This document shows positions 1-64,000 of a stretch of DNA of 64,000 nt, one piece after another. The notes beneath the pieces were generated by a model. That model was given only the letters and a program-made list of their open reading frames with translations. It was not told the DNA's origin and searched no databases. A program made the position numbers and the translations under genes. The stretch's first letter is position 1. The number at the start of each line of letters is the position of its first letter. The stretch comes from Trueperella pyogenes (GTDB lineage: Bacteria > Actinomycetota > Actinomycetes > Actinomycetales > Actinomycetaceae), in the NCBI RefSeq assembly GCF_900460345.1, contig NZ_UHHW01000002.1, positions 992,001 through 1,056,000 of the forward strand, given 5' to 3'.

Positions 1-759
1 GCGGTGGAGATCGGTGGCGCGCTGGGGGCGTCTGTGGCGGTATCGGTGACGGGAAGCGTCAATTTTCTCACCGACGAAGGCCTGTCCAGGCGCACGACGA
101 CGATCGATCTCGAAGGTCACGGCCGTAAGATCGAAAAAGACGGCCAGGTTTTAGTCCGAGTGAGCACGTTTTACCTGCGCGAGGACGGCTTAACGACGCA
201 GACCGGCCACCGCTATTACACGGGGAGCGCGGGAGAGAACGTGCTGGGTACCTATGCGGATGTGGTGGTCGGTCAGCACGAGGGGAGCCGCATCGTGGTC
301 TTCGACCCGGAGACGCCACGGGCGGGCACGATCTCGGTGGTTGACATACTCCCTACAGTTCTTCAGGGCAAACCGGGAGACACCCAGCCAAATAACGGCC
401 TTCCGGGCGTGGGGAGCGACGACGCCGGCAGGCCTGTACTCCGTGCCCCCGGCGGAGCCGTCCAGGAGCTGCACGAAGCAACCGTTATTCAGGGTGCCGG
501 CGAGCAGATCACGGCGGGGGACACCGTCGTCGTGAACTATCTGTTGGCTAAACCAGACGGGACGGTGCTCGAAAATACGTGGGAGGCAGCCAAGCCAGTG
601 GTCATGCGAGTCGAGGACGTGTTTGAGGGATTGAAGTCCGGCCTTCAGGATACGCGCGTGGGCTCGCGACTCGTCTTAGCGGTCCCGGCGGCTAAGGCAC
701 AGGGCGAGTCTGACGTAGCGATCGTCATCGATGTGCTGGCGAAGCTGTCTGAAGAATAA
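1..759 (+). CDS. FKBP-type peptidyl-prolyl cis-trans isomerase, 5' end outside window
   Basis: The reading frame is open from the first base, so the true start lies upstream and the N-terminus (where a signal or lipoprotein peptide would be) cannot be seen. The last ~85 residues form an FKBP-like domain: VVNYLLAKPDGTVLENTW matches the FKBP pattern of a beta strand followed by DGTVFDSSW, and GLKSGLQDTRVGSRLVLAVP matches the conserved 'G..M..G..R.L.IP' segment. The preceding ~165 residues look like a second, more divergent unit, as in tandem FKBP proteins of actinobacteria. The role would be prolyl isomerisation, probably of exported proteins. The 3' end overlaps the convergent kinase gene by 35 bases. 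The family call is fairly secure; activity is not proven. Confidence 0.75.
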   Translation, partial: AVEIGGALGASVAVSVTGSVNFLTDEGLSRRTTTIDLEGHGRKIEKDGQVLVRVSTFYLREDGLTTQTGHRYYTGSAGENVLGTYADVVVGQHEGSRIVVFDPETPRAGTISVVDILPTVLQGKPGDTQPNNGLPGVGSDDAGRPVLRAPGGAVQELHEATVIQGAGEQITAGDTVVVNYLLAKPDGTVLENTWEAAKPVVMRVEDVFEGLKSGLQDTRVGSRLVLAVPAAKAQGESDVAIVIDVLAKLSEE

Positions 760-1318
760 AATCGTTTCGCAGATGGGAGGGAAAATCTCGCAAGAGGTTC
801 TCTTCCTGGCGAGCCCACACTTCCCAATAACCAGACCAGTCGTAGGGATCGCGAGCGCGCACGCGTGCACGCCTGACTGTTTGCGGAGCCTCGAGCCAGA
901 CGGTGACGTCTAGATAGCTTCGGATGCTTTTCGACGTAGACCCGCAACCGGTGAGGATGAGGACGTCTACGGAGCCTTCGGCAGGAATCGTGCGTTGTGC
1001 GCCCCAGGTGTGTGCCTCCCAATCCCACACGCGGGCAGCGCCCGTGCCGGTGCGACGCAACGCGGCGAGGAGATCGGCGACGCGCCAGAGATCCGTGGCC
1101 AGCGCGGTCCATCCGCCGATGAATTCTTCGACTTCGATGCACGAAACGCGTCGGCCTGCGCGGCATAACTCCGTGGCGAGATTGTTTGCCAGGGTGGTCT
1201 TGCCTGCTCCCGAACGGCCGTCGATGCCAACAAAAAACGGTGTCGGACTAGTTGGCGCACAAGCCGCGGCGAGTTGGGCGACGGTAGTGTTCGCTAGGTG
1301 GTCGTTCACAGGTGACAT
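725..1318 (-). CDS. P-loop NTPase of the uridine kinase-like family
   Basis: This 197-residue protein has a Walker A motif GRSGAGKT at about residues 34-41. A following EEFIGGWTAL...VWDWEAHTWG segment resembles the 'DD.Y.GW.GL ... R.YDW' signature of a small actinobacterial family annotated as uridine kinase-like or AAA ATPases. The acidic pair that normally precedes the GW is EE here. The physiological substrate is unknown; nucleoside phosphorylation is only a family-level guess. The gene is convergent with the FKBP gene (35 bases shared) and divergent from hisF, with 41 bases between the start codons. No good ribosome binding site precedes its ATG. Confidence 0.7.
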   Translation of the reverse strand: MSPVNDHLANTTVAQLAAACAPTSPTPFFVGIDGRSGAGKTTLANNLATELCRAGRRVSCIEVEEFIGGWTALATDLWRVADLLAALRRTGTGAARVWDWEAHTWGAQRTIPAEGSVDVLILTGCGSTSKSIRSYLDVTVWLEAPQTVRRARVRARDPYDWSGYWEVWARQEENLLRDFPSHLRNDFILQTASPAHR

Positions 1319-1359
1319 CTTAAATCGCGCTACGATGAGTGATCAATGAAAGGAGCGAG

Positions 1360-2124
1360 ATGGGTGTAGCTGTCAGGGTCATCCCATGCCTGGACGTGTC
1401 ACATAGCCGGGTGGTCAAGGGCGTGAACTTTGAGAATTTGAAAGACGCCGGAGATCCGGTCGAGCTTGCGGCGCGCTATGGCGACATGGGCGCCGATGAG
1501 ATCACTTTCCTCGATGTCTCGGCCTCGGTAGAAGGCCGCGACACGATGATCGATGTTGTGCAGAAGACTGCCAATGAGGTCTTTGTGCCGCTGACCGTGG
1601 GTGGCGGCGTACGATCGGTAGAAGATGTGCGGTGCTTACTAGATGCCGGGGCGGACAAGGTTGGAATCAACACGGCTGCACTGGCTCGGCCAAGGCTCCT
1701 CAGTGAGGTGGCCGAACAATTCGGTAATCAGGTCATTACCTTGTCCGTTGACGCGCGCCGAGCAGTCGGGATGCCCTCCGGTTTCGAGGTGACGACGCAC
1801 GGCGGTACCCGAAGCGCTGGCGTCGACGCAATTGAGTGGGCGACACGTAGCGTCGAGCTGGGTGCAGGGGAGATCCTGCTCAACTCCATGGATGCCGATG
1901 GCACCACCGACGGCTTCGACATCGAGCTTATTGAAAAAGTGCGTGCAGCTGTGCGCGTTCCGCTCATTGCTTCTGGTGGGGCCGGCGTCGCCGGGCACTT
2001 CGTGGAGGCCGTGCGCGCCGGCGCCGACGCCGTCCTCGCAGCCTCGGTTTTCCATTTCGGAACGTTGACGATCGCTGATGTAAAGAAAGCGCTTGCGGCT
2101 GAGGGAATCGAGGTGCGGCTATGA
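1360..2124 (+). CDS. hisF: Imidazole glycerol phosphate synthase cyclase subunit HisF
   Basis: HisF is the (beta/alpha)8 subunit that condenses ammonia from HisH with PRFAR to give IGP and AICAR in histidine synthesis. The protein starts RVIPCLDV with the catalytic aspartate near residue 12. It carries [11 protein letters not shown] and SVDARR (second catalytic Asp), and the C-terminal phosphate site [10 protein letters not shown]. The ATG at 1360 is preferred over in-frame upstream codons because AGGAG lies at 1351-1355 and HisF proteins begin just before IPCLDV. Length (254 aa) is normal. It overlaps hisI by ATGA, so the two are translationally coupled. hisH and hisA are not in this window. 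Confidence 0.97.
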
Positions 2125-2489
2125 CGCTGGCCGACGCTGTCCGCGCGCGCGTCACTTTCAACGATCAAGGGCTCGTGCCGGCGATCATTCAAGACGACGC
2201 CACGGGCGAGGTGCTCATGCTCGGCTATATGAACGATGTTGCCTTGCACCGTACACTGACTACCGGCCGGGTCTGGTTCTGGTCGCGATCTAGGCGGGAG
2301 TACTGGCGCAAGGGGGATACCTCTGGGGCGATCCAGCTCGTTCATTCAGTGGCTGTTGACTGTGATGGGGATACGTTGCTTGTGCGCGTCACTCAGCGTG
2401 GGGCGGCGTGTCACACGGGCACGCGTACGTGTTTTGATGCGGGCGGGCAACTGCCTGTGGAGATCCCAGATTCCATCGTCGGGGTGTGA
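2121..2489 (+). CDS. hisI: Phosphoribosyl-AMP cyclohydrolase HisI
   Basis: HisI opens the adenine ring of phosphoribosyl-AMP, the third step of histidine synthesis. The 122-residue protein shows [16 protein letters not shown] (family pattern SRSR..LW.KG.TSG), the DCDGDTLLV metal-binding strand and the zinc-binding CHTGTRTCF. It is the monofunctional form without a HisE domain; hisE lies about 60 kb away at 62864-63127. The start codon overlaps the hisF stop by four bases. The gene is complete and of normal length, so the call is firm. Confidence 0.96.
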
Positions 2490-2550
2490 AGCACTCTTTT
2501 CGCAGTGATGGAGATCCCGGTAGAGTTAGGGCTAAGCGGAAGGACGAACC

Positions 2551-3348
2551 ATGACTGTGCTGGAAGACATCATTGCAGGCGTCCGCGTTGACCTCGCCCG
2601 GCGAGAAGCCGCAATCAGCCTCGATGATCTCAAAGAGAAGGCGGCCAAGGTGCCCAGTGCACTCGACGCCGTGAGCATTCTTCGCCCGAGCGATCATCGC
2701 AGCGTCCAAGTCATCGCTGAGGTGGGCGCGCACCCTGATGAGGAACTGCCCGCTAGTCTCGATCCTGCGGAATTGGCTGGTTTGTACGAAGACGGCGGAG
2801 CTGCCGCAATTGCCGTGCCCACCAATGCCAGCCTTGGCGGCTCGCTCGCTGATCTGGACGCAGTGCGTGCGCAGGTAGATATCCCGCTCTTGCGTAAGGA
2901 CTTCATCGTCACCCCATATCAGATCTGGGAGGCGCGCGCGCACGGAGCTGACCTGGTTTTCGTGATTGTTGCCGCCCTGGAAGACACCGTTCTGACCTCC
3001 CTGATTGAGCGTGTGCATTCACTTGGCATGACAGCGCTGGTGGAGGTGCGAAACAGGCCCGAAGCGTTGCGCGCACTGGACGCGGGAGCACACGTGATCG
3101 GCATCGCCAACGATGCGAAAACCGCTGACAACATGCGCACCTTTGATGAGGTGGCAGATGTCATCCCCGCTTCGGTGATACGGGTGGCTGAATCGGGCGT
3201 GACCTCGCCGCAAGATATGCTCAGCTACGCACGCGTGGGCGCCGATGCAGTTCTTATCGGTGAGATCCTCGTGACTAGTGCCGATCCGCTCCAGACACTG
3301 CGTGACATGGTGGCAGCTGGCCAACACCCGTCTATCGTCTCGATGTAA
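2551..3348 (+). CDS. TrpC-like protein with altered active site
   Basis: The 265-residue protein aligns along its length with indole-3-glycerol phosphate synthase, the (beta/alpha)8 enzyme of tryptophan synthesis. It keeps RKDFIV with the general-acid lysine (residue 116), LVEV with the general-base glutamate (165) and VAESGV (214-216). However, the family signature IAE(V/I)KRASPS reads IAEVGAHPDE (residues 55-64), so a catalytic lysine and the SPS motif are gone. The INNRDL loop reads IANDAK (185-190), replacing the first catalytic Asn by Ala. GGAAGGA precedes the ATG. In many actinobacteria the order is trpC-trpB-trpA-lgt; here trpB and trpA are absent and lgt follows after 9 bases. The protein is probably not a normal IGP synthase; its function is unknown. 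Confidence 0.8.
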   Translation: MTVLEDIIAGVRVDLARREAAISLDDLKEKAAKVPSALDAVSILRPSDHRSVQVIAEVGAHPDEELPASLDPAELAGLYEDGGAAAIAVPTNASLGGSLADLDAVRAQVDIPLLRKDFIVTPYQIWEARAHGADLVFVIVAALEDTVLTSLIERVHSLGMTALVEVRNRPEALRALDAGAHVIGIANDAKTADNMRTFDEVADVIPASVIRVAESGVTSPQDMLSYARVGADAVLIGEILVTSADPLQTLRDMVAAGQHPSIVSM

Positions 3349-3357
3349 AGGATAAAA

Positions 3358-4290
3358 ATGCGATTGTTAACAGCAATACCCTCACCAGGTATCAACGGTA
3401 TTGAGCTCGGACCACTGACGATTCATTTCTACGCGCTCTTCATTCTCACCGGTATTTTTGTAGCGTGGCAGATAGGCGACCGCCGTTACACCCGATGGGG
3501 CGGCCCCAAGGACGTCTCCCTCGACGTCGCAGTCTGGGCGGTGCTTTTCGGCATCGTTGGCGCGCGCATTTATCACGTTATTACGACGCCCGATCCTTAC
3601 TGGGGACCGCACGGCGATCCGCTCAAGGCGTTGCGGATCTGGGAAGGCGGACTTGGCATCTGGGGAGGAATCGCAGCTGGTGCCCTGGGTTGCTACATTG
3701 CGCTCCATAGGCGAGGCTTGCGCTTTGCTCCGTTTGCCGACGCCTTGGCGCCTGGCATCCTGGTAGCTCAGGCGATCGGACGCCTGGGCAATTACTTCAA
3801 CCAAGAGCTCTTTGGCCGCCCGACCGATCTGCCCTGGGGACTCATGATCGACGACGCCCACCTGCCTTCCGGCTACGCCTCTGGCACGCTCTTCCACCCC
3901 ACCTTCCTGTACGAGATGCTGTGGTGCATGGCGATGGCTGTCATCCTTATCGCCGTGGAGAAAAAGTTCCGGCTCAGGGGCGGGCAGACGGCGATGATGT
4001 ATGTCATTTTCTATGTGCTGGGCCGCGTGTGGATTGAAAACATACGCATCGATACAGCCCAGATCATATGGGGGCTGCGTCTGAATGTGTGGATGTCGAT
4101 CTTCGTCTTCATCGCCGCAGTCTTGGTGTTCATCGTGTTGACGCGCCTGCGCCAGTCCAACCCAGCACTTGCCAATATTTACCTCGATGGGCGTGAGCCA
4201 CACGAGTATCGAGCGGATGCGGTTGGTTCGACAGCGCAATCCGAGTCGGCGATGAAAGCTGAGGACGAACTTGCCGAGCACGATAAATGA
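3358..4290 (+). CDS. lgt: Prolipoprotein diacylglyceryl transferase
   Basis: Lgt moves a diacylglyceryl group from phosphatidylglycerol to the lipobox cysteine of prelipoproteins, at the cytoplasmic membrane. The 310-residue protein shows about seven membrane helices and the signature GRLGNYFNQELFG (canonical GRxGNFxNxExxG), plus FLYEMLW and the late RVWIENIRID segment. The C-terminal ~40 residues are charged and cytoplasmic, common in actinobacterial Lgt. The ATG follows AAAGGA, nine bases after the TrpC-like gene. Lnt at 53638-55116 would act downstream of Lgt. Confidence 0.96.
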   Translation: MRLLTAIPSPGINGIELGPLTIHFYALFILTGIFVAWQIGDRRYTRWGGPKDVSLDVAVWAVLFGIVGARIYHVITTPDPYWGPHGDPLKALRIWEGGLGIWGGIAAGALGCYIALHRRGLRFAPFADALAPGILVAQAIGRLGNYFNQELFGRPTDLPWGLMIDDAHLPSGYASGTLFHPTFLYEMLWCMAMAVILIAVEKKFRLRGGQTAMMYVIFYVLGRVWIENIRIDTAQIIWGLRLNVWMSIFVFIAAVLVFIVLTRLRQSNPALANIYLDGREPHEYRADAVGSTAQSESAMKAEDELAEHDK

Positions 4291-4335
4291 GACACCTTGG
4301 GCATGATTTACCTCTTCATCAGATAGGATGTGACC

Positions 4336-5754
4336 ATGCGCAGAGCGAAGATTGTTTGTACTTTAGGTCCGGCTACTGATACCAAAGAGCGAATTGTAGA
4401 ACTCGTTAAGGCGGGCATGAACGTTGCCCGTATTAATGCCTCCCACGGGTCCCATGCGGAGCACGAGCAGCGAATCGATATGGTTCGTGAGGCCGCTGAA
4501 GAGCTTGGGGAAGCCGTGGCAATTCTCGTCGACCTCCAAGGTCCGAAGATTCGTCTGGGTACGTTCGAGTCTGGACCGGTTCTGCTCGAGCAGGGCGACA
4601 TCTTCACGATCACCACTGAGGACGTTCCCGGCGATAAGGATCTGGTGTCGACCACTTTCAAGGGGCTGCCCGGCGATTGCCGCCCGGGCGATCTTATCCT
4701 TATCGACGACGGCAAGGTCCAGGTTCGTGTCGTCTCTGTTGAAGGCCCAGAGGTTAAGACGGAGGTCATCATTGGTGGCACGGTGTCGAATAACAAGGGC
4801 GTGAATCTCCCCGGTGTGGCAGTTTCTGTTCCTGCCCTCTCGGAGAAGGACAAGGTCGATCTCGAATGGGCACTCAACTACGGTGCTGACATCTGCGCTT
4901 TGTCCTTTGTGCGCTCGGCAGAGGACGTCAAGGACGTTCACGAGATCATGGATATGGTTGGCCGCAGGATCCCCGTCATCGCGAAGATCGAAAAGCCACA
5001 GGCTGTAACCGCTTTGGAAGAGATCGTTTCGGTGTTTGATGGCATCATGGTGGCTCGCGGCGATCTTGGCGTGGAACTGCCGCTCCAGCAGGTGCCAATC
5101 GTCCAAAAGCGGGCCATTAGCATCGCCCGCCGCAACGCTAAGCCGGTCATTGTGGCTACCCAAGTGCTCGAATCGATGATTACCTCGCCCACTCCGACCC
5201 GTGCTGAGACCTCCGACTGCGCGAACGCCATCCTCGATGGCGCGGATGCGGTCATGCTGTCTGGCGAAACGTCGGTTGGCAAGTATCCGATCGCCTGCGT
5301 GGAGACGATGGCTTCCATCATCCAGTTCACCGAAGAACATGGTTTGGAGTCGATCCCGAAGATCGGCAATCTTCACCGTACTCGCAATGGCGTCATCACC
5401 CGCTCTGCGATGGATATCGGAGAGGCTTTGGGGGTGAAGTACCTTGCGGTCTTTACGTCCTCGGGTCAGACTGCGCGCCGCATGGCTCGGCTGCGTGCGC
5501 GTATCCCGCTGTTGGTCTTCACACCGAGCCGTGACATCCGGCAACGTCTCGCGTTGACGTGGGGAGCACAAACGATCATCGTCCCCGAAGTCGAGGACAC
5601 CGACCACATGATCGAACAAGTCGATCAGGCTCTGCGCGATCGTGGTTACGCTGTCGACGGCGACCGCGTGGTTGTCGTTTCCGGTATGCCCGCGGGCAAG
5701 GTCGGCTCCACGAATACAATTCGCGTTCACAAGATGGGTGAGACTTTCAACTAA
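4336..5754 (+). CDS. pyk: Pyruvate kinase
   Basis: Pyruvate kinase converts PEP and ADP to pyruvate and ATP, the last step of glycolysis. It begins RRAKIVCTLGPAT, carries ARINASHG, the active-site IAKIEKPQAV and IMVARGDLGVELP, and the C-terminal domain GQTARRMARLR...LLVFTPS. The in-frame GTG at 4330 is less likely because AGGA at 4325-4328 sits 7 bases before the ATG at 4336 but only one base before the GTG. At 472 residues the length is normal. A hairpin at 5762-5792 follows the stop. Confidence 0.97.
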   Translation: MRRAKIVCTLGPATDTKERIVELVKAGMNVARINASHGSHAEHEQRIDMVREAAEELGEAVAILVDLQGPKIRLGTFESGPVLLEQGDIFTITTEDVPGDKDLVSTTFKGLPGDCRPGDLILIDDGKVQVRVVSVEGPEVKTEVIIGGTVSNNKGVNLPGVAVSVPALSEKDKVDLEWALNYGADICALSFVRSAEDVKDVHEIMDMVGRRIPVIAKIEKPQAVTALEEIVSVFDGIMVARGDLGVELPLQQVPIVQKRAISIARRNAKPVIVATQVLESMITSPTPTRAETSDCANAILDGADAVMLSGETSVGKYPIACVETMASIIQFTEEHGLESIPKIGNLHRTRNGVITRSAMDIGEALGVKYLAVFTSSGQTARRMARLRARIPLLVFTPSRDIRQRLALTWGAQTIIVPEVEDTDHMIEQVDQALRDRGYAVDGDRVVVVSGMPAGKVGSTNTIRVHKMGETFN

Positions 5755-5761
5755 AATATGT

Positions 5762-5792
5762 GACGTATCTCCGCCCGCCGTGCAGATACGTC
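5762..5792 (+). terminator. Hairpin after pyk
   Basis: GACGTATCT (5762-5770) pairs perfectly with AGATACGTC (5784-5792) around a 13-base loop. There is no T-run, so it may be a weak terminator or an mRNA-stabilising 3' end. Confidence 0.5.
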
Positions 5793-5807
5793 CGCGTGAC
5801 CTTGCTG

Positions 5808-5813
5808 TAATAT
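5808..5813 (+). promoter_or_regulatory. -10 element of tRNA-Leu
   Basis: TAATAT lies 14 bases before the mature tRNA-Leu 5' end, placing transcription start near 5820. No clear -35 hexamer is seen at the expected distance. Confidence 0.45.
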
Positions 5814-5827
5814 CAGTTGGGTCACAA

Positions 5828-5909
5828 GCTCCTGTGGTGGAATTGGCAGACACACTGCACTCAAAATGCAGCGCTGAAAGGCGTGCGGGTTCGAGTCCCG
5901 CCGGGAGCA
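5828..5909 (+). tRNA. tRNA-Leu (anticodon CAA)
   Basis: The acceptor arm GCTCCTG (5828-5834) pairs with CGGGAGC (5902-5908), followed by discriminator A. The anticodon stem CTGCA/TGCAG encloses loop CTCAAAA with CAA at 5862-5864, reading UUG codons. GGTTCGAGTCC is the T-arm. The long variable region makes it a class II tRNA, as expected for leucine. CCA is not encoded. Confidence 0.96.
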
Positions 5910-6012
5910 CTTTGGTTGGTGATTACCTTAAACACACGTGTTCAACCTCGTCACTTTGTATGATGTAGTTATGTCCGCGATACAGAGCGGAAAAGAACGA
6001 TCGGAGGAAGCT

Positions 6013-6645
6013 GTGAATGAGGCATTAGCGGGTAGCCGGGTAGAGAAAATCAAGGACGATACGGATCCGGCAACCGTCAGGGCGCTCGTTATCGAGGATG
6101 AGACCCTCATTCGTCTCGATATTGTCGAGACTCTCCAGGATGCGGGTTACACCGTGGTCGCCGAGGGCGCTTCTGGCGATGAGGCGGTGGAGCTAGCCGC
6201 TGAGCACAATCCGGACTTGATCGTGATGGATGTGAAGATGCCTGGCATGGATGGTCTGACTGCAGCTGAGCGCATTCTCGCCGAGCAGCAGGTCGCGATT
6301 GTTATGCTGACGGCGTTCTCGCAAAAGGAGCTCGTTGAGCGCGCTCGTGACGCCGGTGCGATGGCATACGTCGTCAAGCCTTTTACGCCGGAACACCTGG
6401 TTCCGGCTGTGGAAATCGCGCTGTCCCGTTCGCGGGAGATTGCCTCGCTGGAGAACGAGGTGTCCTCGTTGGCGGAGAAGTTCGAGACTCGTAAGCGTGT
6501 GGATCAGGCGAAAGGCCTCCTTCAGGAGAAGATGGGACTTTCCGAGCCGGAGGCTTTCCGCTGGATTCAAAAGACGTCGATGGATCGACGGCTGACTATG
6601 CGCGAGGTGGCAGACGCCGTCGTGGAGCAAGTTGGCGACAAGTAA
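6013..6645 (+). CDS. pdtaR: ANTAR-domain response regulator, PdtaR-like
   Basis: An N-terminal receiver domain carries LVIEDE, the phosphoacceptor aspartate in DLIVMDVKMPGMDG, the switch residue in VMLTAFSQ and the lysine in VVKPF. A coiled linker (ENEVSSLAEKFETRKRVDQAKGLL) leads into a C-terminal ANTAR RNA-binding domain. Such proteins bind paired stem-loops in mRNA to prevent termination. Similarity to mycobacterial PdtaR (Rv1626) is strong, and the pyk-pdtaR-polA order is shared. GTG 6013 has GGAGGA five bases upstream. An in-frame ATG at 5971 has a TATGAT -10 element six bases before it and could be a leaderless alternative start (14 extra residues), or simply the transcription start. No partner histidine kinase is encoded nearby. 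Confidence 0.9.
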   Translation: MNEALAGSRVEKIKDDTDPATVRALVIEDETLIRLDIVETLQDAGYTVVAEGASGDEAVELAAEHNPDLIVMDVKMPGMDGLTAAERILAEQQVAIVMLTAFSQKELVERARDAGAMAYVVKPFTPEHLVPAVEIALSRSREIASLENEVSSLAEKFETRKRVDQAKGLLQEKMGLSEPEAFRWIQKTSMDRRLTMREVADAVVEQVGDK

Positions 6646-6646
6646 C

Positions 6647-7012
6647 TTAGACGCTGATAAAAACGCAGGTCAGGCGCCCTACGGCGGTGGAGTCTCCGTA
6701 CGCGTCGGTGACGGTGACCGACACCGTGATGGATGATCGCGCAATCTTGATGACCGACGCCGTGGCGCGCACGAGCTCGGTGGCATTCGGCGCTAGGTGA
6801 GACACAGAGATCTCCGAGCCGACGGCGACCTTCCCGTCGGGTGCATTCGCGAGTGCAAGGATCGAGCCTGCATGCTCGACGAGCACCGCGTTGATGCCTC
6901 CGTGTACGACGCCGTAGGGCTGGAACGCGTGGGCAGTGGGCATGGACACAGTGCACGTGTCTTTTGTGCTGGTTTCGACTGTGATGTCGAGAGTCTTATC
7001 CAGGGTCGTCAT
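6647..7012 (-). CDS. PaaI-family hotdog thioesterase
   Basis: The 121-residue protein fits a single hotdog domain. The key motif GVVHGGINAVLVEHAGS (about residues 34-50) matches the PaaI/4HBT pattern 'G.vHGG....l.D.a.s', here with a glutamate at the acidic position, followed by SHLAPNATE and the closing strands. It probably hydrolyses an acyl-CoA or aryl-CoA thioester; the substrate cannot be inferred. It ends one base after pdtaR in convergent orientation and is divergent from polA. A TACCCT element (7019-7024, minus strand) six bases before the ATG suggests a leaderless transcript. Confidence 0.85.
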   Translation of the reverse strand: MTTLDKTLDITVETSTKDTCTVSMPTAHAFQPYGVVHGGINAVLVEHAGSILALANAPDGKVAVGSEISVSHLAPNATELVRATASVIKIARSSITVSVTVTDAYGDSTAVGRLTCVFISV

Positions 7013-7018
7013 GGACCA

Positions 7019-7024
7019 AGGGTA
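7019..7024 (-). promoter_or_regulatory. -10 element of thioesterase gene (leaderless)
   Basis: On the minus strand TACCCT is followed by six bases and the ATG of the thioesterase gene. No Shine-Dalgarno sequence fits between them. Confidence 0.45.
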
Positions 7025-7053
7025 GCAAGTTCATGGTACGAGAGCTCTCGAGA

Positions 7054-7076
7054 GTGTCGGAGCGTCACGGTAGGCT
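7054..7076 (+). promoter_or_regulatory. PafBC-like (RecA-NDp type) promoter of polA
   Basis: GTGTCGGAG (7054-7062), eight bases, then TAGGCT (7071-7076), then six bases and the GTG of polA. The layout matches the mycobacterial PafBC motif TTGTCRGTG-N8-TANNNT at seven of nine upstream positions. The same element precedes uvrB and uvrA in this window. Confidence 0.7.
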
Positions 7077-7082
7077 AGAAGG

Positions 7083-9782
7083 GTGAACCAAGATACTCTT
7101 CTTTTGCTCGATGGCCACTCTTTGGCTTTCCGGTCATTTTTTGCGTTGCCTGCCGATTCGTTCGTCACGGCCCAGGGGCAGTACACGAACGCAGTGCACG
7201 GCTTCCTATCCACCCTGCTGAAGTTAGTGGGCGATTACCAACCCACCCATGTGGCGGTGGCTTTCGACTTGCCTGGCGGAACGTTCCGTACCCGCGAGTA
7301 CGCGCAATACAAGGGCGGACGTGCCGCTACGCCCGAGGAGTTCAAGGGACAGATCTCGGTGATTCAAAAGGTCCTTGACGTGATTGGCGTGAAGTGGCTG
7401 ACGTATGAGGACTATGAGGCTGACGACATTGTGGCCACGCTAGCTAGGCGCGGCGAATCGGAGGGGATGAGGGTCTACGTCTCATCCGGTGACAAGGATA
7501 CCTACCAACTCGTCGATGAGAGTATTACGCTCGTCTATCCTATGCCGCGTTCCCAGATGGCTGTGCTCGATCCCGCGGGTATTGAGGCGAAAGCTGGCGT
7601 GAAACCGGCGCTATACTCCGATCTCGCGGCTCTCGTTGGAGAGGGCGCGGACAACATCCCCGGTGTGCCGTTGTGGGGGCCGAAGACGGCCGCAAAATGG
7701 CTTAATCACTATGGCAGCCTTGAAAACCTGTTGGATAACGCACACGAGATTGGCGGCAAGGCCGGCGTGAATCTCCGCGACAACATCGACATGGTTCGGC
7801 GGAACCGCAAACTCAACACCCTGGTCACGGACCTTCCAATCGTGGAGGACTTCGATGAGCTACGGCCAATCGGCGTCGAACGTGAAGCCCTGCATGAGCT
7901 TTTTGACGCTCTTGATTTCACGCGTCTGCGTGAGCGCGTCCTGCGTGAGCTTCCGATGCGTGATGGGCAGTCCGCCACAGAAGAGAACGCCCCCGGCGTC
8001 GTTATCACCCCGATTCCAGCGGGAAGTGTGCCGTTTGCTGATTTTCTTGCCCAGCACGAGGGGCCGTGGGGGATGGAGGTGGACGGCGATCGGCGTCCGC
8101 GCCACGGCGACGTCGTCTCGTTCGCCCTCGCTGCTACGGACGGCCATGTTTACTACGGCGAACGCTCTTTGCTCTCCACCGAGGACGAGCGTGCCTTGGC
8201 CTCCTTCCTCGAGGATGCCAAGAAGGAGAAAATCGGCCACGGTGTGAAAGGCCTCATGCATGCGTGGGCTGGTGTAGGGATCACGCTCGCCGGTGTTGTG
8301 GCTGATACCGAGATTGAGGCCTACTTGCTGCACCCGGATCAGCGAAGCTATGATCTCGAAGATCTCGCGCAGCGGCATTTGGCTCGTGAGATCGCGGGCG
8401 TTTCCCAGGACACCCTGGGCATCAGTGCCGACGGAACGCTCATCGAAAGCTCACTCGTCGAACGCACGGGCGTGCTGCTCGATCTTCACCGCGCTTTCGC
8501 CACGCAGCTGGAGGCTTCGGATCCGACCGGCGTACTCGTCGCTTTGGAGATGGCGGTGGTGGCTGTGCTTTTCGGCATGGAGAATACGGGAATTGCCGTC
8601 GATGTGGACTTGCTGGACTCGCTTTTCTACACTTTTAATACCAGGGTGGAAGACGCGGCTAACAGGGCTCATGACGCGATCGACGATCCCGCTGTCAATC
8701 TCTCCAGCCCGAAACAGCTTCAGGAGGTGCTCTTCGAACGGCTTGGCCTGCCGGTGACGAAGAAAACGAAATCTGGCTATACCACGAATGCTGACGCGCT
8801 CGGCGAACTCCTGGCGAAGATCGCGCGACGTGAAGATGGCGATGCCGTGGCTGCCCAGCAGTTCCTTTCCAGCTTGCTCGAGTACCGTGATGCTCTCAAA
8901 CTTCGCCAATCTGTGGAGGGGCTACAACGTTCGGTGCATACTGACGGTCGGATTCATACCACCTACCAGCAGACGGTGGCCGCCACAGGCCGCCTCTCGT
9001 CTACCGATCCGAACCTGCAAAATATCCACGCGCGAACAGAGGAGGGGCGCCAGATTCGCGAGGTTTTCGTGCCCGGGGCGGGCTACGACTACCTCATGAC
9101 GGCCGACTATTCTCAAATCGAGATGCGCCTGATGGCACACCTGTCCGGCGACGCCGACCTTATCGAAGCCTTCCGCAAGGGCGCCGATCTGCACAACTTC
9201 GTCGCCTCGCGCGTGTTCGGTGTGCCGGAGGATTCCGTCTCAGGTGAGCAGCGCTCGAAGATCAAGGCAATGAGCTACGGTCTGGCCTATGGTCTGTCCT
9301 CATATGGCCTGTCCCAACAACTCCATATTTCGGTGGGGGAGGCCGAGGCTCTCATGCGGGACTACTACGCCAAGTTCGGTAAAGTTCGCCAGTACCTGGA
9401 TTCGGTGGTTGTTGACGCACGTAAGGTCGGCTATACCTCAACAATCTGGGGGCGCAGACGTTACCTTCCGGGCCTGGACAGCACCAACCGGCAACTGCGG
9501 GAGGCCGCTGAACGTATGGCGCTCAACGCTCCTATTCAGGGATCGGCCGCGGACATTATCAAGTTTGCCATGGTAGCCGTTCAAGATGCGCTGACACGGG
9601 CGGGTTTAACCTCACGCGTTCTCCTCCAGGTTCACGACGAACTTGTCCTCGAAGTGACAGCCGCGGAGGCGGAGCAGGTTGAGGCGATTGTTCGGGAGGA
9701 GATGGGCAAGGCCGCCGACCTCACGGTGCCGCTCTCCGTTAGCATCGGGATTGGGCGGAATTGGCGTCAGGCAGCTCACTGA
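7083..9782 (+). CDS. polA: DNA polymerase I
   Basis: This 899-residue protein has the three-part PolA layout. The N-terminal 5' nuclease domain (about 1-300) has DGHSLAFRSFFAL and YEADDIVATLARR. The middle domain is a degenerate 3'-5' exonuclease: the expected DxE motif is replaced around WGMEVDGDRR, so proofreading is presumably lost, as in other actinobacterial PolA. The C-terminal polymerase carries DYSQIEMRLMAHLSGD, RSKIKAMSYGLAYG and QVHDELVLEV. It acts in Okazaki fragment processing and excision repair. The GTG start has no clear ribosome site; a TAGGCT element six bases upstream suggests a leaderless mRNA. The DNA-damage-type promoter fits its repair role. Confidence 0.96.
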   Translation: MNQDTLLLLDGHSLAFRSFFALPADSFVTAQGQYTNAVHGFLSTLLKLVGDYQPTHVAVAFDLPGGTFRTREYAQYKGGRAATPEEFKGQISVIQKVLDVIGVKWLTYEDYEADDIVATLARRGESEGMRVYVSSGDKDTYQLVDESITLVYPMPRSQMAVLDPAGIEAKAGVKPALYSDLAALVGEGADNIPGVPLWGPKTAAKWLNHYGSLENLLDNAHEIGGKAGVNLRDNIDMVRRNRKLNTLVTDLPIVEDFDELRPIGVEREALHELFDALDFTRLRERVLRELPMRDGQSATEENAPGVVITPIPAGSVPFADFLAQHEGPWGMEVDGDRRPRHGDVVSFALAATDGHVYYGERSLLSTEDERALASFLEDAKKEKIGHGVKGLMHAWAGVGITLAGVVADTEIEAYLLHPDQRSYDLEDLAQRHLAREIAGVSQDTLGISADGTLIESSLVERTGVLLDLHRAFATQLEASDPTGVLVALEMAVVAVLFGMENTGIAVDVDLLDSLFYTFNTRVEDAANRAHDAIDDPAVNLSSPKQLQEVLFERLGLPVTKKTKSGYTTNADALGELLAKIARREDGDAVAAQQFLSSLLEYRDALKLRQSVEGLQRSVHTDGRIHTTYQQTVAATGRLSSTDPNLQNIHARTEEGRQIREVFVPGAGYDYLMTADYSQIEMRLMAHLSGDADLIEAFRKGADLHNFVASRVFGVPEDSVSGEQRSKIKAMSYGLAYGLSSYGLSQQLHISVGEAEALMRDYYAKFGKVRQYLDSVVVDARKVGYTSTIWGRRRYLPGLDSTNRQLREAAERMALNAPIQGSAADIIKFAMVAVQDALTRAGLTSRVLLQVHDELVLEVTAAEAEQVEAIVREEMGKAADLTVPLSVSIGIGRNWRQAAH

Positions 9783-9857
9783 CGCCCTCGGCGGCGAGTG
9801 CAGCCGTGGCCGGCTCGTCATCGGCATGTGTCGTGGCATATACACGCATCGTTACGC

Positions 9858-9887
9858 TTGAATCTAAGCCGAACATGCCCGTAGACT
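9858..9887 (+). promoter_or_regulatory. Candidate promoter of rpsA
   Basis: TTGAAT (9858-9863) and TAGACT (9882-9887) are separated by 18 bases, upstream of the rpsA ATG at 9958. The leader would be about 64 bases, with GGAG at 9943-9946. Confidence 0.45.
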
Positions 9888-9957
9888 TAACACTTGGTGT
9901 CAGGCATTTGGCGCCATCCATGTCCGTACTAGTAAATTATCCGGAGTCACCAACTCT

Positions 9958-11424
9958 ATGACGACTAACAATAAGACCTCCGTGGAGGTCGCTATCAACG
10001 ACATCGGCACCGAAGAAGAGCTTATCGCCGCTGTCGACGAAACCATCAAGTACTTCAACGATGGTGACATCGTTGAAGGAACCGTAGTCAAGGTCGACCG
10101 CGACGAGGTCCTGCTCGATATCGGCTACAAGACCGAGGGTGTTATCCCCTCCAAGGAACTTTCCATCAAGCACGACATCGATCCTGATGATGTTGTCGAA
10201 GTTGGTGACCAGATCGAGGCTCTCGTTCTCCAGAAGGAGGACAAGGAAGGGCGTCTTCTCTTGTCGAAGAAGCGTGCTCAGTACGAGCGTGCGTGGGACA
10301 AGATTGAGGAAGTCAAGGAGGCCGACGGCGTCGTTACCGGTACCGTCATTGAGGTCGTCAAGGGCGGCCTGATCCTTGACATCGGTCTGCGCGGCTTCCT
10401 GCCGGCATCGCTGGTGGAGATGCGTCGCGTCCGTGACCTGCAGCCCTACATCGGCCGTGAGCTCCAGGCGAAGATCATCGAGCTGGACAAGAACCGCAAC
10501 AACGTTGTTCTTTCCCGCCGCTCCTGGCTCGAGCAGAGCCAGTCTGAGATCCGCGCCCACTTCCTTGACACCCTCCAGAAGGGTCAGGTTCGTGAAGGCG
10601 TCGTCTCTTCGATCGTCAACTTCGGTGCGTTCGTTGACCTCGGTGGCGTTGACGGACTCGTGCACGTCTCCGAGCTGTCTTGGAAGCACATCGACCACCC
10701 GTCCGAGGTTGTCGAAGTGGGCACCCCGGTCACGGTCGAGGTTCTCGACGTCGACATGGATCGCGAGCGCGTATCCCTCTCGCTGAAGGCCACCCAGGAA
10801 GATCCGTGGCAGACCTTCGCCCGCACTCACCGCATCGGCCAGGTTGTGCCGGGTCGCGTGACCAAGCTCGTTCCGTTCGGCGCGTTTGTCCGCGTCGAGG
10901 ACGGCATCGAGGGTCTCGTCCACATCTCCGAGCTCGCCCAGCGCCACATCGATCTGCCGGAGCAGGTTGCCAAGGTGGGCGACGAGGTCTTCGTCAAGGT
11001 CATCGACATCGATCTCGAGCGTCGTCGCATCTCCCTCTCGCTCAAGCAGGCCAATGAGGGCGTGGATCCGCACTCGGAGGACTTCGATCCGTCGCTGTAC
11101 GGCATGACCGCCGAATACGACGACGAGGGCAACTACAAGTACCCGGAGGGCTTCGACCCCGAGGCGAACGAGTGGCTTGAGGGCTTCGAAGAGAACCAGG
11201 CTGCGTGGGAGGCCGAGTACGCGAAGGCCGAGGAGCGCTGGACCGCACATAAGAAGCAGGTTCTGGCTCACATGGAGGCAGACGCCGAGGCCGCCGCAGC
11301 GGGCGATACTTCCGCTCCGGCCGAACCGGCACCGGCTTCCTACTCGTCGGGCAACGACGCCGCTGGCACGCTTGCGTCCGACGAGGCGCTTGCTGCTCTT
11401 CGTGAGAAGCTCACCGGCAACTAA
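9958..11424 (+). CDS. rpsA: 30S ribosomal protein S1
   Basis: RpsA recruits mRNA to the 30S subunit. Four S1 (OB-fold) domains are visible: about residues 36-106, 122-190, 208-277 (VNFGAFVDLGGVDGLVHVSEL) and 293-363 (VPFGAFVRVEDGIEGLVHISEL). The last two are the best conserved. They are followed by an acidic stretch and a low-complexity Ala/Pro/Ser tail. At 488 residues it is the four-domain actinobacterial form. It sits between polA and coaE as in mycobacteria, although here a foreign-looking segment separates it from coaE. Codon use is strongly biased, as expected for high expression. An intrinsic terminator follows. Confidence 0.97.
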   Translation: MTTNNKTSVEVAINDIGTEEELIAAVDETIKYFNDGDIVEGTVVKVDRDEVLLDIGYKTEGVIPSKELSIKHDIDPDDVVEVGDQIEALVLQKEDKEGRLLLSKKRAQYERAWDKIEEVKEADGVVTGTVIEVVKGGLILDIGLRGFLPASLVEMRRVRDLQPYIGRELQAKIIELDKNRNNVVLSRRSWLEQSQSEIRAHFLDTLQKGQVREGVVSSIVNFGAFVDLGGVDGLVHVSELSWKHIDHPSEVVEVGTPVTVEVLDVDMDRERVSLSLKATQEDPWQTFARTHRIGQVVPGRVTKLVPFGAFVRVEDGIEGLVHISELAQRHIDLPEQVAKVGDEVFVKVIDIDLERRRISLSLKQANEGVDPHSEDFDPSLYGMTAEYDDEGNYKYPEGFDPEANEWLEGFEENQAAWEAEYAKAEERWTAHKKQVLAHMEADAEAAAAGDTSAPAEPAPASYSSGNDAAGTLASDEALAALREKLTGN

Positions 11425-11462
11425 GACTTGACGCAGGGTAGATAGCCCGCTCAAATTTACAC

Positions 11463-11496
11463 GCGCCCCGCTAATCTCTTGTGATTGGCGGGGCGC
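11463..11496 (+). terminator. rpsA intrinsic terminator
   Basis: GCGCCCCGC (11463-11471) pairs perfectly with GCGGGGCGC (11488-11496). The stem extends inward by TAATC/GATTG with one G-T pair and closes on a six-base loop. A short T-rich tail (ACTGTTTCTC) follows. Confidence 0.85.
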
Positions 11497-11696
11497 ACTG
11501 TTTCTCTAAGGGTGGCTGACCAATATGTTGGCGGTCATGGTTTCCGAGCATTTCGCCAGAGCTTTCTCATACTGTCATCCACGTGCCAGTATGCAGGTGA
11601 TTTGTTAGCGACATGTAAGACACGTAGCATATTTAATGCATTACAGTTCCGTGCGTGCAACTGTGATGATTCTTCAATGGGGAAGGAGCAAGCGGT
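11497..11696. other. AT-rich spacer, no confident gene
   Basis: This stretch is clearly more AT-rich than its surroundings and marks the left edge of the ABC-exporter insert. An open frame (in-frame GTG at 11512, stop at 11698-11700) would encode about 62 residues with four cysteines, but it has no proper ribosome binding site and begins next to the rpsA terminator. It resembles nothing I recognise. It could be a decayed peptide gene. No tRNA, riboswitch or repeat is visible. Confidence 0.4.
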
Positions 11697-11762
11697 ATGA
11701 ACAGATCATTGTCTGCGCACTTTTCTTTAGTTGTCTTCTTAATGGGGGCTGTCGAGGGTTAG
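11697..11762 (+). CDS. 21-codon ORF resembling a signal peptide; possible remnant
   Basis: An ATG at 11697 is preceded by GGAAGGAG (11681-11688) with an ideal 8-base spacing, the best ribosome binding site in this region. It opens a 21-codon frame with a polar, Arg-containing N-terminus (MNRSLSAH) and a hydrophobic core (FSLVVFLMGAV), then stops at TAG 11760-11762. The shape is that of an export signal without a mature part. It may be the truncated start of a secreted peptide gene, a leader peptide, or chance. It lies 34 bases before the permease gene. Confidence 0.3.
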   Translation: MNRSLSAHFSLVVFLMGAVEG

Positions 11763-11796
11763 TTGCATCTGGATCTACTAGTATTCGAGGGTACAG

Positions 11797-13851
11797 ATGG
11801 TACATCAGCTTTTTGTTAAGCGAATCATTGTAGGGCTTACCTCATTTTTTCTTATGATATGTTTATTTGCCCTGGCAGCGATTCCTATTGAGCTTGATGC
11901 GAGGCATTCGATAGCGAACTCGCGTTCTCCTGAATACGTTGTTGATGAAGAGGACGCGAGTTTCGCATACCGGGTGGACAATCTCTTTATCGATTCACAC
12001 TTGGTGGGAGTGTTAGAACTCGAACCCGTCGGTGGTGGCTTTGTGGTTCCGGTAGGGTTATCCGATTCGCTGGAGCCGGGTCATATCGCGGTGTCGAAGG
12101 CTGCAGTACAGTATTCGGATATTTTAGAAAGACAGTTTGGCCCAGTTCAGGCTGTTATCGATGAGTCAGTAATCCTTGAAGGTGAGCTTGTCGTTTACTA
12201 CCGACCCAGTAACGGTCAAGCGTTTCTTGACATGGCAAGAAAAGGTGAGGGGGTCTACTTCGCTTCTGGATTTGCCAACGACGGTCGTACGGGCGCGCTC
12301 TTCGGGGATATTACCTACGAGTTGTGGTCGCAGTATTTGTTGCCGATTGCTCTGCTTGTTTTCGCTTTTCCGCTTATTCAAAATCTTCGCACTACACGAG
12401 CAGCGGTGGACGAATCACTTGCCGGTGAGCGTTTTGTGCTTGAATCTATAGGTGCTCCGCGTCGTGAGCTGATACGCCATTCGGTTAACTATCTTTACAA
12501 GCCCTTTTTGTTGGGCGTGAGTCTTGCTGCTTTGCTTATTGTGGTGTTGATAGCTGGATGCGTGAGTGTGCCGCTGACTGGTTTTCGTCTGCACACCCAT
12601 CTTTATACTGACAAGCTTGCACTACGCATCGGATACTTCGCCTTAGGTGCGGGCTTGGCGTTTGCCTACTTGGCCTGGCCGCGTTTACAGTGGGCGCGGC
12701 CTCATTCACACAGACGACGGTTGGTTGGCACCGGAAGTGGGCTTGCGCTATTCGGCCTGGGGATTGTTATTGCCGCTATCATGAGGCTGTGGTACGTGAA
12801 GATCCCCAGTAATCTTATGGTGTTTTTGATGCTGGCCTCGGTCTTCTTCGTACTCATGGGGCTGCATTCAACTCTTGCGGTGCTGTGTACGGTAATGACT
12901 CGTGTTGCTATCAGGATCATGGGTAAAGACCTCCGGGCTGGTGTGTTCTTCCGTTGGGTGATTCACCATCCTTATGACGCATCTCGAACAGGCACTTTCG
13001 CTGGAAGTTTTGTATCGGTCGGGGTGATTCTCGTAGCCGTCTTCGCAACCATCGCTGGAGCCCAAGTTCCCCCTCCACGCCCTCCGGACGGTATCCAGAT
13101 TGTGAAGACGTCGCTCAATTGCGATGGGGACTATACGGCGTGTCTGAAAGGCGCAGCAGACAGAGTTCGTTCCTCTGATCCTACGGCTGCTGTTTATGTT
13201 GCCGCCTATGGTCAAGGTGTTGCACAGGTCAGCGCCGGCCAGGTGGACCCGGCGTTTTTGTCGCAGTTTATTCACTATGGACTAGGTCCAGAATATGGTG
13301 GTGAGGTTGACGAGATATCGTTAGAGTCGCGTTGGGCATGGATCTATACGATTTCTGACCAAAATTCGGACTTGCTGTCGCATGTCCAAAAGATCACGTT
13401 CGATACGGCGATCGTGGCCTTGTCTATCATCGATGGGGAAAATGGGCGTGCGATAGCGCAGATATATCGTCAACAGGCATCGTGGTTGACTTTGTTGACC
13501 ACGCTATCTTTCATCTATGCGATGGTGTCAGTGTGGATGCAGTTCATGCGAGAGGCTGGCCATCATGCCAAAGAATTTGCTTCGATCGCATCTATAACAG
13601 GCAAGGCGGATATGATTGCGCGAACGATCAGTATGCGTCTTACGCTGGTCAATATCGTCACAGGAATCCTCTCCTTGAGTGTCGGTATCTTCCTTGCTCA
13701 CCAGTTCTTGTTCCCCATTGGCGGGTTTTTCCCGTCTACATTCATCATCAGCGTAGGAGCCATCTATCTCATGTTTACTCTCACCCAAGGAATTCTGATG
13801 TATGTGCTGGTGAGAAACGAAGCGTCTAGCTGGCTGCCCGGAAAGAGGTAA
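11797..13851 (+). CDS. ABC transporter permease with two FtsX-like halves
   Basis: A 684-residue membrane protein. A first helix at about 8-28 is followed by a ~145-residue extracellular region. A helix group comes next, including FVLESIGAPRRELIRHSVNYLYKP, typical of FtsX/MacB-type permeases. After more helices there is a second extracellular region (about 420-545, with two close cysteines) and a final helix group (SIASITGKADMIARTISMRL). Size and two-gene layout resemble the 'bacteriocin-associated integral membrane protein' plus ATPase pairs found with lactococcin 972-type bacteriocins; that link is inference from architecture. GAGGG (11787-11791) precedes the ATG. Base composition is lower in GC than in flanking housekeeping genes, which suggests acquisition. 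Confidence 0.75.
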   Translation: MVHQLFVKRIIVGLTSFFLMICLFALAAIPIELDARHSIANSRSPEYVVDEEDASFAYRVDNLFIDSHLVGVLELEPVGGGFVVPVGLSDSLEPGHIAVSKAAVQYSDILERQFGPVQAVIDESVILEGELVVYYRPSNGQAFLDMARKGEGVYFASGFANDGRTGALFGDITYELWSQYLLPIALLVFAFPLIQNLRTTRAAVDESLAGERFVLESIGAPRRELIRHSVNYLYKPFLLGVSLAALLIVVLIAGCVSVPLTGFRLHTHLYTDKLALRIGYFALGAGLAFAYLAWPRLQWARPHSHRRRLVGTGSGLALFGLGIVIAAIMRLWYVKIPSNLMVFLMLASVFFVLMGLHSTLAVLCTVMTRVAIRIMGKDLRAGVFFRWVIHHPYDASRTGTFAGSFVSVGVILVAVFATIAGAQVPPPRPPDGIQIVKTSLNCDGDYTACLKGAADRVRSSDPTAAVYVAAYGQGVAQVSAGQVDPAFLSQFIHYGLGPEYGGEVDEISLESRWAWIYTISDQNSDLLSHVQKITFDTAIVALSIIDGENGRAIAQIYRQQASWLTLLTTLSFIYAMVSVWMQFMREAGHHAKEFASIASITGKADMIARTISMRLTLVNIVTGILSLSVGIFLAHQFLFPIGGFFPSTFIISVGAIYLMFTLTQGILMYVLVRNEASSWLPGKR

Positions 13852-13852
13852 A

Positions 13853-14497
13853 ATGAGCATCCTTCAATGTCACAACCTCACATGTGGCTACACCGGTCCG
13901 TTGTTTGCTCCGCTCGACCTTGAGCTCAACCCTGGCGAAACCGTCGCTATCATGGGTCGTTCTGGCGTCGGTAAGACGACCCTGTTGACGACCATTCTTG
14001 GAATGAACCGTCCGCTTGGTGGCACTGTTGTCATTAATGGAATTGACGTTCACCAGCTCAAATTCGACCAACTCGCACGACTGAGATCGACGACGATAGG
14101 TACCGTATTCCAAAACGGTGAACTCCTCAGCGGTTATAGTGCCTTGGATAATGTGATGCTGCCACGCTTACTCTGGGACAAGCACGATCCAACCGTGCAA
14201 GATGAAGCCGCACAACTCTTGCGTGAGCTAGACGTGGAAAAAACACGTATGGCTGAACAACTATCTGGTGGAGAACGGCAACGAACAGCTCTGGCTCGGG
14301 CTCTCATTAATAACCCTGCGGTGATCCTTGCAGATGAGCCCACCGGAGCACTCGATGCTGACTTGCGTGACGAGGCCATGGATCTGTTACTTACCCAGGT
14401 ACGACGGCGTCAATGCTGTCTCATGCTCGTCACGCATGATCCTGCCATCGCGCAAAGAGCCGACCGAATAATCAAGCTGGTACGCCAAGAAATATAG
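13853..14497 (+). CDS. ABC transporter ATP-binding protein (MacB/LolD-like)
   Basis: The 214-residue nucleotide-binding subunit has Walker A GRSGVGKTT, a Q-loop in TVFQNGELL, signature LSGGERQRTALARAL, Walker B VILADEPTGALD and switch histidine VTHD. It is of the MacB/LolD/FtsE type that pairs with FtsX-like permeases. It starts directly after the permease stop, so the two form one transporter. The substrate is not identified: peptide or lipoprotein export, or self-protection from a peptide, are the usual roles of this class. A short gap (43 bases) separates it from pcp. Confidence 0.88.
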   Translation: MSILQCHNLTCGYTGPLFAPLDLELNPGETVAIMGRSGVGKTTLLTTILGMNRPLGGTVVINGIDVHQLKFDQLARLRSTTIGTVFQNGELLSGYSALDNVMLPRLLWDKHDPTVQDEAAQLLRELDVEKTRMAEQLSGGERQRTALARALINNPAVILADEPTGALDADLRDEAMDLLLTQVRRRQCCLMLVTHDPAIAQRADRIIKLVRQEI

Positions 14498-14528
14498 CGG
14501 AGAGCATGGTGTTCGGGGGCGTATTCGC

Positions 14529-14534
14529 TAGACT
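14529..14534 (+). promoter_or_regulatory. -10 element of pcp (leaderless)
   Basis: TAGACT is followed by six bases and then the ATG of pcp, with no ribosome binding site between. It does not carry the TGTCGGAG box seen at polA, uvrB and uvrA. Confidence 0.5.
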
Positions 14535-14540
14535 CGTTAC

Positions 14541-15098
14541 ATGTCGATTCTCTTAACCGCCTTCGGCCCTTTTGGCCCTAACTCGTACAATCCCACTGAG
14601 CATGTTGCTCGGCTTGTGGAGGAGCGGTGGTCCCACCCGGCGCAGCTTTCGGTGGAGATTTTGCCCGTCGAATACGCCACCGCACGGGAGCGCATTTTTG
14701 CTTTGGGCCCTTTCGACGTCCATCTCGCCCTCGGGCTCGCCGCCGACCGGGACGTGCCCACGTTGGAGCGCTTTGCGATGAACCGGCAAGAAGCCGCGGC
14801 ACCCGACAACGCTGGGTACGTGGCGGCGGGGGAGAGTATTGACGAGTCAGCACCGCTTGCCTTCGAGACGACGCTGCCGTTCCGCCGCCTGATCGAGCAC
14901 GCCAATGCCGCTGGCTATCGTGTGAGGGAGTCGCGTACAGCAGGGCTGTATGTGTGCAACACGGTCATGTTCAGTGCCATCCAGACGTCACAGTGCGCCG
15001 GCTTTCTCCACCTTCCACCGGCGGAGGCTTTCTCTGTAGAAGATGGCGCCGGGCTCGTTGAACTCTTGCTGGGCGAATTGGTCGCGAACCAATGCTGA
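14541..15098 (+). CDS. pcp: Pyroglutamyl-peptidase I (C15 family)
   Basis: Pcp removes N-terminal pyroglutamate from peptides in the cytoplasm. The 185-residue protein begins LLTAFGPFGPNSYNPT (family pattern TGFEPFGG...NPS). It keeps the catalytic triad: Glu76 in TLERFAMN, Cys139 in GLYVCNTV and His157 in FLHLP. It is slightly shorter than the usual ~210 residues, from small internal deletions rather than loss of motifs. Its 3' end overlaps coaE by seven bases, suggesting coupled translation. The start appears leaderless. Confidence 0.88.
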   Translation: MSILLTAFGPFGPNSYNPTEHVARLVEERWSHPAQLSVEILPVEYATARERIFALGPFDVHLALGLAADRDVPTLERFAMNRQEAAAPDNAGYVAAGESIDESAPLAFETTLPFRRLIEHANAAGYRVRESRTAGLYVCNTVMFSAIQTSQCAGFLHLPPAEAFSVEDGAGLVELLLGELVANQC

Positions 15099-15949
15099 CC
15101 ATCGCACTAACTGGCGGGATCGGCTCGGGCAAGTCGCATGTGGCCGCGATCTGGGCCGGTCTTGGTGCCCACGTCGTCGACGCCGACCAGGTTGCCCGCG
15201 AGGTCTTATCCGGCGGCCAGATTCGTGAGGCAATCAAGCGGCGGTGGGGCGACGGCGTCGTGAAGGCCGAAGGGACGCTTAACCGGGAAGCACTCGCCGC
15301 CATCGTGTTCCAAGAACCAGCCGAGCGGGCAGCCCTCGACGCGATCACGCACCCAGCGATTTGGGACGCGGTCAAGCAGGATATTGATGCGACGCTCTGC
15401 GCGGATCCTGCCGCCGTCATTGTTTACGACGTTCCACTGCTCTTCGGTTATGGGCGCGAGTTCGAGATGATGGCAAACGTGTCGATCGCGGCTGACGAGG
15501 AGATTCGGATCGAGCGCTTAACGCGCAATCGGGGGATGAGCAGACAGGCTGCGCGGGCACGCATTGATTCGCAAGCTACCGACGCGGAACGCGGGCGCAT
15601 CTGCGACCTCGTGATATCCAACGACGCCGATCGGGCCGCTGTTCGCGCCGCTGCCGAGACTGCGTGGCATGAGTGGATTGTCCCATTTAACGACGCCTTG
15701 ATGAACAAGACGTGGGCGGCGGGCACACTTTCCCATGCGGCGCTACGCGTCAACGACGACGTCGGCGTGCACCTGGAGCGATTGCGCTACCGCGGCCTGC
15801 ACGCCGAGCATGGAGCTGACGGGTTCATAGTTGATGGGCCGGAAGAGAGCCTTTTGACCGCTGGATGGTTCGAAGAGGGCAGCCGGTGGCGGCTCGCCAA
15901 CCCGGCGCTAGATATGACGGCGCAGCGGCGAGATTCCCTGTCGGCATAG
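15092..15949 (+). CDS. coaE: Dephospho-CoA kinase with C-terminal extension
   Basis: CoaE phosphorylates dephospho-CoA, the last step of coenzyme A synthesis. The N-terminal ~200 residues form the kinase: P-loop TGGIGSGKS at residues 7-15, VVDADQVAREV, the lid region and YDVPLLFGYG. About 85 further residues follow the normal end. Mycobacterial CoaE is fused to a GrpB-like domain; the extension here is far shorter and I cannot recognise it, so it may be a remnant or a lineage-specific tail. The gene overlaps pcp, and its end lies just upstream of the uvrB promoter. The coaE-uvrB order is conserved in actinobacteria. Confidence 0.93.
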   Translation: MLTIALTGGIGSGKSHVAAIWAGLGAHVVDADQVAREVLSGGQIREAIKRRWGDGVVKAEGTLNREALAAIVFQEPAERAALDAITHPAIWDAVKQDIDATLCADPAAVIVYDVPLLFGYGREFEMMANVSIAADEEIRIERLTRNRGMSRQAARARIDSQATDAERGRICDLVISNDADRAAVRAAAETAWHEWIVPFNDALMNKTWAAGTLSHAALRVNDDVGVHLERLRYRGLHAEHGADGFIVDGPEESLLTAGWFEEGSRWRLANPALDMTAQRRDSLSA

Positions 15950-15960
15950 TCTTTGCAGAA

Positions 15961-15983
15961 ATGTCGGAGGGAGGAACTAGCCT
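15961..15983 (+). promoter_or_regulatory. PafBC-like (RecA-NDp type) promoter of uvrB
   Basis: ATGTCGGAG (15961-15969), eight bases, TAGCCT (15978-15983), six bases, then the uvrB ATG at 15990. The GGAGGGAGG run inside the spacer is too far from the ATG to serve as a ribosome site, which supports a leaderless start. Confidence 0.7.
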
Positions 15984-15989
15984 TAAAGC

Positions 15990-18038
15990 ATGCGACCCAT
16001 CAGTGACATCATTCGCCAAGAAGCGCCCTTCGAGGTTATCTCCGAGTATTCGCCCTCGGGCGATCAGCCGCAGGCTATTGCGGAACTGGCCGAGCGGATC
16101 AATAACGGCGAATCGGACATCGTGCTCCTCGGCGCCACAGGTACGGGTAAGTCAGCCACCACGGCCTGGCTTATTGAGCAGATTCAGCGCCCCACGCTCA
16201 TCTTGGAGCCAAACAAGACCTTGGCGGCACAGATGGCCGCAGAATTTCGTGAGTTGTTACCGAACAATGCGGTCGAATACTTCGTCTCCTACTATGACTA
16301 CTACCAGCCAGAGGCCTATGTGCCCCAGTCGGATACCTTCATCGAAAAGGATTCCTCGATTAATGACGAGGTGGAGAGGCTGCGTCACTCTGCCACGAAC
16401 TCGCTGCTGACGCGGAGGGACGTGGTGGTGGTCGCCTCGGTGTCGTGTATTTATGGCCTGGGCACGCCGCAGGAGTATGTGGATCGGATGGTCCAGCTTC
16501 AGGTGGGCGATCAGCTAGATCGTGACCAGCTGCTCAAGCGCTTCGTGCAGATGCAGTACACGCGAAACGACATGGCCTTCACGCGCGGCACGTTCCGCGT
16601 TCGCGGCGACACGGTGGAGATCATTCCGGTCTACGAGGAGCTGGCGGTACGCATCGAGTTTTTCGGCGACGAGATCGACTCAATCTCACTCCTTCATCCG
16701 CTGACGGGCAAGGTGATTCGCGAATCCGACCACGCTCACATTTTCCCAGCCTCCCACTACGTGGCTGGTCCAGAGCGCATGGAACGGGCGATGGCCTCAA
16801 TCAAAGCGGAACTTGACGAGCGGCTTGCGCAGCTGCGCGATCAGAACAAACTACTGGAAGCTCAGCGCCTGGAAATGCGCACCACGTTCGACCTTGAGAT
16901 GATGCGCAACCTCGGCTCCTGCGCGGGTATCGAGAACTATTCGCGCCACATTGATGGGCGTGGACCCGGCACCGCCCCCAACACCCTGCTGGACTACTTC
17001 CCGGAAGATTTCGTGCTGGTCATCGACGAATCCCACGTCACTGTGCCGCAGATCGGAGCGATGTACGAGGGCGACATGTCTCGCAAACGCACGCTCGTCG
17101 AATACGGCTTCCGCCTGCCGTCGGCGATGGACAACCGCCCGCTGAAGTGGGAGGAGTTCCTTGAACGCATCGGACAGACCGTCTACCTTTCTGCGACACC
17201 GGGCAAGTACGAGCTCGAGAAGTCCGACGGGTGGGTCGAACAGATCATCCGCCCCACCGGCCTCGTGGATCCCGAGGTCATCGTCAAGCCGACCAAGGGC
17301 CAGATTGACGACCTGCTCGAAGAGGTTCGGATCCGCACTGAGCGTGACGAACGCGTGCTCGTGACCACACTGACGAAGAAAATGGCCGAGGATCTGACCG
17401 ATTACATGGCCGAGCGGGGCATCAAGGTCGAGTACTTGCATTCTGACGTCGATACCCTTCGCCGGGTTGAACTGCTGCGTGAGCTCCGCATGGGCAAGTT
17501 TGACGTACTCGTGGGTATCAACCTTCTGCGTGAGGGCCTCGACCTCCCCGAAGTGTCGTTGGTTGCTATTCTCGACGCCGACAAGCAGGGCTTCCTGCGT
17601 TCCACGACCTCCCTTATTCAGACGATTGGGCGCGCCGCCCGAAATGTGTCCGGCCAGGTACACATGTACGCAGACTCGATTACGCCGAACATGCGCGAGG
17701 CGATAGACGAGACCAATCGTCGTCGTGAAAAGCAGATCGCGTATAACACCGAGCACGGGATCGATCCGCAACCACTTCGCAAGAAGATCTCGGACGTGAC
17801 GGACATGCTGGCGCGCGAAGACATCGACACGGAGGCGCTGCTGGAGGGTGGATACCGCAAGGAAACACGCGTGGCCGATCGGCTTTCGCAAGATGGAACG
17901 GAGATTCGCCAGCTCCTGGAAGACCTCACCGAGCAAATGCATGCGGCCGCGGAGCAGCTCCAGTTTGAACTCGCGGCCCGCCTGCGCGACGAAATCTTGG
18001 ACGTGAAAAAGGAGCTCCGGCAGATTGAAAACGCCTGA
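15990..18038 (+). CDS. uvrB: Excinuclease ABC subunit B
   Basis: UvrB is the damage-verifying helicase-like subunit of nucleotide excision repair. It opens [17 protein letters not shown], has Walker [12 protein letters not shown] and the DNA-clamping beta-hairpin [21 protein letters not shown]. Helicase motifs include VIDESHVT (DExH-type Walker B), LSATPG and QTIGRAARN, and the C-terminal UVR domain binds UvrC. At 682 residues the length is normal. A damage-type promoter abuts the ATG. uvrA and uvrC follow 2.6 and 5.5 kb downstream. Confidence 0.97.
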
Positions 18039-18051
18039 TGTTGCCCACCCC

Positions 18052-18067
18052 ACGCACGTCAGTGCGT
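18052..18067 (+). terminator. Short hairpin after uvrB
   Basis: ACGCAC (18052-18057) pairs with GTGCGT (18062-18067) around a 4-base loop, 13 bases after the uvrB stop. It lacks a T-run, so it is a weak terminator at best. Confidence 0.35.
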
Positions 18068-18087
18068 CGCCTGGCTTGGGTGTCGAT

Positions 18088-18093
18088 TATGAT
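18088..18093 (+). promoter_or_regulatory. -10 element for riboswitch/terC transcript
   Basis: TATGAT would place transcription start near 18100, exactly where the first stem of the downstream riboswitch begins. No convincing -35 hexamer is seen. Confidence 0.45.
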
Positions 18094-18102
18094 CATGTAG
18101 AG

Positions 18103-18219
18103 CGGAGGGGAGTACTCCCACTCAATACCGGCTCGTCAATACGGCTTTATCGCCCGGGTCGCGGCCTGATGCCAGGCGGGAAGAGACCTCTGGTACCTGT
18201 TAGCCTGTACCGGAAAGGC
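18103..18219 (+). ncRNA. yybP-ykoY-type (Mn2+) riboswitch upstream of terC
   Basis: The aptamer closes with P1 CGGAGG (18103-18108) against CCTCTG (18187-18192). Just inside are the conserved GGGGAGTA (18107-18114), GGCTCGTCAATACGG (18130-18144) and AAGAGACCTCTG (18181-18192). These match the family pattern GGGGAGUAG ... GUCGUCA ... GAC CU and lie upstream of a TerC gene, its classic target. Downstream, GGTAC (18192-18196) can pair with GTACC (18207-18211). GCCT (18203-18206) can pair with AGGC (18216-18219), which would mask the GGAAAGG ribosome site at 18212-18218. A translational switch is therefore plausible. Induction of TerC by manganese is the expected outcome, by family knowledge. Confidence 0.8.
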
Positions 18220-18224
18220 AAAAG

Positions 18225-19325
18225 TTGTTATCACATATGGCGTTAGGTGCTTATACTGCACCGGTCGGATCCCAGATGCATGTCGAACCGTGGGAGTGGG
18301 CACTCCTCGGTGTCATCGTAGTCGGTCTCATTGCCCTCGATCTGTTGGGACACGTGCGCAAGGCACACGAGCCGACCATTGCGGAAGCTGCTAGGTGGAC
18401 GTCCTTTTATGTCTCGCTCGCCATCCTTTTCGGCGTGCTGACATACTTCCGGCACGGTTCCCAGTTTGCCACCGAGTATTTTGCCGGCTACCTCACGGAA
18501 TACTCGCTTTCGCTGGACAACATCTTCGTCTTCATCATTATTATTGCCGCATTCAGAGTGCCGCGGATCTACCAGCAAAAAGTCCTCCTGTACGGAATCA
18601 TTATCGCGCTCATTTTGCGTCTCATCTTCATTCTCATCGGTGCCAAGCTCATCGAACAGTTCGTGTGGGTGTTTTTCGTCTTTGGCGCATGGATGCTCTA
18701 CACCGCGATCAAGCAGGTGCTCGACGGCATCCACGAAGGCCGTAAGCGCAAGGCACACGAGCACCTCGACGACGAAGAATACGAGCCGACGGCGGTGACT
18801 CGCCTCATCTCTCGCGTCGCCAACGTGACGGACGGATACGTGGGCGACCGGTTGGTTGTGCGCCGCCACGGTAAGACGTGGATCACTCCGCTCATGCTCT
18901 GTATCCTCAGCGTCGGCACGATCGATCTCATGTTCGCACTCGATTCCATACCGGCAATCTTCGGCCTGACCCGCGAACCTTTCATCGTCTTCGCCGCCAA
19001 TGCCTTTGCGCTCTTAGGCCTGCGTCAACTCTTTTTCCTCGTGGACGGGCTGCTCGAGCGACTGATTTATCTCCACTACGGCCTCGCCGTCATTCTCGGC
19101 TTCATCGCCATCAAGCTTCTGATCCATGCCGCGCACGGCTACGATCTGGCGCATATGATCCCGGAACCTTCGATCGGCGTCTCGGTGGGGGTTATCCTCG
19201 GAACGATCCTCATCACGGTTGTGGCTTCCATCGTCGGATCGCGCAAGCTCTCACCAGCTGACCGCGTGGCAAACATCGAGCCACGCGAGAAGAGAAAGCC
19301 GTCGCTCGGGGACAAGGACAGCTGA
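18225..19325 (+). CDS. TerC-family membrane protein (probable Mn2+ exporter)
   Basis: A 366-residue integral membrane protein with about eight to nine helices. It shows TerC hallmarks: EYSLSLDNIFVFIIII (acidic metal-binding helix) and the second copy SVGTIDLMFALDSIPAIFG, with FFVFGAWMLYTAIKQ between. TerC/Alx proteins have been linked to manganese efflux, matching the upstream riboswitch. The TTG at 18225 is preferred because GGAAAGG lies six bases before it; the ATG at 18237 would have an 18-base spacing. A hydrophilic cytoplasmic loop (about 180-205) is rich in Lys, Asp and Glu. It is convergent with the SBF transporter gene, with only 11 bases between the stops. Confidence 0.9.
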   Translation: MLSHMALGAYTAPVGSQMHVEPWEWALLGVIVVGLIALDLLGHVRKAHEPTIAEAARWTSFYVSLAILFGVLTYFRHGSQFATEYFAGYLTEYSLSLDNIFVFIIIIAAFRVPRIYQQKVLLYGIIIALILRLIFILIGAKLIEQFVWVFFVFGAWMLYTAIKQVLDGIHEGRKRKAHEHLDDEEYEPTAVTRLISRVANVTDGYVGDRLVVRRHGKTWITPLMLCILSVGTIDLMFALDSIPAIFGLTREPFIVFAANAFALLGLRQLFFLVDGLLERLIYLHYGLAVILGFIAIKLLIHAAHGYDLAHMIPEPSIGVSVGVILGTILITVVASIVGSRKLSPADRVANIEPREKRKPSLGDKDS

Positions 19326-19336
19326 GCCAACCATCT

Positions 19337-20305
19337 TTACTCCGGTTGAGGTTCTCGGCCCAGCCTGCGCGCGATCACTGCGCACGCCATGAGTTGAATT
19401 TGGTGGAAGACGATGACGGGCACGACCACCGCGCCCACGACACTCGGGTCGAACAAAGCCTTTGCCATGGGTAAGCCAGTAGCCAGCGATTTCTTCGAAC
19501 CGCACATGAGCAGCACGATCCGTTGCGCGCGCGTAAACGTGAGCCACCTGCCGCCATGCCAAGTGAGCGTCAGCATGAGAGACAAGATCACGCCGAGGAT
19601 GAGGAACAGCAAGGCAAAGCCCGCGAACGTCACTGAGCTCCATGCGCCGTCGGCCGTCGCTTTGACGACTGCGACGAAAACGACGAGGATGATCGCGCCG
19701 TTGTCGGTGTACTTCGTGATATTACGGTGAGCGCGCACCCAGTCGCCGACTTTCGGTTGAAGAAGCTGACCGAGGACGAAAGGCAACAGGAGCTTGAGAA
19801 GCACCGACTGGAGGCCGCCGGTGTGTGCGCCTTCGAGATTCATCAGCAGGAGTACCAACAGCGGCGAGAGAAACATGCCCAAGATGTTGGAAACGGTGGC
19901 CGCGCAAACTGCTGCGCCGACGTCGCCGCGCGCGATAGATACGAAAGTCACGGAGGACTGGACGGTCGAAGGCAGAAGGCTGAGGTACAACATGCCGGTG
20001 GCGAAGGCCACGCCGACAAACCCGCCGACGGCGTAGTAAAGTACCAGGCCAACAACTGGGAAGACGATATAGGTGGAAGCTAGGACCGCAGCCTGGAGCT
20101 TGATATTGCGCATGCCTTCGACGACTTCGCTCGTGCGCAGGCGCATGCCGTACACGAGAAAGACCAGGCCAACGCCGACGTCGGCTAAGGCGGATAGCTG
20201 CGCAATATGGTACGGCGGCACCGGGAGCAGCAGCCCCAGGATGAGGGCTAGGACGATCCCGGTGAGAAGGAAGTCGGGGCGGAAGCGTCTACGCCCAGGG
20301 GCCAT
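19337..20305 (-). CDS. Bile acid:sodium symporter (SBF) family transporter
   Basis: This ~322-residue membrane protein has nine to ten predicted helices. LLLPVPPYHIAQLSALADVGVGLVFLVYGMRL matches the SBF-like (DUF4137) subfamily, with helix-breaking prolines and MLYLSLLPSTVQSSVTF and MCGSKKSLATGLPMAKALF as inverted-repeat crossover segments. The substrate is unknown; relatives carry organic anions with sodium. The ATG at 20305 starts at MAPGRRRFRPDFLL, just before the first helix; upstream in-frame codons would read through the YciI gene. It overlaps the YciI gene end by 17 bases and is probably co-transcribed with it. Confidence 0.85.
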   Translation of the reverse strand: MAPGRRRFRPDFLLTGIVLALILGLLLPVPPYHIAQLSALADVGVGLVFLVYGMRLRTSEVVEGMRNIKLQAAVLASTYIVFPVVGLVLYYAVGGFVGVAFATGMLYLSLLPSTVQSSVTFVSIARGDVGAAVCAATVSNILGMFLSPLLVLLLMNLEGAHTGGLQSVLLKLLLPFVLGQLLQPKVGDWVRAHRNITKYTDNGAIILVVFVAVVKATADGAWSSVTFAGFALLFLILGVILSLMLTLTWHGGRWLTFTRAQRIVLLMCGSKKSLATGLPMAKALFDPSVVGAVVVPVIVFHQIQLMACAVIARRLGREPQPE

Positions 20306-20564
20306 AGATCTGGGTCCACTCGAGTACCTCACGATCGGCGATGAGACAAGCCGAATTGAACGGGTCCGCATCGACTACGGCGAGTGCCCCGACGGCGTCG
20401 TCGGCATCAACGATCAGGAGCGCACCATTTCCCTCTAGCGGGCCGGACGCCAGCAGGTTGCCCTGGTCGAAAAGTGACTTGAGAAACTCGCGGTGGGCGG
20501 GACGGATCTCAGCAAGAGCGTCAAGATCATCTGTGTAGGTGTATCGAACTGCGTAAATAGCCAT
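20289..20564 (-). CDS. YciI-like (YCII domain) protein
   Basis: A 91-residue single-domain protein with the YCII fold pattern: MAIYAVRYTY first strand, the histidine in RPAHREFLKSLFDQGNLLASGPL, then VDADDAVGALAVVDADPF and a C-terminal strand. The conserved His and downstream Asp are the presumed active site in this family, whose function is poorly known. It lies upstream of, and overlaps, the SBF transporter gene and is divergent from uvrA. TACGAT (20571-20576, minus strand) six bases before the ATG indicates a leaderless transcript. Confidence 0.85.
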   Translation of the reverse strand: MAIYAVRYTYTDDLDALAEIRPAHREFLKSLFDQGNLLASGPLEGNGALLIVDADDAVGALAVVDADPFNSACLIADREVLEWTQIYGPWA

Positions 20565-20570
20565 GTCTTC

Positions 20571-20576
20571 ATCGTA
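20571..20576 (-). promoter_or_regulatory. -10 element of the YciI-SBF operon (leaderless)
   Basis: On the minus strand TACGAT, six bases, then the ATG of the YciI gene. No Shine-Dalgarno sequence is present. Confidence 0.45.
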
Positions 20577-20600
20577 GTGGATTGGCTTGTGGCAAAAACA

Positions 20601-20616
20601 TCAAACAAGCGTTCGA
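20601..20616. promoter_or_regulatory. Candidate LexA (SOS) box upstream of uvrA
   Basis: TCAAACAAGCGTTCGA differs by one base from the Gram-positive/actinobacterial SOS box TCGAAC-N4-GTTCGA. It ends three bases before the PafBC-like element of uvrA and lies between the divergent YciI and uvrA genes. Confidence 0.65.
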
Positions 20617-20619
20617 TTT

Positions 20620-20642
20620 GTGTCGGAGGTGGTGTCTAGACT
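20620..20642 (+). promoter_or_regulatory. PafBC-like (RecA-NDp type) promoter of uvrA
   Basis: GTGTCGGAG (20620-20628), eight bases, TAGACT (20637-20642), seven bases, then the uvrA GTG at 20650. The spacing and -10 match those at polA and uvrB. Confidence 0.7.
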
Positions 20643-20649
20643 GAGGAAC

Positions 20650-23523
20650 GTGCACGATCATATTCACATCCAAGGCGCCCGCGAACACAATCTCCGCAAC
20701 GTCACGCTGGATATTCCGCGTGACAAGATGGCAGTTTTTACCGGACTATCTGGTTCGGGGAAATCATCGTTGGCCTTCGACACGATCTTTGCGGAAGGCC
20801 AGCGGCGTTACGTCGAATCGCTGTCCGCCTACGCGCGCCAATTCCTCGGACAGATGGACAAACCAGATGTGGATTTCATCGAGGGGCTCTCGCCTGCTGT
20901 GTCTATCGATCAAAAATCTACGAACCGCAATCCGCGCTCCACGGTTGGCACGATTACCGAAGTCTATGACTATCTGCGCCTTCTGTATGCGCGTGCCGGT
21001 ACACAATACTGCCCTGTGTGCGGGGAGCGCATTGAGGCACAGAGCGCCGAAAAGATCGTGGATCGCTTGCTGCGCCTCGAAGAGGGCACGCGCTTTCAGA
21101 TTCTTGCTCCAGTGGTTCGCGGACGCAAGGGAGAACACGTTGACGTTTTCCGGCAACTCGGCGCTGACGGTTACTCGCGTGCACGAGTGGACGGCGAACT
21201 TATTCGGCTGAGCGAGCCGCCCACGCTCGCTAAGACGAAGAAGCATAATATCGACGTCGTCGTGGATCGCCTCGCGATCCGTGAAGGGATGCGCGCACGT
21301 CTCAACGATTCTGTGGAAACCGCGTTACGCCTGGCCGACGGGCGGTTGATTGTGGACTTTGTCGATCGCGACGCCGACGACCCGCTGCGCACACGGAAGT
21401 TTTCCGAGTATCGTTCCTGCCCGAACGAACACGTGCTCGAAATCGAAGAGATCGAACCTCGTACCTTCTCTTTCAACGCTCCCTACGGCTCGTGTCCAGA
21501 TTGTGATGGCATCGGCTACACGGTACAAGTATCTGAAGACTTGGTCATCGGCGATGAGGATCTCACCCTCGATGAAGGCGCGATCATACCGTGGTCAACT
21601 ACCGCATCTGGCCCAGCGCGCGACTATCACATGCGCCAGCTTGAGGGCTTGGGTGAGCAACTCGGTTTCGATCTGAATACGAAGTGGAAGGATATTCCCC
21701 GAGAGGCGCAAGACGCGATCCTCAATGGTCACAACTTCAAGGTAAAGATGAAGTACCGCAATCGCTGGGGGCGCGAAAAGGTATATTCGTCCGGCTTCGA
21801 GGGTGTGTTGCACTTCGTTAAACGCAAGCACGAGGAAACGAGTTCCGAGTGGTCGCGCGAACGCTACGAGGGCTTCATGCGCGAGGTCACCTGCCAGACA
21901 TGCGGGGGAGCACGACTTCGCCCAGAAGTGCTCGCCGTGCGGGTAGGAGAACTGAACATCTTCGAGCTGACGGAAATGTCGATCGGAGACGCACACGAAT
22001 ACCTTGCCAACCTGGAATTGGGCGAGCGCGAGCGCAAGATTGCCGACGCCGTCCTCAAAGAGATCCTTGAGCGGCTCAGCTTCCTCGTCACCGTGGGGTT
22101 GGACTACCTCACCCTCTCTCGATCCGCCGGCACGCTCTCAGGCGGCGAGGCACAGCGTATTCGGCTGGCCACCCAGATCGGAGCCGGGCTTGTCGGCGTG
22201 CTTTACGTGTTAGACGAACCGTCTATCGGCCTGCATCAACGCGACAACGAGAAACTGCTTTCAGCTTTGTTACGGCTGCGCGATCTAGGTAACACACTCA
22301 TCGTCGTTGAGCACGACGAGGACACGATCCGCGCGGCGGACTGGGTGGTCGACATCGGCCCGCGCGCCGGCGAGCACGGAGGTAAAGTGGTCTACTCGGG
22401 TGAGCCTGCGGGTTTACTCGAATGCGAAGACTCCCTGACGGGTGCCTACCTAAAGGGAACGCAGAAGATCGAGGTGCCGGCAAAACGGCGTCGTACATAT
22501 AAGACCAAGCAGATTGAAGTGACGGGCGCGCGGGAGAACAACCTCCAAAACATCGACGTGAAGTTCCCGATCGGGGTGATGACAGCGGTCACGGGCGTAT
22601 CCGGCTCAGGTAAGTCCTCGCTCGTCAACACCATCCTCTATCGCGTGCTCGCGAACAAGCTCAACCGCGCTCAGTCTCTCCCCGGCAAACACGGCAAGGT
22701 CAAGGGCCTGGAGGGCCTCGACAAGGTCGTGCACGTAGATCAGTCACCCATCGGGCGCACTCCGCGCTCGAACCCAGCCACGTACACGGGCATGTGGGAT
22801 CCGATTCGCAAGCTCTTCGCGGAGACAGAGGAGGCGAAGATCCGTGGGTATGGTCCGGGGCGCTTCTCCTTCAACGTCAAGGGCGGCAGATGTGAGGCCT
22901 GCGCGGGCGATGGCACGCTGAAGATCGAGATGAACTTTCTCCCCGACGTCTACGTACCCTGCGAGGTCTGCCACGGCACGCGCTACAATCGCGAAACCCT
23001 CGAGGTCCACTACAAGGGAAAGAACGTCGCCGAAGTGCTCGACATGACGATCTCGCAAGCGCGGGAATTTTTCTCCTCGGTTACCCGGATCACGAAGTAC
23101 CTTGAGGTGCTGGAGAATGTGGGACTCGGCTATATCAAGCTTGGCCAACCGGCTACCACGCTTTCGGGTGGCGAAGCGCAGCGCGTCAAACTCGCCTCGG
23201 AGCTTCACCGCCGCTCAACTGGCCGGACGGTCTACATGCTCGATGAGCCAACCACCGGCTTGCATTTCGAGGACGTGCGCAAGCTACTCGGTGTCCTGCA
23301 AGAGCTTGCAGACAAGGGCAATACGATCATTGTCATCGAGCATAACCTCGACGTCATCAAATCGGCCGATTGGGTGATCGATCTCGGTCCCGAAGGAGGC
23401 AAGGGTGGCGGTATGCTCGTTGCTGAAGGCACGCCCGAGGAAGTGGCCCTTGTGGAGGGCTCCCACACGGGCAAGTACCTCAAGCCGATCCTGAAGAAGG
23501 CAGGAACGCTGGAGGTGGACTGA
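20650..23523 (+). CDS. uvrA: Excinuclease ABC subunit A
   Basis: UvrA dimers find DNA lesions and load UvrB. The protein has two ABC modules. The first Walker A lies in [14 protein letters not shown], the first zinc finger starts at [10 protein letters not shown], and the first signature is [12 protein letters not shown] with Walker [11 protein letters not shown]. The second Walker A is [10 protein letters not shown], the second zinc region CEACAGDG...CEVCHG, and the second signature [12 protein letters not shown] with [12 protein letters not shown] 20650 ([15 protein letters not shown]) fits the usual UvrA N-terminus, giving 957 residues. The nearby GAGGA is too close to act as a normal ribosome site, but TAGACT seven bases upstream supports leaderless initiation. 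Confidence 0.97.
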
Positions 23524-23577
23524 CTTCCTGGTGCACAGCGGGTGCACGGAATATGAAGAGAAGGATCTGCGCACTAC

Positions 23578-25554
23578 ATGGCCAACCCTGAGAGCTATCG
23601 CCCCAGGACGAGCGATATCCCGAAGGATCCGGGCGTCTATCGTTTCATCGATCCAGACGACCGGGTAATTTACGTGGGAAAAGCGAAGAACCTTCGCCAG
23701 CGTCTGCAAAACTATTTTCAGGACCCTGATCTGCTTCATCCGCGCACGCGTCAGATGGTATTCACCGCCGTGCGCGTGGAGTGGGTCGTGGTGGGCAGTG
23801 AGATCGAAGCTCTCACTCTGGAGTATTCATGGATCAAGGAGTTTACGCCGCGCTTCAACGTGATGTATCGCGACGACAAATCCTATCCCTACCTCGCCAT
23901 CACGATGACTGAGGAGTATCCGCGCGTCATGGTCACCCGCAACGCGCACAAGCGAGGTGATCGTTACTACGGCCCATACACGAAGGTGTGGGCCGTGCGC
24001 GACTCGCTCGACCAGCTCCTACGCGTTTTTCCGATTCGCTCGTGCAGTGCTGGCACATTTCGGGGCGCGCAGCGCGCTGGCAGACCGTGCCTACTTGGAT
24101 ACATCGGTAAGTGTTCGGCTCCGTGCGTGGGGCGCGTGAGTGCCGAGGAACACCGCGATATCGCGCAACAGATGGTGCGTTTCCTCGACGGCACGGGGGA
24201 GGATCTCATCCGGGAAAAGAAGCAGGATATGCTCAAAGCCGCTGCTGAGCTTGACTTTGAGCGTGCGGGGCGCCTGCGCGATGACATCCGTGCGCTCGAA
24301 GTGGTTGCCGAGCGCAATACCGTGGTTCTCGACTCGAGTGTTGACGCCGACGTCTTCGGCCTCGTCTTCGACGAGCTCGAGGCTTCTGTCCAAGTGTTTT
24401 TCGTCCGCGGTGGGCGCATACGCGGTCAACGCGGATGGATCTCGGCGATTGAGGACGCGGACGGAGCCGGCCTGGTCAGCCAGCTCCTCATTCAGGTCTA
24501 TGGTGAGTACAGCCAGGCCCGCACTGGCCGGAAGGCGAAGGCGCGTGCCACGTCAGTTGACGACGTCGCCCACACCGCCGCCACTGAGCTTCCTCGGGAG
24601 ATCTGGGTACCGACGCTTCCCGACGACGATGCCCTCGTCACGTGGCTATCTGATTTACGTGGCGCGAATGTGGCTCTCAAGATTCCGCAGCGGGGCGCTA
24701 AGGCGCAACTGATGGAGACGGTCAACACCAACGCTGCCCAGGCGCTACAACGCCACAAGCTTGCGCGCGCAGGGGATATCACGGAGCGCTCCCAGGCGCT
24801 TGAAGAACTTCGCGACGGGCTCGGCCTTGAGCGGGCTCCGCTGCGTATCGAAGGTTACGACATCTCGCACACCCAGGGCACCAACCAGGTCGGGTCAATG
24901 GTCGTTTTTGAGGATGGCCTGGCCAAAAAGTCCGACTATCGTCACTACATTATCCGTGGCGATGACGGGGCGGGCGCGCGCGATGACACCGCTGCAATGG
25001 ATGAGGTGTTGCGGCGTCGTCTCAAACGGCTCGCCGAGGATCAGGAGGGCAGCCCATCGGAGGGGAAATCGGCGGACACCGCATCGAAACCGCGATTCGC
25101 GTACCGTCCCGATCTCATCGTGGTCGACGGCGGGTTGCCGCAGGTGAATGCTGCGCAGCGGGTTGTTGAGGAGTTAGGGGCCAATGTCGCGGTGATTGGG
25201 CTGGCCAAGCGTTTAGAGGAGATCTGGATTCCGGGGATGGATTTCCCTGTGATCCTTTCGCGCACTTCCCCGGCGCTGCGGCTGCTCCAGCATCTTCGCG
25301 ATGAGTCCCACCGCTTTGCCATCACGTTCCACCGTAAAAAGCGCGCGGCGGCGATGACGCGCTCGGCTCTCGACGACATCGCCGGACTAGGGCCAGCCAA
25401 GCAGGCCGCGTTACTCAAACATTTCAAGTCGGTGGCGCGGATAAAGGCTGCGAGTATCGTAGATCTCCAGGCAGTGGCCGGTATCGGGCCGGCACTGGCG
25501 ACGACGATCTACACTCACTTTGCAGGAAACTCGGATGAAAAACTGGCACGATAG
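23578..25554 (+). CDS. uvrC: Excinuclease ABC subunit C
   Basis: UvrC makes the 3' and 5' incisions in nucleotide excision repair. The N-terminal GIY-YIG nuclease domain contains GVYRFIDPDDRVIYVGKAKNLRQRL. A UVR motif (ELDFERAGRLRDDIRALE) contacts UvrB. The C-terminal RNase H-like nuclease has GYDISHTQGTNQVGSMVVF and DLIVVDGGLPQV, and a helix-hairpin-helix pair ends the protein. At 658 residues the length is typical. It lies 54 bases after uvrA and its end overlaps rapZ by 20 bases, so uvrA-uvrC-rapZ-yvcK is a likely operon. Confidence 0.97.
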   Translation: MANPESYRPRTSDIPKDPGVYRFIDPDDRVIYVGKAKNLRQRLQNYFQDPDLLHPRTRQMVFTAVRVEWVVVGSEIEALTLEYSWIKEFTPRFNVMYRDDKSYPYLAITMTEEYPRVMVTRNAHKRGDRYYGPYTKVWAVRDSLDQLLRVFPIRSCSAGTFRGAQRAGRPCLLGYIGKCSAPCVGRVSAEEHRDIAQQMVRFLDGTGEDLIREKKQDMLKAAAELDFERAGRLRDDIRALEVVAERNTVVLDSSVDADVFGLVFDELEASVQVFFVRGGRIRGQRGWISAIEDADGAGLVSQLLIQVYGEYSQARTGRKAKARATSVDDVAHTAATELPREIWVPTLPDDDALVTWLSDLRGANVALKIPQRGAKAQLMETVNTNAAQALQRHKLARAGDITERSQALEELRDGLGLERAPLRIEGYDISHTQGTNQVGSMVVFEDGLAKKSDYRHYIIRGDDGAGARDDTAAMDEVLRRRLKRLAEDQEGSPSEGKSADTASKPRFAYRPDLIVVDGGLPQVNAAQRVVEELGANVAVIGLAKRLEEIWIPGMDFPVILSRTSPALRLLQHLRDESHRFAITFHRKKRAAAMTRSALDDIAGLGPAKQAALLKHFKSVARIKAASIVDLQAVAGIGPALATTIYTHFAGNSDEKLAR

Positions 25555-26512
25555 TGACATGAAGATCAATCGCGACGACGTCAACGACACCGGTAAGATC
25601 CCGCGGCTTGTGCCTAAGCTCGATCGTGAGGCGGAGCTGCCAGTTACCGAGATCCCCGAGATCCTTATCATTACGGGCATGTCTGGCGCCGGACGCTCCC
25701 GCGCGGCGGCTACGCTCGAGGATATCGGGTGGTACGTCGTCGACAACCTGCCTCCGCGTTTGCTGAGCGCGCTCGCTGGCCTCATGTCGCCCGTTGACGG
25801 CAAGTCGGTGCGGCGGCTGGCCGCGGTTGTCGATGTGCGTTCGCGGGAGTACTTCCAGGAGCTCGTTCACGTGCTCGATCAGTTGCAGGAACGCAAGCAG
25901 GATTACCGGATTATGTTCCTCGATGCGTCGGATGAGGTGCTTGTGCGGCGTTACGAGTCGGTGCGCAGACCGCATCCTCTGCAGGGGGATGGTCGACTTC
26001 TTGACGGTATTCAACTTGAGCGCGAGGTGCTCGCGCAGCTGCGCAACCGTGCGGATGTCTACATTGATACATCCGCGCTTTCTGTCCATGATTTGTCGCG
26101 TAAGATTCGCCAGAATCTGCAGGAGGTGGGCGAAGATGACCCGCACCTGACCGTCATGTCCTTTGGTTTCAAGTATGGCCTTCCGATGGATGCCGATCAT
26201 GTGGCGGATGTGCGCTTCCTGCCCAATCCATACTGGGTGACCGAGCTTCGCCATCTCACGGGCAAGGACCAGCCGGTGTCGGAGTTTGTACTGAACATTG
26301 CTGGTGCCGAGGAGTTCATTGCGGGCTATGCGGATCTGATCGACCCAATTCTTGAGGGCTATCGCCATGAGCTTAAACCGTATGTGACCATCGCGATCGG
26401 ATGCACGGGAGGTAAACATCGCTCGGTTGCGATGACGGAGAAGATGGCCGAACTGATGCGCGAGCGGGGTCATTCTGTGCGGGTTTATCACCGAGACCTG
26501 GGGCGCGAATAA
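25535..26512 (+). CDS. rapZ: RNase adapter protein RapZ (YvcJ family)
   Basis: RapZ/YvcJ is a P-loop ATP/GTP-binding protein. In enterobacteria it guides RNase E to a small RNA; in Gram-positives it has a less defined link to cell-wall metabolism. The Walker A region is GMSGAGRSRA, with Arg replacing the usual Lys, as is common in actinobacterial members. The C-terminal domain has MSFGFKYGLP, RFLPNPY and IGCTGGKHRSV. ATG 25535 is chosen for AGGAAA seven bases upstream; ATG 25559 is the alternative. It overlaps uvrC and shares TAATG with yvcK. The rapZ-yvcK-whiA cluster is widely conserved in Gram-positives. Confidence 0.93.
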   Translation: MKNWHDSDMKINRDDVNDTGKIPRLVPKLDREAELPVTEIPEILIITGMSGAGRSRAAATLEDIGWYVVDNLPPRLLSALAGLMSPVDGKSVRRLAAVVDVRSREYFQELVHVLDQLQERKQDYRIMFLDASDEVLVRRYESVRRPHPLQGDGRLLDGIQLEREVLAQLRNRADVYIDTSALSVHDLSRKIRQNLQEVGEDDPHLTVMSFGFKYGLPMDADHVADVRFLPNPYWVTELRHLTGKDQPVSEFVLNIAGAEEFIAGYADLIDPILEGYRHELKPYVTIAIGCTGGKHRSVAMTEKMAELMRERGHSVRVYHRDLGRE

Positions 26513-27453
26513 TGAGCGACGGCGGTGCACGCGGCTGCAAGGTAGTAGCCCTGGGCGGGGGACACGGCCTGTTCGCTACGCTCAGTGCCCTGCGGCTGCT
26601 GACGCGCAATATAACGGCGATCGTCACGGTAGCAGACGACGGCGGCAGCTCGGGTCGCCTGCGCGAGGAGTTTAATATCTTGCCGCCGGGCGATTTGCGC
26701 ATGGCGCTTTCGGCTCTGTGCGACGACGGCGAATGGGGCCTGACGTGGCGCGACGTGTTGCAATACCGTTTCACTTCTGACGGCCCGCTCAATGGCCACT
26801 CGTTGGGAAATTTGCTTATTACGGGCGTGTGGGATTTGCTCGGCGATCAGGTAGAAGGCCTGGACCTCGTTGGGCGGCTCCTGGATACCAAGGGCCGGGT
26901 GCTTCCCATGGCCGCGACTCCGCTACGTATCGAAGCCGACGTCGTGGACGATCAGGGCGAACATACGATTTCGGGTCAGGTCGGCGTTGCGACCTGCCAC
27001 GCGCACATCAAGCAGGTGCGAATCTTTCCTACCAGCCCTCCGGCCGTCCCGGAGGCGATTGAGGCTATTTACGACGCCGACTGGGTGATTTTCGGACCAG
27101 GATCTTGGTTCACCTCGGTCATCCCGCATTTGCTTGTTCCCGAGCTGTATGAAGCGTTGATTGCTACGCAAGCACAGCGCGCTTTGCTCCTCAATCTCGT
27201 CACCGATGCGGAGACGCACACGCTCTCGCCTTCCGATCACGTGCGTTCGTTCCATGAGCACGCGCCGAACCTGACGTTAGACAGGATTCTTATCGACGAA
27301 CACGCCTCAGCCGATTGGAATGATCTTAGGCGTGCAGCTTGTGAATGTGGGGCGGAGGTTTTGGCGCGGCCTCTGGCAGACAGGAACGATTCCGCTCGTC
27401 ACGATGCACTTTTCCTGGCTTCCGCTCTTCGGGAGATTCTCAATCCGCGGTGA
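26512..27453 (+). CDS. yvcK: YvcK/CofD-like gluconeogenesis factor
   Basis: This 313-residue Rossmann-type protein begins with VVALGGGHGLFATLSALR and TVADDGGSSGRLREEF, the signature of YvcK (CuvA in mycobacteria). YvcK binds UDP-sugars and is needed for growth on gluconeogenic carbon and for cell shape. LPPGDLRMALSAL and GHSLGNLLITG are further family motifs. It starts one base inside the rapZ stop (TAATG), indicating translational coupling, and is followed 53 bases later by whiA. Confidence 0.95.
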   Translation: MSDGGARGCKVVALGGGHGLFATLSALRLLTRNITAIVTVADDGGSSGRLREEFNILPPGDLRMALSALCDDGEWGLTWRDVLQYRFTSDGPLNGHSLGNLLITGVWDLLGDQVEGLDLVGRLLDTKGRVLPMAATPLRIEADVVDDQGEHTISGQVGVATCHAHIKQVRIFPTSPPAVPEAIEAIYDADWVIFGPGSWFTSVIPHLLVPELYEALIATQAQRALLLNLVTDAETHTLSPSDHVRSFHEHAPNLTLDRILIDEHASADWNDLRRAACECGAEVLARPLADRNDSARHDALFLASALREILNPR

Positions 27454-27506
27454 GCTTCCTTGCGAGAGCGCGTATAATGATATTTTCGTAGATTTTTGGA
27501 GGACCT

Positions 27507-28487
27507 ATGCCGGCCTTGACCGTCACCGTTAAAGACGAACTGTCAGCGGTTTATCCGCGCGTTGCTTCGTCAATGACTGCTGAAGTCTCGGTGATGTTTA
27601 GATTTGCGGGTGGCCTGCAGATCAACGGAGGAGTGGTCACGCTCCAGGCGGAGCTCGATCATCCGGGTGCCGCTCGCCATTTGTGTGAGCTCATTAAGGC
27701 TGTTTTTTCCATCGATGCGGATCTCGTCGTCGTGAAGAATTCTAGCCGTGCCGGTAACACGTATGTCGTGCGCATTACGCAAAATGGTGAGCGGGTGGCG
27801 CGTCGCTTGGGTCTGCTGGATACGCACGGTCGACCTGTGCGTGGCTTGCCGCCGCAGATCGTCGGTGGCACGAAGGCCGATGCCGCGTCGGCTTGGCGGG
27901 GGGCTTTCCTTGCACGCGGTTCGCTGATGGAGCCGGGGCGCAACGCGGCACTGGAAGTGACCTGCCCATCGCTTGAGGCGGCTTACGGCATTGGAGGGCT
28001 CGCTCGGCGGCTCGATAGTCCTTACCGGGCTCGTGAGGCGCGTGGAGCCTTTCGAGTCGATATCCGTGAAGGTGATGCCATCTCGGATATGCTCACCCGG
28101 ATGGGCTGCCACGACGCCGTGCTGTTGTGGGAGGAACTGCGCACTGAACGAGAGGTTCACGGCCAGGCGAACCGTCTCGCTAATTTCGATGATGCCAATA
28201 TGCGTCGTTCTGCCGATGCCGCTGTCGTTGCGGTCATTAGGGTAAAACGCGCTTTCGAGATTCTCGGTGAGGATGTGCCGGATAACCTGCGTGAAGTAGG
28301 GCAGTTCCGGATGGAGTTCCCTGAGGATTCACTCAACATGTTGGGAGATCGGTTAAACCCGCCAGCAACCAAGGATGCGGTGGCTGGGCGCCTACGTCGT
28401 CTTAACACGATGGCCGACAAGCGTGCGGCAGAACTGCATATTCCCGACACAATGGACGCAGTTGCCGAGGCTCAGCGCAGGGGATAA
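27507..28487 (+). CDS. whiA: DNA-binding protein WhiA
   Basis: WhiA couples a degenerate LAGLIDADG homing-endonuclease-like domain to a C-terminal helix-turn-helix. In Streptomyces it works with WhiB to switch on division genes; non-sporulating actinobacteria keep it as a division regulator. The 326-residue protein shows the N-terminal VKDELSAV and AEVSVMFRFAGGL segments, AWRGAFLARGSLMEPGRNAALEV (LAGLIDADG region) and the C-terminal HTH around LNMLGDRLNPPATKDAVAGRLRRL. GGAGG precedes the ATG. The final gene of the conserved rapZ-yvcK-whiA set. Confidence 0.96.
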   Translation: MPALTVTVKDELSAVYPRVASSMTAEVSVMFRFAGGLQINGGVVTLQAELDHPGAARHLCELIKAVFSIDADLVVVKNSSRAGNTYVVRITQNGERVARRLGLLDTHGRPVRGLPPQIVGGTKADAASAWRGAFLARGSLMEPGRNAALEVTCPSLEAAYGIGGLARRLDSPYRAREARGAFRVDIREGDAISDMLTRMGCHDAVLLWEELRTEREVHGQANRLANFDDANMRRSADAAVVAVIRVKRAFEILGEDVPDNLREVGQFRMEFPEDSLNMLGDRLNPPATKDAVAGRLRRLNTMADKRAAELHIPDTMDAVAEAQRRG

Positions 28488-28579
28488 AGCGAGCTAGACC
28501 CGCCCGCTCGGATAGATTTAGCGGCAGGTTGATAGCGTGCCGAGCTTGTCAGCTATGTGTGAATAAACGCCTTTGGTCC

Positions 28580-28609
28580 CTGCCAACTGGGTGCATTTCG
28601 TTGTAGAAT
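28580..28609 (+). promoter_or_regulatory. Candidate promoter of gap
   Basis: CTGCCA (28580-28585) and TAGAAT (28604-28609) are 18 bases apart. Transcription start would fall near 28616, leaving a leader of about 100 bases. Confidence 0.5.
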
Positions 28610-28624
28610 TTTCGGGAAACGTGA

Positions 28625-29722
<1,098 letters not shown>

Positions 29723-29751
29723 GCGCTAGTCATCAAGTACCAGTGAATTGA

Positions 29752-29785
29752 GTGCCCGCACATGAGTGACATGTGCGGGCACTTT
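29752..29785 (+). terminator. gap terminator
   Basis: A perfect 13-bp stem: GTGCCCGCACATG (29752-29764) with CATGTGCGGGCAC (29770-29782), loop AGTGA, then TTT. Confidence 0.88.
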
Positions 29786-29872
29786 CACCGGTAACACAAA
29801 TACGTCGGCAGTGGCAGACACCGTGGTCTCTGACCGACTCGGGCATGAGGCTCGGAAACTTTAGGAGAATTT

Positions 29873-31066
29873 ATGAGGACCATTGATTCGCTCGGCGATC
29901 TCGCCGGCAAGAAGGTTTTTGTGCGTTCGGATTTTAACGTTCCGCTCGACAAAGACAAGAACATTACCGATGACGGCCGCATCCGCGCTGCGCTGCCGAC
30001 TCTGACCTGCCTGATTGACGCGGGCGCGAAGGTTATCGTCTCCGCTCATCTCGGTCGCCCGAAGGGTGAGGTTAATCCGGAGTACTCGCTTGCTCCGGTC
30101 GCGGCTCGTCTCAGCGAGCTTCTGGGCAAGGATGTCAAGCTTGCTGAAGACACGGTCGGCGAGTCAGCTAAGCAGCTGACTGCTGAGATGGCTGACGGCG
30201 ACGTCGTCCTGCTCGAGAACGTCCGCTTTGATCCGCGTGAGTCGTCCAAGGTGGACGCGGAGCGTGAGGAACTGGCTGGCGAGTACGCAGCTCTCGCGGA
30301 TGCTTTCGTTTCGGATGGCTTCGGCGTCGTTCATCGCAAGCAGGCTTCCGTTTACGACATCGCCAAGGTGCTTCCGAGCGCTGCAGGCGAGCTTGTCTTC
30401 AAGGAGATCGACTCCCTGTCCAAGGCAACGAAGGATCCTGCTCGTCCGTACACCGTAATCCTCGGCGGTTCTAAAGTTTCTGACAAGCTAGGCGTCATTG
30501 ACAACCTACTCGACAAGGCCGATCGTCTCCTGATCGGTGGCGGCATGGCCTACACCTTCCTCAAGGCAATGGGCAACGAGGTAGGCACCTCGCTGCTTGA
30601 GGAGGACTTCGTGGAAAAGGCTGGCGAGTACCTGAAGAAGGCCAAGGACGCCGGCGTCGAGATGCTTGTTCCGGTCGACAACGTGACTGCCCCCGAGTTC
30701 AACGCCGACGCACCGGCTTCCATCTACGACACGGGCGAGATGCCTGCAGAGGAGATGGGCCTCGACATCGGTCCGAAGACTCGCGAAGGCTACGCCGCCG
30801 CGATTGCTGACTCCAAGACCGTAGTCTGGAATGGCCCGATGGGCGTCTTTGAGTTCCCGGCTTTCGCCAACGGCACCAAGGCGATCGCCGAGGCCATGGA
30901 GAAGGCTGAAGGCTTCACGATTGTCGGCGGTGGTGACTCCGCCGCAGCAGTTCGCAACCTCGGCTTTGACGAGGCGAAGTTTGACCACATTTCCACTGGT
31001 GGTGGCGCCTCCCTCGAGTACCTCGAGGGCAAGGAGCTGCCCGGCATCGCAGTTTTGGAGGACTAA
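29873..31066 (+). CDS. pgk: Phosphoglycerate kinase
   Basis: Pgk makes ATP and 3-phosphoglycerate from 1,3-bisphosphoglycerate. It has [14 protein letters not shown] near the N-terminus, [29 protein letters not shown] and the C-terminal nucleotide-binding [12 protein letters not shown] and [25 protein letters not shown] precedes the ATG. Length (397 aa) is typical. The tpiA ATG follows directly after the pgk stop, so the two are co-translated; a terminator separates both from gap. Confidence 0.98.
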
Positions 31067-31843
31067 ATGACTCGCACCCCATTGATGGCAGGCAACTGGA
31101 AGATGAACCTCGATCACCTCGAGGCCATCTCTCTGGTTCAAAAGCTTGCTTTGACACTGAAGGATCTCAAACACGACTACTCGACCACCGAGGCGGCAGT
31201 TATCGTGCCGTTTACCGATATCCGTTCGGTTCAGACCCTCGTTGACGGCGAAGAGTTCGAGATCGGCTATGGCGCACAGGATGTCTCAATCCACGACAAG
31301 GGTGCCTACACCGGCGAGATCTCGACCGGCATGCTCACTAAGCTCGGCTGCACCTACGTCGTCGTGGGCCATTCGGAGCGCCGCGAGTACCACGGTGAGA
31401 CCTCGAAGCTTGTTGGCCAGAAGGCAAAGAAGGTTCTCGACGCCGGCATGACCCCGATCATGTGCTGTGGCGAAGCGCTCGAAGTACGCAAGGCCGGAGA
31501 ACAGGTCGACTACGTGCTCGGCCAGATCACCGAGATGCTTGAAGGCCTATCGGCTGAAGAGGTAGCTAAGTCGGTTATCGCCTACGAGCCCATCTGGGCG
31601 ATCGGCACCGGAGAGGTTGCTACTCCCGAGGACGCGCAGGAAGTCTGCGGCGCTATCCGCGTCAAGGTTGGCGAGCTTTATGACGAGGCAACTGCTGAGG
31701 CCGTACGTATTCAGTACGGTGGTTCGGTCAAATCGTCAAACGTTAAAGACATCATGGCTCAGCCTGATGTCGATGGCGCTCTCGTCGGCGGTGCCTCGCT
31801 TGATGCCGAAGAGTTCGCGAAGATCGTGACCTTCCTCGCTTAA
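31067..31843 (+). CDS. tpiA: Triosephosphate isomerase
   Basis: TpiA interconverts dihydroxyacetone phosphate and glyceraldehyde-3-phosphate. The N-terminal MAGNWKMN holds the catalytic Asn and Lys, [13 protein letters not shown] the catalytic His, and [13 protein letters not shown] the catalytic Glu followed by the mobile loop. [11 protein letters not shown] and [14 protein letters not shown] form the phosphate site. The ATG abuts the pgk stop codon. It is followed by a strong hairpin terminator and then secG. Confidence 0.98.
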
Positions 31844-31856
31844 GCGATATCACATC

Positions 31857-31892
31857 CGGGAGGGGAAGCGCGTTTATGCCCTTCCCCTCCCG
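31857..31892 (+). terminator. tpiA terminator
   Basis: CGGGAGGGGAAG (31857-31868) pairs perfectly with CTTCCCCTCCCG (31881-31892) over a 12-base loop. The short tail TGTTAT follows. Confidence 0.8.
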
Positions 31893-31950
31893 TGTTATAG
31901 ACTGATACGGTACTTTAGTTTGACGCTGTTTCCGATTGAAAGAGTCTATC

Positions 31951-32196
31951 GTGCAGGTTTTCCTCATCATCAGCATCGTTCTGCTCGTCTTGTCGAGTCT
32001 GTTGCTTATCGGTTCGATCCTTCTACACAAGGGTCGCGGGGGCGGCATCTCTGACGTGTTCGGTGGTGGAATCTCTACATCTATGCGCTCGTCGGGTGTG
32101 GCGGAACGCAATCTCAATCGCATCACGGTCGGTGTGGCACTGGTGTGGACCTTGTCGGTCGTCTTTATCGGGCTGATCACGAAGTTCCAGGGCTAG
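31951..32196 (+). CDS. secG: Protein translocase subunit SecG
   Basis: SecG is the small auxiliary subunit of the SecYEG channel. Two membrane helices (VFLIISIVLLVLSSLLLIGSILL and VGVALVWTLSVVFIGLI) flank the family signature HKGRGGGISDVFGGG and VAERNLNRIT. GTG 31951 is preferred because GAAAGAG precedes it by several bases; the in-frame TTG at 31936 has no ribosome site. The resulting 81 residues are normal. Position after tpiA is the standard gap-pgk-tpiA-secG order. A strong terminator follows. Confidence 0.93.
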   Translation: MQVFLIISIVLLVLSSLLLIGSILLHKGRGGGISDVFGGGISTSMRSSGVAERNLNRITVGVALVWTLSVVFIGLITKFQG

Positions 32197-32220
32197 CCTT
32201 TATTACATCAGCAAAGTGTG

Positions 32221-32253
32221 ACGACGCGTCCGAAAAAGGACGCGTCGTTTTTG
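32221..32253 (+). terminator. secG intrinsic terminator
   Basis: ACGACGCGTCC (32221-32231) pairs with GGACGCGTCGT (32238-32248) around loop GAAAAA, followed by a T-run. This is the cleanest rho-independent terminator in the window. Confidence 0.93.
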
Positions 32254-32326
32254 CTCTAACACCTTTGGATGTTTAGTCCGCCTTCCTACGGGGCTGAGCG
32301 TCATTGAGTTCGACTGGGCCATTCCA

Positions 32327-32387
32327 CCGGCGCTTTATTACAGTGCTTGCCGCTGTAGCAATTTGCTGCAGAATACTACAGCGCCGG
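32327..32387. repeat. Nested inverted repeats between secG and opcA
   Basis: CCGGCGCT (32327-32334) pairs with AGCGCCGG (32380-32387). Inside, CGCTGTAG (32351-32358) pairs with CTACAGCG (32376-32383). The two stems share bases and exclude each other. It lies between convergent secG and opcA and most likely serves as the opcA-side 3' structure. Confidence 0.45.
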
Positions 32388-32437
32388 GCAGCTTAACGCG
32401 GTTTCAGCAGGCCGGGGATGGTGTTGAGGTACCCCAA

Positions 32438-33340
32438 TCAGCCGATGGCTGCGAGCACGGCTGCGAACTCGCTATCATCGCCGACAGTACGCAGTTCTTC
32501 GATAAGCTGAGCCTGCAGCGTGCGCATCGGCATAGATATCTGCAGATCAGCCCGGCCAGGCCGCGACAGAATAGCAATATCTGCGTTGCTCGGACGTTTG
32601 ATCGACAGCGCACCGGAGGCCCGCTCAAGAATCACGTATTCGATGCCTCGCGCTTCGGTGTGAACGAGATCTACCTCGACACCGAGCCGCAATCTTAGCC
32701 AGGCCGCCAGCATGTTCGCACCCACCCGATGGAGATTGCCGCCGACGGTAGCAGACAGGACCTCTTCATGTGGCGCCTCATTGAGGAGGGCTGCAAGCTG
32801 TGACCTCCAGATCGTGATGCCGGCCCAGCTGATGTCCGTATCGCCAGGTTCGCGCTTCTGAGCGAGCTCTCTCAAAGTTCGCAGCGGATTATCGCTGGCA
32901 TTGGCATTGGTTATCCTGCGGGATGCGATCTGACCGAGACTCTTGTCGGTCGGACACTGCGGAGCCTCTTGAACCCACCACGTGAATACGGGGGCGTCGG
33001 GGAGCAACAGCGGAGTGACGAGCGAGACCCTGTTTGTTCCGGCACCGTTGTACGGGCGCAGAATGACCACTTCGGCTAGTCCGACGTCGTCAGGGTTCAT
33101 GATATCGGCGTCCAGGCGCGCCGCACCGTCGTCGCTGGCGTCTGGCAAGACGACGATAACGCGCAGCGGATGTGCCTCGGCGACGCCGATCGCTGACTCG
33201 CTGACGGCGCGCACGCCGTCGTCGTCGCGCACAACGGCGACCAGGTTAAGGACCTTGCCGAGCGCGTACGTGCCCTTGCCATGCATGTCATTCAGGCGAC
33301 GGGCGAGCTTTGCCGATGTGGTGTGCGAAATTTTTTCCAT
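32438..33340 (-). CDS. opcA: Glucose-6-phosphate dehydrogenase assembly protein OpcA
   Basis: OpcA is an actinobacterial and cyanobacterial protein needed for assembly or redox control of glucose-6-phosphate dehydrogenase. The ~300-residue product shows NLVAVVRDDDGVRAV, RVIVVLPDASDDGAARLDADI and NRVSLVTPLLLPDAPVFTWWVQEAP typical of the family. ATG 33340 has AGGAGA just upstream and gives the normal N-terminus. It lies eight bases after zwf in the same direction, the usual arrangement. The pgl gene (6-phosphogluconolactonase) that commonly follows opcA is missing here; secG lies beyond in the opposite direction. Confidence 0.93.
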   Translation of the reverse strand: MEKISHTTSAKLARRLNDMHGKGTYALGKVLNLVAVVRDDDGVRAVSESAIGVAEAHPLRVIVVLPDASDDGAARLDADIMNPDDVGLAEVVILRPYNGAGTNRVSLVTPLLLPDAPVFTWWVQEAPQCPTDKSLGQIASRRITNANASDNPLRTLRELAQKREPGDTDISWAGITIWRSQLAALLNEAPHEEVLSATVGGNLHRVGANMLAAWLRLRLGVEVDLVHTEARGIEYVILERASGALSIKRPSNADIAILSRPGRADLQISMPMRTLQAQLIEELRTVGDDSEFAAVLAAIG

Positions 33341-33348
33341 CGATTCTC

Positions 33349-34878
33349 CTAAGGTCGGCGCCACGCGTTGCCATCCTGGCCGAGCATGGCATCCGATGCA
33401 ACCGGCCCCCACGACCCTGGCTCATAGGTCTCCATGGGTCTGTCGCTATTTGCCCAGTAGGCCGTCACCTCATCGACGAGTTTCCAGCCGAGTTCAACTT
33501 CGTTTTGACGCGGGAAGAGTGGTGGGTCGCCGAGTAAGACATCGAGGATGAGCCGCTCATAGGCCTCGGGTGCGTATTCAGTGAAGGCGTGGCCGTAGCC
33601 GAAATCCATCGTCACGTCTCGCAACAGCATCTGGGCACCGGGGACTTTCGATGCAAATCGAAAAGTCACGCCTTCGTCGGGTTGAATTCGCAGAACGAGG
33701 GTGTTCGGCCCCATACCCGCAGCCTGTTCACGGGAGAAGGGCAAGAATGGCGGTCGGCGAAATTCGAGGGCCACCTCCGTCACACGTCGGCCTAGGCGCT
33801 TGCCAGCTCGCAGGTAGAACGGGACGCCCGCCCAGCGGCGAGTATCAATTCCGAGACGAATCGCCGCATAGGTATCCGTACGAGAACCTGCGCGGACGCC
33901 GTCCTCATCACGGTAAGCGCGCACTTTTTCGCCGCCTTGCCAGCCAGCGGAGTATTGGGCGAGGACTGAGGAGCGCTCAGGCCCGTCGATCACGTGAGTG
34001 GCTTGCAGAACTTTCTCTTTTTCACGGCGCAGGGCATCGGCTTCAAAGGAAGTAGGTTCTTCCATAGCCACGAGCGCAAGCAGCTGCAGGAGGTGGTTTT
34101 GTATGACGTCGCGAGCCGCGCCGACGCCGTCGTAATACCCCGCACGCGATCCGATACCGATATCCTCTGCCATCGTGATCTGCACGTGGTCGACATGGGC
34201 GTTGTTCCAGATCGGCTCGAAAAGCGAATTAGCAAAGCGCACGGCGAGAATGTTCTGCACGGTCTCTTTGCCTAAGTAGTGATCGATACGGAAGATGGAG
34301 GACTCGGAAAAGACGCTGGTGACAATCTGGTCGAGTTCCTGGGCGGAGGCGAGGTCGTGCCCGAAAGGTTTTTCAATGACGACGCGGCGCCAGGCCGAGT
34401 CCTGGTGATCGAGTCCGGCGTTCTTGATCTCCGTCAAGACCTTGGGAAATAGCGTAGGCGGGATAGCCAGGTAGAATGCGTAGTTACCGCCCGTGCCGCG
34501 CTCAGTCTTGGCGGTGTCGAGCTCCTTGCGGAGTTTGGCGAAGGTCTCAGGCGAATCATAATCGCCTTCTACCACCCGAAAACCGGCCATGAGCTGCTTG
34601 AGAGCCGTTTCGTCGATGCCTGTCTTGGCCCCGGCACGGATGGCGTCTTCAACCCACGCGGCCAGATCTGGAATAGAGGCCTTTGGCCGAGCCACCCCTA
34701 CGAGAGTGAACGACGCCGGAAGCAGATCTCGGTGCGAAAGATCGTAGATTGCGGGGAGAATCTTGTTCTTGGACAGATCGCCTGTGATGCCAAAGAGCAC
34801 CAAGCCGCAAGGCCCGGCCACGCGCAGTAAACGAGTATCGCCGTCTGACAGGAGGGGGTTGATCCAGCCGTTTCCCAT
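33349..34878 (-). CDS. zwf: Glucose-6-phosphate 1-dehydrogenase
   Basis: Zwf starts the oxidative pentose phosphate pathway, yielding NADPH. It has the Rossmann motif LVLFGITGDLSKNKILPAIYDL, the active-site RIDHYLGKETVQNILAVRFAN, and EKPFGHDL. The C-terminal substrate-binding half has RAGKRLGRRVTEVALEFR. ATG 34878 is preceded by GGAAGGTGG; upstream in-frame codons lack a ribosome site and fall in an intergenic hairpin. At about 509 residues the length is normal. It belongs to the tkt-tal-zwf-opcA operon. Confidence 0.97.
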   Translation of the reverse strand: MGNGWINPLLSDGDTRLLRVAGPCGLVLFGITGDLSKNKILPAIYDLSHRDLLPASFTLVGVARPKASIPDLAAWVEDAIRAGAKTGIDETALKQLMAGFRVVEGDYDSPETFAKLRKELDTAKTERGTGGNYAFYLAIPPTLFPKVLTEIKNAGLDHQDSAWRRVVIEKPFGHDLASAQELDQIVTSVFSESSIFRIDHYLGKETVQNILAVRFANSLFEPIWNNAHVDHVQITMAEDIGIGSRAGYYDGVGAARDVIQNHLLQLLALVAMEEPTSFEADALRREKEKVLQATHVIDGPERSSVLAQYSAGWQGGEKVRAYRDEDGVRAGSRTDTYAAIRLGIDTRRWAGVPFYLRAGKRLGRRVTEVALEFRRPPFLPFSREQAAGMGPNTLVLRIQPDEGVTFRFASKVPGAQMLLRDVTMDFGYGHAFTEYAPEAYERLILDVLLGDPPLFPRQNEVELGWKLVDEVTAYWANSDRPMETYEPGSWGPVASDAMLGQDGNAWRRP

Positions 34879-34894
34879 ATTCCACCTTCCAATA

Positions 34895-34926
34895 AGGCAG
34901 GGCAACTCGTATGAGCTACCCTGCCT
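34895..34926 (-). terminator. Hairpin between tal and zwf
   Basis: On the minus strand AGGCAGGG pairs with CCCTGCCT around an inner CTC/GAG step; the tail is TATT. It sits just ahead of the zwf ribosome site and may partly terminate or process the operon mRNA. Confidence 0.5.
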
Positions 34927-34963
34927 CATTCACTGTACTACTAATTGCGTATCGCTCGTGGGG

Positions 34964-36070
34964 CTAACTGACGTTCATCGCATCGCTGACGGCGTCAATG
35001 AGCTCTTCCCACGCAACTTCGAACTTTTCTACGCCTTCTTCTTCCAGCATGGCGGACACGCCCGGCAGGTCGATTCCCAGGAGGGTCAGGTGCTTCATGG
35101 TGTTCGCGGCGGCGTCAAGATTATTCCGCACGGTGTCCCCGTCGACGTTTGCCGCTTCTTTAGTAGCCCACAGGGTTGCCTCCGGCATCGTATTGACTAC
35201 GTATTTAGTGGCTAGTTGGTCGACGTACATCGTGGGGGAGTAGGTGGGATTCTTCACGCCAGTCGATGCCCACAGCGGACGCTGGAAGTTAGCGCCCTCC
35301 TCCTCGAGATCGCGGAAGCGCTCGGAGTCGAAGTGCTTGAGGAACACGGCATAGGCATTTCGCGCGTTTGCGACGCCCGCCTTACCGCGCATGTCGAGTG
35401 CAGACTGACCGCCAATCTTTTCCAGCCGCTTGTCAATCTCTGTATCCACTCTGGAGACGAAGAAAGAGGCTACTGAGTGAATCTGGGACAGATCTCTTCC
35501 TGCTTTGAGAGCCATCTCGAGGCCCGTCAGATAGGCATTGACGACCTCCTCGTAGCGCTCCACCGAGAAAATCAGCGTGACGTTAACGGAGATGCCCGCT
35601 GCGATTGCATCGCGGATAGCCGGCAAGCCTGCCTTCGTAGCGGGGATTTTGATCATCGCATTGGGGCGGTCAACCTTAGCCCACAGCGCCTTCGCCTGGG
35701 CCAACGTGGGAGCAGGATTGTGTGCCAGCCGGGGATCGACCTCGATAGAGACGCGCCCGTCGTAACCGCGCGTATTTTCGTAGGTAGTCAAGAAGAGATC
35801 ACACGCCCGGCGCACGTCTTCTGTGGTTAGCTCAGCGATAATCTCTTCAGCAGTGAGACCTGCCGCCTCAAATCGCTTGATGTCTTCGGCGTAAGCATCC
35901 GACCCGGAGATCGCCGCCTGGAAGATCGCAGGGTTCGTCGTTACGCCCACAACTGAGTGATGATGGATGAGATCTTCAAGGTTACCGCTAGTGAGCCGGG
36001 CGCGGGAGAGATCGTCAAGCCAGATGGAGACACCCAGCTCGGACAGCTGTGCGAGGTTGTTCATGGACAC
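34964..36070 (-). CDS. tal: Transaldolase
   Basis: Transaldolase transfers a dihydroxyacetone unit between sugar phosphates in the non-oxidative pentose phosphate pathway. The 368-residue protein has the N-terminal GVTTNPAIFQ and the Schiff-base lysine in NAMIKIPATKAGLPAI. It also has GISVNVTLIFSVERY and SVASFFVSRVDTEIDKRL. This is the long actinobacterial/cyanobacterial form. The ATG is preceded by TAGGAG and lies two bases after the tkt stop, so the pair is translationally coupled. A hairpin and 85 bases separate it from zwf. Confidence 0.97.
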   Translation of the reverse strand: MSMNNLAQLSELGVSIWLDDLSRARLTSGNLEDLIHHHSVVGVTTNPAIFQAAISGSDAYAEDIKRFEAAGLTAEEIIAELTTEDVRRACDLFLTTYENTRGYDGRVSIEVDPRLAHNPAPTLAQAKALWAKVDRPNAMIKIPATKAGLPAIRDAIAAGISVNVTLIFSVERYEEVVNAYLTGLEMALKAGRDLSQIHSVASFFVSRVDTEIDKRLEKIGGQSALDMRGKAGVANARNAYAVFLKHFDSERFRDLEEEGANFQRPLWASTGVKNPTYSPTMYVDQLATKYVVNTMPEATLWATKEAANVDGDTVRNNLDAAANTMKHLTLLGIDLPGVSAMLEEEGVEKFEVAWEELIDAVSDAMNVS

Positions 36071-36072
36071 TC

Positions 36073-38154
36073 CTACTTCTTTGCGGCTTCGATTGACTCT
36101 TTAGCGGCTGCAGCGACATTCGCGGCGGTCATCCCGTATTTCTCGAGCAACAGAGAGCCGGATGCGGATTCGCCAAAGTGGTCAATACCGACCATGCGCC
36201 CGGCGTCGCCAACGAGATTGCGCCACCCGAGTGTCGAACCGGCCTCCACGGACACGCGAGCCTTGACAGCCGACGGGATGACCGATTCGCGGTACTCTTC
36301 GGACTGCTCCGCGAACCACTCGAGACACGGCATCGAGACGACGCGTGCGCCGATCCCATCCTTGGCCAGTTCCTCGCGAGCCTCGAGGGCGACAGCAACT
36401 TCAGAGCCAGTGGCGATAAGAACGACGTCGACCGCTTCGGAATCGGCAAGCACGTAGCCGCCCTTGAGCACGCCTTCCGCCGAGGCCAGCTCGCCCTCGC
36501 CGCGCGCCGGAACTGGCAGGTTCTGGCGTGAAAGGATGAGCCCAGCCGGGCGATCGGTGCGTTCGAGGATACCCCGCCACGCGTAGGAGGTCTCGTTCGC
36601 ATCCGCGGGGCGAACGATATCCAAGCCGGGGATCGCACGGTAAGCCCACAGGTGCTCGACGGGCTGGTGAGTCGGGCCGTCTTCACCGACTCCCACGGAA
36701 TCATGGGTCCACACAAATACCGACGGCGTCTTCATGAGGGCGGCAAGGCGCACGGCAGGGCGCATGTAGTCCGCAAAGACGAAGAAAGTGCCCCCGTATG
36801 GGCGGGTTAGGCCGTCAAGTGCGATGCCGTTGACGATCGAGCCCATGCTGTGCTCGCGGACACCGAAGTGGAGGTTACGGCCGAACTCGTTGCCGGGGAA
36901 CATCTTTGAGGAACGCTCTTCCGGGAAGAACGAGGGCTCGCCCTTCATGTAGGTGTTATTCGAACCGGCAAGATCGGCGGATCCGCCCCACAGCTCGGGG
37001 ACGACATCCTTGATCGCGTTGAGTACTACGCCAGAGGCTGCGCGCGTGGCTACGGCCTTGCCCGCCTCAAAGGTGGGGAAGGCTTCGGCAAAGCCCTCGG
37101 GCAAAACGTGGGCACGCACGCGGTCAAAGAGCTTCTTGGCCTCAGGATTAGTGGCTGCCCACTGGTCAAACTTGGCCTGCCATTGCGAGCGATCTGCCTC
37201 GGCCTTTGCCTTGGCCTGCGCGCGGGTGTGCTCGAGGACCTCAGGCTCAATGAAGAAGGACTCGTCCGGATCCAGCCCGAGGATCTCTTTGGTCTGGCGA
37301 ATTTCGTCATCGCCCAAGGCGGAGCCGTGCGAGGCGCCTGTGCCCTTCTTCGTCGGGGACGGCCAAGCGATGATGGTGGAGAGCCTGATAATGGAGGGCT
37401 TGTCCGTCACCTTCTTGGCCGCTTCGATGGCATCAAAAAGCGCCTCGACGTCTTCGCGGTAGTCGCCACCATTGAGCCAATCGACGTGCTGGGTGTGCCA
37501 ACCGTAGGCCTCGTAACGGGCGAGGACATCCTCGGAGAAAGCGATCGAGGTGTCATCTTCGATAGAGATACGGTTGTCATCGTAAATGACCACGAGGTTG
37601 CCCAGCTTCTGGGTGCCAGCGAGCGAGGACGCCTCGGAGGTCACGCCTTCTTGCATACAGCCATCGCCGGCGATGACATAAACGAAGTGATCAAAAACCG
37701 ATTCACCGGCGGGGGTATTCGGATCGAAAAGTCCATGCGCTCGACGCGATGCCATCGCCATGCCGACGGCGGAAGCTAGACCCTGACCAAGCGGGCCAGT
37801 AGTGATCTCTATGCCCTTAGTGTGGCCGTATTCGGGGTGGCCAGGGGTGCGGGAGCCCTCGGTGCGAAGTGCCTTGAGGTCGTCCATGTCGAGGCCGTAT
37901 CCAGAAAGGAACAGCTGTATGTACTGGGTCAGAGAGGAGTGACCGGCGGACATGACGAAGCGATCGCGTCCCAGCCACGAATCGTCGCTGGGATCATTCC
38001 GCATGACTTTCTGGAAGAGGAGGTAAGCGGCTGGCGACAGTGACATAGCCGTACCCGGGTGGCCGTTGCCGACCTTCTGGACAGCGTCTGCAGCGAGCGC
38101 ACGGCCGGTGTCGACGGCCTTCTGATCGAGGTCGCTCCATTCAAACGTCGTCAT
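36073..38154 (-). CDS. tkt: Transketolase
   Basis: Transketolase is the thiamine-diphosphate enzyme that moves two-carbon units in the pentose phosphate pathway. NGHPGTAMSLSPAAYLLF lies near the N-terminus. The ThDP motif spans AGDGCMQEGVTSEA to VIYDDNRISI, and the pyrimidine-domain DSVGVGEDGPTHQPVEHL follows, with a C-terminal transketolase domain. ATG 38154 (MTTFEWSDLDQ) has AAGGAGA upstream and gives 693 residues; further upstream in-frame codons have no support. It is first in the tkt-tal-zwf-opcA operon and divergent from xerD. Confidence 0.97.
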   Translation of the reverse strand: MTTFEWSDLDQKAVDTGRALAADAVQKVGNGHPGTAMSLSPAAYLLFQKVMRNDPSDDSWLGRDRFVMSAGHSSLTQYIQLFLSGYGLDMDDLKALRTEGSRTPGHPEYGHTKGIEITTGPLGQGLASAVGMAMASRRAHGLFDPNTPAGESVFDHFVYVIAGDGCMQEGVTSEASSLAGTQKLGNLVVIYDDNRISIEDDTSIAFSEDVLARYEAYGWHTQHVDWLNGGDYREDVEALFDAIEAAKKVTDKPSIIRLSTIIAWPSPTKKGTGASHGSALGDDEIRQTKEILGLDPDESFFIEPEVLEHTRAQAKAKAEADRSQWQAKFDQWAATNPEAKKLFDRVRAHVLPEGFAEAFPTFEAGKAVATRAASGVVLNAIKDVVPELWGGSADLAGSNNTYMKGEPSFFPEERSSKMFPGNEFGRNLHFGVREHSMGSIVNGIALDGLTRPYGGTFFVFADYMRPAVRLAALMKTPSVFVWTHDSVGVGEDGPTHQPVEHLWAYRAIPGLDIVRPADANETSYAWRGILERTDRPAGLILSRQNLPVPARGEGELASAEGVLKGGYVLADSEAVDVVLIATGSEVAVALEAREELAKDGIGARVVSMPCLEWFAEQSEEYRESVIPSAVKARVSVEAGSTLGWRNLVGDAGRMVGIDHFGESASGSLLLEKYGMTAANVAAAAKESIEAAKK

Positions 38155-38238
38155 GAATTTTCTCCTTAGTTTGGGGCACGCATGGCTTGTGCCGATACGA
38201 TGAATTCTACTTGGAAATCTCAACAAGGAGCGAGAGAC

Positions 38239-39183
38239 ATGGGCGGATGCGCTAAAGTGCAAGCTGACGCATTCGAGCGTGATATTCGCCAGTACCTTGC
38301 CCACCTCGGGGTGGAACGGTCGTTGTCACGCCATACGACGTCGGCATATCGGCGAGACCTGAACCACTATGTGACGCATTTGCGGGCCCGCGCAGTGCCC
38401 TCTTTTGACAAGGTGTCTCCCGACGACGCCGCCGCCTTCGTCGATTATTTGCGTGAAGGGCATTCGGGCACGGTTTTTGCGACGTCGTCGGTGGCGCGCA
38501 TGGTGACCTCCGTTCGGCGGTTGCACGAATTCCTTGTTCTCGAAGGGCGTACCGCCTCAGATCCGACTGTGGATCTCCACCCGCCGAAGGTCGGCCAACG
38601 TCTACCCAAAGCGATCACCGTCGAGCAGATGGCCGTGCTCATCGAGGCGGCTTCCTTCGCAGATGACGCCATCGCCTTACGAGACCGCGCCCTCGTCGAA
38701 GTACTCTACGGCACGGGCGCACGCGTCTCCGAGGCGGTAGGGCTCACGGGTGACGACATCGATCTAGACGGGGCGACAATACGGCTGTTCGGCAAAGGGC
38801 GCAAAGAACGAATCCTGCCACTGGGACAATATGCGATCGCAGCCTTGGAGGCATATCTCGTGCGCGGTAGACCTGCACTTGCGGCGAAAGGCGCGGGAAC
38901 GACGTCGTTATTCCTCAACACGCGCGGCAAACCGCTAACGCGACAGGCGGCGTGGGGCGCAATCCAGACGATTGCGGAGCGAGCCGGGATTGCAGATGTG
39001 TCTCCACACACGTTTCGTCACTCTTTTGCCACCCACCTGTTGCAAGGCGGAGCAGACGTGCGAATCGTGCAAGAAATGCTCGGCCACTCCTCAGTGACCA
39101 CGACCCAGATTTACACCAAGGTCACCACACAGACCCTGCGTGAAACATACGTCAGTTCCCACCCACGCGCCGTGCAGAGTTAA
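38239..39183 (+). CDS. xerD: Site-specific tyrosine recombinase XerD
   Basis: XerD resolves chromosome dimers at dif together with XerC. The N-terminal SAM-like core-binding domain is followed by a catalytic domain. It carries the arginine in YGTGARVSEAVGL, the HxxR pair in SPHTFRHSFATHLL, the LGHSSVTTTQIY histidine and the nucleophilic tyrosine in YTKV. ATG 38239 has AAGGAG eight bases upstream, giving about 314 residues. The position ahead of parA-scpA-scpB is the usual actinobacterial context for XerD rather than a phage integrase. No dif site was sought exhaustively. Confidence 0.94.
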   Translation: MGGCAKVQADAFERDIRQYLAHLGVERSLSRHTTSAYRRDLNHYVTHLRARAVPSFDKVSPDDAAAFVDYLREGHSGTVFATSSVARMVTSVRRLHEFLVLEGRTASDPTVDLHPPKVGQRLPKAITVEQMAVLIEAASFADDAIALRDRALVEVLYGTGARVSEAVGLTGDDIDLDGATIRLFGKGRKERILPLGQYAIAALEAYLVRGRPALAAKGAGTTSLFLNTRGKPLTRQAAWGAIQTIAERAGIADVSPHTFRHSFATHLLQGGADVRIVQEMLGHSSVTTTQIYTKVTTQTLRETYVSSHPRAVQS

Positions 39184-39201
39184 GAACTTGGAGATATCGG
39201 G

Positions 39202-39207
39202 TAGATT
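39202..39207 (+). promoter_or_regulatory. -10 element of parA operon (leaderless)
   Basis: TAGATT, six bases, then GTG 39214. The AGGAG between them is only two to three bases from the GTG, too close for a normal ribosome site. Confidence 0.45.
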
Positions 39208-39213
39208 AGGAGT

Positions 39214-40071
39214 GTGACTCCTGTACAAACTGCTCTCCTCGACGACCTCGATCCGAACCGCGATTTCCCGCTTCCTCCGGATCTGAGTGCCCACGGCCCG
39301 GCACGCATTATCGCCATGTGTAATCAAAAGGGCGGCGTGGGCAAGACGACGACCTCGATTAATCTGGCCGCCGCGCTGGCCGAGTACGGTCGCAAGGTGC
39401 TCATTGTGGACTTCGATCCGCAGGGCGCGGCCACCGCGGGCGTGGGCATCAATGCGATGAGCCTGGAGCGGACCTTGTATGACGAGATGCTGGCGGTCAA
39501 GCCGGACGTCACGCGGGTCATCCACCACACGTCCACTGAAAACTTGGACATCGTGCCCTCGAATATCGAGTTGTCCGCCGCCGAGATTCAGCTCATCAAC
39601 GAAGTGGCACGCGAACAGTCTTTGATGCGAGTCATACGGCCGATCCTCGGCGACTACGACATCGTCATTATCGATTGCCAGCCCTCACTCGGACTGCTGA
39701 CCATCAACGCACTGACGGCCGCGCACGGCGTGATGATCCCACTCGAAGCGGAATTCTTCGCGATGCGCGGTGTGGCGCTGCTCATCGATCAGATAGAACG
39801 AGTCCAAGACCGCCTCAACCCGCAGCTGACGATCGATGGGGTGCTGCTCACCATGGTTGACACCCGCACGCTCCACTCGCGTGAGGTAATCTCCACGATT
39901 CGCCAACAGTTCGCTGAGAAGGTCTTTGATACGCAAATCCCACGGACGGTTCGCTTCCCTGACGCCACCATTGCCGCGGAACCCATCACCAGCTACGACC
40001 CGAAATCAAAGGGTGCCCAGGCGTATCGGCGTTTAGCACGCGAACTCATCTCCCGTGGCGGCGCACCGTAG
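39214..40071 (+). CDS. ParA/Soj-family ATPase
   Basis: A 285-residue deviant-Walker ATPase with CNQKGGVGKTTTSINLAAAL, LIVDFDPQGAAT and VIIDCQPSLGLLTINAL. This is the xerD-linked ParA paralogue found upstream of scpAB in actinobacteria, distinct from the parA-parB pair near the replication origin; no parB is adjacent. It probably has a role in chromosome organisation together with ScpA/ScpB, but its partner is unknown. The start seems leaderless. Its stop overlaps the scpA GTG (TAGTG). Confidence 0.9.
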   Translation: MTPVQTALLDDLDPNRDFPLPPDLSAHGPARIIAMCNQKGGVGKTTTSINLAAALAEYGRKVLIVDFDPQGAATAGVGINAMSLERTLYDEMLAVKPDVTRVIHHTSTENLDIVPSNIELSAAEIQLINEVAREQSLMRVIRPILGDYDIVIIDCQPSLGLLTINALTAAHGVMIPLEAEFFAMRGVALLIDQIERVQDRLNPQLTIDGVLLTMVDTRTLHSREVISTIRQQFAEKVFDTQIPRTVRFPDATIAAEPITSYDPKSKGAQAYRRLARELISRGGAP

Positions 40072-40922
40072 TGAACCAGGGCGAGGATCTCTTCAGTTCC
40101 GATGGGTTCGCCGTCGATCTTGACGTCTTTTCGGGCCCGTTTGAAGTCCTCCTGTCTCTGATTACCCGCAGGAAGCTCGACATTACTGAGGTCGCGCTGG
40201 CAGAGGTCACTGACGAGTTTCTCGCTTTCGTGCGTTCCCAGGATGAAACGGACCTGTCACAGATGTCGGAATTTGTCGTCGTTGCGGCGACGTTGCTCGA
40301 TATGAAAGCGGCACGGCTCCTACCGCGGGAAGAAAGTGAGGAAGAAGACCTCGAGCTCCTCGGGGCTCGTGACCTCCTTTTCGCCAAGCTTCTCCAATAC
40401 AAGGCGTACAAGGACGTTGCCACCGACTTGGCGGCGGCGCTCGGAGCGCAGTCACTCAGCTATCCACGCGATGTCCCCATGGAGGAAGTATTTCGGCGTA
40501 TGCTGCCCGAGGTCGAACTGCGCCAGACGGTGGACGATCTCGCCCAGCTCGCGGCTAAGGCGTTGACTCGCGTGCCTGACCAAGTTGCGCTCGATCACCT
40601 CCACGATCCACTGATCCCAGTCGAGACCCAGGTCAGCTATCTGCGTGAGAAGCTCGTCGTGGGGGATCGGGTCTCGTTTACGGAGCTGTGTCGCGATGCA
40701 CGCTCTGTGTCGATGGTGGTTTCACGTTTCCTCGCGGTGCTTGAAATGCTGCGTGGCGGTGAAGTCGATATCCATCAAGACGGTCCACTGTCTGCCCTAT
40801 TCGTCATCCGTATCACGCATGAGATACCGACACGTGCCGTCGACGAAGACGAATGGGGGAGTGCACCTGCAAGCGAAGCCCTTCCACCCACCGACGCCGA
40901 CCGAAGTGAGGACAAACAGTGA
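40071..40922 (+). CDS. scpA: Segregation and condensation protein A
   Basis: ScpA is the kleisin that bridges SMC heads in the bacterial condensin complex. The 283-residue protein shows the N-terminal FAVDLDVFSGPFEVLLSLI segment and the helix LDITEVALAEVTDEFLAFV. DMKAARLLPRE follows, and a C-terminal winged-helix closes the protein with FLAVLEMLRGGEVDIHQDGPLSALFVI. It starts with GTG overlapping the ParA stop and ends overlapping scpB by four bases. Length and context are standard. Confidence 0.95.
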   Translation: MNQGEDLFSSDGFAVDLDVFSGPFEVLLSLITRRKLDITEVALAEVTDEFLAFVRSQDETDLSQMSEFVVVAATLLDMKAARLLPREESEEEDLELLGARDLLFAKLLQYKAYKDVATDLAAALGAQSLSYPRDVPMEEVFRRMLPEVELRQTVDDLAQLAAKALTRVPDQVALDHLHDPLIPVETQVSYLREKLVVGDRVSFTELCRDARSVSMVVSRFLAVLEMLRGGEVDIHQDGPLSALFVIRITHEIPTRAVDEDEWGSAPASEALPPTDADRSEDKQ

Positions 40923-41470
40923 CTGAACTCCACCGAGCCGCCCTCGAAGCAATCCTGATGGTTGCGCCTGAACCCGTGCCGTTGGCACGCTTGTCCGACG
41001 CGATCGACCTCAGCGAGACCGATACGGATGCGCTTTTGCAGAACATGGCACGCGAATACGCGGATCAGCACCGGGGCTTCCAGCTGCGTGAAGTCGGTGG
41101 GGGATGGCGCTTCTACTCCCATCCGCGGTACAGCGATGTGGTCGCCAGATTTGTCACGGCTGGCCAGTCGCATAGGCTCTCGGTTCAGGCGCTCGAGACC
41201 CTTGCTGTCATCGCTTACCGCCAGCCGTGTACCCGAGCCCAAATCGCGTCAATTCGCGGTGTTGAGGTAGACTCTGTTGTTCGAACTTTAGTGACAAGGG
41301 GTCTTGTCGAGCAGGTCGGTACCACGGCCGCCACCGGCGCAAGCCTGTACGGCACCACGGTGCTCTTCCTGGAAAAAATGGGGATGAATTCCCTTGACGA
41401 TCTGGCCCCCTTGGCACCTTATCTACCAGATGACGCCGACCTTGACGACGTCGAGAAGGAGCTACGATGA
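40919..41470 (+). CDS. scpB: Segregation and condensation protein B
   Basis: ScpB binds ScpA as a dimer in the SMC condensin. The 183-residue protein has two winged-helix domains: LEAILMVAPEPVPLARLSDAI and QALETLAVIAYRQPCTRAQIASIRGVEVDSVVRTLVTRGLVEQVG, the hallmark second domain. The GTG start overlaps the scpA end (GTGA) and the stop overlaps the rluB ATG, so the whole set is translationally coupled. Confidence 0.95.
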   Translation: MTELHRAALEAILMVAPEPVPLARLSDAIDLSETDTDALLQNMAREYADQHRGFQLREVGGGWRFYSHPRYSDVVARFVTAGQSHRLSVQALETLAVIAYRQPCTRAQIASIRGVEVDSVVRTLVTRGLVEQVGTTAATGASLYGTTVLFLEKMGMNSLDDLAPLAPYLPDDADLDDVEKELR

Positions 41471-42222
41471 CCCGCCGCGCACAGGACTTGCACGATGCCA
41501 ACGGTGAGCGCTTGCAAAAAGTACTTGCACATGCAGGAGTGGGCTCCCGGCGCGCCTGCGAGGAGCTCATCGTACAAGGGCGGGTATCGGTCGACGGCGT
41601 CGTCGTGCGCCAGCTCGGTATCCGTGTTAATCCGGACACTGCAGTCATCCACGTTGACGGCGCGCGAGTCCAGTTAGACGAAACCAAGGTGACGCTCGCG
41701 TGCTACAAAGAACGCGGCGTCGTTTCCACGATGAACGATGACCAAGGTCGGCCCACGCTCGCCGACTACATAGAAGATCGCACGGAACGTCTGTACCACG
41801 TGGGGCGCCTCGATGCGGAAACCGAGGGCATCATTCTCCTGACAAACGACGGCGAGCTCGCCCACCGCCTCACGCACCCCTCCTACGAGGTTCCCAAAAC
41901 CTATATCGCTCGCGTCGAGGGCACTGTCCCACGCGGCTTGACCAAAGTGTTGGAGAAAGGCATCACCCTCGAGGACGGGCCGGTCAAGGTAGACAGGTTC
42001 GTCTTGCGCGAGGCTGCTAAGAAAAACTCGATCGTCGAGGTGACGTTGCACTCAGGGCGCAATCGCATCGTGCGCCGGATAATGGAGGAAGTTGGCTTCC
42101 CCGTCATGGACCTCGTGCGCACTCAATTTGGCAATATCACTATCGGCCGCCTCAAGCCTGGGCAGGTGCGCACGGTCGCAGGATCCGAGCTGGGCGCGCT
42201 CATGAGTATGGTGGATCTGTGA
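41467..42222 (+). CDS. rluB: 23S rRNA pseudouridine synthase RluB-type
   Basis: The protein has an N-terminal S4 RNA-binding domain (RLQKVLAHAGVGSRRACEELIVQGRVSVDG). The RsuA/RluB-family catalytic domain follows, with the nucleophilic aspartate in VGRLDAETEGIILLTNDGELAHRLTHP. HSGRNRIVRRIMEEVGFPV is the final motif. It modifies a uridine in 23S rRNA; RluB-type specificity is inferred from the scpB-linked context. It overlaps scpB at its start and the tyrA-cmk GTG at its end. Confidence 0.94.
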   Translation: MTRRAQDLHDANGERLQKVLAHAGVGSRRACEELIVQGRVSVDGVVVRQLGIRVNPDTAVIHVDGARVQLDETKVTLACYKERGVVSTMNDDQGRPTLADYIEDRTERLYHVGRLDAETEGIILLTNDGELAHRLTHPSYEVPKTYIARVEGTVPRGLTKVLEKGITLEDGPVKVDRFVLREAAKKNSIVEVTLHSGRNRIVRRIMEEVGFPVMDLVRTQFGNITIGRLKPGQVRTVAGSELGALMSMVDL

Positions 42223-44003
42223 AAGATCCCGTCTTAACCCCCTCTCCGGTACTGATCATTGGGACCGGTCTGCTCGGAACGTCCATCGCTCTCCGCCTGC
42301 GCCGCGCCGGCGTCGAGGTGCATCTCGAAGACGCCTCGCCTGTGGCCGGCAGCCTTGCGCGTGACCTGGGAGCAGGCACTCTGGAACCGGTGGAAAACCC
42401 GACGATCGTCGTCGTTGCCATCCCGCCTGACGTGACAGCGCAGGCCGTCGCGCGAGCTCTAGAGCGTTTCCCTCACGCGGTGGTCACCGACGTCGCCTCC
42501 GTTAAGGACACGATTCGCGATGCCCTTAGGCCCCACCCAGGCTTCGACCGTTGGGTCGGATCTCACCCGATGGCCGGCAAGGAGCGCTCTGGCGCTATCG
42601 CGGCCGACGCCGATCTGTTCGTGGGCCGCCCATGGGTCATCACCGCCACCGAACGCACGTCGCCGGTAGCTGTGGGAGCGGTTCGGACACTCGCTGTCGA
42701 TATGGGCGCGGCTGTCTGCATGCTCGACGCCGCTGAGCACGATCACGCGGTCGCGCTCGTCTCCCACATGCCGCAGCTCATGAGCTCGCTCGTTGCCTCA
42801 GCACTGCGGGAGGCCCCTGCGCAAGCCCTCGAACTCGCTGGTCAAGGCCTGCGTGATGTGACTCGAATTGCTGAATCGGATCCGCTGCTGTGGACATCGA
42901 TCATCGATGGGAATCGGAAACAGATCGCCAACGTCCTGCGTGGACTTTCTGCGCGACTCGGCGCGCTCGTGTCCACCCTCGACCGCGATGACGCCGGTCT
43001 CGATCGAATCTCCTCCGTCATTGCTGACGGGAATAAGGGCGTTGCGCGCATTCCCGGCAAGCACGGCGGTGCTCGAGCGTCCTATGCCGAGGTGATCGTG
43101 CTTATCCCAGACGCGCCTGGAATGCTCGGTAAGCTTTTCGCTGAGATCGGCCAGATCGGGATTAACATTGAGGATCTCGAGATGGAGCACTCGGCCAAGC
43201 AACAGGTCGGCCGGGTCATTGTCAAGGTCAACCCGCAGCAGGGGCTGCCCCTGGAACGCGGACTAGAAGAGAGAGGTTGGAGAGTCGTGAGAAGTGAGAA
43301 TCGCAAACCTTTGGTGATTGCGATTGATGGGCCATCGGGCTCGGGCAAATCCACGGTGGCCAAACACGTCGCGCAGCGGCTCGGATTGTCCTACCTCGAC
43401 ACGGGCGCTATGTACCGCGCAGCGACGTGGTGGGCACTGCACGAGGGCGTCGACCTCGACGACGCCGACGCCGTTTTGGCTGCTACGCAGCGCATGCCGC
43501 TATCCATCGATCTCGATCCGCGCGAGCAGCGTTTCGTGTGCGCCGACGTCGATATTACCGGCGCGATCCGAACCTCGGATCTGTCTAAAGTCGTCTCCAA
43601 GGTGGCGGTAAATCTCGGCGTACGCGCGGAGATGGCGCGCATTCAGCAGGCTATTATCGCTGAGGAGTCGACGCCGTCGGGTCACTCACAGGGCCGTGGG
43701 ATCGTGGCCGAAGGGCGCGACATCACGACCGTCGTCGCCCCCGACGCTCCCGTGCGAGTATTGCTGACCGCCTCTGCAGAAGCCCGGCTCGCGCGCCGCG
43801 CGAAAGAAAACCTCGGCACCGCAGATCAGGCCGCCCTCGCCGCCACCCGTGATGAGGTACTGCGCCGCGATCGCGACGACTCGACGGTATCGAACTTCAC
43901 CACCGCTGAGGACGGGGTCACGACGATCGACTCCTCCCACATGAGTATCGATGATGTGGTCCATACCGTTATTTCACTTATCCCGGAGAACTACCGTGAC
44001 TGA
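42219..44003 (+). CDS. Prephenate dehydrogenase-CMP kinase fusion
   Basis: One 594-residue frame joins two enzymes. Residues 1-~285 are prephenate dehydrogenase (TyrA): Rossmann motif [17 protein letters not shown], then [21 protein letters not shown] and [14 protein letters not shown]. Residues ~290-356 form an ACT domain ([23 protein letters not shown]), probably for tyrosine feedback. Residues ~364-594 are cytidylate kinase (Cmk): P-loop [45 protein letters not shown] and RRAKENLG. In related genomes tyrA and cmk are adjacent genes. An in-frame GTG at 43287 preceded by GGAGA could also start a free 238-residue Cmk, the normal Cmk size. The gene overlaps rluB upstream and der downstream. 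Confidence 0.93.
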
Positions 44004-45438
44004 ACATTACGATGAACCCTACTTCGAGCTCATGCGCGCTTCCCTCGACGACTATGAGCTGGAGGCCGACGACGCGGAGCTGCTCGATCTTGACCTCGAG
44101 CTCGCCCCGACCCAACCTGCCCCTACAAATCCGGTGCTCGCTATTGTGGGGCGCCCGAACGTCGGCAAATCGACGCTAGTCAACCGCGTGGTGGGTCGGC
44201 GCGTCGCCGTCGTACAGGACACCCCTGGGGTCACACGCGATCGGGTGTACTACGACGCCGATTGGAACGGGCGCCCTTTCACCGTCGTCGATACCGGCGG
44301 CTGGGAAATGGACGTACGTGGCATTGATCGGTCGGTCGCTGATCAGTCAGAGATCGCTATCCGGGAAGCGGACGCTGTCGTGCTCGTCGTCGATGCAAAC
44401 GTCGGCATGACGGACGACGACGAACGGATTGTCGAGCTCATCCGCCGCTCCGGCAAACCGACCGTTCTCGCCGCTAACAAGGTTGATTCTCCCGCGCAGG
44501 AGGCCGACGTTGCCTACTTGTGGTCGCTAGGACTGGGGGAACCGTTCCCTGTTTCTGCACTCCACGGGCGCGGCTCAGGGGATTTGTTAGATGAAGCGAT
44601 GCGTGTGCTGCCGAAAGTTTCTAGCGTGCGCCGCGAACGCCCAGGACAGGGGCCACGCCGCGTAGCGCTTGTGGGCAAGCCGAATGTCGGAAAGTCTTCC
44701 TTGCTCAACCAGCTTGCCAAGGAAAATCGCGTGGTCGTGGACGACCTCGCCGGAACCACCCGCGATCCAGTCGACGAGATCATCGAACTCGACGGGCGCA
44801 CGTGGACCTTCGTCGATACCGCCGGCATTCGGCGTCGGGTGCACCTGCAATCTGGCGCAGACTATTACGCCTCGCTGCGCACCCAGCGGGCCGTGGACAA
44901 TGCCGAGTTGGCGCTCGTCCTCATCGACGCTTCCCAAGATCTCACGGAGCAGGACATCCGCATCATGCAGCACGTCGTCGACGCCGGTCGCGCGATGGTC
45001 CTGGTCTGCAACAAGTGGGATCTGGTCGACGACGAGAGGCGCGCCGAACTGGACAAAGAAATCGAACGTGAACTTGTGCAGATGCCGTGGGTGGAGAGAA
45101 TTAATATTTCCGCTAAGACGGGATGGCATACCAATCGTCTAACCCGCGCCATGGAACGGTCGCTCGAATCCTGGGATAAGCGCATCCCAACCGGAAAACT
45201 CAATTCGACCCTGGGCGAACTCGTCGCGGCTAACCCGCACCCGGTTCGTGGTGGGCGCCAGCCGCGTATCCTATTCGGCACCCAAGTGGCCGCTCAGCCA
45301 CCACGTTTCGTGCTGTTCACCACGGGGTTCCTCGATCACGGCTACCGTCGTTTCCTTGAGCGCCGACTTAGGGAGACCTACGATTTCACCGGTACCCCGG
45401 TCGAGATTTCGGTGCGCGAGCGGCGCCGGCGTAAGTGA
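43996..45438 (+). CDS. der: Ribosome biogenesis GTPase Der (EngA)
   Basis: Der has two tandem GTPase domains and a KH-like C-terminal domain, and assists 50S subunit assembly. The first G domain has [13 protein letters not shown] and DTGGWE, with NKVD. The second has [21 protein letters not shown] and NKWD. The ~45-residue acidic N-terminal extension before the first G domain is typical of actinobacteria. GTG 43996 has GGAGA upstream and overlaps the end of the Cmk frame by eight bases. It is the last gene of the coupled parA-scpA-scpB-rluB-tyrA/cmk-der run. Confidence 0.96.
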
Positions 45439-45480
45439 TGTCCGGCCACACCTTGGCGCGTCTTAGGAGATAATTGCACT

Positions 45481-46602
45481 ATGAGTAAAAGAATCGGAAT
45501 TCTTACGGCTGGGGGAGACGCCCCTGGACTGAACGCTGCGATCCGCGGTTTCGGCAAGGCGGCTATCGGCAACTACGGGTGGACGCTCCTCGGTTTTAGG
45601 GATGGTATGCGCGGCCTAGCCGAAAACCGCTTCATTGAGCTTGACGGCACAGCCCTGTCCGGCATTCTTACCACAGGTGGCACGATTTTGGGCACGTCCC
45701 GAGACAAGGTCCACCGGATGATAGTGGACGGCCAGAAAACCGACATGATTCCTACCATCGTGGAAAACTATAAGGCCGACAATCTGGACGCGCTTGTTTG
45801 TCTAGGCGGTGGAGGCACAGCCAAAAACGCCCATCGTCTCGCCCAAGCCGGACTCAATGTCTTGCATTTACCGAAGACAATCGACAACGACATCCTGTAC
45901 ACAGATTCTTCGTTCGGTTTTTCTACCGCCCTTGAGATTGCCACCGATGCCATCGATCGTCTGCACTCGACCGCGCACTCTCATCACCGCATCATCGTCG
46001 TCGAACTGATGGGGCACCGTGCTGGGTGGCTTGCTCTGGGCGCCGGTATCGCTGGTGGCGCCGACGTCATTCTCATCCCCGAAATTCCCTATTCGGTGGA
46101 CGCTATCGCGGAGAAAATTGAACGACGCCGCGCACGCGGCTTGAGTTTCTCGGTGGTTGCCGTGGCGGAAGGCGCAATGCCGATTGAGGAAGCCAAACAG
46201 CTTGAGTATGCCCGTTCTCTCGTCAAAGACGCGTCGTCGCCGGAGGCCAAAGCCATCGCGAAGCAGTCGGTTAAGGCGATTGAGAATTCGCACCGTGGCA
46301 CGTCGCTCGCTCTGGCACAGGAGCTCGAAGCCCGGACGGGACTGGAAGCCCGGGTGACGATCCTCGGTCATGTTCAGCGCGGTGGCACCCCGAATGGTGC
46401 TGACCGCATTCTGGGCACGCGGCTGGGTGTGGCAGGCGCAGACGCCATCGCCAACGACCATTTCAATGTGATGGTGGCTGACCGCGGCGATGGCACCGAG
46501 CTTGTTGACCTCGCCTCTGTTGCCGGCAAAGTGAAGTATGTGCCCACCGATCATGAATGGATCCAAGCGGCTCGCGAGGTCGGAACGGCGATGGGGGATT
46601 AA
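45481..46602 (+). CDS. pfkA: 6-phosphofructokinase, mixed-substrate group
   Basis: PFK phosphorylates fructose-6-phosphate. [18 protein letters not shown], the active-site PKTIDND (131-137), [19 protein letters not shown] and [15 protein letters not shown] identify the family, of the actinobacterial 'mixed substrate' group (373 aa). The donor-binding motif reads GGGG (109-112). The Gly at the position equivalent to E. coli Gly104 suggests ATP rather than PPi, but the usual acidic residue before it is also Gly, so the donor is uncertain. AGGAGA lies about ten bases upstream of the ATG; GATAAT six bases upstream could instead be a -10 element. Confidence 0.93.
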
Positions 46603-46697
46603 GAGGCGCCTTCTGTACAACAACATCTATAGGCCAAAAGGGGCGGTGAGTATCACAAACCATTGGATACTTACGATACCTCGCTAGTGCTTTTGAA

Positions 46698-47258
46698 TCA
46701 GCCATCAAGGTCGCGACGACTTCTCCAACGAAATACGGCGTAAGCTACCGATTCGAAGACCACTCCTATCATTAATATAATCCCAAAAGCTACCAGGCCA
46801 CTAACTACAGATCCGCTAGAAATGCCTTCTTCGATAGCAAGAAAGGTGGCGGTACCAAAAGGTAGGAGAAGAAAAATCAGGGCAAAAGTTATGTAGCCGC
46901 CAATGCGCTCTCTAACTGTTCCACCAGTCCCATCCTTCTTTCGCTCCGCACCATACTGCTCCAACTGCGATTTCGCCAATGAGACCTCCTGGAAGTAGTT
47001 TATGAGCAAGTTTCTTGACAGCCCAACTTGTCCAGCTACCCTTTTTATGCGCTGAACTATAATAGCTGATGCTTTCTTCCACGCATAGCTCTTTAGAAGT
47101 ATTTTTACTTGATCATTGAAGACAATTCGGGCTATTTCTTTTGCTTCAGAAATGCCAATCTTTTTTGCCAGACACGTCCCAAACGATTCCCAACTTCGGG
47201 GAGTGATGATCGGACCTAGGCCCATTTGTCCCTTAACCCAGGTTTCGCGATCGCACAT
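46698..47258 (-). CDS. Orphan protein with two C-terminal membrane helices
   Basis: I do not recognise this gene. The 186-residue product has a soluble, Lys/Arg-rich, helical N-terminal part (about 1-125). Two hydrophobic helices follow: YITFALIFLLLPFGTATFLAI and VSGLVAFGIILMIGVVFESVAYAVF. The end is a charged RWRSRRDLDG. The gene is markedly AT-rich relative to its neighbours and sits between pfkA and tRNA-Pro, which suggests lateral acquisition. The ATG at 47256-47258 lies almost against the tRNA-Pro terminator with no ribosome site; an internal ATG at 47225 has AAGGGA just upstream and may be the real start. No partner toxin, antitoxin or enzyme lies nearby. Confidence 0.6.
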   Translation of the reverse strand: MCDRETWVKGQMGLGPIITPRSWESFGTCLAKKIGISEAKEIARIVFNDQVKILLKSYAWKKASAIIVQRIKRVAGQVGLSRNLLINYFQEVSLAKSQLEQYGAERKKDGTGGTVRERIGGYITFALIFLLLPFGTATFLAIEEGISSGSVVSGLVAFGIILMIGVVFESVAYAVFRWRSRRDLDG

Positions 47259-47266
47259 AAGCAAAA

Positions 47267-47299
47267 CCCCGGTCCTCGTTTTTCGTTGAGATACCGGGG
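47267..47299 (-). terminator. tRNA-Pro terminator
   Basis: On the minus strand CCCCGGT and ACCGGGG pair with an inner CTC/GAG step, then TTTTGC. It ends the tRNA-Pro transcript just before the orphan membrane gene. Confidence 0.85.
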
Positions 47300-47309
47300 A
47301 TTTTAAGCG

Positions 47310-47383
<74 letters not shown>

Positions 47384-47565
47384 TGTCACGTGGACGTATA
47401 GATCTTAGCCGAAAGTCTGGTTGTTTTACCAAATTGAGGAGAGGGTGGCAAGGCTCACCTCGAGGTGCGGGGCGTGGCTGTGCTCGGCATGCCTCAGGCG
47501 AGCACAAGAGGCGCTGCCTTCGGCGTTGACTTGTCTGAAGAATTGTGAGGGGAGACAATTGTGAA

Positions 47566-50079
47566 GTGACTGAGAATCTTACACGTGAAGAAGCCCGCCG
47601 CCGCGGACAGTTCGAATTGGACGGATACACCATCGATCTCGATGTTTCCGAGGCGACGTCGGAATGCTCAACGTTCGGCGTCGTATCCCGTATCACTCTG
47701 ACAGTTCCTGTGACAACCGAGACGTTTCTCGACTTCCTCGGTGCCGAGGTCTCGTCTGTGACGCTTGACGACGCCGTCGTGCCCTTCACGTTCGACGGCG
47801 CGCGCATCTTCGTGGAGATTCCCGAGGGGACGCACGCGATCGAAGTGACGGGCCGTGGGACGTATTCGACGTCGGGGGAGGGCTTGCATCGTTTCCGCGA
47901 TCCGGTCGATGGCCAGACCTACCTCTATTCCCAGTTTGAGCCCGCCGATGCGCGCCGGGTCTACCCGAATTTTGAGCAGCCTGATCTCAAAGCTACTTTT
48001 ACGGTGTCGATTACTGCACCTCAAGGGTGGGTGGTGTTATCGAATGGGGCACAGGTGTCTAGAACTGATGCCGGTTTTAACAACGCCGGTCAGCCCCTGG
48101 CTCGCCACCAATTCGCGACGACGAAGCGCATGTCCACCTATCTTACGGCCTTTGTCGGCGGTCCGTACCATGCGTTTGCTGATGTTGCGCAGGTCGATGG
48201 CCAGGAGATCTCTCTCGGCTTCTATTGCCGCGAGTCGTTGAAGGATCACTTCGACTTCGACGACATATCGACGGTCACCAAGCAAGGCTTGGCGCTCATG
48301 CCGCGAGTTTTCGATTATCCCTACGTGTGGGGCAAATACGACTCGGTCTTTGTGCCTGAATACAACCTGGGCGCGATGGAGAATCCCGGCTGCGTGACGT
48401 TCTCTGAGGATGCCTACATTTTCCGTGGTCAGTCCACCCGTGCGCAGCGTGCGAACCGCGCAAACACGATCTTGCACGAGATGAGTCATATGTGGTTCGG
48501 GGATCTGATGACGCCGGTGTGGTGGGACGATCTCTGGCTTAAGGAATCATTTGCCGAGTTTATGGGTGCGTGGAGTATGGTCGCGGCCACCCAGTATGCG
48601 GAGGCGTGGGAGAACTTTGCCGGTTCGCGTGTCTCCTGGGCGTTGCGCAACGATCAGTATCCGACGACCCACCCGATCGTCGCCGACATTGTGGACCTTG
48701 AGGCGGCGGACCAAGCCTTTGACGGCATCACCTACGCCAAGGGCGCCGCTGTGCTCCGTCAGCTCGTGGCGTGGGTGGGGGAGAAGGAGTTCTTTGCCGG
48801 GGCTGCCCAATTGTTTAAGGACAAGGCTTTCTCCAACGCAACGCTCGCCGATCTGCTGGCGGCTCTGGCATCGGCGTCGGGCAAGCCCGTGGCCGAATGG
48901 GCTGCCCAGTGGTTGGAGACTTCCGGGGTTTCCTCCGTGGCGGTCGAGCGCGCGCCGGAGGGAGTGACGCTGCGCCAGACGGGGCACGATCCCGCAGGCC
49001 GTCCCATCCTGCGCCCTCATCACCTGGTGGTATCCGGCTGGCGGGTCGCAGGTGATCGGCTCGCTCGTGTCGGGTCTTGCGAGGTCGAACTCACCGATTC
49101 GGTCACAGTGCCGTGGGAGGACCTTGGCGGATCGGATATCGACCTCATCCTTCCAAACGATCAAGCACTGTCCTATATCAAGATTGCCTTCGACGATCGC
49201 TCGCTTGACGCTGTGATGCACTACGAGGTCGAGGACTCGCTTGCGAGGTCGATTGTCAGTTCCGCCTTGTGGGAAATGGTGCGTGATGGCCTGCTTCCTG
49301 CCGCCGATTACGCGAACTTCACGACGAATTCGGCGGAAGACACCAGCTCAGGTCTCCTCGCTGCACGTACAGTTAACGCCGTCAACGCATTGCGCACTTT
49401 CACGCCCGCGGGCATTCGCCAAGCCCAACTCGAGGCGTTCTTTGACGCAGCCGTCGCGAATCTCGAAACTGACGACGCCGATGCGCGGCTCATCTGGATG
49501 CGTGCGGCGGCACGCGCCGGGCAGTCACTTCCCAGTCGAGACGCCGCCGTCGCGACTCTATACGAAGCCACTACGGATCAAGATCTGCGCTGGATGTTCC
49601 TTTGTGCCCGAGCAGCCACTGGAAATGTCGACTCGGGTGTTCTCGATAGGGAACTCGAGCGAACCGGGACGGCGGCCGACGTCGTCGCGCATGCGGCGTG
49701 CACGGCAAGCCTGCCGGGCAATTCGGCACATGCTTTGGCTACTCTTCTTGCCGGTGGTCTTTCTAATGATCATGTCCAGGCACTCGTTGATGGCCTGCGC
49801 CAGCCGCTTCGCTGGGAGGAGAGGAGTAGGGCGCTCGGCAATTATTTCGATAGGGTGACTGACATCTGGCGCGCGCACTCGCAAGAAATTGCCGAACGTA
49901 TCATCTACGGCCTTTACCCGATGTCTGATCTATCGGAAACGGTTGAGGGCAATGCCGACGTGATCGCGGCAGGGCGGTGGCTGGAGGAGAACCCTCAAGC
50001 GCCCGGAGCATTGCGAAAGATCATCCTTGATTGCCGCGACGAGCATCTGAGGATGTTGCGCGCTCAGCGCTCAGCGTGA
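47566..50079 (+). CDS. pepN: Aminopeptidase N (M1 family)
   Basis: PepN removes N-terminal residues from cytoplasmic peptides. The substrate motif GAMENPG and the zinc motif HEMSHMWFGDLMTPVWWDDLWLKE (HExxH plus distal Glu) are intact, followed by the proton-donor tyrosine region ITYAKGAAVLRQLV. A long helical C-terminal domain (ERAP1-like) completes ~838 residues, normal for actinobacteria. GTG 47566 is chosen for agreement with homologues (VTENLTREEARRRGQFEL); GAGGGGAG lies about 12 bases upstream, and the in-frame GTG at 47545 precedes that site. No signal peptide is present. Confidence 0.96.
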   Translation: MTENLTREEARRRGQFELDGYTIDLDVSEATSECSTFGVVSRITLTVPVTTETFLDFLGAEVSSVTLDDAVVPFTFDGARIFVEIPEGTHAIEVTGRGTYSTSGEGLHRFRDPVDGQTYLYSQFEPADARRVYPNFEQPDLKATFTVSITAPQGWVVLSNGAQVSRTDAGFNNAGQPLARHQFATTKRMSTYLTAFVGGPYHAFADVAQVDGQEISLGFYCRESLKDHFDFDDISTVTKQGLALMPRVFDYPYVWGKYDSVFVPEYNLGAMENPGCVTFSEDAYIFRGQSTRAQRANRANTILHEMSHMWFGDLMTPVWWDDLWLKESFAEFMGAWSMVAATQYAEAWENFAGSRVSWALRNDQYPTTHPIVADIVDLEAADQAFDGITYAKGAAVLRQLVAWVGEKEFFAGAAQLFKDKAFSNATLADLLAALASASGKPVAEWAAQWLETSGVSSVAVERAPEGVTLRQTGHDPAGRPILRPHHLVVSGWRVAGDRLARVGSCEVELTDSVTVPWEDLGGSDIDLILPNDQALSYIKIAFDDRSLDAVMHYEVEDSLARSIVSSALWEMVRDGLLPAADYANFTTNSAEDTSSGLLAARTVNAVNALRTFTPAGIRQAQLEAFFDAAVANLETDDADARLIWMRAAARAGQSLPSRDAAVATLYEATTDQDLRWMFLCARAATGNVDSGVLDRELERTGTAADVVAHAACTASLPGNSAHALATLLAGGLSNDHVQALVDGLRQPLRWEERSRALGNYFDRVTDIWRAHSQEIAERIIYGLYPMSDLSETVEGNADVIAAGRWLEENPQAPGALRKIILDCRDEHLRMLRAQRSA

Positions 50080-50160
50080 ATTTTTGAGCAGTTCTTTACC
50101 TGCCATGACACCCGTCCGCTCTTGCGTTAAAGTTGAGGAAGCGACAGGGAAGGGGAAGAG

Positions 50161-50610
50161 ATGACAGACTTCGAGGTAAACCCGCAGGGTATCGATCCCA
50201 CCTCAACGTCACGTTTCACCGCGATTAACGACGCCGTCAAGGCGGCTCCCGTCGTGCATGGTTTGGATCCTGAAGACGTGGCAACGATCAATGCGTTGCC
50301 GCCAACGTCAGCTCTCCTCATCGCGCATACCGGTGCCAACGCTGGGGCGCGTTTCTTGTTAAATGCAGATTCGACGACAGTGGGGCGTCACCCGAAGTCC
50401 GATATCTTTCTCGATGACTTCACTGTCTCGCGTAAGCACGCTTTCTTCCTCCGCGACGGGCGCGATTTTTACGTGCGCGATACCGGATCACTCAACGGTA
50501 CTTACGTCAATCTCCAACAAGTCGAGGAGGCTAAGCTCAACGACGGCGATGAGGTACGCATCGGCAAATTCCAGCTGAGGTTCTACGCTTCTCCGCAGGC
50601 GGGCGAATGA
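50161..50610 (+). CDS. garA: FHA-domain protein, GarA/OdhI family
   Basis: GarA/OdhI proteins bind and inhibit 2-oxoglutarate dehydrogenase and glutamate enzymes until phosphorylated by Ser/Thr kinases. The FHA domain (about residues 50-145) has GRHPKSDIFLDDFTVSRKHA and DTGSLNGTYVN, with the phosphothreonine-binding residues present. In mycobacteria the N-terminal kinase site reads ETTSVF; here the corresponding segment reads TSTSRF, so the canonical ETTS is changed. GGGAAGGGG precedes the ATG. It overlaps the following MerR gene by four bases, reproducing the garA-merR order of mycobacteria (Rv1827-Rv1828). Confidence 0.88.
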   Translation: MTDFEVNPQGIDPTSTSRFTAINDAVKAAPVVHGLDPEDVATINALPPTSALLIAHTGANAGARFLLNADSTTVGRHPKSDIFLDDFTVSRKHAFFLRDGRDFYVRDTGSLNGTYVNLQQVEEAKLNDGDEVRIGKFQLRFYASPQAGE

Positions 50611-51356
50611 CTCCTCTGTTAAAGCGAGTGGGGAGCGAGGAGCTTCCCAGTTCTTGGCCACAGGACGTCTCCCATGAGCCGACGCTAAAGATTGGCGAGG
50701 TCACTTCGCACCTGAGGCAGGAGTTTCCGTTCCTAGCGGCTTCGAAGATTCGCTACTTTGAGTCCCAAGGGCTGATTGAGCCCTATCGCACTGATTCGAA
50801 TCAGCGTATTTTTTCTCTTGCGGATCTTGAGCGGTTGCGCTTTATCCTGGTCGAGCAACGTGACCGCTATGTTCCGTTGCCGCAGATCAAGGAGATGCTC
50901 GCGCAGCTTGACTCGGGACGGGCCACCCAGGAACATCCGGGAAAGTTGCGCGCTCTGGCTAGTGACGTCGACGTTCGTCCGACTCCAGGGACCCGCATCC
51001 ATAAGGATGAGTTAGCGGCGCTGACGGGTGCTTCTTTGGCGGAGATCGATCAGCTCATAGCGGCCGGCATGATCACTTTAGATGCGCGCGGGCGTATGAC
51101 AGCGCACGCCGTCGACATCGTCAGATATGGGAAGATGCTTGCGGACGCGGGCATGGATATTCGAGGCCTTCGGCAGGTGAAGAATTCCGCACATGCCCAT
51201 GCCACAAATGTGGTGGGTCAGCTTGCAACAGAGCGTGCCCGCAACACGCCGGTTGCCAAGGAACGCGTGGTCAACGAATCTGCTGAAATGGCTACCATGA
51301 TGACTAATCTCTATCGCGCGCTGTTGGCTGAGAATATTGACGTGCAGCTGCGTTAG
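50607..51356 (+). CDS. MerR-family regulator, FtsR-like
   Basis: A 249-residue MerR-type protein. The N-terminal winged-helix begins LKIGEVTSHLRQEFPFLAASKIRYFESQGLIEPYRTDSNQRIFSLADLERL, followed by a coiled region. A second helical domain around LTGASLAEIDQLIAAG is shared with the Rv1828/FtsR group. FtsR in corynebacteria controls ftsZ expression; mycobacterial Rv1828 is its homologue. Function here is inferred from family and from its place directly after garA (ATGA overlap). No metal-binding cysteines are present. Confidence 0.85.
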   Translation: MTPLLKRVGSEELPSSWPQDVSHEPTLKIGEVTSHLRQEFPFLAASKIRYFESQGLIEPYRTDSNQRIFSLADLERLRFILVEQRDRYVPLPQIKEMLAQLDSGRATQEHPGKLRALASDVDVRPTPGTRIHKDELAALTGASLAEIDQLIAAGMITLDARGRMTAHAVDIVRYGKMLADAGMDIRGLRQVKNSAHAHATNVVGQLATERARNTPVAKERVVNESAEMATMMTNLYRALLAENIDVQLR

Positions 51357-51426
51357 GGGCGCAAAACTTAAAGCTCAACTTGAGACACGGCACAAAGACA
51401 CACCGTTTGTATTTCAAGTAGCTTCA

Positions 51427-51455
51427 TTGAGATTGATGCATTTCCGGTTTACGCT
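51427..51455 (+). promoter_or_regulatory. Candidate promoter of second MerR gene
   Basis: TTGAGA (51427-51432) and TACGCT (51450-51455) are 17 bases apart. The GAAGGAGG ribosome site and GTG 51486 follow. Confidence 0.5.
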
Positions 51456-51485
51456 AGAACCTGAAACAATTCGAAGGAGGCTGAC

Positions 51486-52046
51486 GTGAGTGACGCAACC
51501 GCACACGGCGCACATCCGCAGCTCGCGCAGGGGATGCTCTTTGGTGGCCAGGTGCCGGATCTGGACACCGAAACTGGTTACCGCGGCCCTGCGGTATGTC
51601 GCGCTTTAGGTATCACCTATCGTCAGCTCGATTATTGGGATCGTATCGGCCTTGTCTCGCCGTCTATTCGGTCTGCGAAAGGGTCTGGTTCGCAGCGCCT
51701 TTACGCTTTTCGGGACATCCTCGTGCTCAAAGTCGTCAAGCGTTTGCTCGACACCGGGGTGTCTCTGCAGCAAATACGGGCAGCGATCGGACAACTCACC
51801 GAGTACGGGGTGGAGGATCTTGCAGCGGTCACGCTCATGAGCGATGGCGCCTCGGTCTACTTGTGCACATCTGACGATGAGGTGATCGACCTCATCCAAG
51901 GGGGGCAGGGCGTGTTCGGCATCGCCGTCGGCAAGGTCTGGCGCGAGGTGGAGGGCGAGCTTTCAGAGCTGCCAACCGAGCGCGCAGAAAGTGCTCCGGT
52001 GGATGAATTGGCGGCTCGCCGAGCCGCCAAGCGGAATGCGATTTAG
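51486..52046 (+). CDS. MerR-family regulator (Rv1830/McdR-like)
   Basis: The 186-residue protein has an N-terminal MerR winged helix: GYRGPAVCRALGITYRQLDYWDRIGLVSPSIRSAKGSGSQRLYAFRDILVLKVVKRLL. The C-terminal half is the short, cysteine-free domain seen in the garA-linked group (mycobacterial Rv1830). Members influence cell division and growth, so a similar role is plausible. GAAGGAGG precedes the GTG. In mycobacteria a DUF151 bifunctional-nuclease gene separates the two MerR genes; here only 129 non-coding bases with a promoter remain. Confidence 0.85.
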   Translation: MSDATAHGAHPQLAQGMLFGGQVPDLDTETGYRGPAVCRALGITYRQLDYWDRIGLVSPSIRSAKGSGSQRLYAFRDILVLKVVKRLLDTGVSLQQIRAAIGQLTEYGVEDLAAVTLMSDGASVYLCTSDDEVIDLIQGGQGVFGIAVGKVWREVEGELSELPTERAESAPVDELAARRAAKRNAI

Positions 52047-52056
52047 CCTAAGTGCC

Positions 52057-52317
52057 ATGAACGCGGCGTATATCATCGAGCCAGAGGGCGGCCTACCAAC
52101 CGTAGATTCGGTCATTGATGCGATCATGGCGTGGGCGTCCGCTGAGGGGAAGAAAGTCAGTTTTGTGGCCTACGAGCCAATGCTTGTCGACGTCGACGGG
52201 CAGCGTTTTCGTGTTGAGAAATCTGATCCGCCGCGAGCATTTTTCGGTGCGGCGCCAATCGACGGTTTCTTGGCCGGGGTGAAGTACAAGGTGCTCAAGC
52301 TCTGGGCTGTCGATTAG
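52057..52317 (+). CDS. Small conserved-looking protein, possibly DUF4318-like
   Basis: An 86-residue frame from ATG 52057, ten bases after the MerR stop and likely co-transcribed with it. The pattern 'YIIEPEG-PTVDSVIDAIMAWASAEGKKVSFV-EPMLVDVDGQRFRV' recalls small DUF4318 domains from Firmicutes (hydrophobic strand, helix with AI, then a strand ending in an acidic-Gly turn). I hold this only as a weak resemblance. No signal peptide or membrane helix is present. An upstream in-frame extension would overlap merR and is not favoured. Function unknown. Confidence 0.55.
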   Translation: MNAAYIIEPEGGLPTVDSVIDAIMAWASAEGKKVSFVAYEPMLVDVDGQRFRVEKSDPPRAFFGAAPIDGFLAGVKYKVLKLWAVD

Positions 52318-52382
52318 GGTTTCTCCGCCGGGGTAGAGGTTCTCCGTGCATGAGTTAATGCGTGCGAAGTCTAAACATTATT

Positions 52383-52411
52383 CTGACATAATGTACATTA
52401 TCGGATCTAGT
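52383..52411 (+). promoter_or_regulatory. rbpA promoter with embedded 14-bp palindromic operator
   Basis: CTGACA (52383-52388) and TCTAGT (52406-52411) are 17 bases apart. Between them is the perfect palindrome ATAATGTACATTAT (52388-52401). An extra ACATTAT copy (52376-52382) lies upstream. A dimeric repressor bound there would occlude RNA polymerase. The rest of the 52318-52529 gap holds no other gene; AAGGAG lies before the rbpA ATG. Confidence 0.5.
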
Positions 52412-52529
52412 GCAAACTTTGAACCAGATCGACGACGGCGAATTCGGCACGCTGTAGCCGTTATCGAGTAAGACAAAAGGCGCCCCTGCCGACGCGATAG
52501 AATTTTGCTACGAAATTAAGGAGATCAGC

Positions 52530-52883
52530 ATGGCAGAACGTTCACTGCGCGGAATGAAGATCGGCGCACACTCACTCGAATCTGACTCCGGCGTCGCATT
52601 CGTCGCGCGTCGTGAGGAAAACTATCGCTGCGAGGATGGACACGCCTTCACCGTCACCTTTGCTGAAGACGCCGAGGCGCCCTTGACCTGGGAATGCCGG
52701 TGCGGAAAACGCGCCGACCTCATCGGCGTTAGCGACGGCGAAGACGAATCCAAGCCGCTCAAGCCGCAGCGCACGCACTGGGATATGTTGCTCGAACGGC
52801 GCACAGAGGAAGAACTTCAAATGCTCCTTGACGAGCACTTGAAGCTGCTTCGCGCGGGCAAGCTTTACAAACGTCGTCACTGA
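52530..52883 (+). CDS. rbpA: RNA polymerase-binding protein RbpA
   Basis: RbpA is an actinobacteria-specific factor that binds sigma-A-type sigma factors and stabilises the open promoter complex. The 117-residue protein has the N-terminal tail and core domain (YRCEDGHAFTVTFAEDAEAPLTWECRCG), a basic linker and the C-terminal sigma-interacting PQRTHWDMLLERRTEEELQMLLDEHL. Three cysteines in the core (Cys in YRCEDGH, WECRCG) resemble zinc-binding versions of RbpA, one short of the usual four. An unusual palindromic operator lies in its promoter region. Confidence 0.95.
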   Translation: MAERSLRGMKIGAHSLESDSGVAFVARREENYRCEDGHAFTVTFAEDAEAPLTWECRCGKRADLIGVSDGEDESKPLKPQRTHWDMLLERRTEEELQMLLDEHLKLLRAGKLYKRRH

Positions 52884-52897
52884 TAGTGATCAGCGAC

Positions 52898-53641
52898 TTA
52901 AAGCCGCGTTCGCAGGTTTTTTAGTTGCGCGCTGCGCCGCTCTATTCCGAGTCGCGTGGCGCGCACAAACGCCTCCTGGATGATGCTTCCGCTCATCTTC
53001 GATGTACCCGCGGTGCGCTCCATGAAAGAAATGGGAACTTCCACGATCCGCGCGCCTAGATCTCGCATCTTTAACGTCATGTCCACCTGGAAGAAATATC
53101 CCTTGGATTCCACTGCCGTAAAATCTAGGTGCCCCAGGCTGTCCGTGCGGTAGACGCGAAATCCGGCTGTCGCGTCTTTAACGGGTAGATCCAGCCACAT
53201 CTTGATATAGAGATTTCCGCCGCGCGAGAGTGCTTCGCGATATTTTGGCCAGTTCACCACTTGCCCACCCGCAGTCCAGCGAGAACCGATGACTAGATCG
53301 GGCTTATCAGGCGCGTCCGCACGCTTAAGCAGGTCAGGAAGTTGTTCAGGGCGATGGGAGCCGTCTGCGTCCATCTCGCACACATGCGTGTAACCGTGTC
53401 TAATTGCCCAAGTAAAGCCCTCCAAATAGGCGCGCCCCAGGCCTTCCTTAGCCTGGCGATGAAGGACGTGAATATGAGGGTCCTCCCCCGCGCGGGTGTC
53501 TGCGTACTCGCCCGTGCCGTCGGGGGAATTATCGTCTATCACCAATATGTCGGCCTCCGGGACTGCAACGCGCGTCCTATCCAACATGCCCGGAAGCGAT
53601 TCACGTTCGTTGTACGTAGGAATGCAGATGACTACTTTCAT
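52898..53641 (-). CDS. ppm1: Polyprenol monophosphomannose synthase (GT2)
   Basis: This 247-residue GT-A glycosyltransferase transfers mannose from GDP-mannose to polyprenyl phosphate, supplying lipoglycan and protein O-mannosylation. Motifs are CIPTYNERESL, VIDDNSPDGTG, the DxD-type EMDADGSHRPEQLP, and KDATAGFRVYR. It lacks C-terminal membrane helices. Its ATG overlaps the lnt stop (ATGA); the lnt-ppm1 operon is characteristic of actinobacteria, where in M. tuberculosis the two are fused. It converges with rbpA. Confidence 0.93.
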   Translation of the reverse strand: MKVVICIPTYNERESLPGMLDRTRVAVPEADILVIDDNSPDGTGEYADTRAGEDPHIHVLHRQAKEGLGRAYLEGFTWAIRHGYTHVCEMDADGSHRPEQLPDLLKRADAPDKPDLVIGSRWTAGGQVVNWPKYREALSRGGNLYIKMWLDLPVKDATAGFRVYRTDSLGHLDFTAVESKGYFFQVDMTLKMRDLGARIVEVPISFMERTAGTSKMSGSIIQEAFVRATRLGIERRSAQLKNLRTRL

Positions 53642-55116
53642 GACCGTCCTCGATATGCAGTGTATAAGGCAAGAATAGCCCCAAGCGCACCAAGAACATA
53701 GACAGCCACCGTGCGTTCACCAGCCGTACGCGTGGCAAATGTGGTGGTGTTGTGGAGAGCGACTTTAGCCACCCGCGCGTCTGTGGTAAATAGATTCGTT
53801 TCGTAGACGACGCCGTGGGCGGTTGCCACTCCAGAAATACCTGACGTGGAAACCTGAATGGCCGTGCGCCCATGCTCGACGGCGCGGAACTGCGTCATGG
53901 CGAACTGCTGGGACGACAAGGCCGTGGTGCCAAAGCTGGCGTTATTCGTAGGGATGACGAGCAGCTGGCTGTCGGGAATTGCCTGCGCGACGATATCGGT
54001 ATAAGCAACTTCAAAGCAAATGGGCACTGCTAAGGTGACGCCGAGTGAGCTGACTTCAACGGTCGCTTGGCCCGTCCCGGCCAGCATGTCGGTGGAGACG
54101 AGATCGACGGCGTCGCTGAACTGTCGAAAGAAGTCCCTGTGCGGAATGTACTCTCCAAACGGAACCGGATGTTGTTTAGAGTAACGTGCGGTGATGCCAG
54201 CACCCGGCTCAATAACGAGTACGTCGTTATACCTGCCATCTGCGATGTACTCTTGCGTGCCCATGACGAGCGGGATGCCGAGCTCCTCGACCATCGTGAA
54301 GACGAGGTCGCCGGCGGCACGATCTGTTCGAATATCGCGGTCAGAGGCAGACTCAGGCCACAAGATAAGGTCTGGTTTCAGGTCGCTGGTCTCAATCAGT
54401 TCGCGGGTGGCACGAACGTGATTCTCAGTCACGACGAGGGCGCGGTTGTGCGCATCACGAGATGGCGTATTTCCTTGCACGATTGCGACGTTCAAACTCC
54501 CAGATGCACGCCCGCCCGTCGGGAGGATAACAGGTACGATAACAAAGGCGAGAATCGCGACCACCGCAGTGATCTCGCCCAGGCCCGACATCCGTATCGC
54601 GGTTGCGGCTAAAACGCCCACCATGACGGCGACGCCGCCGACCAACGCAGTCGAGCCCCAAGGCGCAAGATTAACCAAATGCGAATGTGCAAAGGCGAAC
54701 GCCAACCGACCCCACGGCAGGCCGCCGTACGGCCACATTGAGCGCAACTCTTCGACGGCGAGGAAGATGCCAGCTGCGCCGATGACGCGCAGCCAAACAT
54801 AGCTGAGCCGATTGTCTCGCTCACGCGAGAGCAATGCCCACAGCGCTCCCACGATCCCATAGAAAGCGCCTTGCACTACGGCGAGCGCAACCTGGGCAAG
54901 GACAGTGCCGGTAGCAACGCTAGCCCACGCAACATGCGGGAAGAAGAATGCCACTCCCCAGATCCATCCCAGGCCGAATGCGGCTGCCATTGCCTTGCCA
55001 CGTACGGCTAGCCATAGTAGTGCGATAGCGACAAAGGCAAAGATCCACAATCCGACGGGCGGGTTGGCTAGCCATAAGGACAATCCGCCGAGGAATGCGA
55101 GAAGGATTTTGATCAC
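53638..55116 (-). CDS. lnt: Apolipoprotein N-acyltransferase
   Basis: Lnt N-acylates the lipoprotein N-terminal cysteine after Lgt and LspA processing. About six N-terminal helices (LLAFLGGLSLWLANPPVGLWIFAF onward) precede a nitrilase-like domain. Its Glu-Lys-Cys triad lies in LILWPESASD, YSKQHPVPFGEYIP and VPICFEVAYTDIV. A final helix (VAVYVLGALGAILALYTAY) ends the 492 residues. The start is GTG 55116; TAAGAT six bases upstream on the minus strand and lack of a ribosome site suggest leaderless translation. With lgt in the same window, triacylated lipoproteins are expected. Confidence 0.94.
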   Translation of the reverse strand: MIKILLAFLGGLSLWLANPPVGLWIFAFVAIALLWLAVRGKAMAAAFGLGWIWGVAFFFPHVAWASVATGTVLAQVALAVVQGAFYGIVGALWALLSRERDNRLSYVWLRVIGAAGIFLAVEELRSMWPYGGLPWGRLAFAFAHSHLVNLAPWGSTALVGGVAVMVGVLAATAIRMSGLGEITAVVAILAFVIVPVILPTGGRASGSLNVAIVQGNTPSRDAHNRALVVTENHVRATRELIETSDLKPDLILWPESASDRDIRTDRAAGDLVFTMVEELGIPLVMGTQEYIADGRYNDVLVIEPGAGITARYSKQHPVPFGEYIPHRDFFRQFSDAVDLVSTDMLAGTGQATVEVSSLGVTLAVPICFEVAYTDIVAQAIPDSQLLVIPTNNASFGTTALSSQQFAMTQFRAVEHGRTAIQVSTSGISGVATAHGVVYETNLFTTDARVAKVALHNTTTFATRTAGERTVAVYVLGALGAILALYTAYRGRS

Positions 55117-55122
55117 TGCTAA

Positions 55123-55128
55123 ATCTTA
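55123..55128 (-). promoter_or_regulatory. -10 element of lnt-ppm1 (leaderless)
   Basis: On the minus strand TAAGAT, six bases, then GTG of lnt. No Shine-Dalgarno sequence lies between. Confidence 0.45.
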
Positions 55129-55179
55129 CGACAGAAGTGCCCCGCTCCTATTCTCAACGCGCGGCCCTCTGGCGGCGTC

Positions 55180-57780
55180 CTACAGCCACTCCCACCTTCG
55201 GATCAGCTCACGGGCTTGGCCTGCAATGTCACGCAGATACTCAGATGGGGCAACCTGTGCAATCTGACCGAGCAGGTCAATCAGACGCCGATTGGCAGAG
55301 ATAAAATCTCCCACCACCAGGCCCATGCTGAGAACAGATTCGAGATCTGCGCCACCTGCCCATGCGGTGAAGGCTTCCATACCTCCAGGATAAGGCTGCA
55401 CAGTTCGTTCAATCCCGTGCTTGTCCTCGATAGCTTCGAGGAATTGCCGGTTGCGTTCGATTGCTTGCCAGGCTGAGCGTAAGGCTGGTGTAGCCGGCAC
55501 GTCGACGCCCAGGCGACGATCGCACAGAAACGCTGAGCACACGCCGGCAAAGTCCTGCGCGGATAGCTCAGCGAATGCTGCCTCACCGAGAGACATCACG
55601 ATTAGTAGATCGGCCTCGTTGTGGATCCCACGTAGCATTGCCGCGCCGGCAGCGAGTTTCACCAGGCCCGCATCGGTTCGTCCACTCTGCGCAGGCTGGA
55701 GATATCCCAGCCGCGCGAGCACGGCGGCGGTTGCATCAAATTCCTTGGCTACCGAGTCGTCGAACGCCTCTGACTCTTTTTCCAACGCTTCCAGGTTGGC
55801 AAGGAGCGAAGTAAACTCAGCGCCGCGTTCGACGTGAGCGGCGAGGTCTGGGCAGTGGTGGACGGGATGCGCGGCGAGTTTATCTGTTTCTCGCACGGCA
55901 AAACGATCCCAGGAACCCGTCAGGTCCCGGTCAGTTCCCAGCTCGATTCGCTCCCCCACAGCCCGCCACATGACTTCGGCGATGTCGGCTCGCACCTGCG
56001 GATTCTTCGGCGACATCCCGAACGGCAGCGGAATCGTCCCAAGGTCGCGCAGCTCGGAGGAGAGTTCGTTTTCACGCAACCAGATCATCTCGGCGTTGAG
56101 GTTGACCATACGTAACTTTGCCCCTACGGAGAGTACGACGCCGTAATCCAGCTCGCCAGATCGTGCGAATGCGTAGAGTCGGCTGGTCCTCGCCGCAGCC
56201 CAGGAGTCAGCCATCTTTTGCTGGTATTCGCGTTTTGCTCTTTTCCTCTCGGCTTTGCTCGCCCGCTCGGATCGCCGTCGCAGACGCAGATACTCCGGCA
56301 CATCGCCCGCGCGGCACTCTTCGGAAAGCTCAGTTTCGAGAGTATCGAGGCGTGCGCGGATACGGGCGATCCGGCCGCGCACCTCGCCAAGCTCGGCATT
56401 GCGCTGGTATTGAGCAAAGGAGGTGCCCATGAGCGCTCGAGCATCCTCGTAAGTGTGGAACGCCAGTAGGTTTACGACCGAGTTGTACGACGGGAAAAAT
56501 GCCGAGTGCAGAGGTTCTACCCGGCCTGAGCCGAGATCGGCGAGCGCAGCGATATCCAGGTCGTCGGTATCGAGCACAACGGCGTGGCCGACCTTATCCT
56601 TGCCACGTCGACCAGCGCGGCCAATAAGCTGGGTGTATTCGGTAGCGGTCAATGCAACGAAATCCGCGCCATTCCAGCGTTGCAGATCCTCGAGCACGAC
56701 CGTGCGCACGGGCATGTCGATCCCGAGTGCAAGCGTGCCAGTCGCGTAGACGAGTTTAAGCAGGCCCTCGTCCATAAGATCTTCCGCGAGCTCTTTAAGC
56801 GCGGGGAACATGCCAGCATGGTGGGCAGCAAATCCGCGCGTCATCGCCTTAGCCCAAAAGTTAAAGCGAATAGCACGCTGGTCTTCGTCCGAAAGTTCGG
56901 CGCGAAGACTATTTAAGCGAGCGAGAATCTGGCGTTGTTGGGCGCAGTTCGTGAGCGTCAGGCCGGAATCTAACAGATCGGCGACGGCGCGGTCGCAACC
57001 CTTGCGCGAGAATACAAACTCGATCGCCGGTAAAAGATCGTGGTCTTGAAGCTGTTTAAGGACGCGCTTGCGGCGGGCGAAGCTCGTCTGGCGGCGTCGG
57101 TATCCGTGCGGCGTTTCATGGGCTTGGATAAGGCGCGGTGAGATGCGCTCCCCCACGAACAGCGGTTCGAGGCGGCGTTGGATGGCAACATGCTGCACAA
57201 GTGGCACCGGGCGCGTGGTGGAGACAATGACCTCGGTCGGGCCGCGGACGGAACTGAGCCAGCTGGAAAACTCCTCCACATTCGAAATCGTGGCGGACAG
57301 CGAAACGAGACGCACATGCGCGGGCAGCTGCAAGATAATCTCTTCCCACACAGGGCCGCGGAACTCATCGGCGAGGTAATGAACCTCGTCAAGGACGACA
57401 TAGCCGATATCGTTGACGATGTCATCGTGGTGGAACAGCATATTGCGCAGGACTTCGGTCGTCACTACGAGGATGTCGGCGTCACGATTAATCGTCTGAT
57501 CGCCAGTGAGCAGACCCACATGCTCGTGGCCAATCTCCTCAGCTAGATCTCGATACTTTTGGTTCGAAAGGGCCTTGATCGGCGCGGTGTAGATGCAGCG
57601 CAAAGAACGGGCCAACGCGAGTTCGACCGCATACTCGGCGACGACGGTTTTGCCGGCCCCCGTCGGCGCGCTGACCAGGACATCGCGGTTATTCCCGAGC
57701 GCTGCAATCGCCTCGAGCTGGAAATCATCTAAATCAATGCCCCGAGCACGATTCCGATCAATGAAGTTCTCGGCGATCAT
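55180..57780 (-). CDS. helY: Ski2-like DEVH-box RNA helicase HelY
   Basis: HelY is an actinobacterial Ski2/Mtr4-like helicase, probably acting on RNA. The 866-residue protein begins IDLDDFQLEAIAAL (Q-like motif) and Walker A SAPTGAGKTVVAEYAV. YVVLDEVHYLAD is the DEVH box and LVSLSATISN follows. The second RecA domain ends TQLIGRAGRRGKDKVGHAV. A coiled-coil Arg-rich insertion (about 495-540) and a C-terminal DSHCT-type domain follow. ATG 57780 overlaps the lipid kinase stop (TGATG). In mycobacteria the order is pafA-pafB-pafC-tatA-tatC-helY; here the tat genes are replaced. Confidence 0.95.
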   Translation of the reverse strand: MIAENFIDRNRARGIDLDDFQLEAIAALGNNRDVLVSAPTGAGKTVVAEYAVELALARSLRCIYTAPIKALSNQKYRDLAEEIGHEHVGLLTGDQTINRDADILVVTTEVLRNMLFHHDDIVNDIGYVVLDEVHYLADEFRGPVWEEIILQLPAHVRLVSLSATISNVEEFSSWLSSVRGPTEVIVSTTRPVPLVQHVAIQRRLEPLFVGERISPRLIQAHETPHGYRRRQTSFARRKRVLKQLQDHDLLPAIEFVFSRKGCDRAVADLLDSGLTLTNCAQQRQILARLNSLRAELSDEDQRAIRFNFWAKAMTRGFAAHHAGMFPALKELAEDLMDEGLLKLVYATGTLALGIDMPVRTVVLEDLQRWNGADFVALTATEYTQLIGRAGRRGKDKVGHAVVLDTDDLDIAALADLGSGRVEPLHSAFFPSYNSVVNLLAFHTYEDARALMGTSFAQYQRNAELGEVRGRIARIRARLDTLETELSEECRAGDVPEYLRLRRRSERASKAERKRAKREYQQKMADSWAAARTSRLYAFARSGELDYGVVLSVGAKLRMVNLNAEMIWLRENELSSELRDLGTIPLPFGMSPKNPQVRADIAEVMWRAVGERIELGTDRDLTGSWDRFAVRETDKLAAHPVHHCPDLAAHVERGAEFTSLLANLEALEKESEAFDDSVAKEFDATAAVLARLGYLQPAQSGRTDAGLVKLAAGAAMLRGIHNEADLLIVMSLGEAAFAELSAQDFAGVCSAFLCDRRLGVDVPATPALRSAWQAIERNRQFLEAIEDKHGIERTVQPYPGGMEAFTAWAGGADLESVLSMGLVVGDFISANRRLIDLLGQIAQVAPSEYLRDIAGQARELIRRWEWL

Positions 57781-58688
57781 CACATGACCAGCCTTAATGC
57801 CTTCGCAAGTAGCGTGATAGTGGCTGGCGCCTGGCAAATCTCCTCACCATCGGCCATAATCGTCGGGAGTGCAGCTCCACACGCGGCCTGCTCGATTCGC
57901 ACCTGCGTGGTGCGATACAGATGGACGCGCGGATCCTTGAGATGGCGATACAGGAGCAGTTTCGGAACCAAACTGCCAAACTCCGCCAGGCGCAGACCGG
58001 GGGTGAGAACGACGTCGAGCAGACCGTCGTCGGGAAGCGCATCCGGCGAGATGCAAAAGCCGCCGCCAAAGAAGCGCGTATTGGCCACCGACAGCAACGA
58101 CATCGTGCCCTCGTGGACGTGTCCGTCCATCGTCAGGCGCAGGCCAAAGGGCTCGTAGTCGAGGATGGTGCCGGGAAGCGCTCGCGCATAACGGAGATTC
58201 CCCTTCGGCCACGTCATCTTGTTCGTGCGCAGGTTGACGTTAGCGTCGATGCCCACAGACACGATCGCAAGCGCGCGTTCACATCCGCCCTCCCAGGTGA
58301 TCTCCATGACGTCGACATCGCGGTAATGGCGTGTCAAGAGCGAGGCCGCGATCTGGTGGATGGAATCATGGACGCAGTGGATAGGAAGCCCGAACTCGCG
58401 CGCGATGTCGTTGCCCGATCCGGCCGCCACGATCCCCAAAGGTACGCCCGAATCCCCCACAGCGTTGACCGCATTGTGAATAAAACCGTCTCCTCCCACA
58501 ATGATCAGCGCGTCGATGGCACCCGAGTGGGTGGCATCATGCATGGCCTGGTAAGCCTCGTCACGTGTCCCCACAGGCAGCCATTGCATCTCAACCGGAT
58601 ACTTGTCCAGCACCTCGCGCAAAATGCTGCGATACCCGTCGCTACGCCCCTTCCCCGACATCGGGTTCAGTGCACATCCGACCTTCAT
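57780..58688 (-). CDS. Diacylglycerol/lipid kinase family protein
   Basis: The 302-residue protein matches the DAGK catalytic domain family (DgkB/YegS-like). It has the nucleotide-binding IIVGGDGFIHNAVNAVGDSGVPLGIVAAGSGNDIAREFGL and the later GFCISPDALPDDGLLDVVL segment. It probably phosphorylates diacylglycerol or a related lipid at the membrane; the substrate is unproven. GGDGF replaces the usual GGDGT. It overlaps both neighbours by a few bases within the pafB-pafC-orphan-kinase-helY run. Confidence 0.9.
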   Translation of the reverse strand: MKVGCALNPMSGKGRSDGYRSILREVLDKYPVEMQWLPVGTRDEAYQAMHDATHSGAIDALIIVGGDGFIHNAVNAVGDSGVPLGIVAAGSGNDIAREFGLPIHCVHDSIHQIAASLLTRHYRDVDVMEITWEGGCERALAIVSVGIDANVNLRTNKMTWPKGNLRYARALPGTILDYEPFGLRLTMDGHVHEGTMSLLSVANTRFFGGGFCISPDALPDDGLLDVVLTPGLRLAEFGSLVPKLLLYRHLKDPRVHLYRTTQVRIEQAACGAALPTIMADGEEICQAPATITLLAKALRLVM

Positions 58689-59050
58689 GAGCGCCCCTCC
58701 TTCACGCGCGCCCGGGCACGTTCTCGCTCGTCGGGTCCGATCGATGCGAAGCTGTTGTGGTCGAGCTCATTCCACCGCCCGAGGGCGCCTTCGAGCCGAC
58801 GTCGGCGGGCCTTCGCGCGCATCTGGCGAATCCGGCGACGCTCGGATCGGGCCTGGCGCACCCGCTCCGGATCCTCGTAGAGACCACCCACGGGGTCACG
58901 TTCTCGCACAGGTATGGAGATCTCGGCGGCCACCTTCGCCATCTCGCCTGCTTGGGCCGCCAACTTCTTACCTGAAAGCCAGATCTCCCGAGCCGCGATC
59001 CCAAAGTATATGGCCAGACCAATCAGACCCGCAATCACAAGCATCCACAT
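58685..59050 (-). CDS. Small membrane-anchored basic protein, unknown
   Basis: I do not recognise this 121-residue protein. It has one N-terminal membrane helix (MWMLVIAGLIGLAIYFGIAAREIWL), a short amphipathic stretch and a long, strongly Arg/Glu-rich cytoplasmic tail likely to be helical. The single helix plus amphipathic segment at the tatA position between pafC and helY superficially recalls TatA, but the tail is very basic, no TatA FG motif is visible and no tatC follows. It overlaps the lipid kinase start by four bases and directly follows pafC, so it is co-translated with both. Confidence 0.7.
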   Translation of the reverse strand: MWMLVIAGLIGLAIYFGIAAREIWLSGKKLAAQAGEMAKVAAEISIPVRERDPVGGLYEDPERVRQARSERRRIRQMRAKARRRRLEGALGRWNELDHNSFASIGPDERERARARVKEGRS

Positions 59051-59986
59051 TTAGGCCTCCTCTAGATACTGTTTGGCCTGGGCGGCGATCTCGCGCGCGA
59101 TGTGTGCCGGTTCAACGCGTATGACGGAACTGCCCATACGGATGAGGAGCGTGCGTAGCCAAGCGAGGGATCTCACAGTTAGGGTGATTTCATAATTGCC
59201 GTCACGCTCGACAAAAGAATCCACTGGAAGGGTCTCGACTACCCAACGGGCAGCCGGAGTGCAGCAGATCGTCACGTGCTCGCCGCTGAACCCATCGTTG
59301 TTCGCAAATTGCGCGCGGATATTAGCGTCAAGACGCTGGGTGAACGTCTCGCTGAGCGCCGAGCAGCTGACTATCCGATCGAGTCGATAGGTGCGAAGTT
59401 GGCCATCCTTGGCCGCTACCAGCCGTGGACGCGCCCCGGTCGTGAGGGAAACGGGGGCAACCGTGACCACGTCATCAAACAGGTGCAGATCCGCCCCCGC
59501 CTTAAGATAGGTCAGTTCGATAAGCCGCCGCTGCCGCATAGCTGCTGTCAGGCAGTCGGTTATCTCGCGGGCATTGACCGATGGCGCGGGCCACAACGCA
59601 GCGCCGTATCCCGCCTGCGCGCTCGCCTGGACAACACGCTGACGCAGCCGAAGCAGGTGGGCACGGGTAGAAGCATCGACGACGCCGAGGTGGTCGTCAA
59701 GGACGGCCATCAGGGTCAAGACTTCGGCGAGCGATAACGAGGGCGAGGTTCGAGTGTCGTTGGCAATGAGTCTGACTTCACCGTCGTCATCGTCCGGTAT
59801 CGCGATATCCACGGGAGACTCGAAGTAGCCTGCGTTGGGTATCTCCATGACAAAGAGCTCGGACAACTCACGGCGCATGCGCGCGGGCGTGGTGTGAAAG
59901 TGTGTGGCCATCTCGCCAAGTGTGCTCGCACCACGATCGAGATAGGCCAAAATGGCGATTTTACGGGATACGGTCAGATCAGCCAT
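59051..59986 (-). CDS. pafC: WYL-domain transcriptional regulator PafC
   Basis: PafB and PafC act together in mycobacteria as the activator of the LexA-independent DNA damage response. The 311-residue protein has an N-terminal winged-helix (VSRKIAILAYLDRGASTLGEMATHFHTTPARMRREL), a central WYL domain (RQRRLIELTYLKAGADLHLFDDVVTVAPVSL) and a C-terminal WCX extension. ATG 59986 overlaps the pafB stop by eight bases. No pafA, prcAB or pup gene is adjacent, unlike mycobacteria. Three repair genes in this window carry matching promoter elements. Confidence 0.92.
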   Translation of the reverse strand: MADLTVSRKIAILAYLDRGASTLGEMATHFHTTPARMRRELSELFVMEIPNAGYFESPVDIAIPDDDDGEVRLIANDTRTSPSLSLAEVLTLMAVLDDHLGVVDASTRAHLLRLRQRVVQASAQAGYGAALWPAPSVNAREITDCLTAAMRQRRLIELTYLKAGADLHLFDDVVTVAPVSLTTGARPRLVAAKDGQLRTYRLDRIVSCSALSETFTQRLDANIRAQFANNDGFSGEHVTICCTPAARWVVETLPVDSFVERDGNYEITLTVRSLAWLRTLLIRMGSSVIRVEPAHIAREIAAQAKQYLEEA

Positions 59987-60896
59987 CGAGCTCACCCTCC
60001 TGTGCAAGACCCGCTAGGTGCTCCAGGCGGGAAATAAAGTCCGCCCTCACTTCGCCTGGGCCTGTCAGGCGCGCGTCGAGGCCGTAAAACATCAGATCCT
60101 CATAGAGGTGAGCACGATCAATACCGTTCAGGCTCAGTTCCATTTCGCCGCCAATCTCCTCGAGGTGGGCGGCCTGAACGCGCAGCGGCAGATCCCGCGA
60201 TATCCGCACGACGGCGTCGACCGGGCTCAGCGTCGAGACGAAAGAAGGATCGAGTTCGTGAGAGATTGCCTCCTCTAGAATCGTCACCTCCCCTTCCACA
60301 CGGTCAAGCTTGTACATGCGCATACCCGGCTCGCTGCCCGCTCCCCCGCTCAGTTGGTAGCCGCGCAAGTAAAACGCATCAAAATGGACTTCGAGTCGCA
60401 GCGGCTCAACAACATATCGAGCTGGCTCCATACTCCTAGTTGAGCGATAGAAAAATGCGATTCGACGGCGTCGTTGAAGGGCTGGGGCGATGGCCAGCGC
60501 GGCGTCGCCAGAGGGAATGTGGGCAATGAGATGGCTCTGCTCGCCGCTCGCCTGCCCGGACGAGAGCAACTTCGTCACAGCGGACTGCGCCGCAACAAAA
60601 GCCTGCGACGAGCCCTTGGTTGCCAACAGAGAACGCAGAATGCTCATCTCCACGTCGCTGCCATCGACCGAGATGTTGTGGTCAGCCAGGATGTAGCGAT
60701 GTTCAGAATCGACGTCGATTTGGTAGCCCAGATCGCGAAGCTCTTCCAGATCGCGTTCCACGTAGCGTTGTGCATTGGCCGGGGCTATACCGGAGTATGC
60801 GGGCATAGCGAGAATATCCCGAATTGTCGGATGACCTCGCCGCAACGCAACGAGGAGAGAAAAACGGCGTTCACTCACCGTGCGCGATTCCTTCAT
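59979..60896 (-). CDS. pafB: WYL-domain transcriptional regulator PafB
   Basis: The 305-residue first gene of the pair. It has an N-terminal helix-turn-helix (ERRFSLLVALRRGHPTIRDILAMPAYSG...YVERDLEELRDLGYQI). The WYL domain spans RRRRIAFFYRSTRSMEPARYVVEPLRLEVHFDAFYLRGYQL, with FYL in place of WYL. The WCX region follows. It overlaps pafC. TAAGGT (minus strand 60904-60909) lies seven bases before the ATG, with TTGCCACTT eight bases further upstream, a partial match to the PafBC box that would allow autoregulation. Confidence 0.92.
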   Translation of the reverse strand: MKESRTVSERRFSLLVALRRGHPTIRDILAMPAYSGIAPANAQRYVERDLEELRDLGYQIDVDSEHRYILADHNISVDGSDVEMSILRSLLATKGSSQAFVAAQSAVTKLLSSGQASGEQSHLIAHIPSGDAALAIAPALQRRRRIAFFYRSTRSMEPARYVVEPLRLEVHFDAFYLRGYQLSGGAGSEPGMRMYKLDRVEGEVTILEEAISHELDPSFVSTLSPVDAVVRISRDLPLRVQAAHLEEIGGEMELSLNGIDRAHLYEDLMFYGLDARLTGPGEVRADFISRLEHLAGLAQEGELDG

Positions 60897-60903
60897 GACT
60901 CTT

Positions 60904-60921
60904 ACCTTAGTGGACTAAAGT
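60904..60921. promoter_or_regulatory. Overlapping divergent -10 elements in an inverted repeat
   Basis: TAAGGT on the minus strand (60904-60909, for pafB) and TAAAGT on the plus strand (60916-60921, for the DUF3866 gene) flank each other. TTAGT (60907-60911) and ACTAA (60914-60918) form an inverted repeat across both. Each -10 ends seven bases before its start codon, so both messages would be leaderless. Confidence 0.5.
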
Positions 60922-60928
60922 GGCAATA

Positions 60929-62008
60929 GTGATGAAGTGGCAATATGCGCAAATCGTATCCGAACGCAATTCATGGGGAGCAGCCGTTGAGTTCAACGCA
61001 CGCCTATGCGATGGCTCCCTCGTGCGCGCGCTCGCCTATGTGCCTCAAGTAGGCCGCCCACAACCGGGAGACACGGTCCTCGTCACATCCGCCACACACG
61101 ATCGCGCCCTGGGAACAGGCGGCTTCGTCATGATTGTCGCCAATCCTGAGCGCTTGCCAGATTTTGAACCTGGTCCGGGCCACATCGTCAAAGCGCGCTA
61201 TACACCGATGCAGTACATGGTTTTGGGGGTCGATGAACAAGAGTCCGCCCACCACGACCTCCTGCGCGAGGCCGACTCCATCTATGGCATGCCAGTCGTC
61301 GCCGCGGATCTCCATTCAGCGCTTCCCGCTATCGTCGCGGGCATCCACGTTGCTCGGCCGGAGGCAAAAATTGCTTATATCATGACCGACGGCGGCGCGC
61401 TACCTGCCTGGTTCTCACAGACAGCCCATCGGCTCCGCGAAGATGGGCACATCCTCGGCACAATCACCGCCGGGCAAGCCTATGGCGGTGAGCTTGAAGC
61501 CGTCAACATCTACACTGCCCTGCTCGCGGCCCGCCTCGTATGGGATGCCGATATCGCGGTCATCACGCAGGGTCCAGGCAACCTCGGCACGGATACGCGC
61601 TGGGGGTTTTCCGGAACTGCGCTGGGCGAAGCCCTCAACGCCGTGCACGTACTCGGCGGCGTCCCTATTGCCGCCCTGCGTGCTTCCGAGGCAGACCCGC
61701 GCGAACGACACCTCGGCATCTCCCACCACTCCCTGACCGTCCTCACACGGGTGGTTCACGCGCCATGCACCGTCGTCGTCCCCATGCTCAGCGGCTTAGC
61801 CCCGGCCATACAATCGACTATAGCCGCACAGCTGGCCATGCTATCAGCCGAGCACCTCACTCTCGTGCGGCACCCAGCTGATCACCTCGCCCAGGCCCTC
61901 GCTACACCTCCGGCCCCCTTATCAACAATGGGCCGCCGCTACGAGGAGGATTCTTTGTCCTTCCTCGCCGCGGCGGCCGCAGGAGAATACGCCGGGCGGA
62001 TTCTTTGA
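60929..62008 (+). CDS. DUF3866 family protein
   Basis: This ~360-residue protein belongs to the uncharacterised DUF3866 family found across actinobacteria and Firmicutes. It has an N-terminal beta-rich part (YVPQVGRPQPGDTVLVTSATHDRALGTGGF). The family motifs follow: PGHIVKARYTPMQYMVLGVDEQESAHHD, GMPVVAADLHSALPAIV, AYIMTDGGALP, TITAGQAYGGELEAVN and ITQGPGNLGTDTRWGFSG. The many conserved Asp, His and Gly residues suggest an enzyme, but no activity is known. GTG 60929 sits seven bases after a TAAAGT element; ATG 60932 is the next codon. It is divergent from pafB and convergent with hisG. Confidence 0.85.
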   Translation: MMKWQYAQIVSERNSWGAAVEFNARLCDGSLVRALAYVPQVGRPQPGDTVLVTSATHDRALGTGGFVMIVANPERLPDFEPGPGHIVKARYTPMQYMVLGVDEQESAHHDLLREADSIYGMPVVAADLHSALPAIVAGIHVARPEAKIAYIMTDGGALPAWFSQTAHRLREDGHILGTITAGQAYGGELEAVNIYTALLAARLVWDADIAVITQGPGNLGTDTRWGFSGTALGEALNAVHVLGGVPIAALRASEADPRERHLGISHHSLTVLTRVVHAPCTVVVPMLSGLAPAIQSTIAAQLAMLSAEHLTLVRHPADHLAQALATPPAPLSTMGRRYEEDSLSFLAAAAAGEYAGRIL

Positions 62009-62010
62009 CG

Positions 62011-62856
62011 CTACATTCTTGAGGTCAAAATCGGGGTGACGAGGATGCCACGCGCCCCGGCGTCGTGAAGATCGTCCATCACCTTGTTCATCCGTTTGCG
62101 CTCGACCATCGCGCGTACCGCCACCCACTCGTCGTCGTGCAGCGGTGAGATGGTGGGCGACTGGTAGCCCGGCGTGAGCCTGACTGCATGCTCGAGGAGG
62201 TCGCGCTGGATGTCGTAGTCCATGAGGACATAGTTACGCGCCATAATCACGCCTTCAAGGCGACCATCCAGAATCTGCACATCGTGGCTGACCTCCTGGT
62301 CGGCTCGCCGGATCAGGATCGCCTCCGAGCGCAGCAACGGCTCGCCGAAGACGGCCATGCCGGCAGCGCGCAAAGTGGTGCCCGTCTCGACGACGTCGGC
62401 GATCGCATCCGCGACGCCGAGGCGCACAGAGCTCTCCACGGCGCCGTCCAGATGCACAACCGTCGCATCGATACTGTGTTTGGCCAGGTAGTTACTCACG
62501 AGCGAATCGTAGGAGGTCGCAATGCGCTTACCTTGGAGATCATCGATCGACATCTGCTCCCCACCGGGTGCCGCAAAGCGAAACGTGGCGCGGGCAAAGC
62601 CCAGACCACGATGCTCGGTGGCTGGCGCCTGCGAATCGAGGAGGAGGTCTCGTCCAGTGATACCGACGTCGACAGTGCCAGCTCCCACATACACCGCCAC
62701 ATCGCGTGGGCGGATGTAAAAGAACTCGACGTCGTTTTCAGCATCGACAAGAACCAGCTCCCGTGATTCCCTGCGCTGGCGGTAGCCGGCCTCAGCCAAC
62801 ATACGCGAAGCAGGGTCAGATAGCGATCCTTTATTAGGTACGGCGATGCGCAGCAT
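62011..62856 (-). CDS. hisG: ATP phosphoribosyltransferase (long form)
   Basis: HisG catalyses the first step of histidine synthesis, joining ATP and PRPP. The 281-residue protein begins [15 protein letters not shown]. It has [38 protein letters not shown], the PRPP site [12 protein letters not shown], and a C-terminal ACT-like regulatory domain ([25 protein letters not shown]), so it is the HisZ-independent long form, feedback-sensitive to histidine. AGGAG precedes the ATG. It follows hisE by seven bases, the standard actinobacterial hisE-hisG pair. Confidence 0.96.
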
Positions 62857-62863
62857 ATTTCTC

Positions 62864-63127
62864 CTAGAGGTAGCGGTAAACGTCGGCCAAGGTGAGCCCC
62901 CGGGCGATCAGCATGAGTTGCAGATGGTACAACAGTTGGGAGGCTTCTTCTGCGAGCTCTTCGTCAGATTGGTACTCTGCCGCGATCCAGACTTCCCCAG
63001 CTTCTTCCACAATTTTCTTGCCAATGAAATGCACCCCGGCGTCAAGCTCTTTCACCGAGCCGGAGCCGCTTGGACGCGCCACCGCTTTAGCCTGCAATTC
63101 CGCAAATAGTTCTTCAAACGTTTTCAC
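62864..63127 (-). CDS. hisE: Phosphoribosyl-ATP pyrophosphohydrolase HisE
   Basis: HisE removes pyrophosphate from phosphoribosyl-ATP, step two of histidine synthesis; HisI (2121-2489) performs the next step. The 87-residue all-alpha protein shows the MazG-like metal-binding motif [36 protein letters not shown]. The start is GTG 63127. TAGGAT (minus strand 63134-63139) lies six bases upstream with no ribosome site, so the hisE-hisG transcript is probably leaderless. Confidence 0.95.
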
Positions 63128-63133
63128 ACAACT

Positions 63134-63139
63134 ATCCTA
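63134..63139 (-). promoter_or_regulatory. -10 element of hisE-hisG (leaderless)
   Basis: On the minus strand TAGGAT, six bases, then GTG of hisE. Confidence 0.45.
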
Positions 63140-63159
63140 ACGGCTACCCAGCTTCTCCA

Positions 63160-64000
63160 TTATTTCGTCCGCGCTTCAAGAACTGCCTTTGTGTAAGCCT
63201 CGTTCACGTCCACCGGTGCCTCGAGCACGCCGGTTTCTTTGAGGAAGTCCGCCATCGCCTCCCAAGTTGCGGACTGCTGCTCGCCGAAGGCTGCGCCTCC
63301 GGTGTAAAGATCGAGCGTTGCACGCAAGACCTTTCCAGCTAACTCGCGTTTGTCGGGCTCGACAAGCGCGGGCACATATCGCTTGACGATCTCGAGCGTA
63401 CCTGGCAGATCTGCCGCAGCATCCTGCGTGGCATGGTCCATCGCCGTTAAGAACTTCGCCATCGTCTCCTTGTCAAAGCCCGCCATCGAGCCGAGCCCCA
63501 CACCGACGAGCGGTAGATCCTTCTCCACAAGTGGCAATTCCACGACGTCGATCCCGGCGTGTCGCATCGAGACGGCGTCGTTGTTGGCAAAACCGATAAT
63601 CGCGTCGACCTGCCCCGAACTCAGCGCGGCAGACTGTGTGTAGCCGATGTACTCGACCTTGAGGTCATTGAGCCCGTAAGCCTTTTGCATCGCGAGCAGC
63701 CCAAAGTAGTTCTCCCCGTACGGGCCCGGTAATCCCACTGACTTGCCCGCGAGATCGGCCGGCGAGGAGATACCGGAGTCCGCCTTCGCGATCAGGGCGA
63801 CCGGGTAGCGCTGATACATCGTCGCCCAGTTGACGACGTCGACACCGGTAGAACGCGCCTGCAGCATTTCGTCACCACCAGCGAAAACGATGTCTTCCTC
63901 ACCGGACTGAAGCGCGCCTAAAAGAGACTCTTGGGCCCCGTGATGCCGAATGGTGACCTCCAACCCCTCTTTAGCAAAGTAACCCTTCTCCAAGGCCACA
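63160..64000 (-). CDS. ABC transporter substrate-binding protein (NMT1/THI5-like), 5' end outside window
   Basis: The frame runs off the right edge, so the signal peptide or lipobox is not seen. The visible ~280 residues form a periplasmic-binding-protein type 2 fold of the NMT1/THI5-like group: EKGYFAKEGLEVTI, GDEMLQARSTGVDVV, SPADLAGKSVGLPGPYGENY and VDAIIGFANNDAV. Such proteins bind thiamine precursors, riboflavin, pyrimidines or sulfonates; the ligand is not clear here. The permease and ATPase would be expected upstream on the minus strand, beyond the window. It ends 32 bases before the hisE start region. Confidence 0.85.
   Translation of the reverse strand, partial: VALEKGYFAKEGLEVTIRHHGAQESLLGALQSGEEDIVFAGGDEMLQARSTGVDVVNWATMYQRYPVALIAKADSGISSPADLAGKSVGLPGPYGENYFGLLAMQKAYGLNDLKVEYIGYTQSAALSSGQVDAIIGFANNDAVSMRHAGIDVVELPLVEKDLPLVGVGLGSMAGFDKETMAKFLTAMDHATQDAAADLPGTLEIVKRYVPALVEPDKRELAGKVLRATLDLYTGGAAFGEQQSATWEAMADFLKETGVLEAPVDVNEAYTKAVLEARTK

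Follow-up and report, generated by a model that had tools for sequence, protein, structure and literature searches.

In mycobacteria, according to PMC11804915, single-stranded DNA (ssDNA) binds the WYL domains of a PafB-PafC heterodimer. PafBC then associates with the housekeeping holoenzyme of RNA polymerase and sigma A; the helix-turn-helix (HTH) of PafB engages the -26 motif and that of PafC touches domain 4 of sigma A. The promoters of this kind (RecA-NDp, or recA P1) carry the motif tTGTCRgtg-N8-TannnT, in which lower-case letters are not strict (PMC5656591, excerpt), and the M. tuberculosis motif is given as TGTCGG-N10-TANNNT, with position 7 free (PMC8151990, excerpt). DriD of Caulobacter and other WYL regulators are likewise ssDNA-binding activators of a damage response (excerpts of PMC12340889 and PMC11804915); these were reported as homodimers, in contrast to the PafBC heterodimer (PMC11804915).

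We analyzed a window of 64,000 nucleotides from Trueperella pyogenes (family Actinomycetaceae; host genome G000), in which an earlier note had described one promoter element shared by three DNA-repair genes. The element is of the known kind, in a variant spelling. It shares with the RecA-NDp promoters of Mycobacterium the TGTC-R-G core, the N8 spacer, the TANNNT hexamer, recA and repair genes as targets and the presence of pafB and pafC, which form a gene pair in the host. It departs from them in having A at position 7, a stretch of five A/T-rich bases 5' of the box in the host genus, and cas3 and an extracellular-nuclease gene among the genes assigned to it. Hereafter, A-box designates TGTCGGAG, and T-box TGTCRGTG, with T at position 7.

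Promoter elements of polA, uvrB and uvrA

All three elements lie where the earlier note had placed them, the spacer is exactly eight bases in each, the distances from -10 to start codon are as it had given them, and the gene identities agree with Pfam (Table 1). The resemblance to the PafBC motif that it had pointed out holds as well: a TGTCRG core followed after N10 by TANNNT matches the motifs in the excerpts of PMC5656591 and PMC8151990. In each element, A replaces the T of the mycobacterial consensus at position 7.

Table 1. Promoter elements, target genes and regulator genes in the window
Feature	Position	Strand	Remarks
PafBC-type box TGTCGGAG of polA	7055..7062	+	within 9-mer GTGTCGGAG, 7054-7062
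polA -10, TAGGCT	7071..7076	+	6 bases, then GTG at 7083
polA (DNA polymerase I)	7083..9782	+	PF00476
PafBC-type box TGTCGGAG of uvrB	15962..15969	+	within 9-mer ATGTCGGAG, 15961-15969
uvrB -10, TAGCCT	15978..15983	+	6 bases, then ATG at 15990
uvrB	15990..18038	+	Pfam
SOS-like LexA site TCAAACAAGCGTTCGA at uvrA	20601..20616	+	1 mismatch to TCGAACNNNNGTTCGA
PafBC-type box TGTCGGAG of uvrA	20621..20628	+	within 9-mer GTGTCGGAG, 20620-20628
uvrA -10, TAGACT	20637..20642	+	7 bases, then GTG at 20650
uvrA	20650..23523	+	Pfam; GTG 20650 is a start compatible with the -10
uvrC	23578..25554	+	Pfam
pafC	59051..60007	-	WYL and WCX above Pfam cut-off
pafB	59979..60896	-	WYL (PF13280); N-terminal HTH by alignment; candidate reader of the box

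The pattern RTGTCGGAG-N8-TANNCT occurs three times in the window and in none of 100 shuffles. With one mismatch allowed, TGTCGGAG-N8-TANNNT has four matches, the three known and one more, against a mean of 0.62 in shuffles, only one of which out of 100 reached four. These shuffles, together with the reversed-motif control given below, rule out a chance origin of the elements. The longest open reading frame (ORF) of uvrA starts at 20587, that is, 5' of the promoter. Downstream, uvrC has no box of its own in a window scan allowing up to one mismatch, and its transcription may come by read-through from the promoter of uvrA.

The earlier note had also assigned pafB and pafC to 59051-60896, and domain and structure-sequence matches support both. 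PafB aligns with the PafB part of the solved structure 6sj9 (E 1.2e-9, best stretch residues 9-295) and PafC with the PafC of 7p5x (E 1.8e-5); the HTH_PafC domain of the latter protein scores 29.1, below the Pfam cut-off of 32 bits. The two ORFs overlap on the same strand, and the two classified neighbours of the pair are a DUF3866 gene and a diacylglycerol-kinase-like gene. Two arginines of the PafB recognition helix, described as strictly conserved in an excerpt of PMC6789036, are retained in the aligned window protein. Autoregulation was discarded: no box is found before pafB at up to one mismatch. The hexamer TAAGGT stands seven bases upstream of the pafB ATG (60896), so the pafBC mRNA may lack a leader and escape control by its own product.

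The box across the host genome

A genome-wide scan, as the earlier note had proposed, yields 26 exact TGTCGGAG-N8-TANNNT sites in 2.31 Mb against 0 for the reversed control; extrapolation from the one-mismatch window shuffles sets the chance expectation at about 0.7. The looser pattern TGTCNGNG has 40 sites against 8 in the control. A good part of its 14 extra sites is probably noise; some are likely real, such as TGTCGGTG before ftsK. We assigned each exact site to the downstream long ORF, leaving divergent genes aside. Names come from domain searches on proteins that are in many cases truncated by the ends of 3-kb loci, and several rest on scores below NCBIfam full-length cut-offs.

By our tally, 15 of the 26 assigned genes are concerned with repair, recombination, replication or topology: polA, uvrB, uvrA, recA, dnaE (replicative type by its best NCBIfam match), recG, pcrA, a second UvrD-like helicase, imuA' (followed by an ImuB-like gene), xth, topA, a gyrB/parE-type gene, a DEDD exonuclease with a UvrC-like part, a PD-(D/E)XK nuclease and an RmuC-like gene. 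Among the targets that had been expected, recA is present; radA, lexA and dnaE2 are absent from the 26 assigned genes, and radA carries a box in two other genera. For the other 11, a role in repair is not evident: cas3, an ExeM/NucH-like extracellular nuclease, an NAD diphosphatase, a histidine kinase, a protein mannosyltransferase-like gene, two peptidases, a transglycosylase, and genes with DUF3039, DUF3043 and DUF4357. Of the 23 sites in a second species of the genus, 13 share targets with the host (one matched by eye), and recurrence is partial in two other genera. The ExeM/NucH-like gene has its box in both Trueperella species read site by site, with 42% protein identity, and is possibly a damage-inducible secreted nuclease.

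At 17 of the 26 sites the -10 is followed, at a distance of exactly 6-7 nt, by an ATG or GTG; each other offset read has such a codon at 0-3 sites (binomial p 1.8e-13 against the rate at other offsets). Sixteen of these codons start the assigned gene; that of recA opens a short ORF. Judged from the usual distance between -10 and transcription start, such spacing places the start of transcription likely at the start codon, so that most of these transcripts should be leaderless. The same geometry is seen at 15 of 23 sites in the second species of the genus, and at 6 of 17 and 10 of 20 in two other genera. The two Trueperella species have the same recA box, spacer and -10, and in contrast to the leaderless targets the gene starts 86-87 nt past the -10. 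We considered a leaderless short ORF conserved ahead of recA and dropped it, the ATG of G000 being absent in G002.

The SOS regulon overlaps this gene set, with recA, imuA' and probably uvrA as common targets, and differs from it in its box and in its logic: release of LexA repression instead of activation. We scored SOS-like sites against TCGAACNNNNGTTCGA, which we take to be the LexA consensus. The host encodes lexA (L205), with an exact SOS box upstream. Within 120 nt of the 26 sites and at up to two mismatches, four have an SOS-like sequence, where about one is expected: imuA' (exact, directly after the -10), recA and uvrA (one mismatch each) and topA (two). None is found at uvrB or polA within these limits. 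The site at uvrA, which the earlier note did not mention, ends four bases 5' of the PafBC-type box. Dual control of uvrA by PafBC and LexA is likely; across a gap of four bases, LexA and the PafBC-polymerase complex could hardly be bound together. With both kinds of box readable by eye, the regulon could be predicted almost gene by gene. The PafBC studies consulted deal with the mycobacterial regulator.

Conservation of the box and of PafB among relatives

A scan of named genomes, which may omit the host genome and its near kin, returned 80 uvrB loci, of which we analyzed 30, all actinobacterial; those set aside belonged to other phyla or to other actinobacteria, or had too little upstream DNA. 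The element TGTC-N12-TANNNT occurs within 160 nt upstream of uvrB in 22 of the 30, spelled TGTCRGTG in 16, TGTCGGAG in one (Microbacterium) and otherwise in five. It was not found within this distance in Rothia, two Bifidobacterium, Mobiluncus, Corynebacterium and three MAGs. In 15 of 26 loci the distance from the element to the aligned uvrB start is 28-29 nt, the leaderless position, and five further loci look leaderless by eye from a nearby start codon; four loci (L062, L065, L068 and L069, one of them with TGTCCCCT) are excluded from the aligned-start, polA and uvrA counts. PafBC-type control of uvrB thus looks old, with TGTCRGTG as its commonest spelling. Where the N-terminus was reached, 2 of 7 named polA loci and 5 of 8 named uvrA loci have the element upstream, so conservation is less clear there than for uvrB. 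The host family has it at only 10 of 30 uvrB loci, and it must often have been lost or respelled there. In some boxless genera of that family (L143, L146, L150, L159), we observed by eye an SOS-like sequence before uvrB, as if its control had passed from PafBC to LexA.

At uvrB of Streptomyces, Saccharothrix and Hamadaea (L066, L081, L085), the box reads TGTCGTAG, TGTCGTAC or TGTCATAC, at the same spacing. An initial search suggested that the M. smegmatis motif was not conserved in S. venezuelae (PMC9380542, excerpt); a different spelling of the box is perhaps the cause.

The earlier note had called the box lineage-specific. It is indeed a variant spelling; however, several genera of the host family and a further family of the order also have more of it than of the T-box, and it is covered by the M. 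tuberculosis motif excerpted from PMC8151990. The host genome itself has 26 A-type and 6 T-type sites, and both kinds are present in the host-family sample (61 genomes). Among 149 genomes of the order, A-boxes outnumber T-boxes in part of the host family, in family f14 and in some members of f19, and T-boxes lead in many others. The A-boxes read in six f14 and f19 genomes (30 of 59) include those of uvrB, recA, uvrA and polA.

We aligned PafB-like proteins from 105 of the 125 genomes with a hit (20 excluded); 23 rows were of neither box type. The residue following an ERD-like motif in the recognition helix, at the next-but-one place to the conserved arginines, is L, I or V in all 14 host-family A-type genomes (one with QRD) and K in 61 of 62 T-type rows, the remaining row being unreadable. 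The A-type genomes of f14 keep K (6 of 6). On a FastTree PafB tree, box type requires at least two changes, both forced by starred branches, against a mean of 18 for shuffled labels; the tree carries long-branch warnings, and gain and loss are indistinguishable on it. With only two changes, the residue signal in the host family may be a single event. Orthologous promoters of the two Trueperella species, those of ftsK and of an MscS-like gene, swap A and T. Given the K of f14 and these swaps within a genus, we do not claim a one-residue recognition code in PafB. These observations suggest a loosely held position 7 that drifts from one lineage to another, while the spacing and, for the majority of sites read in the genus, the leaderless geometry persist.

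Boxes also accompany the regulator. In host-family genomes, the median number of A- plus T-boxes is 7 with a PafB hit (n = 41) and 2 without (n = 20; p 0.008), a hit being defined at E 0.001 and possibly including other WYL proteins. In family f3, PafB hits are absent from all ten sampled genomes, which total 1 A-box and 4 T-boxes. Counter-cases exist: G163 has a PafB hit with 0 A- and 3 T-boxes, and G160 has 21 boxes without a hit. G178 has 17 A-boxes, none at uvrB. In G123, a 1.5-Mb genome of the host genus, PafB is 39% identical and there are 0 A-boxes and one T-box, none at uvrB; its PafB may use another box, or its regulon may have changed.

We consider it very probable that the three elements are PafBC-dependent promoters of the RecA-NDp type. 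This reading draws on the 26 sites against none, the share of repair-type genes, the start-codon geometry, the 22 of 30 uvrB loci, the recurrence in relatives, the PafB-box pairing and the presence of pafB and pafC in the window. We count against it the 10 of 30 loci of the host family, the four genomes just named, the PafC domain below cut-off, the 11 targets without a repair role and a citation concerning ClgR: an excerpt of PMC5656591 refers to a study on M. smegmatis in which the P1 promoter is recognised by ClgR. A ClgR-like activator might accordingly read the box, with the host PafBC doing another job, and G123, G163 and G160 do break the pairing of PafB with the box. Yet boxes are commoner where PafB is found, box type changes far less often along the PafB tree than under shuffled labels, and it is the HTH of PafB that engages the -26 motif (PMC11804915), which makes this explanation improbable.

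We give the same low weight to plain constitutive sigma A promoters in which the upstream part owes its conservation to something else, polA, uvrB and uvrA then not being damage-inducible. Several targets are housekeeping genes (dnaE, topA, polA), and TANNNT stands 6-7 nt before a possible start in 11 of the 45 long ORFs of the window, only three of which have the box. However, an 11-base split signal at fixed spacing, found 26 times against 0 and mostly at repair genes, would be superfluous for a plain -10 promoter. That LexA is the main controller and the PafBC-type box a relic seems very unlikely indeed: lexA is encoded and SOS boxes do occur at imuA', recA and uvrA, but at up to two mismatches and within 120 nt, SOS-like sites accompany only 4 of the 26 boxes, and neither uvrB nor polA has one.

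Under PafBC control, we infer that the elements are damage-inducible as follows. The PafB of the window would read TGTCGGAG and sigma A would read TAGNCT, and transcription would begin at about the first base of the start codon. DNA damage would raise the levels of leaderless polA, uvrB and uvrA mRNAs along with those of about 20 further genes; LexA would probably repress uvrA, recA and imuA' as well.

A box before cas3

One of the 26 sites, a perfect TGTCGGAG-GCCAGAAT-TATGCT (L020, 1501-1522), lies 35 nt before cas3, whose start follows a ribosome-site-like GCGGAGG identified by eye. The gene belongs to a type I-E locus (L197, G000:C2:1741000-1757000) with cas3, cse1, cse2, cas7, cas5, cas6, cas1, cas2 and a CRISPR array of 61-nt period. 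G149, a genome of another genus with an A-type PafB, matches the host at 88.9% from the first base of the box into cas3. The 22-mer element is identical at 22 of 22 positions and the leader at 27 of 35 (Fisher p 0.014); at 89% identity, 22 of 22 has a chance probability of 7.5%. On the 5' side of the G149 box blastn finds no match, and by eye no convincing alignment appears beyond about 25 nt. Selection on the cas3 element is suggested by this pattern.

A box at cas3 as a general feature is ruled out: within 400 nt upstream, it is present at 2 of 25 host-family cas3 loci (24 genomes), those of G000 and G149, and absent at the other 23, which include that of the second species of the host genus and the second cas3 of G149. 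The fragmentary loci L191-L194 and L196 fall outside this count. We advance only tentatively, at somewhat less than an even chance, that PafBC may also activate the CRISPR-Cas immune system. The ssDNA produced by phage replication, or by Cas3 itself, could then raise the supply of Cas3, forming a feedback from DNA damage to immunity in which ssDNA sensing would be linked to CRISPR-Cas control. In titles and the beginnings of abstracts, we found no link between PafBC and CRISPR or between an SOS box and a cas operon, and CRISPR in the excerpt of PMC8151990 is a silencing tool. The proposed link is new to us, and the cas3 promoter would be the part worth an experiment. A look-alike of the box, TGTCCGGG, is present at the cas3 gene of G151.
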